From Verrucomicrobiales bacterium (GTDB taxonomy: Bacteria > Verrucomicrobiota > Verrucomicrobiia > Limisphaerales > UBA9464): DNA of 40,268 nt. The stretch covers positions 1 to 40,268 of the forward strand of contig JAIXXC010000324.1 in the NCBI GenBank assembly GCA_027490985.1. Reading direction: 5' to 3'. A program made the position numbers and the translations under genes. The notes below the pieces were generated by a model. The model made no database searches. It was not told the DNA's origin and saw nothing but the letters and a program-made list of their open reading frames with translations. Shown here piece by piece: positions 1-40,268 of this stretch (position 1 is the first letter of the stretch; each line of letters opens with the position of its first letter).

Positions 1-77
1 CGGGCCAGCACCTGGATGGGATTGGGCGGCTCGACCGGGGCCTGAAGCTCGATGGCGGATGCGTTTTCCAATGTCAC
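1..77 (-). CDS. Start of an unknown gene, cut by the window edge
   Basis: A GTG at 77 (minus) overlaps the TGA of the preceding Sel1/trypsin-like gene in a GTGA junction, the coupling also seen at fliL/fliM and in the HDOD/channel pair. The frame stays open to the window edge for about 26 codons and reads roughly MTLENASAIELQAPVEPPNP. That is too short to identify. The evidence is only the overlap geometry and the absence of a stop. If real, the gene would be co-transcribed with the Sel1 gene upstream of it. Confidence 0.4.
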   Translation of the reverse strand, partial: MTLENASAIELQAPVEPPNPIQVLA

Positions 78-1912
78 GGGAGCGGTGAGGAGTAGGAGGT
101 GACGTGAACCAGAGAGTTGTTGGCCACGAGCGGCGGGGGCGGAGCCGCCTCGCCCCGCTCTTCGACGGGGGTTCCCGCCTCGGCCGACACACCCTGGGCG
201 CGGAGGAATTCCTGGATGTAGCGGGCCGACAAGGCGATGGCCCCCAGGGTGGCGTTCGATTTCGGGGCGGGATCGACCACGATCCCGAGGATCTGCCCCG
301 ACACATCGAGGACTGGAGCCCCGAGTGTGCCCTGCGGCATCCGATCCGAGAGGGTCAGATAGCGCGGATCGGCCTTGAGGCCCGAGTTCCTCAAGATCCG
401 GGATCGATGGGCATTGGGCTGGAGCGTGTCGCGGGCGATGCCACCCGGGGCCATGTTCATGCAGAAGACCCAGGTGCCCGGCACCGCCGAACTCCGGTTG
501 GTCTGGATGGCCAGCGAGTGGAACGAGCGGGCTCCTCCCTGGATCTGGACGATGGCCAAACCGAGGGCCGGATCCACCTTCACCGGACTCGCTCGGAGTT
601 TCCCACCGATGATGCCGACGGTGATGCTCCGCGCGGACGGGGGCACATGGGCTGCGCTGGTCAGCACGTGGCCCGCCGGCGAGACGATGAATCCCGACCC
701 GAAGGCGCTGGGAGGTTCGTCGGTCAACCGCGAGTTGGCCTGGATGGCGGCGATGCCGTCATCGTGGAACGTCGACGGCTTGGGGGTGAACTCGGTCACC
801 AACGCCCTGCCCCGATCCAAATCGACCGGAGTGATGATGCGGAGCAACTGGCGACGAGCGGCGGCGGCCACCTCGAGGCCGGCGACTTCCGACAGACTCC
901 ACCACCGATACGCCTCGGCCAGATCGGGCTTCAGCACCCGGCCGCGGTAGTAGTACTGACCCAGCAGGTACTGGGACTCCCGGTGTCCATGCAGTGCGGC
1001 CTTGCGCAGGTACATCTCGGCCAGCACCGGATTCTGGACACTGTTGCCCGAATCGTAGAGGACCCCGAGCTGATACTGGGCCGGCACGAAATCGAATTCA
1101 GCGGCCCGTCGGTACCACTGGATGGCTCGGGAGACATCCGTCGAAACCCCTCGGCCGTAATGATACAATCCCGCCAGACTGCACATCGAGGGCACGAATC
1201 CGTGCTCGGCCGCCCGGGTGAACCACACCACGGCATTGGAAGCCTGATTCTGATCGAGATTGAGTTGACCCAACAGATGTTGGGCGGCCACCAACCCCTC
1301 TCCGGAGGCATGCTCGAGGTGTTTGCGCGCCGCGGTCCAATCGAGAGGCAGCCCGTTGGTTCCCGTGTAATAACTGCGTCCCAGATTGTACAGGGCCACC
1401 GGATTGCCCAGCTCCGCCGCTTGGCGATAGTAGTGGATCGCCTTGCTGAGGTCTTTGGGCACGCCCTGCCCCAGTTCATGGAGATACCCGAGATTGAGCA
1501 GCGCCGGGGAATTCTGATTCTGCGCCGCCCGCGAATAGGCTTCCAACACCTGGGCATTCGGACTCGAGGCCTGCTTGAGTTGATTGGAGAGGCCCACGTT
1601 GAACCAAGACCACGCGGTGTCGGATCCACTGGAATATTCCACCACCTGGATCGTCGCAGCGCCCGAAGCCCCAGATGCGGCGGTCGCTCCGCCCGAATCG
1701 GATACGATCGGAACAACCTTCGGAGCCACCCCGTCAACCGGGGCCTTGGCAGGCGACGTCGTCGGGTTCTTCACCTCCGCCGGATTCACCTCCGTCCGAT
1801 CGGCCGCCCACACCTTCGGGCCATGCGCTCCGAGCGACAGGATCACAACAAGTCCCACCGCCCAGAGCCTTGAGCAGCTCCGACCGGTTCGAGGTTGTTG
1901 ACTGGAGACCAT
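74..1912 (-). CDS. Exported Sel1-repeat protein with an inactive trypsin-like domain
   Basis: A 612-residue protein from the ATG at 1912, the start chosen because it gives a good signal peptide (hydrophobic core at about residues 15-30, Ala-rich cleavage site near 36). Upstream in-frame starts at 1990 and 2017 would place the flgB promoter inside the gene. A Ser/Ala/Thr-rich linker leads to about six Sel1 (TPR-like) repeats at residues 105-350, with typical LGxLYxxGxGV and AxxWYRxAA signatures. A trypsin/DegP-like fold follows at about 400-570 (GSGFIVSPAGHVLTSAAHV). His422 of the triad is kept, but the Asp position of DxALDLA is Gly451, and the GNSGGP motif reads GTLGAP, so the nucleophile position is Leu530. 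The tail is Pro-rich. Proteolysis is therefore unlikely, and a periplasmic scaffold or binding role is more plausible. It is divergent from flgB with 76 bp between the start codons. Confidence 0.85.
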   Translation of the reverse strand: MVSSQQPRTGRSCSRLWAVGLVVILSLGAHGPKVWAADRTEVNPAEVKNPTTSPAKAPVDGVAPKVVPIVSDSGGATAASGASGAATIQVVEYSSGSDTAWSWFNVGLSNQLKQASSPNAQVLEAYSRAAQNQNSPALLNLGYLHELGQGVPKDLSKAIHYYRQAAELGNPVALYNLGRSYYTGTNGLPLDWTAARKHLEHASGEGLVAAQHLLGQLNLDQNQASNAVVWFTRAAEHGFVPSMCSLAGLYHYGRGVSTDVSRAIQWYRRAAEFDFVPAQYQLGVLYDSGNSVQNPVLAEMYLRKAALHGHRESQYLLGQYYYRGRVLKPDLAEAYRWWSLSEVAGLEVAAAARRQLLRIITPVDLDRGRALVTEFTPKPSTFHDDGIAAIQANSRLTDEPPSAFGSGFIVSPAGHVLTSAAHVPPSARSITVGIIGGKLRASPVKVDPALGLAIVQIQGGARSFHSLAIQTNRSSAVPGTWVFCMNMAPGGIARDTLQPNAHRSRILRNSGLKADPRYLTLSDRMPQGTLGAPVLDVSGQILGIVVDPAPKSNATLGAIALSARYIQEFLRAQGVSAEAGTPVEERGEAAPPPPLVANNSLVHVTSYSSPLP

Positions 1913-1960
1913 CCCGCGGACTCGCAGCAACTCGCAGGCCAACCCCGACTCGAGCGACCG

Positions 1961-1976
1961 TGGCACGACCCGTGCT
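1961..1976 (+). promoter_or_regulatory. Sigma-54-type promoter of the flgB-flhF operon
   Basis: TGGCACG-N4-GTGCT, with the diagnostic GG (1962-1963) and GC (1974-1975) exactly 10 bases apart, matches the -24/-12 consensus except for one T-to-G change. The predicted +1 is at about 1987-1989, on the flgB ATG. The tract from 1973 to 1987 is nearly identical to that at 36229-36243 before fliW, which supports a functional element. No activator gene is visible in the window. Confidence 0.75.
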
Positions 1977-1988
1977 GCGAGTCTCTCC

Positions 1989-2372
1989 ATGACCGAAGCG
2001 CTGTTTGGCAGCGTCAACTATCTGGCCGAGAAGCGGAGTCTCGATGCCTGCGTCGAGCGTCAGCGCGCGCTCGCGGCCAACATCGCCAATCTCGAGACCC
2101 CCGGGTTTCGCCGATTGGACGTGCCGTCGCAATTCCGCGCCCAACTTTCGGAGGCGGTCCGTCGCCAAGACGGATCCACCCTGGGCCAACTGCGGCCCTC
2201 CGCGGCCGTCGACACCACGGCTCCGGCCCGCACTCCGGATGGCAACTCGGTGAACCTCACCGATGAGTTGATCGCCATGCAGGACAACGGCCTCGAGCAC
2301 AGCCTCCATGTCCAGATGATCAGTGGTCGGATGTCGCGTTTGCGCGCCGCCATCAGCGGGAGGGTCGCTTGA
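1989..2372 (+). CDS. flgB: Flagellar proximal rod protein FlgB
   Basis: A 127-residue rod subunit, close to the usual FlgB length (about 130). The N-terminal signature ANIANLETPGFRRLDV, typical of rod/hook/basal-body proteins, lies at residues 29-44. The C-terminal helix (LTDELIAMQDNGLEHSLHVQMISGR) pairs with the N-terminal one in the assembled rod. FlgB forms the most cell-proximal rod layer on the MS ring, next to FliE. It is the first gene of the operon. The ATG lies at or 1-2 bases after the predicted sigma-54 transcription start, with no Shine-Dalgarno sequence, so the mRNA is probably leaderless. The TGA overlaps the TTG start of flgC. Confidence 0.95.
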   Translation: MTEALFGSVNYLAEKRSLDACVERQRALAANIANLETPGFRRLDVPSQFRAQLSEAVRRQDGSTLGQLRPSAAVDTTAPARTPDGNSVNLTDELIAMQDNGLEHSLHVQMISGRMSRLRAAISGRVA

Positions 2373-2791
2373 ACCTCATCCCCGGAGCCCATAGCGCCTC
2401 GCAGGGATTGCGGGCCGAGCAGGTGCGTCTCGAGGTCATCAGCCAGAACATCGCCAATGCGCGGACCACCAAGACCGCCGAGGGCGGCCCCTATCAGCGC
2501 CAGGCGGTCCGATTCAAAGCCGCTCTGGGAGACGCCATGGCGACCCAGGGTGGCGCCGCCAAGAACCCGCCCACCTTGGAGATCGTCCGCGATCCCAGGG
2601 CGGCGGTGCGGGTCTATCAACCGGGACACCCGGATGCCGACAAGGAGGGTTTCGTCGCCTATCCCGCCATCAACGTGCACGAGGAGATGGCCGACCTGAT
2701 TTCGGCCAACCGCTCCTACGAGGCCAACATCGCGGTCATGCGCAACGGCCGGGCGCTGGCCCAACAGGCCCTTTCGATCGGTAAGCGCTGA
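2369..2791 (+). CDS. flgC: Flagellar proximal rod protein FlgC
   Basis: A 140-residue rod protein of normal FlgC length, starting at a TTG that overlaps the flgB stop (TTGA), so translation is probably coupled. The N terminus carries QNIANARTTKTAEGGPYQRQ, the rod-type motif with the Gly-Pro-Tyr stretch characteristic of FlgC. The C terminus carries YPAINVHEEMADLISANRSY, the conserved FlgC/FlgF/FlgG terminal helix. FlgC stacks between FlgB and the distal rod. Spacing to fliE is 22 bp. Confidence 0.95.
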   Translation: MNLIPGAHSASQGLRAEQVRLEVISQNIANARTTKTAEGGPYQRQAVRFKAALGDAMATQGGAAKNPPTLEIVRDPRAAVRVYQPGHPDADKEGFVAYPAINVHEEMADLISANRSYEANIAVMRNGRALAQQALSIGKR

Positions 2792-2813
2792 AGGCTGATT
2801 CCGGAACGAACCC

Positions 2814-3155
2814 ATGACACCGATCACTCCCAGCTTCTCCGACAATCTGGCCGCCGCCTGGGCTCGTCCGGCCATGGCCAAGACAGCCGGCCCCTCGACC
2901 GGGTCCGTGGCCGAATCAGGGGCGGCCGCACCGGGATCGCGGTTCGGCGATGTGCTCTCCGAGATGATCCAGAAGACCGACGCGAGCCAGAAGACGTCGG
3001 CCGCGACCACAGGCGCGCTGCTGTCCGGGCAGAACGTCCCGTTGCACCAGGTGATGATCGCCTCCGAGGAGGCCAGCGTTTCGTTCCAGCTCATGTTGGA
3101 GGTCCGCAACAAGCTGCTCGATGGCTACCAGGAACTGATGCGCATGCAGGTCTGA
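2814..3155 (+). CDS. fliE: Flagellar hook-basal body adaptor FliE
   Basis: A 113-residue protein of usual FliE size. The first 60 residues are Ala/Ser/Gly-rich. The conserved half is C-terminal: LHQVMIASEEASVSFQLMLE followed by EVRNKLLDGYQELMRMQV, the FliE signature for joining the MS ring to the rod. FliE is the first rod-type substrate of the export gate and is needed to open it. It lies between flgC and fliF, the classical order flgB-flgC-fliE-fliF. No clear Shine-Dalgarno sequence precedes the ATG. Confidence 0.94.
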   Translation: MTPITPSFSDNLAAAWARPAMAKTAGPSTGSVAESGAAAPGSRFGDVLSEMIQKTDASQKTSAATTGALLSGQNVPLHQVMIASEEASVSFQLMLEVRNKLLDGYQELMRMQV

Positions 3156-3206
3156 TCCCGCCCGACCCGTGCCCATCCCTGAGCCACAGCCCCCCCGTTT
3201 TCATCC

Positions 3207-4961
3207 ATGGAAGTCGTCCAAAACCTGATCAAACAGTTGCGGGAGATCCTCTCCAAACTGAGCGTCGCCCAGCAGGTGCTCTTCGGGCTGGCCGGAGCGG
3301 GCATCGTGATCGCCGGCATCGCCGTCGCCCTGTTGGGCGGACGCACCGACTGGCGTCTGCTCTATGGCCGTCTGGATGCCGCCGAGGTCGGACGCATCGT
3401 CAACGTGCTCGAAACCCAGAAGATCCCCCACCGCATCGTCTCCGGAGGCACCGCGATCCAGGTCTCGGCCGAGCAGGTCCATGCGGTGCGGGCCCAATTG
3501 GCGGCCAAGGGCATGCCCAAGGCCGACGGCACGGGCTTCGAGATCTTCGACAAGCCCGCCTTCGGCATGTCGGACTTCGTTCAGAGGGCCAATTACGTGC
3601 GAGCGCTGCAGGGTGAGTTGGCCCGCACGCTGCAGCAGATCGACGGGGTCGAAAGCGCCCGCGTGATGATCGTGCTGCCGGAGAACCGCCTGGTGATCGA
3701 TGCCCAGCGCAAAGCCACCGCCTCGGTGTTCCTCAATGTCCGCATGGCGGGCCTGCTGACCCAGGAAGCGGTCAGCGCGATCCGCTTTCTGGTGTCCAAT
3801 TCGGTGGAGGGCCTCCAGGCGCGCGATGTCACGGTGGTCGACAATTACGGTGCGGTGCTCTCGGAACCCTCCGATGAGGGCAACGGGGCCTCCGCCGTCG
3901 GCGGCCAATTGCAGCAGCGCAAGAACATCGAGCGCTACCTGACCGAGAAACTGCGCTCCATGTTCGAGACCATCCTCGGCCCCGGACAAGCCGTGGTGCG
4001 TGTCTCGGCCGAGATCTCCTTCGACGCCGTGACCCGGACCTCCGAGTACTACGATCCGGCGGGATCCGTTCCGAAAAATCAGAAACGGACCCAGGAGATC
4101 ACCGACTCGGTCAACCCGATCGCCGGTGGCGTGGCCGGAGTGGGGGCCAACACGGGTACGAATCTCAATGCGGCGGGCTCCCAAGGCTCCCGCTTGCAGA
4201 AGCTCGATCAGACCGACGACTTCTACGTGAGCCGGTCCCAGACCAACGTGGTGGCCGGCATCGGCGGCCTGCGCAAGGTCAGCGCCGCGGTGTTCGTCAA
4301 CCAACGCTATGAAGGCAAGGGTGCCGACCGCAAGGCCGTGCCCCGCACTCAGGGCGACATCGACAAACTCAAGCGGGCCGCGGAGCGGGCGCTCGGACTC
4401 ACCAAGGGGGATGAGGCCCTGGGGGATGTGGCCGTCGAAGAACTGCCCTTCAACGAAGAACCGAAGATCGAGGAGAACGCCCGAATGGATCGCGAGGCCC
4501 TCTGGTTCAAGGGCATGGAGGCCGCTCGCATCGGCGGGATGCTGCTGGGCAGCTTCCTGATCCTCTTCCTGCTCTGGCGCATGCTGCGTCGCGGCTCCGA
4601 GGAGATGATCGCCGCCGGGGTTCCGGTGGGCCAACTCATGGCCGGGCAGCAGATGATCCTCGCCAACGGCGTGATGGTGGCCGCCCCGGGGGTGGGCGCT
4701 GTGCCCGGAGCGACAGGCGCGGCGGGAGGCCCGGCCGCGGGCGGGGCCAAGGCCGAAGGCGAAGGAGCCGAGGACGACGAGGACAGCGAGGCGGCCCAGG
4801 AACAGAAGAAGAAGATGAAGATGGACTTCGGCCTCAGCAAACAGAGGCCCGAACGGGTCACCCTCGAGGTGCTCAAGGACCTGATCCGCGACAACCCGCA
4901 GAAGATGACCCAGGCCGCCCGTGCCTGGCTCACGGCCAAGCCTGAGGAGGACGGCGAATGA
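3207..4961 (+). CDS. fliF: Flagellar MS-ring protein FliF
   Basis: A 584-residue FliF of normal length. Transmembrane segment 1 is at residues 23-44, followed by the YscJ-like ring-building motifs (DWRLLYGRLDAAEVGRIVNVL), the FliF C-terminal periplasmic region with the beta-collar at about 280-420, and transmembrane segment 2 at about 440-458. A cytoplasmic Ala/Gly/Glu-rich linker then leads to a C-terminal helix at about 550-584 (LEVLKDLIRDNPQKMTQAAR) that binds FliG. FliF forms the inner-membrane ring around the export gate. The ATGA overlap with fliG implies coupled translation, which fits their complex. At 51 bp, the gap before it is the largest in this operon. Confidence 0.97.
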   Translation: MEVVQNLIKQLREILSKLSVAQQVLFGLAGAGIVIAGIAVALLGGRTDWRLLYGRLDAAEVGRIVNVLETQKIPHRIVSGGTAIQVSAEQVHAVRAQLAAKGMPKADGTGFEIFDKPAFGMSDFVQRANYVRALQGELARTLQQIDGVESARVMIVLPENRLVIDAQRKATASVFLNVRMAGLLTQEAVSAIRFLVSNSVEGLQARDVTVVDNYGAVLSEPSDEGNGASAVGGQLQQRKNIERYLTEKLRSMFETILGPGQAVVRVSAEISFDAVTRTSEYYDPAGSVPKNQKRTQEITDSVNPIAGGVAGVGANTGTNLNAAGSQGSRLQKLDQTDDFYVSRSQTNVVAGIGGLRKVSAAVFVNQRYEGKGADRKAVPRTQGDIDKLKRAAERALGLTKGDEALGDVAVEELPFNEEPKIEENARMDREALWFKGMEAARIGGMLLGSFLILFLLWRMLRRGSEEMIAAGVPVGQLMAGQQMILANGVMVAAPGVGAVPGATGAAGGPAAGGAKAEGEGAEDDEDSEAAQEQKKKMKMDFGLSKQRPERVTLEVLKDLIRDNPQKMTQAARAWLTAKPEEDGE

Positions 4962-6001
4962 CCGGAATGGAGACAGCGGCCCGCGACATGCTCCGCGGCA
5001 AGACCGTTCCCACGGGGCCGGTCCGCCTCACGCCCTCCCAGAAGATGGCCGCACTCCTGGTGCTGCTGGGCGAGGAGAGCGCCAGCATCCTGCTCAAGAG
5101 TCTCGATGACAACGAACGCGAACTGGTGTCGTCGGAGATGGTCAACCTGCCTCTGATGACGGTCGAGCAGCAGACCTCGGTGCTCAAGGAATTCACCGAG
5201 ATGGCCATCCAGGCCAACTCCGGGGTCAGCGGTTCGGTGGAGTACACCCGCATGGTGCTGGAGAAGTCGGTCGGCCTGTTCAAGGCGGCCGAGGTGATCG
5301 GTCGCGTGGGCACCCGTCGGACCTCGGTGGCGGCGATGCAACAGATCATCGATCTGGATGCCACCTCCATCTGCAATCTGCTCAAGGAGGAACAACCGCA
5401 GACCATCGCGCTGGTGGTCAGCTACCTCACCGCCCAAAAGGGTTCCGAGGTCCTCAAGAGCCTGCCCGAAAGCCTTCAGGAACAGGTCATCGAGCGGCTG
5501 GCGACCCTGGCTTCGACACCCATCGAAGTCGTCGAGACCGTCGGCGAGGTCCTGTCCAAGAAGATCGGCCGCAAGGTGACCAAGGCGCTCAACCAGACCG
5601 GCGGCATCAAGGCCGCGGCGGCGACCCTGAACGCCATGGACAAGTCGATCCGCCTCGGAATCCTCAACAAGCTGGATGAGCGGGTCCCGGATCTGGTGCG
5701 GTCGATCCGGATGAAGATGTTCACCTTCGACGACCTGGCCACGCTGGACGTCAAGTCGCTCCAGAAGATCCTGAGGGAAGTCGAGGCGGCCCGTCTGGCG
5801 ATCGCATTGAGCGCCGCCAACGAGAACCTGCGACAGACCCTGCTCGGAGCCCTGTCCAAACGGGCCGCCGAAACCGTGAACGACGAGATCTCCAATCTCG
5901 GAAAAACCAGCCTCCGCGAGATCGAGCAGGCCCAGGAAGGCATCGTGGATGTCGTCCGGAAGCTCGAAAGCGACGGCGAGATTTCCCTCGACTCCGCCTG
6001 A
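4958..6001 (+). CDS. fliG: Flagellar switch and torque protein FliG
   Basis: A 347-residue FliG. The N-terminal domain (LTPSQKMAALLVLLGEESAS) binds FliF. The middle domain carries EEQPQTIALVVSYL, the family's EHPQ motif used for FliM contact. A Gly-Gly hinge (TGGIKAAAATLNAMD) and the MFTFDDL motif precede the C-terminal torque helix. Aligned by eye with E. coli FliG, that helix keeps the equivalents of Arg281 and Asp288, has Glu for Asp289, and appears to have Ser for Arg297. FliG interacts with the stators and passes rotation to FliF. It starts inside the fliF stop (ATGA). Confidence 0.97.
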   Translation: MTGMETAARDMLRGKTVPTGPVRLTPSQKMAALLVLLGEESASILLKSLDDNERELVSSEMVNLPLMTVEQQTSVLKEFTEMAIQANSGVSGSVEYTRMVLEKSVGLFKAAEVIGRVGTRRTSVAAMQQIIDLDATSICNLLKEEQPQTIALVVSYLTAQKGSEVLKSLPESLQEQVIERLATLASTPIEVVETVGEVLSKKIGRKVTKALNQTGGIKAAAATLNAMDKSIRLGILNKLDERVPDLVRSIRMKMFTFDDLATLDVKSLQKILREVEAARLAIALSAANENLRQTLLGALSKRAAETVNDEISNLGKTSLREIEQAQEGIVDVVRKLESDGEISLDSA

Positions 6002-6009
6002 TCCATCCC

Positions 6010-6642
6010 ATGACCCAAACATTGCTCCAAAAACCCTCGACCCTCCGCGACATCCGCCTGTCGGTGCTCGGATTCCATCGCGAGGAACGGCTCGCCCCTC
6101 CGGTCGACCAGGAGGCGCAGCGTCGCAAGATCGAACACGAGGCCTACCGTCGCGGGGTCGCGGCGGCCACCGAGGCCTGCGAAGAGCGCGTACGCGCCCT
6201 GCGCGAGGAACTCGAGGCCCGGCATCGCGAAGAGGTCGGGGTCTTCCTCGAGCAGCTCTCCCAGAAGATGTCCTCCCAGCTCGCCGAGCGGATGGAGGTC
6301 CTCGAGAAGGCCCTGCTCCAACTGACCGTCGAGGCCGTGGCCAAGATCGTCGGGAGCCTGCCCATCACCGTCGACGTCATCGAGGCGAGCCTTCGCGAGA
6401 CGCTGGGAGCCGCCGCTGGTGTCCCCGTGCTCCGGGTGATGCTCAATCCCGAGGATCTCAAGATGTTGGAGAACGCCTCGTACAGCGAGATCCGATCCCA
6501 GTGCGCCGCCCGCGGAATCCAGATGACACCCGATCCTGCGGTCGACCGCGGTGGCTGTCTGGTGGAGACCTCGTCCGGCTTTGTCGATGGATTGAGATCT
6601 TCCCGGATCTCCAGCTTCAGCAGCGCCCTTGAGGGGGCCTGA
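6010..6642 (+). CDS. fliH: Flagellar export regulator FliH
   Basis: A 210-residue protein matching FliH/HrpE/YscL, the stator-like partner that holds the FliI ATPase and docks it at the C ring and FlhA. The central part (residues 40-100) is a Glu/Arg-rich helix (EEREEL-type heptads around EACEERVRALREELEARHRE). The C-terminal domain (about 100-210) resembles the V/F-ATPase peripheral stalk. The termination codon overlaps the fliI start by one base (TGATG), in line with a FliH-FliI complex. Confidence 0.9.
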   Translation: MTQTLLQKPSTLRDIRLSVLGFHREERLAPPVDQEAQRRKIEHEAYRRGVAAATEACEERVRALREELEARHREEVGVFLEQLSQKMSSQLAERMEVLEKALLQLTVEAVAKIVGSLPITVDVIEASLRETLGAAAGVPVLRVMLNPEDLKMLENASYSEIRSQCAARGIQMTPDPAVDRGGCLVETSSGFVDGLRSSRISSFSSALEGA

Positions 6643-8054
6643 TGTTCCAACTGGTCCCAGACAATCCGACCGGCCTGCGCTTCGTCCAACAGGCCCAGCA
6701 GCGCCTGCGCGAAGCCCGCCTGACCACCCCGGTCGGTTCGGTGGTGCGGGTGGCCGGACTGACGATCGAGTCGCTCGGGCCCAAGGCGGCCCTGGGCGAC
6801 GTGTGCCACATCCGATGCGCCAGCGGGCGAGAGATCAGCGTCGAGGTGGTGGGCTTCCACAACCAGAACCTCATCCTGATGCCGCTCGACACTCTTGATG
6901 GGCTGTGTCCCGGCGACGAAGTCCGGGCCGCGCCTCAGCGCCGGCGGGTCCCCCTGGCTTCGGGTCTTGCCGGCCGCGTGATCGATGCGCTGGGGCGCCC
7001 GATGGACGGAGGCCCTGCGCCGCAGTGGATCACTCCCACCGGCGACGGGGCCGTGCCGAACCCGCTGTCCCGGGCCCGCATCCAACAGCCTCTGATCACC
7101 GGAATCCGGGCCATCGACAGCTTCACGCCCCTGGGCAAGGGCCAGCGCGTGGGCATCTTCGCCGGCAGCGGTGTCGGCAAGTCCACCCTGTTGGGGATGA
7201 TCGCGCGTCGTTCGGATGCCGACATCAACGTCGTGGCGCTCATCGGCGAACGCGGTCGTGAGGTGCGTGAGTTTCTGGAAAATGACCTGAGCGAAGAAGG
7301 GCGCGCCCGGTCCATCGTCATCGTCGCCACCGCCGACCAACCCGCGCTGCTGCGGGTGAAGGCCGCCTCCTTGGCCCTCCAGATCTCCGAACAGCTGCGC
7401 GATGAGGGGCGCAAGGTGTTGCTGATGATGGATTCGGTGACCCGCTTCGCGATGGCCCAGCGGGAGATCGGACTCGCCGTCGGCGAGCCTCCGACGGCGC
7501 GAGGCTACACGCCTTCGGTGTTCGCCGCATTGCCCCGCCTGCTCGAGCGGGCCGGCAACTCGGACAAGGGATCGATCACCGGGATCTTCACCGTGCTCGT
7601 GGAGGGGGATGACCTGACCGAACCCATCGCCGATGCCACCCGCTCCATTCTCGACGGCCACATCGTGCTGACTCGCGAGTTGGCCGATCGCAATCATTGG
7701 CCCGCCATCGAGGTGCTGGGAAGCATCAGTCGGTTGAATCGGGATCTGCTCGGCCCGGACCAGATCGTCCTCCAGGGCGAGGCCCGCGAATTGTTGGCAT
7801 TGCATCGACAGAACCGCGACCTGATCGGCGTGGGGGCCTATGTGGCCGGATCGAACCCCCGATTGGATCGGGCCATCGCGACCTTGCCTCACCTCGAGGC
7901 GTTCCTGCGTCAATCGCAGACCGAATCTCCGGCGGCCACTCCGCTCTGGGAGTTGCTGGCACAGGCGTTGCGCCAAGGGATGACACCTCCGGTCGCACCA
8001 CCGGGAGACCGCTCCAGACCTCTTGGCGTGTTTCGTGCTGCGACCGCCCGTTGA
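6642..8054 (+). CDS. fliI: Flagellum-specific export ATPase FliI
   Basis: A 470-residue F1-beta-like ATPase of usual FliI size. Walker A is AGSGVGKSTLL at residues 174-184, and the catalytic Glu lies in ALIGERGREV (about residue 203). Walker B is around KVLLMMDSVTRFAMAQREIG, followed by the FliI/SctN signature GEPPTARGYTPSVFAALPRLLERAG. It energises delivery and unfolding of export substrates as a hexamer below FlhA with FliH and FliJ. It has the classical position between fliH and fliJ, with 3 bp separating it from fliJ. Confidence 0.97.
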   Translation: MFQLVPDNPTGLRFVQQAQQRLREARLTTPVGSVVRVAGLTIESLGPKAALGDVCHIRCASGREISVEVVGFHNQNLILMPLDTLDGLCPGDEVRAAPQRRRVPLASGLAGRVIDALGRPMDGGPAPQWITPTGDGAVPNPLSRARIQQPLITGIRAIDSFTPLGKGQRVGIFAGSGVGKSTLLGMIARRSDADINVVALIGERGREVREFLENDLSEEGRARSIVIVATADQPALLRVKAASLALQISEQLRDEGRKVLLMMDSVTRFAMAQREIGLAVGEPPTARGYTPSVFAALPRLLERAGNSDKGSITGIFTVLVEGDDLTEPIADATRSILDGHIVLTRELADRNHWPAIEVLGSISRLNRDLLGPDQIVLQGEARELLALHRQNRDLIGVGAYVAGSNPRLDRAIATLPHLEAFLRQSQTESPAATPLWELLAQALRQGMTPPVAPPGDRSRPLGVFRAATAR

Positions 8055-8057
8055 GGT

Positions 8058-8471
8058 ATGGGCCGATTCCGTTTCAGCTTGGAAACACTGCTCCAGATCC
8101 GCGCGTCCCAGGAGACGGCCGCGGCTCAGGGTCTTGCTCAGGCCAATCAGGAGCAGGACCGCCTCCAACGCGATCTGGACCAGATCCTCGCCGACGGACG
8201 TGCGCTCAAAGATTCGCTCGCCGAAGGCGGCGTTGCCGCCTCGATTTCGATCGCCTTGAGACCCGGTCTCCGCCTCAACGCGGAACGGGCCCGCAACGCC
8301 CTGGCCCATCACCGGCCTCTCGTCCAGCAACGCTTGGCCGAATGGCAGCAGGCCAAGCTTCGATTGAGTCTGCTCGAGAAGCTCCGTGAGGCCCGTCTGA
8401 AGGATTTCAAGCGATCAGAACAACTGGCCGAGGAACGCTGGCTCGATGAGCGGGTGGTCCAAGGCTTCTGA
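8058..8471 (+). CDS. fliJ: Flagellar export protein FliJ
   Basis: A 137-residue, almost wholly helical protein beginning MGRFRFSLETLLQIRASQE, the typical FliJ N terminus (F-x-F-x-L-x-x-LLxIR). The rest is a Gln/Arg/Glu/Leu-rich antiparallel coiled coil. FliJ is the central stalk (gamma-like) of the export ATPase and carries chaperones back to the gate. FliJ sequences diverge strongly, so the call also rests on the position directly after fliI. Confidence 0.92.
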   Translation: MGRFRFSLETLLQIRASQETAAAQGLAQANQEQDRLQRDLDQILADGRALKDSLAEGGVAASISIALRPGLRLNAERARNALAHHRPLVQQRLAEWQQAKLRLSLLEKLREARLKDFKRSEQLAEERWLDERVVQGF

Positions 8472-8477
8472 ACTCCC

Positions 8478-9233
8478 ATGCGCACTCTTCTTCTGGCTCT
8501 TCTGATCGTCCTGCTGGGCATCGGCACCTCGGTGGCCACGTTCCTCTGGGGCGGCAAGGTCGCGCGCGCCCGCATCCAGGAAGCGATGACCCAGATCCTC
8601 GAGGCCTCTCAGGCCGCGAAAGCGATCAAATCGCCGGAACAGGATATCCTGCAGGATCCCCCGGATGTCCAACCGGCGGGCAATGAGCGTCAGACCGAAC
8701 TGAGTCTGGCCGCCCTGGAGGCGATGCGGGAGACCGCCGAACCGGGCTCGCTGCGGTTCGACAATCCGGATGTGGTGAATCTCCTCAACCAATTGCGCAG
8801 TCGGCAGGAGTACCAGGACAGCCGGGAAAAACGCCTCAAGGAGTTGGAAGAGCGGATCCGCCTCGAGATGCAGAATCTCAACATGGCCACCCAGTGGATT
8901 TCCCAAGCCCGCATCGCCCAGGACAACCTGCTGACGAACCGGATCACCTACCTCCGGGTCGAGGAACAGCGAAGCCTCCTCGAACATGGGCGGCGACTCA
9001 CCGCGCTTCAGCCCGCACAGGCGGTGGCGATCTTGACCAATTACACTCCGGACGAGATCGCCCGGACCCTGAGCGTGATCAACTCGACCAATGCGGCCTC
9101 ACTGCTGGGCGCCCTGGTGGGCACGGGCGAATCCGGGGTGCGGCTGGCCGCGGACATCTCCAAGCGGATGATGCACATCTCCCTCCGCTCACCCGACGGG
9201 ACCAATGCCGCATCGGTCACCCCTGCTCCATGA
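8478..9233 (+). CDS. MotE/YlxF-like flagellar protein
   Basis: A 251-residue protein with one N-terminal membrane anchor (residues 3-25), a variable segment, a coiled coil at about 95-180 (Arg/Glu/Leu/Gln-rich, around RSRQEYQDSREKRLKELEER), and a C-terminal MgtE-N-like helical repeat (QPAQAVAILTNYTPDEIARTLSVIN, then a second Ala/Leu-rich helix to 240). This is the layout of MotE (YlxF), which in several phyla lies between fliJ and fliK and in alphaproteobacteria is a periplasmic chaperone for MotC. That the same architecture sits in the same slot here is strong, but function in this lineage is inferred. Its stop overlaps the fliK start (ATGA). Confidence 0.75.
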   Translation: MRTLLLALLIVLLGIGTSVATFLWGGKVARARIQEAMTQILEASQAAKAIKSPEQDILQDPPDVQPAGNERQTELSLAALEAMRETAEPGSLRFDNPDVVNLLNQLRSRQEYQDSREKRLKELEERIRLEMQNLNMATQWISQARIAQDNLLTNRITYLRVEEQRSLLEHGRRLTALQPAQAVAILTNYTPDEIARTLSVINSTNAASLLGALVGTGESGVRLAADISKRMMHISLRSPDGTNAASVTPAP

Positions 9234-11632
9234 CGTCCCCCGATTTGAAGGCGCTGGACTCGGGTCCTCGCGCCGCGTTGTCCGTTCCCTGGAACGCGGA
9301 CGCCATCGGTTCCGTCGGTGAATCGGCCGGATCGGTCGAATTCCGGCAACACCTCACCACCGCGCAGTCGGGGACCGGGGCTCCCCGTTCATCGGACGAG
9401 GCCGAAGAGCCTGGTTCCATCTCGGTCGCGCGACCTGGGCTGCCCTCAGTCACCCCGCACAAGGCCTCAGTCAGACCCGTCGAAGAGAATCCGGCAAAAC
9501 CGCTGGTGCGCCCTGTTCGCAAAACCGCTTCGACCGCTCCGATCCTGAGCACTGCGAAGCTGCGCGAATTCTCGCATTCCGAAATACCCGCGGTCGGAGC
9601 GCAACCGGCAGCCGAAGTTGGCGAGAGGGATGGCTTGTTCGTGATCCCCAGTCGGGCCTCCCGAGAACCGATCGAACAGCCAGAGCCTCGACCCGCCGAC
9701 CCCGGTCGACGCGGGGGATCGGAGTTGGAAACCGCGAACCGCCTGGGTTACGCACCGGATCACCCCCCCATCGAGTCATCGACCGGGGCCGACCAATCCG
9801 TTCACCCGATCACCGACCTGATTCCCACGACATCCAGGAAACAGCAGACCCGCCCCTCGTCCGCTGGCAGCATGGCTGCGTCGGAACCGGAAGTTCTCGC
9901 AACCGAGCGTGATGGAATGGCACCCGACCGCGGGACACTGGAAGGTCTGCCCCGCGGCCGCGGATCCATCGCGCCTCCGGGGAGTGACCTCGGGCATGAG
10001 CCTCAGAGGACTCCGGTGACGCCATTCGGGAGCGAACCCTCGAAGCGATCCGCATCCGCGACTCCGCAAGCACCGGGAGCGGAAAGCCGCTCAACCGGCT
10101 CGGCCCCTGCGACCCAGTCCCAATCGTCTCAGGACGCCTCGTCTCAGTCCCAATCGGCATGGACTGCGACGTGGGAGGGCATGCCGTCGGACCTGCGCGA
10201 AGTCGTGGTGCGAAGCGTTCAAGCCTCTGTCACCACAGCCGCCAGGAGTCCGGCGACCACCACTCTCAGGGCCGCCTCGAATGGCGACGCGCTGCGAAGC
10301 ATGATTCTGCAGCCAGAGGGAGTTGTTCCGCCCTCCTGGCTGTCAACCGATTCGGGCGACGGATCCGTGCCGGAGTCCACACCCGCGGACAAGGTCGGCT
10401 GGCCGACCGCAAAGGCCGCCGGGGCGGCATCGCCTCCGCGATCGGCAAGCCGAACCGAGGACTCCGCACTTCGTGCGAATCCTGTTTGGAATACCCCTGC
10501 CGGAGGAGTCCTGCCGGGACGATCACTCCAAGCGCGGGATACAGGGTTGCCGCCGATACACTCGGATCTTCGCCGCCCCCCCTCCCCGGCGATCGTGGTG
10601 CCTCAGTCGGCAGGGATTCCCATGGAGACGACCCTGCTCGGAACAATCCAGGTTGCTTCCGTCACCCCGCTTTCCGAAACCCGCGGTCCGGACTCCACGA
10701 CAAATCCGATGACACCGGATTCGTTGCCTTCAATGACCACGGCACGGGGGGCATCGGAGTCTGACGCATTGGAGGCTGCGGAGCGTTTCGAAGACCCGGT
10801 GACGCGCCCATCGCCCACCGAGGTGAGCTCCCTCAAGGCGCTCCGGACTGCGGGCCCAGGGCTTTCAGCGAAACCCGATGGACATCCGCAACGGGACGCA
10901 TTCGGTCTCACTGCGGGCCGCGACCAGCGCAGAGACACCGATCCAGACTCGGCGACTCGCCCATCGGATCAGGCCCTACCGTTCGACGGCCATGGCCCAG
11001 TCGAGAGGGGCGGCTCCGAATGGGGTGGTTCCGAAGAAACCCATCCGGACCGAAGCTTGTCGGAGACGGCCACTGCGAGGGCGACGACGACGGAGCCGTG
11101 GATCGGTTCCAGCCCGCTCCCGTCGGAGCCCCGGGCCTCGGATCGATCCGCGGCCGAAGAAACCACGCTCCGGCATCCCCCAACTGCGGAGGCTCCGAAG
11201 TCGGGAACCATCCGGCATATCCACTTGGATACGGCCGAAGCCCAGGGCGTTGAACTGCAACTCCAGACGGTGGGCGATCAACTCGTGATTCACACCCAAG
11301 ACCTTCTCGGTTCACTCGAAGGTGAGAGCGCTCGATGGAAAGACCTCCAGCAGCGCCTGGAAGCCAACGGGATCGTCCTCCTGCCGATCGAGTCGCGGAT
11401 CCCAACAAACGACCTGTCTTCCAACACCCAAACCCCATCGAACCCGGAGCGGCACACGGGTTGCTACGACGGCGCCATGGACACCTCTGGTCGTGATCAT
11501 TCCGGCTCACGCTCGACGAGTACCCCGCCGCCGTCGCGAGGGCCCGAGGCGGCTCTGTCAGAAGCGGATGTGCCGACTGGCGAGTCAGTGGGCGCTGATC
11601 GGGCGTCGGACTCCCGCGGTTGGTGGGCCTGA
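9230..11632 (+). CDS. fliK: Flagellar hook-length control protein FliK (long, low-complexity)
   Basis: The ATG at 9230 overlaps the previous stop (ATGA) and gives 800 residues, well above the usual 350-650. Residues 1-650 are Ser/Pro/Thr/Gly/Arg/Glu-rich, without predicted globular segments, as expected of the secreted molecular ruler. The C-terminal Flg_hook domain is recognisable but weak, at about 660-730 (around GTIRHIHLDTAEAQGVELQLQTVGDQLVIHTQD, then a helix and GIVLLPIES). In FliK this domain touches FlhB to switch export from hook to filament substrates. Position between the motE-like gene and flgD supports the call. Length and low complexity could mean a longer hook. Confidence 0.85.
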   Translation: MTSPDLKALDSGPRAALSVPWNADAIGSVGESAGSVEFRQHLTTAQSGTGAPRSSDEAEEPGSISVARPGLPSVTPHKASVRPVEENPAKPLVRPVRKTASTAPILSTAKLREFSHSEIPAVGAQPAAEVGERDGLFVIPSRASREPIEQPEPRPADPGRRGGSELETANRLGYAPDHPPIESSTGADQSVHPITDLIPTTSRKQQTRPSSAGSMAASEPEVLATERDGMAPDRGTLEGLPRGRGSIAPPGSDLGHEPQRTPVTPFGSEPSKRSASATPQAPGAESRSTGSAPATQSQSSQDASSQSQSAWTATWEGMPSDLREVVVRSVQASVTTAARSPATTTLRAASNGDALRSMILQPEGVVPPSWLSTDSGDGSVPESTPADKVGWPTAKAAGAASPPRSASRTEDSALRANPVWNTPAGGVLPGRSLQARDTGLPPIHSDLRRPPSPAIVVPQSAGIPMETTLLGTIQVASVTPLSETRGPDSTTNPMTPDSLPSMTTARGASESDALEAAERFEDPVTRPSPTEVSSLKALRTAGPGLSAKPDGHPQRDAFGLTAGRDQRRDTDPDSATRPSDQALPFDGHGPVERGGSEWGGSEETHPDRSLSETATARATTTEPWIGSSPLPSEPRASDRSAAEETTLRHPPTAEAPKSGTIRHIHLDTAEAQGVELQLQTVGDQLVIHTQDLLGSLEGESARWKDLQQRLEANGIVLLPIESRIPTNDLSSNTQTPSNPERHTGCYDGAMDTSGRDHSGSRSTSTPPPSRGPEAALSEADVPTGESVGADRASDSRGWWA

Positions 11633-11646
11633 ATCTCTCTAATTCC

Positions 11647-12102
11647 ATGATTCCCTCCTCGTTCACCACGCCGGCGGCGACCCAGGCCTCGCAAGCCAAC
11701 ACCGCCGCCCAGCGCCCCATGGCCAAGGTGCTGGGGCAGGATGATTTCCTGAAGCTCCTGACCCTGCAGATGCAGAATCAGGATCCGATGAATCCGCAGA
11801 CCAACACCGACTTTGTGGCCCAGATGGCCCAGTTCACCACGTTGGAGCAGTCCCGGAGCATGACCAACAGCCTGCAAAGCATCCAAGCGCGGCAGGATGT
11901 CCAGACGGCCGTCCAATTGCTGGGCAAGCCCGTGCAGCTCTCCGATGGCCGCATGGGTCTGGTCGAGAAGGTCACCCTGGACAGCACCGGTGCCCCGACC
12001 CTTCAGGTGGGATCCAACACCTACAAACTCAATCAGGTCGTCGCCTACGACCCACCCCAGGATCCGTTCGCAAGGCTGACTGCTTCGCCCGTGGGTCCGT
12101 AA
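11647..12102 (+). CDS. flgD: Flagellar hook cap / hook assembly protein FlgD (short form)
   Basis: A 151-residue protein from the ATG at 11647; non-ATG starts up to 27 bases upstream are possible. It carries the FlgD signature LGQDDFLKLLTLQMQNQDPMNP at residues 31-52, followed by the TDFVAQMAQFTTLEQ motif. The C-terminal 60 residues form a small beta-rich tudor-like piece (LGKPVQLSDGRMGLVEKV). The Ig-like/FlgD_ig domain of enterobacterial FlgD (about 230 residues) is absent, as in the short Bacillus-type FlgD. It caps the growing hook and is exported by the type III gate. flgE follows after 45 bp. Confidence 0.95.
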   Translation: MIPSSFTTPAATQASQANTAAQRPMAKVLGQDDFLKLLTLQMQNQDPMNPQTNTDFVAQMAQFTTLEQSRSMTNSLQSIQARQDVQTAVQLLGKPVQLSDGRMGLVEKVTLDSTGAPTLQVGSNTYKLNQVVAYDPPQDPFARLTASPVGP

Positions 12103-12147
12103 GACCGGTTTTCAATGCACTGACACAGCACCCCAACAGACACACCC

Positions 12148-13065
12148 ATGATCAGGTCCCTCAACACCGCCAGCCTCGGTATCCGCCAATTCCAGGCCTC
12201 GCTGGACGTTCTGGCCAACAACCTCGCGAACCTCAACACCGTGGGTTACAAGGGGAGTCGGGCGGATTTTGTGGAATCACTCAATTCGGTGCTCCGGGCG
12301 CCCACGCCCGACACGGCCACGGCCAGCGGCACCTCGGGCGTGTCGTTGGGCAATGGTGTGGCCACGTCGGCGATCCGCTCGAATTTCTCGCAGGGCTCCA
12401 TCAATCAATCCGGCTTGGCCACCGACTTCTCGATCACCGGCAAAGGATACTTCCTCGTTCGCAACTCGACCTCGGGCGAAGTGTTCGCCACCCGGTCGGG
12501 CAATTTCAGGCTCGATTCGGCCGGCTACCTCGTGACCGACGGGGGACTGCGGGTCCAGGGCGTCGAAGACACCCAGAAAGATGCCAACAAGATTGGCGAC
12601 ATCCGCTTCAACAAAGGGACGGTGCCTTCCAATGCCGCCGCCACGGCCGCCACGGCGGCGATCACCAACATCAGCGTCGATGGCTCCGGTCGCTTGAACA
12701 CGCTGCTGGACGACGGCACTCAGTACGTCCGGGCACAGATCGTCCTCCAGAGTTTCAGCAACGAGCAGGCGCTCGTCCGCGCCGGCAACAACCTGTTCAC
12801 CAATCTCGGAGCCTCAGGTCCATCGGCGGCCAGCGCGACCTCGCCGTTCACCTCGACGCCGAGCAGTCCGATTCTCGATGGCGCCCAGCGGGCCAACCAG
12901 GATGGCATGGGTCGCATCGAGCAGGGTTCCCTCGAGCTCTCCAACGTCGATGTGTCGCGGGAGTTCTCCAACATGATCACCACCCAGCGCGCCTTCCAGG
13001 CCAGCGCTCGCATGATCACCACCAGCGACTCGATCCTCGAGGAACTGGTCAACCTGAAGCGCTGA
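12148..13065 (+). CDS. flgE: Flagellar hook protein FlgE
   Basis: A 305-residue axial protein. The N terminus has LDVLANNLANLNTVGYKGSR, the canonical hook/rod motif ANNLANxxTxGYK, and TDFSITGKGYFLVRN marks the flgE/flgF/flgG family D1 domain. The C terminus ends in VDVSREFSNMITTQRAFQAS and a final LVNLKR helix. FlgE and FlgG are alike. The neighbours flgD (cap) and fliK (ruler) argue for hook, and the length is short for FlgE (around 400 in enterobacteria), so the outer domains are reduced. A FlgF/FlgG identity cannot be wholly excluded. Confidence 0.8.
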   Translation: MIRSLNTASLGIRQFQASLDVLANNLANLNTVGYKGSRADFVESLNSVLRAPTPDTATASGTSGVSLGNGVATSAIRSNFSQGSINQSGLATDFSITGKGYFLVRNSTSGEVFATRSGNFRLDSAGYLVTDGGLRVQGVEDTQKDANKIGDIRFNKGTVPSNAAATAATAAITNISVDGSGRLNTLLDDGTQYVRAQIVLQSFSNEQALVRAGNNLFTNLGASGPSAASATSPFTSTPSSPILDGAQRANQDGMGRIEQGSLELSNVDVSREFSNMITTQRAFQASARMITTSDSILEELVNLKR

Positions 13066-13084
13066 ACCTGAACCCGGAGTCTCC

Positions 13085-13876
13085 ATGTCTGACGCACCCG
13101 ACAAAGACAAGAAGCCCGCGGGCGAGGAACCGGCCGCAGGGGCGGCCAAGGCCTCCAAAGGCGGCATGCTGGTGCCGCTCATCGCGGCCGCCCTCATCTC
13201 GGTGGGTGGCAGTTTCGGGGTGGGGTTTTTCCTCAACAAGCAGTTGCTCAACGGCATCAACAAGGAGCTGTCGCTGACGCTGGCCCAGGTGGGCGCCGCC
13301 GAAGACCATGGCGATGGGCATGGTGCGAGCAAGGATCCGAAAGCGGCTTCCAACGCTCATGGTTCCGGCACGGCTGCCCATGGCTCCGATGCCTCCCACG
13401 CCAAGCCGGCCAAGGACGACGGCCATGGGGCCGCTGCCGATCACGGAGCCGCCCCCAAGAAGGCCGATGCGGCCGCAGGACATGACGCTCCGAAGCCCAA
13501 GGATGACGGGCATGGAGGGGCTCCGGCCAAGAAGGAGACCCCCGAGGAGATCGCCAAGGCGGCCCAGATCAAAGCCGGCCTGTTCCCGCTGGGCACCGAT
13601 CCCATCGTCGCCAATCCGGCCGGCGACAGTCGTTTTGTGGTGGTCAAGGTCACATTGCTGAGCGTGGGCCAGGCCGACATCTCGGCCGCGGTCGATGCCA
13701 ACATCGACCGACTCCGGGATGCCGTCTCGGCCTTCCTGGCCGACCAGCGCATCGACGACATGCAGAAACGCGGCTTCCGCAGCCAGATGGCCGCGCAACT
13801 GGCGCTGGCCTTCAACCGGATTCTCGGTCCGGGCACGGTCAAGGAGATCATCTTCCCGCAGTTCGTCATTCAGTGA
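13085..13876 (+). CDS. fliL: Flagellar basal-body protein FliL with a His-rich linker
   Basis: A 263-residue protein, longer than typical FliL (about 150-180). A short charged cytoplasmic tail precedes one transmembrane segment (residues 28-50). An unusual extracytoplasmic linker at about 72-150 follows, rich in His, Gly, Asp, Ala and Lys with nine histidines in DHGDGHG-like units. The conserved stomatin-like FliL domain occupies 165-263 (DSRFVVVKVTLLS, then FLADQRIDDMQ and a TVKEIIFPQFVIQ ending). FliL rings surround stators and support torque. A GGAG Shine-Dalgarno-like sequence is present, unlike most genes here. The stop overlaps the fliM GTG start (GTGA). Confidence 0.92.
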   Translation: MSDAPDKDKKPAGEEPAAGAAKASKGGMLVPLIAAALISVGGSFGVGFFLNKQLLNGINKELSLTLAQVGAAEDHGDGHGASKDPKAASNAHGSGTAAHGSDASHAKPAKDDGHGAAADHGAAPKKADAAAGHDAPKPKDDGHGGAPAKKETPEEIAKAAQIKAGLFPLGTDPIVANPAGDSRFVVVKVTLLSVGQADISAAVDANIDRLRDAVSAFLADQRIDDMQKRGFRSQMAAQLALAFNRILGPGTVKEIIFPQFVIQ

Positions 13877-14799
13877 GCGCCACCGATACAACGGCGTCGG
13901 TCGGTGGAGCCAAGGCCCCGACCGAGGTGAAACCCTTTGTCGTGGGTCAGGCCAGTTCGCTGTCCGCCCAGGAGCTGAATCGGTTCCGCATCCACAACGA
14001 AGGCATCGTGCGTTCGGTCGGAGCGCGGCTGTCGCTGTTTCTGCGGGCCGAGTTCGCCTTCGACCTCGAGCACCTCGACGCCATGGAGCTCGGGCGCTAC
14101 GCGACCAAGGCCGAACCCATCGGCAACTACCTCCTCTTCCAGGTGGACCGTTTCCCGGGCATCGGCGTGGTGGGATTCCCCAAGCCCCTGGCCCTGGCCA
14201 TCGGTGATCGGATGCTCGGGGGTCGGGGTTTCGGGGCCAATCCCGATCGGGAACTGCGCGAAGTGGAGTTGGCCCTGCTCAACCAGGCCGTGCAATTGGC
14301 GCTGAAAGAATACTTCTCCAAGTGGAGCGACTCCGCGGAGGAGGCCAAGGTGCGCATCGTGGGTCGCGAGACCAACATCAAGCTTCTGGCCGAAGACCAC
14401 CCCACGGCCATCGTCTACATCCTCAAGGTGCAGGCCATCATCGGCGACTGCTTCGCCACCGTGGACATCATCCTGCCCCTCGAGATGATGGCCCAGAGCA
14501 TCCAGCGGGCGATGGTGACCATGGGCGAGGCCGGTGCGGATGCGGTCAACGCTCCGAAGGACCAGGTGGTCTGGAATCCGGCCTACGACGACCTTTCGCT
14601 GCGCCTCAGCGCCCTGTGGTCCGGACTGTCCATCACTCCCCGCGAAATCCTCCAGATGCGGGCCGGAGACATGATTCCGCTGGACCCCGCCAAGATCGAC
14701 CAGGTGGAACTGCACATCGAGGGCCTGCCGCGCTTCCGGGGAAAACTCGGGAGTGCCAACCGCAAGGTGGCCATCGAGATCACTGAACGCCTGACCTGA
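13873..14799 (+). CDS. fliM: Flagellar motor switch protein FliM, lacking the CheY-binding peptide
   Basis: A 308-residue FliM starting at a GTG that overlaps the fliL stop. The middle CheC-like domain is recognisable (MLGGRGFGANPDRELREVE, then an amphipathic helix). The C-terminal SpoA/FliN-like domain lies at about 235-305 (LSLRLSALWSGLSITPREILQMRAGDMIPLDP). The first 37 residues are Ala/Thr/Val/Lys-rich and do not contain the LSQ-EIDALL peptide that binds phospho-CheY in most FliM proteins. The protein joins FliG and FliN in the C ring. Loss of the peptide suggests that switching is controlled another way or not at all. Confidence 0.93.
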   Translation: MSATDTTASVGGAKAPTEVKPFVVGQASSLSAQELNRFRIHNEGIVRSVGARLSLFLRAEFAFDLEHLDAMELGRYATKAEPIGNYLLFQVDRFPGIGVVGFPKPLALAIGDRMLGGRGFGANPDRELREVELALLNQAVQLALKEYFSKWSDSAEEAKVRIVGRETNIKLLAEDHPTAIVYILKVQAIIGDCFATVDIILPLEMMAQSIQRAMVTMGEAGADAVNAPKDQVVWNPAYDDLSLRLSALWSGLSITPREILQMRAGDMIPLDPAKIDQVELHIEGLPRFRGKLGSANRKVAIEITERLT

Positions 14800-14807
14800 A
14801 ACGAACC

Positions 14808-15086
14808 ATGTCCCAAGAAACCAGTGACAATCCGTCCATCGAGTTCCTCCTCGATGTGCCCATCCAATTGAACGCCGAGCTCGGCTCGTGCGAGATGACC
14901 TGCCGCGAGTTGCTCAAGCTGGACATCGGCTCGGTGGTCCAATTGGACAAGCCGGCCCACGCCTCGGTGGACCTCTTCGTGAACACCAAGCTCGTGGCGC
15001 GGGGTGAAGTGGTCGTCGCCGAGGGCAACTTCGGCATCAAGATCAAGGAGGTCGTTTCCCGACCCGGTTCCCTGCCCAAGGCATGA
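14808..15086 (+). CDS. fliN: Flagellar motor switch protein FliN
   Basis: A 92-residue, single-domain SpoA protein, near the minimal FliN. It shows the signature FLLDVPIQLNAELGSCEMTC, then LLKLDIGSVVQLDKPAHASVDLFVNTKLVARGEVVVAEGNFGIKI. FliN forms the base of the C ring with FliM and holds FliH. There is no extra N-terminal region of the FliY type, which would carry a CheC phosphatase. The stop overlaps the fliO start (ATGA). Confidence 0.96.
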   Translation: MSQETSDNPSIEFLLDVPIQLNAELGSCEMTCRELLKLDIGSVVQLDKPAHASVDLFVNTKLVARGEVVVAEGNFGIKIKEVVSRPGSLPKA

Positions 15087-15484
15087 CCAATGTCGCTCCA
15101 GCATTGCCTGCGGTTGCCGGAGCGTCGTCGATGCTGGCCGATTGGACCCGGATGCTCGGGACCGTGTGCCTGCTATTGGGCACCGTCTGGGTGGCCCTCA
15201 TCTGGCTGAAGGGCCGCAACTGGTTCCAATCGACCCTCGATCGGCGGATCCGCCTGCGGGTCGAGGAGACCCGAGGCCTCGGCAACCGGTCGTTCCTCCA
15301 CCTGGTCTCCTGCGGAGGCCAGCAGTTCCTCGTTTCCTCCTCGCCTGCCGGCGTCTCGATGATCGCGGAACTCATGCCCGACGAGGGCACGGCCATCGCC
15401 AAACCCTCCCCGGAGGTTCCCTTCGCCCAGCGCCTGGACGAGGTGCTGCCGAAAAACACCCCGCCGGGATCGGACCGACCATGA
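15083..15484 (+). CDS. fliO: Flagellar export-gate assembly protein FliO
   Basis: A 133-residue protein with one transmembrane segment (about 22-44: WTRMLGTVCLLLGTVWVALIWL) and a cytoplasmic part that matches FliO (RRIRLRVEETRGLGNRSFLHLVSCGGQQFLVSSSPAGVSMIAEL). FliO helps assemble the FliP ring of the export gate. It lies between fliN and fliP, the usual place, and overlaps fliP by four bases (ATGA). Confidence 0.88.
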   Translation: MTNVAPALPAVAGASSMLADWTRMLGTVCLLLGTVWVALIWLKGRNWFQSTLDRRIRLRVEETRGLGNRSFLHLVSCGGQQFLVSSSPAGVSMIAELMPDEGTAIAKPSPEVPFAQRLDEVLPKNTPPGSDRP

Positions 15485-16344
15485 ACAGCGAATCCCCAAA
15501 TCATCGATCCGGGGTCGGGGGGCACGGTGATGGATGGCTCGCTTCAATCCCTCCACGGCCGTCGGTGATCCGGTGGCTTCGCTGCTGGATGCTGTTCGGA
15601 GTGTGGCTCCTGGCAGGTGGCTTCCTTCAAGCACAGGTCGACGGCTCGGTGGCCACCAATGCCGCGGTTTCGGTTCCCACCGGCGTGACCTTCAGCATCA
15701 ACGGACTGCCCAAACCGCAGGATGTCGATGTCACCATCCAGATCGTCGGTGCCTTGACCCTGCTGTCGCTGGCTCCCTCGCTCCTCATCCTGATGACGAG
15801 CTTTCCGCGGGTGATCATCGTCTTTTCGCTGGCGAAGAATGCGTTGGGAGTGGCTTCGGCGGTTCCGAACCAACTGGTGGTCGGGTTCTCGCTGATCCTC
15901 ACCTTCTTCATCATGAGGCCCGTGATCCGGGACATGGAGACCACGGCCCTGGCTCCGTACCGGGCCAATCAGATCACCAGCACCGAAGCCCTGGATCGGG
16001 CCTCGCTTCGCATCAAGGCCTTCATGCTGCGGCAGACCCGGACCGACCAGGTGGAGTTCTTCGCCGGATTGGCCGCGATCCCTCCCACCGAAGCCAAAGA
16101 TCTCCCGCTCTCGGTCGTGGTTCCCGCCTTCCTGATCAACGAACTGCGGACGGCCTTCCAGATGGGGTTCCTGGTCTTCCTGCCGTTCCTGCTCATCGAC
16201 TACGTGGTGGCCATCATCCTGATGAGCCTCGGCCTGATGTTCCTGCCTCCGGCCAACATCTCCCTGCCCCTCAAGATCCTGCTGTTCGTCTTGGTGGACG
16301 GCTGGGGTCTCATCACCAAATCCCTGGTCAACAGCTTCATCTGA
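15481..16344 (+). CDS. fliP: Flagellar export-gate protein FliP
   Basis: The ATG at 15481 overlaps the fliO stop and gives 287 residues, within the FliP range. An N-terminal signal sequence (hydrophobic core at about 35-55, ending at LQAQ) is expected because FliP is cleaved. The mature part has the family motifs LTLLSLAPSLLILMTSFPRVIIVFSLAKN, then NQLVVGFSLILTFF, LPLSVVVPAFLINELRTAFQMGFL and VDGWGLITKSL. Five FliP subunits with FliQ and FliR make the export channel. It is followed by fliQ after 28 bp. Confidence 0.97.
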   Translation: MNSESPNHRSGVGGHGDGWLASIPPRPSVIRWLRCWMLFGVWLLAGGFLQAQVDGSVATNAAVSVPTGVTFSINGLPKPQDVDVTIQIVGALTLLSLAPSLLILMTSFPRVIIVFSLAKNALGVASAVPNQLVVGFSLILTFFIMRPVIRDMETTALAPYRANQITSTEALDRASLRIKAFMLRQTRTDQVEFFAGLAAIPPTEAKDLPLSVVVPAFLINELRTAFQMGFLVFLPFLLIDYVVAIILMSLGLMFLPPANISLPLKILLFVLVDGWGLITKSLVNSFI

Positions 16345-16372
16345 GAGCGTTGTCCGTTTCGAAAACCATCGC

Positions 16373-16642
16373 ATGACCCCGGAACTGGCAGTCGACCTCC
16401 TCAAACAACTGGTCGAACGGATCTTTGTCGTGGCCTCTCCGTTGCTGCTCACAGCGATGATCACCGGCCTGGTGGTGAGTCTGATCCAGACGGTCACCTC
16501 GCTCCAGGAACAGACGCTCAGTTTCGTGCCCAAAGCCCTCACCGTGCTCGGGGTGTTGTTGATGATCATGCCCTGGGCCCTGCAGATCGTCATGGACTAC
16601 ACCACCGGCGTCATCGGCCTGATGGGACGCATCAACCGCTAG
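16373..16642 (+). CDS. fliQ: Flagellar export-gate protein FliQ
   Basis: An 89-residue, two-helix membrane protein of the usual FliQ length. It carries the conserved VVSLIQTVTSLQEQTLSFVPK motif in the loop after the first helix and a second hydrophobic helix (VLGVLLMIMPWALQIV). Four FliQ subunits wrap the FliP-FliR helical assembly of the export gate. The order fliP-fliQ-fliR is classical. Confidence 0.97.
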   Translation: MTPELAVDLLKQLVERIFVVASPLLLTAMITGLVVSLIQTVTSLQEQTLSFVPKALTVLGVLLMIMPWALQIVMDYTTGVIGLMGRINR

Positions 16643-16651
16643 GATCGGCAC

Positions 16652-17434
16652 GTGGACGCCCTGTGGACAGGCTGGTGGGTGCTGTGGCGTACGGGCGCCT
16701 GCCTGTCCGCGTCGCCACTCACCTCGGGGCGGGGCATCCCCGTACGGGTCCGCCTGATGGTCACCCTCGCGGTGGCCTGGGCCATGATCCCCGTGGCCCA
16801 ACGCATGCCCATCCCACCCATGACCTCGGGCTGGTTGGAGGTGTCGTTGCTCACCGCCCGCGAGACCCTGATCGGGTTGTTCCTGGGTTTCAGCTCCCGC
16901 TTCGCCGTGTTCGCCGCCCAAGGCGCAGGACAATTGATCTCCAATGAAATGGGGCTCCAGAGCGCCCAGATCTTCTCGCCGGGATCGGGTGAGATCTCGA
17001 ACGAACCCAGCGTGATGCTCGAGTTCCTGGCCCAGGCGATCATGTTCGTCGGAGGGTTCTACGACCGTTGGTTGCAAGCGTTCGCCGAGAGCTACCACCT
17101 GCTGCCCATGGTGTCGGCCGGCGCGGCCGACGGAGCGGGGATGCTGAACTGGATCGGCTCGATGACCGCGGCCACCTTGCTGCTGTCCGTGAAGCTGGCC
17201 ATGCCGGTCATCGCCGGCGGCTTCCTGCTCAATGTCGCCCTGCTGCTGCTCGGGCGAGCCCTGCCCCAACTGCCGGTCTTCCAAGACAGCTTCCTGTTCC
17301 GGGCCATCATCGGTCTTTTCCTCTTCGGCGGTAGCCTGCACCTCGCGGCACTCCACCTCGGCGGCCGATCACAACGCCTGCCGGGCGACCTTCTGGATGC
17401 GGCGGCCCTGCTGCGGTCGCTTCCTGCCCAATAG
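16652..17434 (+). CDS. fliR: Flagellar export-gate protein FliR
   Basis: A 260-residue membrane protein beginning at a GTG 9 bp after fliQ, of usual FliR length. It has six or so hydrophobic segments. Family features include the N-terminal TGACLSASPLTSGRGIPVRVR region, the ETLIGLFLGFSSRFAVFAAQGAGQLI motif and the later PVIAGGFLLNVALLLLGRALPQLPVF motif. One copy completes the FliP5-FliQ4-FliR1 gate. FlhB docks around it. The final 20 residues are polar. Confidence 0.95.
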   Translation: MDALWTGWWVLWRTGACLSASPLTSGRGIPVRVRLMVTLAVAWAMIPVAQRMPIPPMTSGWLEVSLLTARETLIGLFLGFSSRFAVFAAQGAGQLISNEMGLQSAQIFSPGSGEISNEPSVMLEFLAQAIMFVGGFYDRWLQAFAESYHLLPMVSAGAADGAGMLNWIGSMTAATLLLSVKLAMPVIAGGFLLNVALLLLGRALPQLPVFQDSFLFRAIIGLFLFGGSLHLAALHLGGRSQRLPGDLLDAAALLRSLPAQ

Positions 17435-17442
17435 GCGAACCC

Positions 17443-18534
17443 ATGGCCGACGATCCCGAGAGCAAAACAGAGCAGGCGACGCCGAAGCGCCTGCAGGAAT
17501 CGCTCAGCAAGGGTCAGTTCGCCCGCAGCGCCGAAATCAATACGCTCTTCAGCATCCTGACGACCCTCGTCATCCTGAAGTGGGTCGGACCGGACCTCTG
17601 GAGGGCTTTGACGTTCCAGTTCCAAGGGCTCTTGGGAAGCCTCCGGCCCGACCTGCCCACGGCCGATTCCATCGTGAGCGGCGCCTACTCCAGCGCCCTC
17701 CGGCTGTCGGGATTCATCCTCGCGCCCTTGGGGTTGGCCATCGTCTCCGGGATCATCGCCTCGGGGGTGCAAAGCCGATTCCAGTTCACCCCGGGGGCCC
17801 TTGCGCTCAATTGGGGGCGGTTGAATCCCCTGGACGGATTCCAGCAACTCTTCAAACCCGGGATGCTCGTGAGAACCGGGGTCAAGATGCTCAACCTGGC
17901 CCTGATTCTCTGGGTGGCGTCGACGTTGGTCTGGGACCTGGTGAACCATCCGGTGTTCCTGACGGATTCGAGCCTCGAGGAACTCCTCCGCTTCATGGGT
18001 GAGGCCGTGGAGAAACTCTTGGGAAGGCTTCTCTTCGGCTTGGCACTCATCGTGGCCGGGGACTACGGCTACCAACTCTGGAAAACCTCCCGGGAACTGA
18101 AGATGTCCAAGCAGGAGGTGAAGGAGGAATCCCGCTCGAGCGAAGGCGATCCGGAGTCGAAGGCCCGGATGAAGAAGGTGATGCGCAAGATGCGCCTGAG
18201 TTGGATGAAAACGGTGCCCACCGCCGATGTCGTGGTCACCAATCCCACCCACCTGTCCGTGGCCCTCAAGTTCGACGCGAACGTCGACAAGGCACCGCGG
18301 GTGGTGGCCAAGGGCCAGGGGTTCAATGCCCTGCGGATCCGTGAGATCGCCCGGAACCATCAGGTTCCCCTGGTGGAAAACAAGCCGGTGGCCCGCCTGC
18401 TGTTCCAGATCTGCGAGGAAGGCGATGCGATCGACCCGCGGGTGTACCAGGCCGTGGCCGAGATCCTGGCCTTCGTCTATCGGACCAACCGCTACCGCTA
18501 CTACCTCGGCAAGAACACATCACCGAATGGCTAA
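17443..18534 (+). CDS. flhB: Flagellar export switch protein FlhB
   Basis: A 363-residue FlhB of normal length starting MADDPESKTEQATPKRLQE, the family N terminus (xKTExATPKRLxE). It has four transmembrane segments at about 35-55, 88-108, 142-165 and 185-208. The cytoplasmic domain contains the autocleavage tetrapeptide NPTH (residues 267-270), so the substrate-specificity switch should work. FliK touches this domain to change from hook to filament export. The stop lies six bases inside flhA. Confidence 0.97.
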   Translation: MADDPESKTEQATPKRLQESLSKGQFARSAEINTLFSILTTLVILKWVGPDLWRALTFQFQGLLGSLRPDLPTADSIVSGAYSSALRLSGFILAPLGLAIVSGIIASGVQSRFQFTPGALALNWGRLNPLDGFQQLFKPGMLVRTGVKMLNLALILWVASTLVWDLVNHPVFLTDSSLEELLRFMGEAVEKLLGRLLFGLALIVAGDYGYQLWKTSRELKMSKQEVKEESRSSEGDPESKARMKKVMRKMRLSWMKTVPTADVVVTNPTHLSVALKFDANVDKAPRVVAKGQGFNALRIREIARNHQVPLVENKPVARLLFQICEEGDAIDPRVYQAVAEILAFVYRTNRYRYYLGKNTSPNG

Positions 18535-20605
18535 ACCCCTCCCTGCTGCCGGACTGATGATGCGGATGCCCAAGTCGCAATTGGCCGTCGCGTTCTTCGT
18601 GCTGGGCTCGTTGCTGCTGCTCATCCAGCCGATTCCCGCATTCCTCCTGGACACCCTCATCGTGGTGAGTCTCGGAAGCGCGGTCCTCACCCTCATGGTG
18701 GTGCTGTTTCTCCGCGATCCCGCCGAATTCTCCACCTTCCCCACCCTGCTGCTCATCACCACCCTGTTCCGATTGGGTCTGAATGTGGCTTCGACCCGCC
18801 TCATCCTGAGCACGGGCGAGGCCGGACAGATCATCTCGGCCTTCGGCGAGCAGGTCGTCGGAGGCAACTACGTCATCGGCGTGATCATTTTCGCCCTGCT
18901 GACGGTGATCAACTTCGTGGTCATCACCAAGGGTGCCGGCCGCATCGCCGAGGTGGCCGCCCGCTTCACCTTGGATGCGTTGCCCGGAAAACAGATGGCC
19001 ATCGACCAGGAACTCAATTCCGGGGCGATCTCGGAAGTCGTGGCTCGGCAACGTCGGCAGATGCTTCAACGCGAGATCGATTTCTACGGAGCCATGGACG
19101 GTTCGTCGAAGTTCGTCCGCGGTGACGCCATCGCGGCCATTCTCATCGCCGTGATCAACGTGGTGGGCGGCTTCCTCATCGGCGTCTTCCAGCGCAACGA
19201 GTCGGCGATCGAAGTCTTGAGCCGATACACCATCCTCTCGATCGGTGACGGTCTGGTGTCGCAGGTGCCCTCGCTCATCTTCTCCACCGCCGCCGCGTTG
19301 CTCGTGACCCGGGCCGCGGCCAGGGATGATCTGGGGACGGCCCTGGGACAGCAGCTGGTGCTGCAACGGCGCCCGGTGCTGCTCACGGCGGTGGCCATGG
19401 CCATCGTCGCTCTGATGCCCGGTTTCCCGACCCTGTTGTTGTTGTGTGCGTCGGGCATGCTCTTCGCGCTATGGCGAACCCTGCCCGAAAGGCCCGTGAC
19501 CGAAGGGGTGGAACCGGGCCCCGGGGAGGCTTCGGCCAAAGAAGGCCCCAAGGCGGGGCAGGAACCGATCCATCAACTCCTCTCGGTGGATCCGCTGGAA
19601 ATCCAGCTGGGCTTCGGCCTGGTCACCCTGGCCGATGTCAGCAAAGGGGGCGATCTGCTGGAGCGGGTGACCGGTGTCCGCAAGAACTTCGCCCAGACCA
19701 TGGGCTTCGTGGTTCCATCCGTCCGGCTCTGGGACAACCTGCAGTTGGACTCCCAGGAGTACCAGATCCTCTTCCGCGGCAGCATGGTCGGACGGGGCAC
19801 CCTGCGCCCGGGCCGTTGGCTGGCCATGAACATCAGCCACAGCGATCAGGTGATTCCCGGTGAAGCCACCACCGAGCCGGTCTTCAACCTGCCCGCCGTG
19901 TGGATCGACGAGCTGCACCGGAGCAGTGCCGAGTTGGCCGGCTACACGGTGGTGGATTCCACTTCGGTCCTCGTGACCCACTTCCAGGAGTGCATCCGCC
20001 GTCATGCCCATCAGCTGCTCAGCCGGCAGGATGTCGACGGCCTGCTCGACAACCTCAAGAAGACCCAGCCGGCCCTCGTCAACGAGCTGGTTCCCAACCA
20101 ACTCAATCTCGGCCAGATCCAGCGCATCCTCCAGAACCTGCTCACCGAGGGCATCTCGATCCGCAATCTGGTGAGCATCCTGGAACGGATCGCCGACAGC
20201 GCCACCACCACCAAGAACATCGATGAACTCTCCGAGCAGGCCCGCAGGGCCATCGGTCCCGAGCTGGTCAAGGGGTACCTCGATGATCGCGGCAACCTCT
20301 CGGCCATCACCCTGGAAAGCTGGCTCGAGGAGGAATTGGCCAAGGGCCTGCACGCCGGTCTGACCGAGAATACCCTCGCGCTCACGCCGATGGCCGCCCA
20401 GCACCTCAGCTTCCACATCGGAAAGGCGATCCAACCGGCGGTGGCCGAAGGGCGGATCCCCGTGCTGCTGTGTTCCGGGGTCATTCGACTGGGACTTCGG
20501 AAGTTCTTCGGTCCCACCTATCCGGATCTGAGGTTCCTGGCCTACGAAGAGCTCCCGCCGCGCCTCCGGGTGAACACCGAATACTCCATCCCCAGTCTGC
20601 CCTGA
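18527..20605 (+). CDS. flhA: Flagellar export platform protein FlhA
   Basis: A 692-residue FlhA from the ATG at 18527, overlapping flhB by eight bases, with normal family length. The N-terminal half has eight hydrophobic helices with family motifs (IVVSLGSAVLTLMVVLFLRDPAEFSTFPTLLL; FRLGLNVASTRLIL; RGDAIAAILI). The cytoplasmic half from about residue 345 (QLLSVDPLEIQLGFGLVTLAD) forms the nonameric ring that sorts chaperone-substrate pairs. The open frame extends further upstream, but that part lies over flhB and is not FlhA-like. flhF follows after 9 bp. Confidence 0.97.
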   Translation: MAKPLPAAGLMMRMPKSQLAVAFFVLGSLLLLIQPIPAFLLDTLIVVSLGSAVLTLMVVLFLRDPAEFSTFPTLLLITTLFRLGLNVASTRLILSTGEAGQIISAFGEQVVGGNYVIGVIIFALLTVINFVVITKGAGRIAEVAARFTLDALPGKQMAIDQELNSGAISEVVARQRRQMLQREIDFYGAMDGSSKFVRGDAIAAILIAVINVVGGFLIGVFQRNESAIEVLSRYTILSIGDGLVSQVPSLIFSTAAALLVTRAAARDDLGTALGQQLVLQRRPVLLTAVAMAIVALMPGFPTLLLLCASGMLFALWRTLPERPVTEGVEPGPGEASAKEGPKAGQEPIHQLLSVDPLEIQLGFGLVTLADVSKGGDLLERVTGVRKNFAQTMGFVVPSVRLWDNLQLDSQEYQILFRGSMVGRGTLRPGRWLAMNISHSDQVIPGEATTEPVFNLPAVWIDELHRSSAELAGYTVVDSTSVLVTHFQECIRRHAHQLLSRQDVDGLLDNLKKTQPALVNELVPNQLNLGQIQRILQNLLTEGISIRNLVSILERIADSATTTKNIDELSEQARRAIGPELVKGYLDDRGNLSAITLESWLEEELAKGLHAGLTENTLALTPMAAQHLSFHIGKAIQPAVAEGRIPVLLCSGVIRLGLRKFFGPTYPDLRFLAYEELPPRLRVNTEYSIPSLP

Positions 20606-20614
20606 TACCTCGGC

Positions 20615-21613
20615 ATGAACTCCCGCCCACTGGATCACTCCCGGACGCCCCACGGCGGATTGATGCTCTTCAAGGGGCATACCGCCGAAGAGGCGCTGGC
20701 CCAGGTGCATGAAACCCTCGGCCCCGCGGCCATCGTGGTGCAGCTCAAGCGGGTGCCCTCGGCCGGTGTCGGCCGGATCTGGGGAGCGATGGAAATCGAG
20801 GCCTGGGCCCAGGCTCCGGCGGCGACTCCCACCCTCCTCAAGGCTGCTCCCGCCAAGGCCCGGCGCGCCGCGCCCGAATCCGGGACCTCGGAACTGATCA
20901 AGAGCCTGGGTCTCGGTTCCACCGCGGCCCGAGCCCTCCAGCAGGCCATGCCCCCTTCGGCTTCCGAACCGACCAGCCAGGAGGCCTGTCTCCAACTGGG
21001 AGCCGCACTCCTGGCCGCCTGGGACAAGGCCGCCCGACGCATCCCGAAAGCCGCCCGACGGATCGCCTTGATCGGACCGGCCGGCACGGGAAAGAGCGTG
21101 GCGACCGCGAAGTGGCTGACCATCGAGACGCTCCGTCACCAACACGATTGCCGCCTCTGGTGCCTCGACGGCATCGTCGCCAACACGGCCGAATTCCTCA
21201 TCCAACACGCCGACCTGCTGGGAATCCCGGTGGAAGCCACCTGGAATCCGGGGCTTCCCTCCTGCTCGCGGGAATTCCTCGATCTGCCGGGATGGTCACC
21301 ATCCGACCGGGATGTGTCGGATCGCATGGCGAACCTGCTCGACCGGTTCGAACCCGATTGCCTGCTCTTGACCCTCAATGCGGCCTACGAACCCGGCCTG
21401 CTCCAGGAGCAGGTGCGGGCCTTCGAAGACTTCAAACCCCACGGTCTGCTGCTGACCCATCTGGACGAGTCGGCATCCCCGGCGAAGGTCTGGGATCTGG
21501 TGCTCGGCCACTGCATCGCTCCCATGGCCACCTCGAGCGGTCGATTCATCCCGGGTGGTTTTGAGCGGACCGGCGGAGAGCCCTGGATGGAGCGTCTTTT
21601 CGCCCAGATCTGA
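20615..21613 (+). CDS. flhF: FlhF-like SRP-family GTPase, divergent
   Basis: A 332-residue protein; a second ATG at 20663 would give the more typical FlhF N terminus MLFKGHTAEEALAQVHETLGP (the family starts around MxxKxFxxxTxxEALxxVxxELG). The C-terminal NG domain has a P-loop GPAGTGKSVATAKW at about 154-167. Where FlhF has DTYR, DTAGR and TKLDE, this protein reads CLDGI, DLPGW and THLDES, so several GTP-contacting residues are changed. FlhF recruits FliF and sets pole position and flagellar number. Downstream there is no flhG/MinD gene, since the next gene is convergent. Start and function are less sure than family membership. Confidence 0.8.
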   Translation: MNSRPLDHSRTPHGGLMLFKGHTAEEALAQVHETLGPAAIVVQLKRVPSAGVGRIWGAMEIEAWAQAPAATPTLLKAAPAKARRAAPESGTSELIKSLGLGSTAARALQQAMPPSASEPTSQEACLQLGAALLAAWDKAARRIPKAARRIALIGPAGTGKSVATAKWLTIETLRHQHDCRLWCLDGIVANTAEFLIQHADLLGIPVEATWNPGLPSCSREFLDLPGWSPSDRDVSDRMANLLDRFEPDCLLLTLNAAYEPGLLQEQVRAFEDFKPHGLLLTHLDESASPAKVWDLVLGHCIAPMATSSGRFIPGGFERTGGEPWMERLFAQI

Positions 21614-21642
21614 GTGGACTCACCCTGTTTGTGGAGCCACTC
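21612..21642. terminator. Possible hairpin between convergent flhF and the HDOD gene
   Basis: GAGTGG (21612-21617) and CCACTC (21637-21642) can pair, with additional imperfect inner pairing (CTCAC/GTGGAG). It sits in the 58-bp gap between the convergent ends. There is no T-run, so intrinsic termination is weakly supported. Confidence 0.3.
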
Positions 21643-21671
21643 GGTCCGATCGGAGGCACCCCCCGCGTCGC

Positions 21672-22991
21672 TCAGAACAGCTTGGCCAGTTCCGCCGCCT
21701 TGCTGACCGAGTTGTTGCACACCTCGTCGAGGGCCTCTCTGGGGACCTGGTACCTCTGCCCGACCTTCCCGGCGAAGATCTCGTTCCATTCCTCTCCGTG
21801 AGAGGCATGCAGCGTACTGACGTAGTGCGCCGGGTCCGGCCGCGTCACCGCTCCCGCTTCATTGTGATCCTTCAGGCAGAGCATCACGTCCTCGGGCAAT
21901 TCCCAGTTCAGAGCGACCAGAGCGCCCACCTCGGCGTGATCCCAACCCAGAGTCTCGTGTTCGAGAGCATGCAAGTCGCGCTTCTCGTCGACGGCCGTCG
22001 AGAAGATCTTCATGTAGTCGTCCTTCTTGCTGCTGACGATGAGAGGAACGCTCAAGTCCTGCAAAAATCCGGCCGTGAACGACAGGTTCGCCTTCGAGGG
22101 CTGCACGATATCCGCCAGTTCACGGGCCAGCACGGCTCTGCGGGAACTGGCCTTCCAGAAGTCACCCAGGGCGAACTTGGGGTGGGTCTGACTGGGCAGA
22201 GCCGCCTTGGAACCCACGATCATCACGATCCGCTCCAGATCGGCATTGCCCATGAGCATGATCGCATGATCCAGCGACTGGACCTTGCTCTTCGGCGAAT
22301 AGGCCGTGGAATTCACGGTGTTCATCACCTTGCCCACGAGTTGAGCGTCGACGGACATCACCTCCATGATCTTGCCGGGGGTGGTATCCGGATCACGGAG
22401 GCGGCGGAGGGTCTCGAACACCGCCTTCCGGAAGCGGGGGACCTCGACATCACCCAAGAGCTGCCGGATGCGGTCTTTGACATCGTTCTGGGACCACCCC
22501 GCGTAGGGATTGATGATCTGCGGAGCCGGGGGCACCACGATGCCCGAAGGGGCCGCAGCCGTCCCGCCGACCGCCACCATCTTTCCTCCCACCGCGGTGC
22601 CTCGAACCAGCGCTGGCCGAGCGCGTTCGATGACCTGGATGACCGGGCGACGCGGAGCCACCAACGCCCCCTTGCCCTTGCGACCCGCCTTGCCGACCGG
22701 CGCCTTGGGTTTGGGGACGGGCTTGGGTGGCAAGCGGGGCACCACCGGCTTGGAGCCCCCATGCCCATGGGTGGCTTTCCACACCGCCAGCGGTGAATTC
22801 GCGTCGTTCCCCGCATCCCCTGACAGCTGGATCTTCCCGGACAACACGCCCTTGAACAGCGATCCGAGTTTGCGCGCCAGATGCGTGGTTCGACCCTGAA
22901 CCGGATGGGCCGGATCGACCGGATGGGCGGCCCCTGTCGATGGGGCGGGATGCGGGTTGGATGGATCGGCTGGTTTCATCGGGAACTTCAC
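21672..22991 (-). CDS. HDOD-domain protein with a long basic, proline-rich N-terminal region
   Basis: A 439-residue protein starting at a GTG that overlaps the preceding stop (GTGA); the ATG at 22979 is an alternative start. Residues 1-160 are low complexity with Pro/Lys/Ala/Val runs (such as VVPRLPPKPVPKPKAPVGKA). Residues 170-390 form an HDOD domain (VPRFRKAVFETLRRLRDPDTTPGKIMEVMSVDAQLVGKVMN, then SLDHAIMLMG and DHAEVGALVALNWELPEDV). HDOD proteins lack HD phosphohydrolase catalysis and act in signalling, in several species in motility and c-di-GMP circuits. Operon partner is the ion channel gene. The target of this one is unknown. It is convergent to flhF. Confidence 0.82.
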   Translation of the reverse strand: MKFPMKPADPSNPHPAPSTGAAHPVDPAHPVQGRTTHLARKLGSLFKGVLSGKIQLSGDAGNDANSPLAVWKATHGHGGSKPVVPRLPPKPVPKPKAPVGKAGRKGKGALVAPRRPVIQVIERARPALVRGTAVGGKMVAVGGTAAAPSGIVVPPAPQIINPYAGWSQNDVKDRIRQLLGDVEVPRFRKAVFETLRRLRDPDTTPGKIMEVMSVDAQLVGKVMNTVNSTAYSPKSKVQSLDHAIMLMGNADLERIVMIVGSKAALPSQTHPKFALGDFWKASSRRAVLARELADIVQPSKANLSFTAGFLQDLSVPLIVSSKKDDYMKIFSTAVDEKRDLHALEHETLGWDHAEVGALVALNWELPEDVMLCLKDHNEAGAVTRPDPAHYVSTLHASHGEEWNEIFAGKVGQRYQVPREALDEVCNNSVSKAAELAKLF

Positions 22992-24454
22992 TCACCGCGG
23001 CGACCGAGCTGGTTGCTGAAGATGGTCAGCAAGCCACCCAGTCCGACATAGCCCACCAGGGTCAACAAGTTCACCACGAATTGCGCCAAGGGCGTCTTGG
23101 GCAGGATGTCGCCGAAACCCAACGTCAGCGCGACGACGAAGGAGAAATAGATCGTCTCATACCAACTCCGCTGGGTGTCGGAGGGTATGAACAGCGCGGG
23201 CGTGACGACACCGAGCGCCGACTCGCTTTGCCAACTCGACCCCTTGCCCTCCGCGAGATGGGCTGCAACCACCAGATTTCCACCATCTTGATCCTTCAGC
23301 TGGAGGGCGGCCTTTGGAGACCAGAGCGCCAAGGCGTCTTCCTTGGGCAGGTATGCGGCCGTGATCGCCTGATGCGTGGCGCTGTGGACCCGTTCGCACA
23401 GCTGGTTGAGGGAATCCTTGTCGGGATCATACGGCACGACCGTTCCGTTGATGTTGAGGGCGCCAGCGCTGACGGCCGTCGCGAAGCCCGCCGACTTCAT
23501 CGGAGCATCCGGATCCACCTTGGTCAGGTTGGCGGGCAAGAGCGCGAACACGACGGCGAAGGCTCCGATGAGCAGGAAATTCAAGACCACCCACCGGAAG
23601 AGGCTGCGCCCGCAATCGGAGGTGAGCCACCACAGCCAGTAGATGACTCGCGCCATCTTGCCCTGGTTGCGGAACTCCTCGAGGTAGTTCTCATCCACGA
23701 TATGTCGGCGCACCAGGTAGGCACCGGTGAAGTCGATGTCCCGGATGTCCGATCCGATCCAATTGGCCGTCGTGTAGTTCTTGAGCCCCCTCAACTGGAT
23801 GGCGTGCAGGTCCGACTTGCCGAAGTCGGCACCGGCCACATCGCATTCCCGGAGGTCGCTGCCCGTCAGGTTGGCCTGGTTGAATTCCGTCTCCTGCAAC
23901 CGGCCTTCCAGCAGGCGGGCATCCTGGATCGAGGCGAGATGCACCCGCGCCTTCACCCACGAAGCCTTGATGGCGCTGGCTCCGTCGAGATTGGCACGGA
24001 TGAGGTTGGCCCCGTCGAAGACCGACTCTCCGAATCCCGCTCCCTGGGCGGAAGCCTCGCTCAGATTGGCTCCCCGGAACGACGAGGCCATGAACTCCCC
24101 GCCATCCAGGCAGGCCTGGAACAGGATGGCTTGATCGAACTTCGCATGGGTCGCCACAACGCCCTTGAAGTTGCATCGACTGAGCTCGCTTCCGGTGAAG
24201 TCACAGCCCGACAGATCGAGGCCGCTGAAGTCCCGACCGAGAAAATTCATCCCCGACAACCGCTGCAACTCCAGAGGCAGCGCCTCACCCGCCGTCTGCG
24301 CCTGACGGTACCGGATGAGGATCTCGTCTTCACGGCTGAGAGCCTCCACCGCCGGTGAGACCGTAGGTTCTTCCGAAGCCACCTCGGGCATCGACTCCAC
24401 CTCGTCGACCGGAGGAGGGGCGTCAGGGGAATTCTCGTGGGACTCGGTGGACAT
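22988..24454 (-). CDS. Pentapeptide-repeat ion channel (putative K+ channel)
   Basis: A 488-residue protein. An acidic Pro/Glu-rich N terminus (1-45) is followed by a pentapeptide-repeat beta-helix at about 68-245, with A(D/N)LxG-type repeats (DFSGLDLSGCDFTGSELSRCNFKG). Then come a membrane segment at 285-306, a roughly 125-residue extracytoplasmic insert without a known domain, a pore-helix region at about 430-442, the selectivity filter TLGFGD (444-449, compare TVGYGD), and a second membrane segment at about 456-480. This is a two-helix (Ion_trans_2/KcsA-like) pore, so a tetramer is expected. GFG in place of GYG occurs in some K+ channels. Ion selectivity and gating are not shown by the sequence. 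The ATG at 24454 faces the response regulator gene across the 228-bp divergent gap. Confidence 0.85.
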   Translation of the reverse strand: MSTESHENSPDAPPPVDEVESMPEVASEEPTVSPAVEALSREDEILIRYRQAQTAGEALPLELQRLSGMNFLGRDFSGLDLSGCDFTGSELSRCNFKGVVATHAKFDQAILFQACLDGGEFMASSFRGANLSEASAQGAGFGESVFDGANLIRANLDGASAIKASWVKARVHLASIQDARLLEGRLQETEFNQANLTGSDLRECDVAGADFGKSDLHAIQLRGLKNYTTANWIGSDIRDIDFTGAYLVRRHIVDENYLEEFRNQGKMARVIYWLWWLTSDCGRSLFRWVVLNFLLIGAFAVVFALLPANLTKVDPDAPMKSAGFATAVSAGALNINGTVVPYDPDKDSLNQLCERVHSATHQAITAAYLPKEDALALWSPKAALQLKDQDGGNLVVAAHLAEGKGSSWQSESALGVVTPALFIPSDTQRSWYETIYFSFVVALTLGFGDILPKTPLAQFVVNLLTLVGYVGLGGLLTIFSNQLGRRGE

Positions 24455-24682
24455 GGCGATGATCGGTGGAAAACGGGTGTGTGCCGTTCCCCGTAGCAGG
24501 TATGCGGCAGCAGGAAGGCCGGCTTAAGGCTGGATTGCGGTTTGCCGCAAATCGGATCCCTTGCTATTGATTCACAACCTCAGGCTTGCGGGGTGGCCTC
24601 TTCCGGGTTTGCCCCGCCCTGCAACCTCCGCTGTGGGTCACTCATCGGCGGAATCGGGTCCCGAATCGCCCCGCGGAAATCA
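24455..24682. promoter_or_regulatory. Divergent intergenic region with an inverted repeat
   Basis: This 228-bp region lies between the channel gene (minus) and the response regulator gene (plus). It must hold both promoters, but no clear -35/-10 or sigma-54 pair is visible. A perfect stem TTGCGG-TTTG-CCGCAA at 24534-24549 is a candidate operator or attenuating hairpin. GGAAAT upstream of the ATG at 24683 is a weak Shine-Dalgarno sequence. Confidence 0.4.
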
Positions 24683-25312
24683 ATGAACACAGTCCTTTTG
24701 GCCGATGACCACGCGATCGTTCGTCGGGGCTTCAGCATGATCCTGGCCGCACAGCCCGATTTCCGCGTCGTCGCCGAGGTCTCCAACGGCCGTGAAGCCG
24801 TCGAGCAGGCCGAGAAGCTCCAACCCTCGGTGTGCGTGATGGATGTCAGCATGCCCGACCTGAATGGCATCGAGGCCACTCGGCGCCTGCTCAAGATTTC
24901 ACCCCGAACCCGGGTCGTCGCCGTCTCCATGCACAAGGATTCGGTCTACGTGCGCGAAATCCTGCGTGCAGGCGCCAAGGGTTATGTGCTCAAGGACAGC
25001 GACGAATCCGAATTCCTCAAGGCGGTCCGTGCCGTCTCGGCGGGCAAGGGCTACCTGAGCCCCGAGATCGCCGATGCGGTGCTCGACGACTACCGTCGGC
25101 ATGTCACCAACCCCATCGACCTGCTTTCGACCCGTGAGCGCGAAGTGCTGCAATTGATCGCCGAGAGCAAGACCAACAAGGAGATCGCGACGGCCTTGAA
25201 TCTGAGCGTCTACACGGTCGAGGCCCACCGCGGTCGCATCATGGAGAAGCTCAACATGCACAGCATCAGCGAGCTGGTCCGCTTCGCCTTCCGCAACGGT
25301 CTCATCGACTGA
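24683..25312 (+). CDS. NarL/FixJ-type response regulator
   Basis: A 209-residue regulator from the ATG at 24683; the upstream in-frame sequence back to 24542 has no domain features. The receiver domain holds Asp8-Asp9, the phospho-acceptor Asp54 (VCVMDVSMP), Ser82 and Lys104 (GYVLKDS). The LuxR-type helix-turn-helix is at about 140-205 (LSTREREVLQLIAESKTNKEIATALNLSVYTVEAHRGRIMEKLNM). It should dimerise on phosphorylation and bind DNA. The histidine kinase follows 2 bp after its stop, so the two form a two-component operon. Target genes are unknown. Confidence 0.93.
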   Translation: MNTVLLADDHAIVRRGFSMILAAQPDFRVVAEVSNGREAVEQAEKLQPSVCVMDVSMPDLNGIEATRRLLKISPRTRVVAVSMHKDSVYVREILRAGAKGYVLKDSDESEFLKAVRAVSAGKGYLSPEIADAVLDDYRRHVTNPIDLLSTREREVLQLIAESKTNKEIATALNLSVYTVEAHRGRIMEKLNMHSISELVRFAFRNGLID

Positions 25313-25314
25313 CC

Positions 25315-26634
25315 ATGGATTCCGGAATCCCCAGGCTCACCGGCCGGATCACCCAACAGACCGTGCTGGGTGGATTGGTGACCGGTTTCCTCCTGGTGAT
25401 GGTCCTGCTGGGCGCGGCCGGGCTGATCGCGGTCCGCCAAGGGCGCCAGATCCGCCGCAGTGCGGCGACCATCGTCAAAAACCAGCTCACGGTCGCGCGC
25501 TTGATCCAGGAGGCTCAGGCTGAAGAGGACACCTTGGCGATGGCCCTCTATCGGTTGCGGACCGAGTCCAATTCCGAGCGCCGTTCCCAACGGTTGCGAC
25601 AGTTGAAAGAAGCCAACCAGGCGCTGGTCCGATTGGCCGACGAAGCGCTCCGGACACCCGATGCCGGGAACTGGAAGCAGCTGGCCATCGCCTCCGGGCA
25701 GTTCTCTCAACAAGCCGAACTGGCCTTCGGAAGCGGACAGGCCCCTTCCGATCCGGTGATGGCGTCGCTGTTCACCGGCCATGAGCGGGTGCTGGCCCTG
25801 ATCCGCGAGCTCATCCAGACGAGCAACCAGCGTCTGATCCATGAGGAGCGCGAGTTGAATCTCCAGGTGCAGCGGATGGCCGACGATTCGGCGATGCTGC
25901 TCGGGGCCTCGTTCATCTTGGCCGCCGTATGCGCCATCGCCACCATCCTCTACGCCCGTTGGAGCATCCGCCGCATGGGCCAGCAGACCGAGCAGTTGAA
26001 CCGGGTCTCCTGGCACATGCTTCAAACCCAGGAGGTGGTCGCTCGCCGCTTCTCCCATGAGCTCCATGACGAACTCGGGCAGTCGCTGGCCGCGATCCGG
26101 GCCAATCTCTCGAGCCGGGCCGACGATGATCCGGAGCAGCGCAGAGCCGAATGCATCGGCCTGGTCGACGAGTCCATCAACAACGTCCGGGAACTCTCGC
26201 AGTTGCTGCGCCCGGTGATGCTCGATGATTTCGGCCTGGAGGCCGCTCTCCGGTGGTTGGTGGAGAAATTCGGGCAACGCACCCGGATCCGGGTTCAATT
26301 CGACTCCAGCCTTGAAACCCGTTTGAACGGCGACACCGAAACCCACCTCTTTCGGATCACCCAGGAGTCGCTCACCAACGTCGCCCGGCACTCCTCGGCG
26401 ACCCAGGTCTCGATCCGTTTGGGCAGTGACCAAGGACAGGTGTTTCTCGCCATCGAAGACAATGGCATCGGGTTGGACCCCTCGGACCCCAGACCCATGA
26501 GCAGTCTGGGGCTGGTCGGCATGAAGGCCCGGGCCGAGCAGTGCGGGGGCACCGTGAAGCTCGAACCCGCAAGCCCGAGCGGGTTGCGGGTTCTGGTCAG
26601 GGTCCCTCTGGTTCCGTCGGAATCGGCGGAGTGA
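25315..26634 (+). CDS. HisKA_3-type sensor histidine kinase
   Basis: A 439-residue membrane kinase. Transmembrane segments at 17-40 and 193-213 frame a helical extracytoplasmic sensor of about 150 residues, Gln/Arg/Glu-rich and not a PAS domain (it may be a four-helix bundle). The dimerisation/phosphoacceptor box is FSHELHDELGQSLAAIRANL, with His251 as the phosphorylated residue. The HATPase domain spans about 330-430 (ITQESLTNVARHS N-box, IEDNGIGLD, then SLGLVGMKARAEQCGG). It presumably phosphorylates the NarL-type regulator just upstream. The signal is unknown. The gene is convergent with the SulP gene. Confidence 0.93.
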   Translation: MDSGIPRLTGRITQQTVLGGLVTGFLLVMVLLGAAGLIAVRQGRQIRRSAATIVKNQLTVARLIQEAQAEEDTLAMALYRLRTESNSERRSQRLRQLKEANQALVRLADEALRTPDAGNWKQLAIASGQFSQQAELAFGSGQAPSDPVMASLFTGHERVLALIRELIQTSNQRLIHEERELNLQVQRMADDSAMLLGASFILAAVCAIATILYARWSIRRMGQQTEQLNRVSWHMLQTQEVVARRFSHELHDELGQSLAAIRANLSSRADDDPEQRRAECIGLVDESINNVRELSQLLRPVMLDDFGLEAALRWLVEKFGQRTRIRVQFDSSLETRLNGDTETHLFRITQESLTNVARHSSATQVSIRLGSDQGQVFLAIEDNGIGLDPSDPRPMSSLGLVGMKARAEQCGGTVKLEPASPSGLRVLVRVPLVPSESAE

Positions 26635-26660
26635 TCCGACGATTCCTGAACGGGAGAAAC

Positions 26661-28280
26661 TCAGCGGCTCTTCAGGCGGGCCGCCATCGGATCAGCGGAG
26701 ACGGGCTTGTGATCCTCCAACCCTTCGATGATCAATTCGCGGTTTTCCAAGCGCCAGTCATCGGCCATTTCATGGAGCCTGCGAAGGACCGAATGATCCA
26801 CCAGGTGGGTCTTGCTCAGGTTGATTCGCACTGAGGAATGCTCCTTCAGGGTCAGGATCTGCTTCCGCAGAGACAACCAATTGCTGAAAATCGCCGCCTT
26901 CTCGACGTGAATCACCGTCTGATCCGAGGCCGGGTCTTTGGCAACCGTGGCCGCCGCCGAGAAGAGATTGGTAACAGCGGTGCCATAGGCCAAATGGATC
27001 ACAATATTGAGTAAAATGCCGACAGCGATACCGATGAGCAAATCGGTGGCCAGGGTGGCGATGAGGGTGGTGACGAAAACCGCCAACTGTGCCCTGCCCA
27101 AACGCCACATGCGGGCAAATTCCTTGGGCGAAGCGAGGTTGTAGCCGGTGAACACCAACATGCCTGCCAGCGCGGCCAGAGGGATGTTGTTCAGCAACCA
27201 GGGCACACTGGCCACCAAGACCAGAAGCAAGGCCCCGTGCCAGAAATTGGCCCACCGGGTGCGGGCTCCATTGTTGCGGTTGGCGGATGATCGAACAATT
27301 TCACTGATCATCGGAATGCCACCGATGCAGGCGACCAGTGTGTTGGCGATGCCCACGGCCAGAAGGTCGCGGTTCAAGTCGGTCCGACGGTGCCACGGAT
27401 CCAGCAAGTCCACCGCCCTGGCGCTCAAGAGGGATTCCAACGCTCCCACCAGGGAATACATCACAATCCACTTGATACTGGTACCGGTGAAAAGGGCTGA
27501 GAAATCCGGAAACTGGATGCCTGAAAGCATGTTGAGCGGCAAGGAGACGAGGTTTTTTGGGCTCAACTTGAAATCGTGACCTTGGAATTGGTAGACGTGC
27601 TCGTGCTGGAAATCCAAGAAGAAGGCCAGCGGGGTTGCTACGAGAAGGACGATGAGAGGTCCGGGAATGGACTGCACAATCCGGTTCTTGATGAGGAGAC
27701 GCCCAAAGAGCAGTGCCAGAGCGCCTAAACCAATCAAAGCAATGGCTGGATTCAAGTGGGCGATGCTCGAAGGGATTTCAGCGAGCAATTCCAAGGGTTC
27801 TTTGGCCTGAGCGGTGACCCCGAGGGCCACGTGGATTTGCTTGGAGATGATGATGACGCCGATGGAGGCCAGCATTCCGTACACCGCAGCGACCGGGCAG
27901 AATTCGCCCAAGGTTCCCAGTTTGAGGGATCCGAAGAGGATCTGCAGGACTCCCGCAACCACCCCAACAGCCAGGGCTTTCTCGTACCCCAACTCTTGCA
28001 CAGAACCCAAAACGATGACGATCAAGCCCGCGGCCGGCCCCTTGATCGTCAATTCCGAGTTGCTGAGAAACGGGGTCAGCATCCCACCGACAATTGCCGT
28101 GAAGATGCCCGCGATCGGCGGCACCCCCGAAGCGAGTGAAATACCGAGGCACAGTGGCAACGCGATCAAGAAGACGAGGAGTCCGGACGCGAAGTCCTGT
28201 GACAGGTGCTCCTTGAATCCGGCGAAGTTGCCTACCGGCTCGGAAGCCGAGGCGGCCGGGTGAGTTTGATCGGAAGACAT
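26661..28280 (-). CDS. SulP-family inorganic anion transporter
   Basis: A 539-residue inner-membrane protein with 11-13 hydrophobic helices in the UraA/SLC26 pattern. The N terminus ([35 protein letters not shown]) and [21 protein letters not shown] are SulP motifs. The C-terminal 90 residues are a STAS domain ([21 protein letters not shown], then [22 protein letters not shown]). The family imports sulfate, bicarbonate or dicarboxylates, and the substrate cannot be read here. No carbonic anhydrase or sulfur-assimilation gene is adjacent. The gene looks less GC-rich than its surroundings (more AAT, ATA and TTG codons), a possible sign of transfer. Confidence 0.9.
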
Positions 28281-28411
28281 GTAGGATTATTGCTCTGGAG
28301 CGCCGCGTTGAATGAGTCCTGCGGCTTAAATCATCAACGCATTTCTGATCCGGATAACCACTGAAGCGAGGAAGACTGCGATGCACCGGGAGCGTCGCAA
28401 TCGAATTCGGG

Positions 28412-28855
28412 CTAGCAAATGGCTCTGCGCCAGTCCTCCAACACCACACCGATGATATCCGGGCTCAAGAAAGCCAGGCCCATTGAGACCCCCCGGATCG
28501 CCGAGACCAGATCGATTTCCGCATCATCCTTGAGCAAATAGCCACGTGCCCCGGCCCGGAGCATCTCACTGACATGGTCCTCGTCCCGATACACGGAAAG
28601 AGCCAGCACCCGCGTTTGTGGATATTGGGTGCTCACTCTCCGGGTGGCCTCGACACCGTCGATCAACAACGGGGTGACCTCCAGAATCAGCACATCCGGC
28701 TGCAACTGCCCGACCATCTCCAGGGCGATTCGACCGTTTTCGGCCTCGCCCACGACCTGGATCCATTCTTGTCCCTCCAAGATCCCTCGCAACCCCTGCC
28801 GGACTCGACTGTCACCTTCAGCCACCAGGACCCGGATTCTGGGGGAAGGTCTCAT
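28412..28855 (-). CDS. Receiver-only protein with a Glu phosphosite
   Basis: A 147-residue CheY-like domain, nearest to the receiver of NarL regulators such as the one at 24683 (both share AGARGYLLKD/AGAKGYVLKD, then FLSPDIIGVVLEDWRR/YLSPEIADAVLDDYRR). The DNA-binding domain is missing: the frame stops just where the linker to the helix-turn-helix would begin. The acceptor Asp is Glu59 (LILEVTP) and the acidic pair reads Glu13-Gly14 rather than Asp-Asp, so phosphorylation is unlikely and a locked, active-like form is possible. No helix-turn-helix remnant is visible in the next 130 bp. It may be a decoy or a partner for the adjacent systems. Confidence 0.8.
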   Translation of the reverse strand: MRPSPRIRVLVAEGDSRVRQGLRGILEGQEWIQVVGEAENGRIALEMVGQLQPDVLILEVTPLLIDGVEATRRVSTQYPQTRVLALSVYRDEDHVSEMLRAGARGYLLKDDAEIDLVSAIRGVSMGLAFLSPDIIGVVLEDWRRAIC

Positions 28856-28913
28856 GTCAGGTTGGTGGGTCCAGGAACCTCAGAGCCGAGCCCACAGGCC
28901 GAGGCGTAACTCA

Positions 28914-30431
28914 TCAGGATTTCGGCCGTCCGTTGGCCTTCACCGTCGCCTTCGGAGTGGTCGCCGAGTAGTCGCGGGAATCCGGAACCCCTCCACCGAG
29001 GGCCTTGTACGCCTTCACGGCCGCCATGAGTTGAATTTGTTTCATTTCAACAAGCTCCACCCGGGACTCGAGCGCCTCGCGTTGGGTCAGGAGCACTTCG
29101 GTATAATCGGCTCGTGCGGAGTTGAAGAGTTGCGCAGACATCGTGGCCGCGTCGGAGAGGGCCTCCACCTGGCGGGATTTCAATTCATACCCCTGCCCCA
29201 GGTTGCGCACCTGGGACAGCGCATTGACCACCTCGACGTAAGCCTTGAGGACCGTCTGCTGGTAGCGGTAGACCGCGGCCACCTGGCGCGCGGAGGCCCC
29301 TTTGAACGCAGCCTTGATGGCGCTGCGGTTGATGAGTGGACCGACCAAATTGGCAGTCGCACCGTAGGCCAAGTTCTCCTTGGCCAGGATGGGGGAACCG
29401 AGCGTGAACGACTCGATTCCCAGCACCGCGGAGACGTTCATCGCTGGATAGAATCGGGCAGCGGCAACCTTCACTTCCAACCCGGCCGCCTTCAGTTCCA
29501 GCTCCGCCTGGCGCACATCCGGCCGGTGACGCAGCAGTTCCGAAGGGACACCGGCCTGGAGCGGGCTCAGCATCCGGATCTCAAAGCCGTCGGGACTGCG
29601 TTCGATCGTCTGAGGATAACGTCCGGTCAGCACGTTCAACCGATTCTCGTTCTCGATGATCTGCTGCTGGATCGCGAACAGCTTGCTCCGGTTTTTGGAA
29701 ACCTCCGCCTCGAAACGGCGGACGGCCAACTCCGTCACTCGGGCGGCGGTCTTTTTGATCCGGACCGATTCCAGGGCCTTTTCCTGCATCTCCAGCATCC
29801 GCCGATAAATGGCCAACTGGCCGTCCAAGGAGAGCAAATCGTAGTAGGTTTCAGCGATCTCCGCGACGAGGTGAGTCACCATGAAATTCCGCCCCTCCTG
29901 CGTGGCGAGGTAGCGCTGGATGGCGGCATCGCGCTCGTTGCGGAGCTTCTTCCAGATGTCGATCTCCCAGTCCAGATCGGCCGCGACACCATAGGTCGGC
30001 AACGGATCGGGAAACTTCTTTCCGGGCTGGATCTCGAGATTCTCTTCGACCGCTCCGTTGCGTGAGTTGACCGAGACTTTGTCCACCCCTGCAGTGCCCC
30101 CAAGTCGGAGGAACGGAAATAGCGCCCCCCTCCGCGCATCCGTCTCAGCCTTCGCGACGGCGACCTCCTGCATCAGGATGTTGAGTTCCTGGTTGTTGGT
30201 CAGCGCGGTGGAGATCAGAGAAATCAGCACCGGATCCTGAAAATACTCACGCCATCCGATGACAACCGCATTGGTGGTCCCCTCGGTGCCGGGAAAACGA
30301 TCCGGCAACGGGGCGACGGCTGAGGGCAGTGGGTCCGGTTTGGGGGCGACGCAACCCGATGCGATCGCGAGGACCGCGGCGGTGACGAGAGACCGGGTAA
30401 TCTTGTAAGCGCTTTTCATGGGCCGATTCAT
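28914..30431 (-). CDS. RND efflux outer-membrane lipoprotein (NodT/OprM type)
   Basis: A 505-residue TolC-family protein. The signal peptide ends in a lipobox IASGC, with the lipid-anchored Cys27. The two TolC/OEP repeats follow, each with long helical hairpins (IAETYYDLLSLDGQLAIYRRMLEMQEKAL; AYVEVVNALSQVRNLGQGYELKSRQVEALSD). It forms the outer-membrane exit duct for the RND pump. The ATG at 30431 overlaps the stop of the pump gene (ATGA), supporting this start over the internal ATG at 30419 and implying one operon. The C-terminal tail is Thr/Lys/Pro-rich. Substrate is unknown. Confidence 0.95.
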   Translation of the reverse strand: MNRPMKSAYKITRSLVTAAVLAIASGCVAPKPDPLPSAVAPLPDRFPGTEGTTNAVVIGWREYFQDPVLISLISTALTNNQELNILMQEVAVAKAETDARRGALFPFLRLGGTAGVDKVSVNSRNGAVEENLEIQPGKKFPDPLPTYGVAADLDWEIDIWKKLRNERDAAIQRYLATQEGRNFMVTHLVAEIAETYYDLLSLDGQLAIYRRMLEMQEKALESVRIKKTAARVTELAVRRFEAEVSKNRSKLFAIQQQIIENENRLNVLTGRYPQTIERSPDGFEIRMLSPLQAGVPSELLRHRPDVRQAELELKAAGLEVKVAAARFYPAMNVSAVLGIESFTLGSPILAKENLAYGATANLVGPLINRSAIKAAFKGASARQVAAVYRYQQTVLKAYVEVVNALSQVRNLGQGYELKSRQVEALSDAATMSAQLFNSARADYTEVLLTQREALESRVELVEMKQIQLMAAVKAYKALGGGVPDSRDYSATTPKATVKANGRPKS

Positions 30432-33400
30432 TGCTGTTCGTGCTCCTCGCTGAGAGGCAATGGATCCTCATCGGGCAGCAGCTTGGAGCGCTGCGACAAG
30501 GTGGCGAAGATGTAGTAGAGACCCGGGATCACGATGGCTCCCATCACCGTACCGAGGAGCATGCCCCCTGCGGCGGAAGCTCCGATCGTGCGACTCGCGA
30601 TGGCCCCTGCCCCGGAGGCGCGCAGCAGCGGGATCATGCCTGCGATGAAGGCGAATGACGTCATCAAGATCGGCCGAAACCGAGCCTTCGCGCCCTCGAT
30701 CGCCGCATCGAAAATCGACATGCCCTGGAGTTGCTTCTGGGTCGCGAACTCCACGATGAGGATCGCGTTCTTGCCCAGCAAGCCAACCAGCATGATGAGC
30801 CCTACCTGAGCATAAATGTCGTTGTCCAATCCCATCCACTTCAGCAGGAAGAACGAGCCCATGACACCCACCGGCAGCGAAAGGATCACGGCCAGCGGCA
30901 ACAGGAAGCTCTCATACTGCCCGACCAGCACGAGATAGACGAACATCAGCACGACGATGAAGATGTAGATGGCTTCGTTGCCGCGGCGTGCCTCGTCGAA
31001 GGAGAGGCCCGCCCAAGCAATGTCGAAGCCGCGCGGAAGGGTCTGGGCGGCCACCTCCTGAATGGCCTTGATGGCGTCGCCCGAGCTGAATCCCTCGGCG
31101 GGCGCACCCTGAATCGTGGGTGCGGGATAGGCATTGTAACGAGTGATCTCGTTCAGTCCCAACTTGGGCTTCATCGTGACGAACGCCGAGTACGGGACCA
31201 TGTCGCCTTTGTCGTTGGCGACGTAGAGGTCGTTGAGATCCTTGGGAAGCCGTCGAAATTTCGGATCAGCCTGGATGTAGAGCTTGAAGAACTGACCAAA
31301 CTTGATGAAACCCTGCTCGTAGGTGCTGCCAATGAGGATCGACAGATTGTCCATGGCCTTGCCGATGGAAACGCCCTTTTGCATCGCGGCTTGGTTGTCG
31401 ATGACCAACTCGATTTGCGGGTAGTTGGCACTGAAGAACGTGAAGAGGCCCCTGAGTTCTTTGCGCTTGCCCAAGGCCTCCATGAACTCGCGGTTCACGA
31501 CTTGAAGACGGTCGTAGTCACCGGTTGCGGTCTGGTCCAAAAGGCGGAGCGAAAAGCCACCCGCAGCGCCATAACCCGGTACGGCAGGAGGTTCATAGAA
31601 CTCGATCACCACGCCGGGGATCGCCCGACAACGTCGTTCCAGTTCCGCGATGATTTGTGCCGCGGTCAGTTTACGCTTCGACCAGTTCTTGAGGTTGATG
31701 AGGCAGGTGCCGGCATTCGAGCCACGTCCCTCGGTCAACACTTCGTATCCCGCGAGCGATGAGACCGACTCGACACCCTCGATCTGCCGGGCGATTTGCT
31801 GCAATTCGGTGGACTTGGCGGAGGTGCGCTCCAGCGTGGAACCCGGCGGCGTCTGGATGATCGCGTAGATCATGCCCTGGTCCTCGGCCGGGATGAAGCC
31901 GGCGGGGATGCGATCTCCCACCTGCTGGATCGCCACCATGGAGAGGGCGATCATCAGCAGGGTGACGAACCTGCGGTTCACGATCCGCTTGAGGAACCCC
32001 GTGTAGGAGTGGGTGAACTGATCGAAAAAGCGGTTGAAGCGGACGAGGAGCCAACCGATGGGGCCCTTGGGCGCAGGATGTGCGTCGGGCTTTTTGAGGA
32101 TCATGCCGCACAGGACCGGAGTCAGGGTCAACGCCATGACCCCCGAGAGCACGATGGAAACGGCCATGGTGATGGAGAACTCACGGTAGAACACCCCCAC
32201 CGGGCCGCTCATGAACGTCACTGGGACGAACACCGCCGTCATGACCAACGTAATGGCGATCACCGCGCCGCCGATTTCATGCATCACCAACTGTGTCGCC
32301 TTGTAGGGAGACAAACCGGTGTCATGCATCTTCGCGTGCACCGCTTCGACCACGACGATGGCGTTGTCGACGACGATGCCGATCGCCATCACCAGAGCGA
32401 AGAGCGTGATGAGGTTGATCGTGATGCCCATCATCTTCATCAGGAAGAAGGTTCCGATGAGGGAGACCGGAATCGCGAGCGTCGGGATCAGCGTCGACCG
32501 GACGTCCCCCAGGAAGACGAACACCACCAGCGCGACGAGAATGAACGCCTCGATCAGGGTGTGGAGAACCTTCTCGAAAGAGGCGTCCAGGAAGCTCGAG
32601 ACATCGTAGCTGATCTTGTAATCCATTCCCGACGGGAAGGATTTTGCTTTGAACTCGGCGAGCTTGGCCTTGACCTGACGAATGACGTCGTTGGCGTTGC
32701 TGCCGTAGCTTTGCTTGATCACAATCGCCGCAGAGGGGCTGCCGTCGAGGTCCGAGTAGAGATCGTAGAACTCGCTGCCCAATTCAACGGTCGCGACGTC
32801 CTTCAGCCTCAGCAGTTCCCCCTTGTCCGTGGCCCTCAGGATGATGTTTTCATACTGTTCCACCTCATTGAAGCGGCCCACGTAAGTCAGCACGTACTCG
32901 AGGGATTGCGAGGTCTTGCTGTCGGCGCGTCCGAGACGTCCGGGGGATCCGATCACGCTCTGTTCGGCCAGAGCTTTCATCACCTCTTCGGTGGCTATCT
33001 TGTAGGCCCGCATCCGGTCCGGATTGAGCCAAACGCGCATGGCGTACTGACGGGTGCCGAGGATCTTTGCCGAACCGACGCCCGTGATTCGGCTCAACTC
33101 GGGGATCAGGTTGACGTACCCGTAGTTGAAGAGGAACTGCATGTCCGCGTTCTTGTCCGTGGAATACAAGTTCACATACATCAGCATGTTCGGACTGAGA
33201 TTGTTCACGATCACGCCTTCGCGCTGGACCAGCGGCGGCAGACGGCTCATGACCTGATTCACACGGTTCATGACGTTCACCGTGGCCTGGTTGGGGTCGG
33301 TGCCCATGTTGAACACGACCTGGATCGTTGCCTCTCCCGCGCTGGTCGCGTCGGAGGTCATGTACTTCATGTTCGGGACACCGTTGATGGAGCGTTCCAG

Positions 33401-33592
33401 CGGGATGAGGCAGGACTCCTCAAGAACCTTGGCGCTCGCGCCCGGGTAGTCGAGGGTGACCATCACCACCACCGGAGCGACGTCCGGAAACTGGGAGATC
33501 GGCATGGTCGCGATCGACAACCCTCCCAGGAACAGAATCAACAGTGAGATGACGATGGCCAGCGCGGGCCGGCGGAGAATGTGGGTGAACAT
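30428..33592 (-). CDS. HAE1-type RND multidrug efflux pump
   Basis: A 1054-residue inner-membrane proton antiporter of AcrB/MexB length, with twelve hydrophobic helices and two large periplasmic loops. The N terminus (ISQFPDVAPVVVMVTLDYPGASAKVLEE) is typical of HAE1 transporters. In transmembrane helix 4 the proton-relay pair, Asp-Asp in AcrB, reads Asp-Asn (GIVVDNAIVVVEAVHAKM, about residue 408). The helix 10 Lys is kept (LVGLLGKNAILIVEFA). As a trimer it takes amphiphilic compounds from the periplasm or outer leaflet to the outer-membrane duct. Adjacent adaptor and duct genes complete the tripartite pump. Confidence 0.96.
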   Translation of the reverse strand: MFTHILRRPALAIVISLLILFLGGLSIATMPISQFPDVAPVVVMVTLDYPGASAKVLEESCLIPLERSINGVPNMKYMTSDATSAGEATIQVVFNMGTDPNQATVNVMNRVNQVMSRLPPLVQREGVIVNNLSPNMLMYVNLYSTDKNADMQFLFNYGYVNLIPELSRITGVGSAKILGTRQYAMRVWLNPDRMRAYKIATEEVMKALAEQSVIGSPGRLGRADSKTSQSLEYVLTYVGRFNEVEQYENIILRATDKGELLRLKDVATVELGSEFYDLYSDLDGSPSAAIVIKQSYGSNANDVIRQVKAKLAEFKAKSFPSGMDYKISYDVSSFLDASFEKVLHTLIEAFILVALVVFVFLGDVRSTLIPTLAIPVSLIGTFFLMKMMGITINLITLFALVMAIGIVVDNAIVVVEAVHAKMHDTGLSPYKATQLVMHEIGGAVIAITLVMTAVFVPVTFMSGPVGVFYREFSITMAVSIVLSGVMALTLTPVLCGMILKKPDAHPAPKGPIGWLLVRFNRFFDQFTHSYTGFLKRIVNRRFVTLLMIALSMVAIQQVGDRIPAGFIPAEDQGMIYAIIQTPPGSTLERTSAKSTELQQIARQIEGVESVSSLAGYEVLTEGRGSNAGTCLINLKNWSKRKLTAAQIIAELERRCRAIPGVVIEFYEPPAVPGYGAAGGFSLRLLDQTATGDYDRLQVVNREFMEALGKRKELRGLFTFFSANYPQIELVIDNQAAMQKGVSIGKAMDNLSILIGSTYEQGFIKFGQFFKLYIQADPKFRRLPKDLNDLYVANDKGDMVPYSAFVTMKPKLGLNEITRYNAYPAPTIQGAPAEGFSSGDAIKAIQEVAAQTLPRGFDIAWAGLSFDEARRGNEAIYIFIVVLMFVYLVLVGQYESFLLPLAVILSLPVGVMGSFFLLKWMGLDNDIYAQVGLIMLVGLLGKNAILIVEFATQKQLQGMSIFDAAIEGAKARFRPILMTSFAFIAGMIPLLRASGAGAIASRTIGASAAGGMLLGTVMGAIVIPGLYYIFATLSQRSKLLPDEDPLPLSEEHEQQ

Positions 33593-33610
33593 GGTGGGAT
33601 ACCTCGGTGG

Positions 33611-34729
33611 CTATTCCGCACGGAGCTTCAAATTCTTGAAGGCCTCTGCTGGTTCGAGGAATTCAAACTCCGCCTTCTCTCCCGGTTTTGCCTGTCGAAT
33701 GCCTTCAACCACGATCCGGTCCTTGTCGGTGACACCGCTGCTCACGAGGAACAAGTCCTCGATCTCCTCGCTGATTTGGATCCGTTGCTGCATCACCACG
33801 TCGTCCTTTCCGATCACCAGGACATAATGGTGATCGAGCACCTCGAAGGTGGCTTTCTGAGGCACCAGAACGGCGTCTTTCACCAGCTTCCGCATCCGGA
33901 TGGTGCCGGTCTCGCCATGGCGGAGCAGTCGGTTCGGATTCGGGAAATCTGCGCGGAATGGGATGGTGCCGGTCTCGCTATTGAACTCCGCCTCGATCGC
34001 ATTGATACGGCCGGGATGCGGGAAGACCTTCCGGTTGGCCATGACCAACTCCACGATCTTGCGATCCTCCGGCTGGGCCTCCGAGGCGTACTCGAGGTAA
34101 TCGGATTCGGGCACATTGAAGTAGACCCAGATCTCGCTGTTGTCGGAGAGCGTGGTGAGCAAATCGCCCTCGTCCACCAGACTTCCGTTCCGCATATGAA
34201 GTCGATCGACAAGTCCCGGGAACGGCGCCCGGATGTCCGTGAATCCGAGATGTGCCTGGGCCAGATTCACGTGGGCTTTTTCCTTCTCCAGTTTGGCCCG
34301 GGCGATCGCCAACTCGGTTTCCGAGACAATCTTGGTGTCCGACAGTCGTTTGGTGTTGTCGTACTCCACCTTAGCAACCTGTGCCTCCGCCTCCGCCCGC
34401 TTCAATTCCGCCTGATACACCAAGGGGAGAATCTTGAACAAGGGATCCCCCTGTTTGACCGTCTGCCCCTCAGTGACCGCCACGCTTTCCAAATAGCCAC
34501 GCTCCAAGGCCCGGATTTCGATATTGCGGGACGAACGGATCTGACAAACGAAGTCGCGGGACACCACCGTGTCCTTCCGCATGGGGCGCGAAACCACGAG
34601 TTTTGCCTTCTCCTCCTCCTTCCCATGGTCGTGGGCCTCCTGGGGTTTATGGCATCCGCCCAACAAAAAGGCGGTTGCAACGCCTCCGCACCAAAAGGTT
34701 TTCCATCTGCCGGTTCCTCGCGTCTTCAT
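33611..34729 (-). CDS. RND efflux periplasmic adaptor lipoprotein (MFP)
   Basis: A 372-residue membrane-fusion protein. The signal peptide carries the lipobox LLGGC, with Cys26 anchored in the inner membrane. The order is a short His/Glu-rich linker, a barrel-sandwich half (IEIRALERGYLESVAVTEGQTVKQGDPLFKI), a helical hairpin at about 100-165 (AELKRAEAEAQVAKVEYDNTKRLSDT), the second sandwich half (LGFTDIRAPFPGLVDRL), then beta-barrel and membrane-proximal domains. It bridges the pump and outer-membrane duct and is the first gene of the operon. A perfect 15-bp palindrome lies 8 bp upstream of its start. Confidence 0.94.
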   Translation of the reverse strand: MKTRGTGRWKTFWCGGVATAFLLGGCHKPQEAHDHGKEEEKAKLVVSRPMRKDTVVSRDFVCQIRSSRNIEIRALERGYLESVAVTEGQTVKQGDPLFKILPLVYQAELKRAEAEAQVAKVEYDNTKRLSDTKIVSETELAIARAKLEKEKAHVNLAQAHLGFTDIRAPFPGLVDRLHMRNGSLVDEGDLLTTLSDNSEIWVYFNVPESDYLEYASEAQPEDRKIVELVMANRKVFPHPGRINAIEAEFNSETGTIPFRADFPNPNRLLRHGETGTIRMRKLVKDAVLVPQKATFEVLDHHYVLVIGKDDVVMQQRIQISEEIEDLFLVSSGVTDKDRIVVEGIRQAKPGEKAEFEFLEPAEAFKNLKLRAE

Positions 34730-34737
34730 CCGGCTCA

Positions 34738-34752
34738 GACCTTGGCAAGGTC
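34738..34752. promoter_or_regulatory. Palindrome upstream of the efflux operon, candidate operator
   Basis: GACCTTG-G-CAAGGTC is a perfect 7-bp inverted repeat around one base, ending 8 bp before the ATG of the adaptor gene. RND operons are often repressed by TetR- or MarR-family proteins that bind palindromes near the start. No repressor gene is in the window, so the binding protein is unknown. Confidence 0.4.
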
Positions 34753-35015
34753 AGCCGCTGCTCCGGTATCCCCTCCTCAGGGAGTATTGGCGCCCGTGCA
34801 TGGGGGCTATACCGGGCTGGAGTTCCCGCTCATTCGCCCGGTGAAGTGGCCTCGTCAGTACTGGCAGTAGGCGGGATTGATCCGCGAAGCATCATCGCGC
34901 AAATGGCGTCCCCGTCCGCGCGTTCAACCCCGCCGCACGCGGTGCATGGCGTTCACGGGCAACACGCTCACTGAAGCTCCCTGATACCCCGGACCATCCA
35001 AGACGCTGATCCGGA

Positions 35016-35031
35016 CGGCCAGTAATGGCCG
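35016..35031 (-). terminator. Small hairpin after the Sel1-repeat gene
   Basis: CGGCCA-GTAA-TGGCCG forms a 6-bp perfect stem starting 6 bp after the stop codon (minus strand). No U-run follows, so it is at best a weak or rho-assisted terminator. Confidence 0.25.
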
Positions 35032-35036
35032 CTGTC

Positions 35037-36047
35037 TCAGTGGGCGGCGAACCGGTTCTTGAGTTTCTTGGCCCGCTTCTGCGCGGCCGCGATCTGGGCC
35101 GGTGACATCAATCGCTCAAGATCATCCCGCGCCCGGGCGGCCCTCTCCATCTCGGTGGAAGCCAGATTCCACCAGGCATACGACTCGACCACGTCCTTGG
35201 GCACGCCATAGCCATTGGCATGGCAGATGGCCAGATTGGCCCAGGCGCGAGGGAACCGCTGATCGGCAGCCAAGGTGAACCAGCGCACCGCTTCGGCGTA
35301 GTCGCGTTCCACCCCTTGCCCCAGGAAGTGGCAGAAGCCCAGGTTGTCTTGAGCCTCGGGCAACCCGGAGGCCGCGGCCGCTCGGTACCAGCTCACGGCT
35401 TCCACCGGATTCTTGGCGACGCCCACCCCCGACTGGAGGCACTCGCCGAGACTGTTCTGGGCCTGGGCATTCCCGGCTTTGGCCGACTGGCGATACCACG
35501 TCACGGCTTCGGCCGGATCCGGCGGCACCCCATGTCCATGCTTGTAGCAGAAGCCCAGATTGTTCTGGGCGGCCGCATTTCCTGCAGCGGCCGACAAGCG
35601 GAACCAGCGGACCGCCTCGGCCGCGTCTGCATCGACGCCGATCCCTGTCTGGTAGCTGTAACCGAGCGAATTCTGGGCATCGGGATCTCCATGCTCGGCG
35701 GCCTTGCGGAACCACTTGACGGCGGCCTCCGGATCTTTGGCCACGCCCCGCCCCGCCCGATAGCACCGCGCCAGCGCATATTGAGCAGGCGCATAATCGG
35801 CCTCGGCCGCCCGAAGAAACCACTCGGCGGCCACGGTCTCGTCTTTGGCGATCCCCAAACCCCGCTCGTACAAGACACCCAATCGATGCTGGCTCTCGGC
35901 GCTGCCCTTGACGGCTTCCAGTTTGGTCTTGAGGAATTCCTGATGGATTCCCGACACGGTCTTCGCCTCGGTGCTCCCGCCGAGCAGGATCGCCAAGACG
36001 CCGGCCAATGCACCGGAAGATAGCGGATGGTATCGCCGAATGGGCAT
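35037..36047 (-). CDS. Exported Sel1-repeat protein
   Basis: A 336-residue protein from the ATG at 36047, chosen because it opens directly into a signal peptide (MPIRRYHPL, then a hydrophobic core, cleavage near STEA-K at about 28). Upstream in-frame starts to 36149 add only a charged tail. About seven or eight tandem Sel1 repeats of 36 residues cover 45-310 (for example AVKWFRKAAEHGDPDAQNSL, then GIGVDADAAEAVRWF). The C terminus is basic (KRAKKLKNRFAAH). Such repeats bind partner proteins, and Sel1-type MotX is a flagellar motor component in Vibrio. It is divergent from fliW, as the Sel1 protein at 74-1912 is from flgB, so a flagellar role is possible but unproven. Confidence 0.88.
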   Translation of the reverse strand: MPIRRYHPLSSGALAGVLAILLGGSTEAKTVSGIHQEFLKTKLEAVKGSAESQHRLGVLYERGLGIAKDETVAAEWFLRAAEADYAPAQYALARCYRAGRGVAKDPEAAVKWFRKAAEHGDPDAQNSLGYSYQTGIGVDADAAEAVRWFRLSAAAGNAAAQNNLGFCYKHGHGVPPDPAEAVTWYRQSAKAGNAQAQNSLGECLQSGVGVAKNPVEAVSWYRAAAASGLPEAQDNLGFCHFLGQGVERDYAEAVRWFTLAADQRFPRAWANLAICHANGYGVPKDVVESYAWWNLASTEMERAARARDDLERLMSPAQIAAAQKRAKKLKNRFAAH

Positions 36048-36216
36048 CGATTTGATCAATACAGGAGCAAAGATGGGCTTCCGATCGACTCGCGATCGCG
36101 ATTCGACAGACTCGACCCGACCCTCGTTCGAGCGCCCATCTGGAGCCACTCAGAACGATGCGTCACCCTCGTCTCCGACTTAAGCAATTTCGGGGCGGCC
36201 GCCCTCTGATTTCCGT

Positions 36217-36232
36217 TGGCATGCCCGTTGCT
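36217..36232 (+). promoter_or_regulatory. Sigma-54-type promoter of fliW-csrA-fliC
   Basis: TGGCATG-N4-TTGCT, with GG (36218-36219) and GC (36230-36231) ten bases apart, fits the -24/-12 consensus closely. The predicted +1 is at about 36243-36244, on the GTG of fliW. Downstream, 36229-36243 matches 14 of 15 bases of the equivalent tract before flgB. The promoter governs flagellin expression together with its regulators. Confidence 0.8.
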
Positions 36233-36243
36233 GCGGGTCTCTC

Positions 36244-36681
36244 GTGCTGGTCATCGAATCTCAACAGCAAGTCAGGGGCGCGACTCCGGAAACTCCGGAA
36301 ACCGCGGTTTCCCTGATGTTTCCCGATGGATTGCTCGGCTTTGAAACCCTGAGGAAGGCTGCTTTGGAACCGGTGGTCGACGCCCCGCCGTTCTCGTGGT
36401 TGAAGTTCTCCGGAGAGGTGGATCAGTCGTTTTTGGTCGTCGCCCCCGTGTTCGTGACGGCCTCGTACCGCTTCGAATTGGGTTCCACCGATTGTCGGAC
36501 CCTCAACCTCACACGCGCCAGCGAAGCGGGAGTCCTCAATATCGTCACCCTCCGGCGGGACGGATCACTGACGGTCAATCTCAAGGGACCGATCGTGTTC
36601 AACAAGACGACCGGCGAGGCGCGCCAGGTGGTGCCGATCAACGCGGCCGAACTGCCCGTGAACTTCCCCGTGGCCAACTAG
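36244..36681 (+). CDS. fliW: Flagellar assembly factor FliW
   Basis: A 145-residue FliW of usual length, starting at GTG. The family core is present (MFPDGLLGFETLRKAALEPV, then PPFSWLKFSGEVDQSFLVVAP, LNIVTLRRDGSLTVNLKGPIVFN). FliW binds flagellin and the CsrA protein: when flagellin is exported, free FliW inhibits CsrA and so lifts repression of flagellin translation. The order fliW-csrA-fliC fits that partner switch. Because the promoter's +1 falls on the GTG, the mRNA may be leaderless; the next ATG (36316) would remove the first beta strand. An 18-bp tandem repeat near codon 15 encodes TPETPE. Confidence 0.94.
   Translation: MLVIESQQQVRGATPETPETAVSLMFPDGLLGFETLRKAALEPVVDAPPFSWLKFSGEVDQSFLVVAPVFVTASYRFELGSTDCRTLNLTRASEAGVLNIVTLRRDGSLTVNLKGPIVFNKTTGEARQVVPINAAELPVNFPVAN
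36283..36312 (+). repeat. Tandem 9-bp repeat and 16-bp palindrome inside fliW
   Basis: ACTCCGGAA occurs twice in tandem (36283-36300), followed by the overlapping perfect palindrome GGAAACCGCGGTTTCC (36297-36312). CsrA prefers GGA motifs, often in hairpin loops; two GGA triplets occur here early in the fliW coding region. A CsrA site is possible but not established. Confidence 0.4.
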
Positions 36682-36704
36682 AGATCCTGCATCGCGCCCA
36701 GATC

Positions 36705-36953
36705 ATGTTGGTCCTCTCCCGAAAATTGAATGAAGCCATCCGGATCGGCGGAGACATCTCGATCCGCGTCGTTCGCATCGATCGCGACACGGTCCGACTG
36801 GGCGTGAGTGCGCCCAAGGACATCGGAGTGCACCGAGAAGAGGTCTACCTCGAGATCGTTGAAAACAACATCGCGGCCGCCGAATCGGCCACCCCTGAAC
36901 AACTTTCCCTGCGACTCCAGCAATTGAAGGCCGAAGCCGCGAACTCCCTTTAA
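36705..36953 (+). CDS. csrA: Carbon storage regulator CsrA
   Basis: An 82-residue CsrA starting MLVLSRKLNEAIRIGGDISI, followed by RIDRDTVRLGVSAPKDIGVHREEVY and a C-terminal helix, the classical dimeric RNA-binding fold. The extended C-terminal tail (about residues 60-82) is of the FliW-binding type. CsrA represses translation by binding GGA-containing sites; in Bacillus and relatives its main target is flagellin mRNA. It lies 23 bp after fliW and 34 bp before fliC. The fliC leader (36954-36987) has no GGA motif and no Shine-Dalgarno sequence, so repression here, if any, does not use the Bacillus-type site. Confidence 0.97.
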   Translation: MLVLSRKLNEAIRIGGDISIRVVRIDRDTVRLGVSAPKDIGVHREEVYLEIVENNIAAAESATPEQLSLRLQQLKAEAANSL

Positions 36954-36987
36954 CCGAAACCACAACCGCAGCCCAACCCTCCCCACC

Positions 36988-38223
36988 ATGGTCATCAACA
37001 CCAACGTCCAGGCGCAGCAAACGGCCAACAACCTGAATGTGAGCTCCAACGCCCTGGCCAAGTCGCTGGCACGACTCTCCTCGGGCTCCAAGATCATCGC
37101 ACCGTCGGACGACGCCGCCGGCCTGGCCGTGAGCAGCCGCTTGGAATCGCAGCTCAAGCGTCTCGACGCCGCCATCAACAACGTGGTGAACGCCGTGTCC
37201 TTCACCCAGACCCAGGACGGCTTCCTCAAGACGATCGACAAGGCCTTCCGCCGCATGTCGGAACTGGCGATGTTCGCTCAAGACTCCACCAAGAGCGCGA
37301 GCGACCTCACCCTGTACTCCCAGGAATTCACCCAGCTGCAGGACTACGTCCGACAGACGGTCACCCAGACCTTCAACTCGGTGAAGTTGTTCTCGACCAA
37401 CTCGTTGGCGGTCACCATCGATTCCACCGGAACCACTTTCGACATGGCGCCGATCGACCTCTCGAAGACCGAGTACACCTCCTCGCTGAGCGTGGCCCAA
37501 TCGTTGACCAATGCGAACATCCAGAACATTGCTCGCGACGCCAATGGAAAGATCCAGTTGACCGTCACAGAAGAGGAGTATTTGAAAATGGCGAAGGGTG
37601 GATCGCTGACGCTTTCCGGGTTCGCTTCGGCTACTCCAACGGGTTCTAGTGCCACGAGCACCGATTTGTCCGGTCTCAATGGAACGTTCGATATTACGGA
37701 CGCTTTCAAGGTGACCGACACTGCATCCACGCCGACCCACAGATACATCATCGAACTGGACGGAAAGGCTGGCGGAACCACAGCCTTCGGGACTGCCACG
37801 ACCTTCACCAGCACGACCACCAACGGAGTCACCACGAGAACGGTTCCCGTATTCCCTGCCAGCGGGATTTTCACCGGAACCAATGCAGACATCGCAACGG
37901 CTGTCTCCGCCAAGACCGGCTTGGACATCACCTCGGTCCCCCGCGCGCAGGCCGCACTCACCCGCATCCGCAACTCGATCGACAAGCTGGCTCAAGATCG
38001 CGCGTCGCTGGGTGCCGTGCAAAGCCGACTCAACTTCACCAACGAGCAGCTCACGGTGACCAAGGAAAACCTCAGCGCCGCTATTTCGCGCATCGCCGAC
38101 GTGGATGTCGCCGAGGAAGCCACCGCCTACGCGCGCTACCAGATCCTGGTGCAGTCGGGCACGTCCATGTTGGCCCAGGCCAACAAGATGCCTCAGAGCG
38201 CGCTGCAGTTGCTGCAGAACTGA
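36988..38223 (+). CDS. fliC: Flagellin FliC
   Basis: A 411-residue filament protein. The N-terminal D0/D1 region spans about 1-150 (MVINTNVQAQQTANNLN, LSSGSKIIAPSDDAAGLAVSSRLESQ). The C-terminal D1/D0 region spans about 310-411 (SRLNFTNEQLTVTKENLSAAISRIADVDVAEEATAYARYQIL, ending ANKMPQSALQLLQN). The middle domain, residues 150-310, is variable, Thr/Ser/Gly-rich and surface-exposed; its codon and base composition departs from the flanks, as discussed below. The filament is exported through the flhA-fliPQR gate. Only one flagellin is seen here. Terminator hairpins follow. Confidence 0.96.
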   Translation: MVINTNVQAQQTANNLNVSSNALAKSLARLSSGSKIIAPSDDAAGLAVSSRLESQLKRLDAAINNVVNAVSFTQTQDGFLKTIDKAFRRMSELAMFAQDSTKSASDLTLYSQEFTQLQDYVRQTVTQTFNSVKLFSTNSLAVTIDSTGTTFDMAPIDLSKTEYTSSLSVAQSLTNANIQNIARDANGKIQLTVTEEEYLKMAKGGSLTLSGFASATPTGSSATSTDLSGLNGTFDITDAFKVTDTASTPTHRYIIELDGKAGGTTAFGTATTFTSTTTNGVTTRTVPVFPASGIFTGTNADIATAVSAKTGLDITSVPRAQAALTRIRNSIDKLAQDRASLGAVQSRLNFTNEQLTVTKENLSAAISRIADVDVAEEATAYARYQILVQSGTSMLAQANKMPQSALQLLQN

Positions 38224-38250
38224 TCCCGCTCGGATTCAGGACACCACCGC

Positions 38251-38282
38251 ACGAAGGGGATCCCGCTGGGGATCCCCTTCGT
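38251..38282 (+). terminator. Long perfect hairpin after fliC
   Basis: A 14-bp perfect stem (ACGAAGGGGATCCC / GGGATCCCCTTCGT) around a GCTG loop begins 28 bp after the fliC stop. The run that follows, CGTTTCC, is a weak U-tract. It probably terminates, or protects the 3' end of, the flagellin mRNA. Confidence 0.75.
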
Positions 38283-38310
38283 CGTTTCCGGAGGGCGGTA
38301 TGCCATAAAA

Positions 38311-38342
38311 CAAAAACGCCCGGCCGGAGCCGGGCGTTTTTG
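38311..38342. terminator. Bidirectional rho-independent terminator
   Basis: A 14-bp perfect stem (CAAAAACGCCCGGC / GCCGGGCGTTTTTG) around CGGA is flanked by A and T runs on either side, the classic shape of an intrinsic terminator in both directions. It should stop fliC transcripts and also ferredoxin transcripts, whose gene ends at 38439 on the minus strand. Confidence 0.9.
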
Positions 38343-38438
38343 TGGAGGGGCTTCGATACGCGTTCGACCGATGGATCTGTCGACAACCCTTTGGCGACAG
38401 GAACCGTGGGTCGATCGATCCGGGAAAGCCCGTTGCGA

Positions 38439-38669
38439 TCAGCCGTTGTTGCCAATGGCCTCGACCGGGCAGCCTTCCATGGCTTCCTTGCAGGCGGATT
38501 CCTCTTCGGGGCTGGTCGGCTGCTTCATGACGTAGGAGTAACCGCCATCATCCCAGCGGGTGAAGTTCTTGGGAGCGGTTTCGCGGCAGAGGTCGCAGTC
38601 GATGCATTGGTTGTCGACGAAGTACTTGCCAGTGACGTTTTCGGAGTACCGATTAGCAATGTCAGCCAT
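38439..38669 (-). CDS. Monocluster [4Fe-4S] ferredoxin
   Basis: A 76-residue ferredoxin with CIDCDLC (Cys22, Cys25, Cys28) and the distal GCPVEAI (Cys67), the ligand set of a single 4Fe-4S cluster. The extra Cys60 could form a disulfide, be unused, or be an alternative ligand. It is acidic and soluble, a small electron carrier of unknown partner. The upstream minus-strand neighbour is the CobA-HemD fusion, 126 bp away. It ends near the bidirectional terminator. Confidence 0.92.
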   Translation of the reverse strand: MADIANRYSENVTGKYFVDNQCIDCDLCRETAPKNFTRWDDGGYSYVMKQPTSPEEESACKEAMEGCPVEAIGNNG

Positions 38670-38688
38670 AAATCAAAAAGTGGACGCA

Positions 38689-38717
38689 GTTATCGACCGC
38701 GCAAGTCGCCGGTGCAA
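38689..38717 (-). promoter_or_regulatory. Weak candidate promoter of the ferredoxin gene
   Basis: On the minus strand TTGCAC (38712-38717) and GATAAC (38689-38694) are 17 bases apart, a housekeeping-type spacing 20 bp before the ATG. Each hexamer is an imperfect match. An AT-rich stretch lies just upstream (38725-38745). Confidence 0.3.
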
Positions 38718-38795
38718 GCCGCATTTTACTGATTTTATTGGGATTTCGAGCGCTTCAACCACCCGCACCGGCGGGAACCGGATGCACTGCGGGCC

Positions 38796-40268
38796 TCATC
38801 GCCCCGCCTGTCGGACGAGGGTGTCCACCAGACCGTCGATGGTATGCACCTTGGCCTCGGCCGAGGGCTTGAGCCCCAGGGCCAGCAGGGCCTTGCTGGT
38901 CTCGGGTCCGATGCTGATCGTTCGAAGCCGGGGATCCTTCTGGAGTCGGGCCGGCAGGTCGAAGCGCTCGTGGAAATGCTGCACCGCCGAACCACTGGCG
39001 AAGGTGATCCAATCGGCCCCTTCCTCGAGGAACCGGGCTGCGGCCCCATTGAGGTCGGCGGTCTCCGGCAGCGTCCGGTAGCTGGCCACCTCGTCGACGA
39101 TGCCGCCGCGATCCTCGATCAGGCGGGCCAGTTCCGAGGGCGTCTCTTCAGGACGGATGACGAGGAATCGGAGGTTCTCGATGGACTCCACCTGGGCGAT
39201 GGCATCGGCGATCTTGGCCGCCACGAACTGTTCGGGCATGGCATCGACCTGCAGGTGCAGTTCGGCCAGCTTGGCGGCGGTCGCAGGCCCCACCGCGGCA
39301 ATGCGGAGATTGCCCAGACTCCGGATGTCGGGATAGGCCTTGAAGAACGTGTCGAAGAAGGTGGCCACCCCGTTCGGACTGGTGAACACCAGCCAGTTGT
39401 ATTCGGTGATGCCCACGATGCATTCCACCAGCGGTTGCAAGGCCTGCGGAGGTTCCATGCGCAACGTCGGGATCTCGAGGACATCGGCCCCGAGATCGCG
39501 GAGGCGGCGCCCCAGTTCGGAGGCCTGGCTGCGGGTGCGGGTCACCACCACACGCCGACCGTGCAAAGGACGGTGCTCGAACCAATTGAGCTTCGAGCGT
39601 TCCCGCACGACCCCACCGATCACGATGATGGCCGGGCTCGAGACCCCGGCGGCCGCAGCGGCCTCGTCGAGCGTGGCCAAGGTGGCCTCCACCGAGCGCT
39701 GCCGCGCCGTGGTGCCCCACTGCACCATCGCTGCGGGCGTCTGCGGATCCTTGCCGGCCCCGATCAACAGGCGCGCGATCTCGGTGAGTCGCTCCACACC
39801 CATCAGGATGACCAAGGTACCCGGAGATCGGGCCAGAGCTCCGTAATCGAGAGCCGATTCCGGTTTGGTCGGGTCTTCATGGCCGGTCACCACAGTGAAT
39901 CCAGAACAGTGATCGCGGTGCGTCAGCGGGATGCCCGCATAGTTGAGTGCGGCGGTCACCGAGGACACGCCGGGCACCACCTCGAACGCGACTCCCGCCT
40001 CGGCCAGCTCCACGGCCTCTTCGCCACCACGCCCGAACAGATACGGGTCGCCGCCCTTGAGACGGACCACGGTCTGTCCGGTCTTCGCCTTCTCGACCAG
40101 AAGCTGGTTGAGTTGATCCTGAGGAATGGCGTGGGCGGCGGCGCGCTTTCCGCCATAGATCCGTTCGGCCGTCGCCGGAGCCAACGCCAGCAGTCCGGGC
40201 TGGACGAGGGCGTCGTACACCACGACATCCGCACGGGCCAACACCTCGGCACCCCGACGGGTCAACAA
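38796..40268 (-). CDS. Uroporphyrinogen-III C-methyltransferase / synthase fusion (CobA-HemD), 5' end outside the window
   Basis: The visible 490 codons are open to the window edge; the first in-window residues ([19 protein letters not shown]) continue the CobA N terminus, which begins GxGDPGLLT in the family, so about 15 residues are missing. Residues 1-235 are the SAM-dependent methyltransferase ([41 protein letters not shown]), which makes precorrin-2. Residues 240-490 are HemD ([33 protein letters not shown], and the later [10 protein letters not shown]), which closes uroporphyrinogen III. The fusion feeds heme, siroheme and cobalamin routes. No hemA or hemC gene is visible here; they may lie upstream, beyond the edge. 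Confidence 0.95.

Follow-up and report, generated by a model that had tools for sequence, protein, structure and literature searches.

The window analysed here is a stretch of 40,268 nt, one contig of a 3.49-Mb Verrucomicrobiota metagenome-assembled genome of 349 contigs, which was searched by pattern. The relatives used for comparison are mostly Verrucomicrobia bins, several of them lake-derived going by their isolate names. The locus of interest contains the genes fliW, csrA and fliC, preceded by a sigma-54-type element, and has the following features:

36179 to 36184, no strand: CTTAAG palindrome, 38 bp upstream of the TGG of the fliW element; a candidate regulator contact, whose function we infer.
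36217 to 36232, plus strand: sigma-54 -24/-12 element of fliW, TGGCATG-CCCG-TTGCT (TGGCATGCCCGTTGCT), located by pattern match and weight matrix.
36229 to 36237, plus strand: TGCTGCGGG, an extension running from the -12 box that recurs within the same flagellar system at the promoters of flgB, flgF and the TPR and Sel1 genes.
36243 to 36244, plus strand: predicted transcription start of fliW, 12 to 13 nt past C36231, at C36243 or G36244 (first base of the start codon), as given by sigma-54 geometry.
36244 to 36681, plus strand: fliW, 145 aa, GTG start (Pfam FliW, 6.8e-25).
36705 to 36953, plus strand: csrA, the next gene of the probable operon (Pfam CsrA, 1.8e-22), in the same order in seven genomes.
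36988 to 38223, plus strand: fliC (flagellin), downstream of csrA, with a 34-nt leader lacking GGA and a Shine-Dalgarno (SD) sequence.

The genome harbours two flagellar systems, and fliW, csrA and a flagellin gene stand in one row in both. The second set (G000:C144:27846-29361, locus L007) has a sigma-54 element of its own, and its csrA is preceded by the strong SD sequence AAGGAGGGT.

The sequence TGGCATG-CCCG-TTGCT before fliW is a near-perfect sigma-54 element, with the GG and GC dinucleotides at -24/-12, the fixed spacing and the consensus context all present. Its position directly before the GTG and its sequence are as given by the first-pass annotation. When the whole window was searched for TGGCAYGN4TTGCT with zero mismatches, it was the sole match, and with 19.8 bits it has the top score of a simple weight matrix in the window. 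Counted from the C of the element's GC, the GTG at 36244 begins at base 13, and it adjoins the 3' end of TGCTGCGGGTCTCTC (36229-36243). The machinery is encoded in the genome: rpoN was found on contig C233 (PF04552, E 4.7e-59), together with seven strong sigma-54 activator domains, five of which have an intact GAFTGA motif.

Could the element resemble the sigma-54 consensus by chance? Genome-wide, the plain consensus has 23 matches versus 36 for the reversed control, thus there is no excess, and the case for a promoter rests on position and conservation rather than on counts. We scored the 250 bp in front of the FliW core with a threshold of 13 bits. Of 87 distinct fliW loci of Verrucomicrobiota across the order, 84 have an element, versus 0.25% of shuffled 250-bp fliW upstream sequences, and the best score among 22 fliW loci from outside the Verrucomicrobiota was 7.8 bits. 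An element is also present in all 30 flgB loci examined, although in some it is weaker or has CGG instead of TGG. This position-specific conservation already refutes a chance match, to which we give practically no probability.

The comparison with related genomes that the first-pass annotation had proposed gave the same site in all seven congeneric fliW orthologues, with the element and the GTG at an unchanged distance of 13. The identity to the window is 30-52% in the 110 bp upstream and 75-88% in the element. Thus, the view that the spacing is under selection gained support, since element and 13-base distance were kept in seven genomes while the upstream DNA diverged. Downstream, codons 1-6 of fliW are 94-100% identical to the window and codons 7-24 are 67-85% identical in these seven genomes, which suggests an additional constraint at the nucleotide level on the 5' end of the gene. 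The palindrome CTTAAG (CTTTAG in one case) precedes the fliW element by 38 bp in five genomes; in the other two the offset is 48 bp, longer by one helical turn.

Across the order, the distance from the C to the fliW start codon is 13 in 6 loci, 15 in 10, 16 in 26 and 17-19 in 9, followed by values from 20 to 46; these counts are phylogenetically non-independent and we claim no significance for them. The loci with distances of 13-17 belong to at least seven families and hence do not represent one clone. For the fliW of the second flagellar system, the distance is 16 in nearly all genomes. No reliable fliW distance below 13 was found in the order; the single value of 11 (L233) is due to a misassigned fliW start, and an in-frame ATG lies further downstream. 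Such a hard lower edge at 13 would be imposed by transcripts starting 12-13 bases past the C.

These data bear on the possibility that, next to a genuine sigma-54 promoter, a promoter further upstream supplies most of the fliW mRNA, with an ordinary leader, the close spacing merely reflecting a compact intergenic region. We consider this unlikely. The intergenic region of at least 94 bp is compatible with it, but the upstream DNA is unconserved while element and spacing are kept, and an unrelated upstream start would not explain why the start codons of the order stop sharply 13 bases past the C. Moreover, a leader from upstream would still be devoid of an SD sequence.

According to the alignment, the GTG is the start codon of fliW: it is invariant in the seven genomes, and codons 2-24 evolve as coding sequence, with no indels, no stops and, in most pairs, differences mainly at third positions (the closest pair, G000/G018, is uninformative in this respect). 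An alternative start at ATG 36316, which the first-pass annotation had raised against its own proposal and which would give the sigma-54 message a leader of about 72 nt, lies directly before the conserved FPDGLLGFE core of FliW. However, this ATG is replaced by a non-ATG codon, GCA, in five of the seven orthologues (one has a TTG nearby), thus FliW cannot start there in those genomes. Further, the 24 preceding codons stay in frame with pS of about 0.5 versus pN of 0.04-0.24 in most pairs, and distant FliW proteins begin with an ATG at the position aligned to the GTG (MLTIE, MLTLQ). We therefore regard a start at ATG 36316 as very improbable.

With transcription starting 12-13 bases past the C, the predicted leaders are 0-1 nt long for fliW and 1-2 nt for flgB. 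Since the start point of sigma-54 promoters can shift by one or two bases, the fliW leader could be 0-3 nt long. Throughout the fliW and flgB orthologues of this system, the start codon begins with a purine and follows a pyrimidine, a pattern that suits initiation on the first base of the codon. The proposal of a leaderless fliW message was thus strengthened in the sense of a near-leaderless one: the GTG stands 13 bases past the C and this distance is kept, while a leader of zero length would follow from sigma-54 geometry.

No SD sequence was detected upstream of fliW (-3.7 kcal/mol) or flgB (-2.5), compared to a mean of -4.2 for random 20-mers. The flgB of the other system has a longer leader and was tested at four loci: three of them have a strong SD sequence (-11.8 to -16.4), and the remaining one gave -7.8. 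We rejected the idea that the absence of an SD sequence is special, because most flagellar genes in the window lack an SD sequence; SD use is sparse in this genome generally, which makes its absence weak evidence. Verrucomicrobiota with scarce SD sequences are known (PMC10783764). Many start codons of the flagellar genes at 2814-17443 follow directly on CC or ACC, as in CCCATG and ACCATG, which may point to a preference in non-SD initiation.

The fliW promoter had been described as the twin of an element before flgB, where we found the following features:

1961 to 1976, plus strand: sigma-54 element of flgB, TGGCACGACCCGTGCT, identified by pattern match and orthologue comparison.
1989 to 2372, plus strand: flgB, with its ATG 14 bases past the C of the GC.
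1926 to 1941, minus strand: sigma-54-like element TGGCCTGCGAGTTGCT before a Sel1-repeat gene that is divergent from flgB and has its ATG at 1912.

The two sites are near-identical but not identical, the spacing being 13 at fliW and 14 at flgB in the window. In the orthologues, the flgB distance is 13 in eight other loci and 15 in G018. The notion of two copies with a fixed distance therefore does not hold: the genome has at least four such sites at distances of 13-15, plus the second fliW at 16. The flgF distance is 15, and the same value separates the C from the ATG of the Sel1 gene at each of the ten flgB loci, which come from nine genomes. This Sel1-repeat gene, divergent from flgB and equipped with its own sigma-54-like element, has a signal-peptide-like start. 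The start codon is ATG in flgB, flgF, the Sel1 gene and the second fliW; fliW has GTG in all seven genomes, in place of the 5'-terminal AUG that is usual, although not universal, among described leaderless mRNAs.

Back-to-back sigma-54 promoters, both with TGCTGCGAG, are located between flgF and a TPR gene (G000:C203:3175-3232, locus L143). Here flgF is near-leaderless and the divergent TPR gene is not, its ATG being 52-54 bases away (24 in G012). For this reason, and because the flgB of the second system and of other families stands at 16-34, mostly above 20, we dismissed a leaderless message as a general property of sigma-54 targets.

The promoters of the set share more than the consensus. 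The pattern TGGCAYN6TGCTGCGRG has 22 matches in 10 of 19 genomes of the genus versus one for the reversed pattern, and the loci identified are fliW, flgB, flgF and the TPR gene divergent from flgF. Allowing one mismatch added the Sel1 promoter, while two mismatches gave background only. The extended motif marks one of the two flagellar systems. That the fliW and flgB sites also agree in a trailing TCTCTC holds for this genome alone; the relatives retain just TGCTGCGRG (GCGAA in the G018 flgB). In sigma-54 flagellar promoters, A/T is usual at the place of this G+C-rich extension. It sits where sigma-54 promoters melt, and one guess is that it could slow down opening.

As to CsrA, the fliW leader had been named as the place where this protein normally acts in Bacillus. 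This is incorrect: Bacillus CsrA represses flagellin (hag) via the hag leader, not fliW via the fliW leader. The row of fliW, csrA and flagellin genes is the same as in the FliW-CsrA-flagellin homeostasis of Bacillus subtilis, and here it occurs in both systems, but the flagellin leader of this genus lacks GGA and an SD sequence. A search of the 60 nt before fliC at the seven orthologous loci gave no GGA, and the flagellin leaders of the genus (window 36954-36987; L013-L019; L007:2247) are without GGA and SD sequences in both flagellar systems. Thus, the usual target of CsrA is missing in the genus, whatever the leader of fliW. In several other families of the order, flagellin leaders contain GGA repeats and an SD sequence. 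Both fliW and csrA are kept in the genus despite its flagellin leader.

Comparison with known systems helps to place these observations. The sigma-54 flagellar promoters of Vibrio, Campylobacter, Helicobacter and Caulobacter have the same class of element (TGGCAY-N5-TTGCW), RpoN, NtrC-type activators and flagellar targets. In contrast to them, the start codon here lies 13-16 bases past the C of the GC, leaving almost no leader, and the promoters belong to the phylum Verrucomicrobiota with fliW as a conserved target. The leaderless mRNAs of Mycobacterium, Deinococcus, Leptospira, Sinorhizobium and Campylobacter likewise lack an SD sequence and, as predicted here, begin on the start codon or a few bases away from it. 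Unlike the present case of sigma-54, and of GUG at fliW, the leaderless promoters described in the literature consulted are sigma-70-like (PMC3847290, PMC4842269), and an AUG start is reported for the leaderless mRNAs of Sinorhizobium (PMC3616915) and Campylobacter (PMC3847290). In Leptospira, which has many leaderless mRNAs, cell-motility genes are underrepresented among them at 37°C (PMC5243855). The main text of a cross-phylum study on sigma-54 regulons names Verrucomicrobia and is silent on fliW and on leaderless messages (PMC12316311), and a literature search of limited reach revealed no published report of a leaderless sigma-54 regulon.

Based on sequence comparison, it is very likely that the near-leaderless sigma-54 promoter at fliW is real and selected; that it depends on RpoN, starts at the predicted base and yields a message translated from its very 5' end is what we infer. 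The data are best read as a flagellar regulon of sigma-54 promoters that is conserved and near-leaderless (0-5 nt). In the mechanism that we propose, RNA polymerase with RpoN would bind GG and GC at -24/-12 of the fliW promoter, an NtrC-type activator would open it, and the RNA would start at C36243 or G36244, 12-13 bases past the C, so that FliW translation would begin at a 5'-terminal GUG without SD interaction. We consider it probable that a sigma-54 (RpoN) promoter of this kind drives fliW-csrA-fliC of one flagellar system with a leader of 0-1 nt. Since the leaderless mRNAs of Sinorhizobium and Campylobacter are reported to start with AUG, a GUG at the 5' end could be a poor initiator, unless translation in this lineage is different. 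More tentatively, and with the balance somewhat against it, selection could have placed the transcription start of the order's flagellar sigma-54 promoters on the start codon itself; initiation would then be leaderless (5'-GUG for FliW), outside SD and leader control, and gated by the activator.

The implications are several. The distance from the -12 box to the start codon, followed across the order, can provide an evolutionary estimate of a transcription start where RNA data are lacking. The proposed mechanism makes a sharp prediction, namely that the 5' end coincides with the start codon, GUG included. Last, it would join enhancer-dependent sigma-54 transcription and leaderless translation, which are usually treated separately, in conserved flagellar genes of a little-studied phylum.
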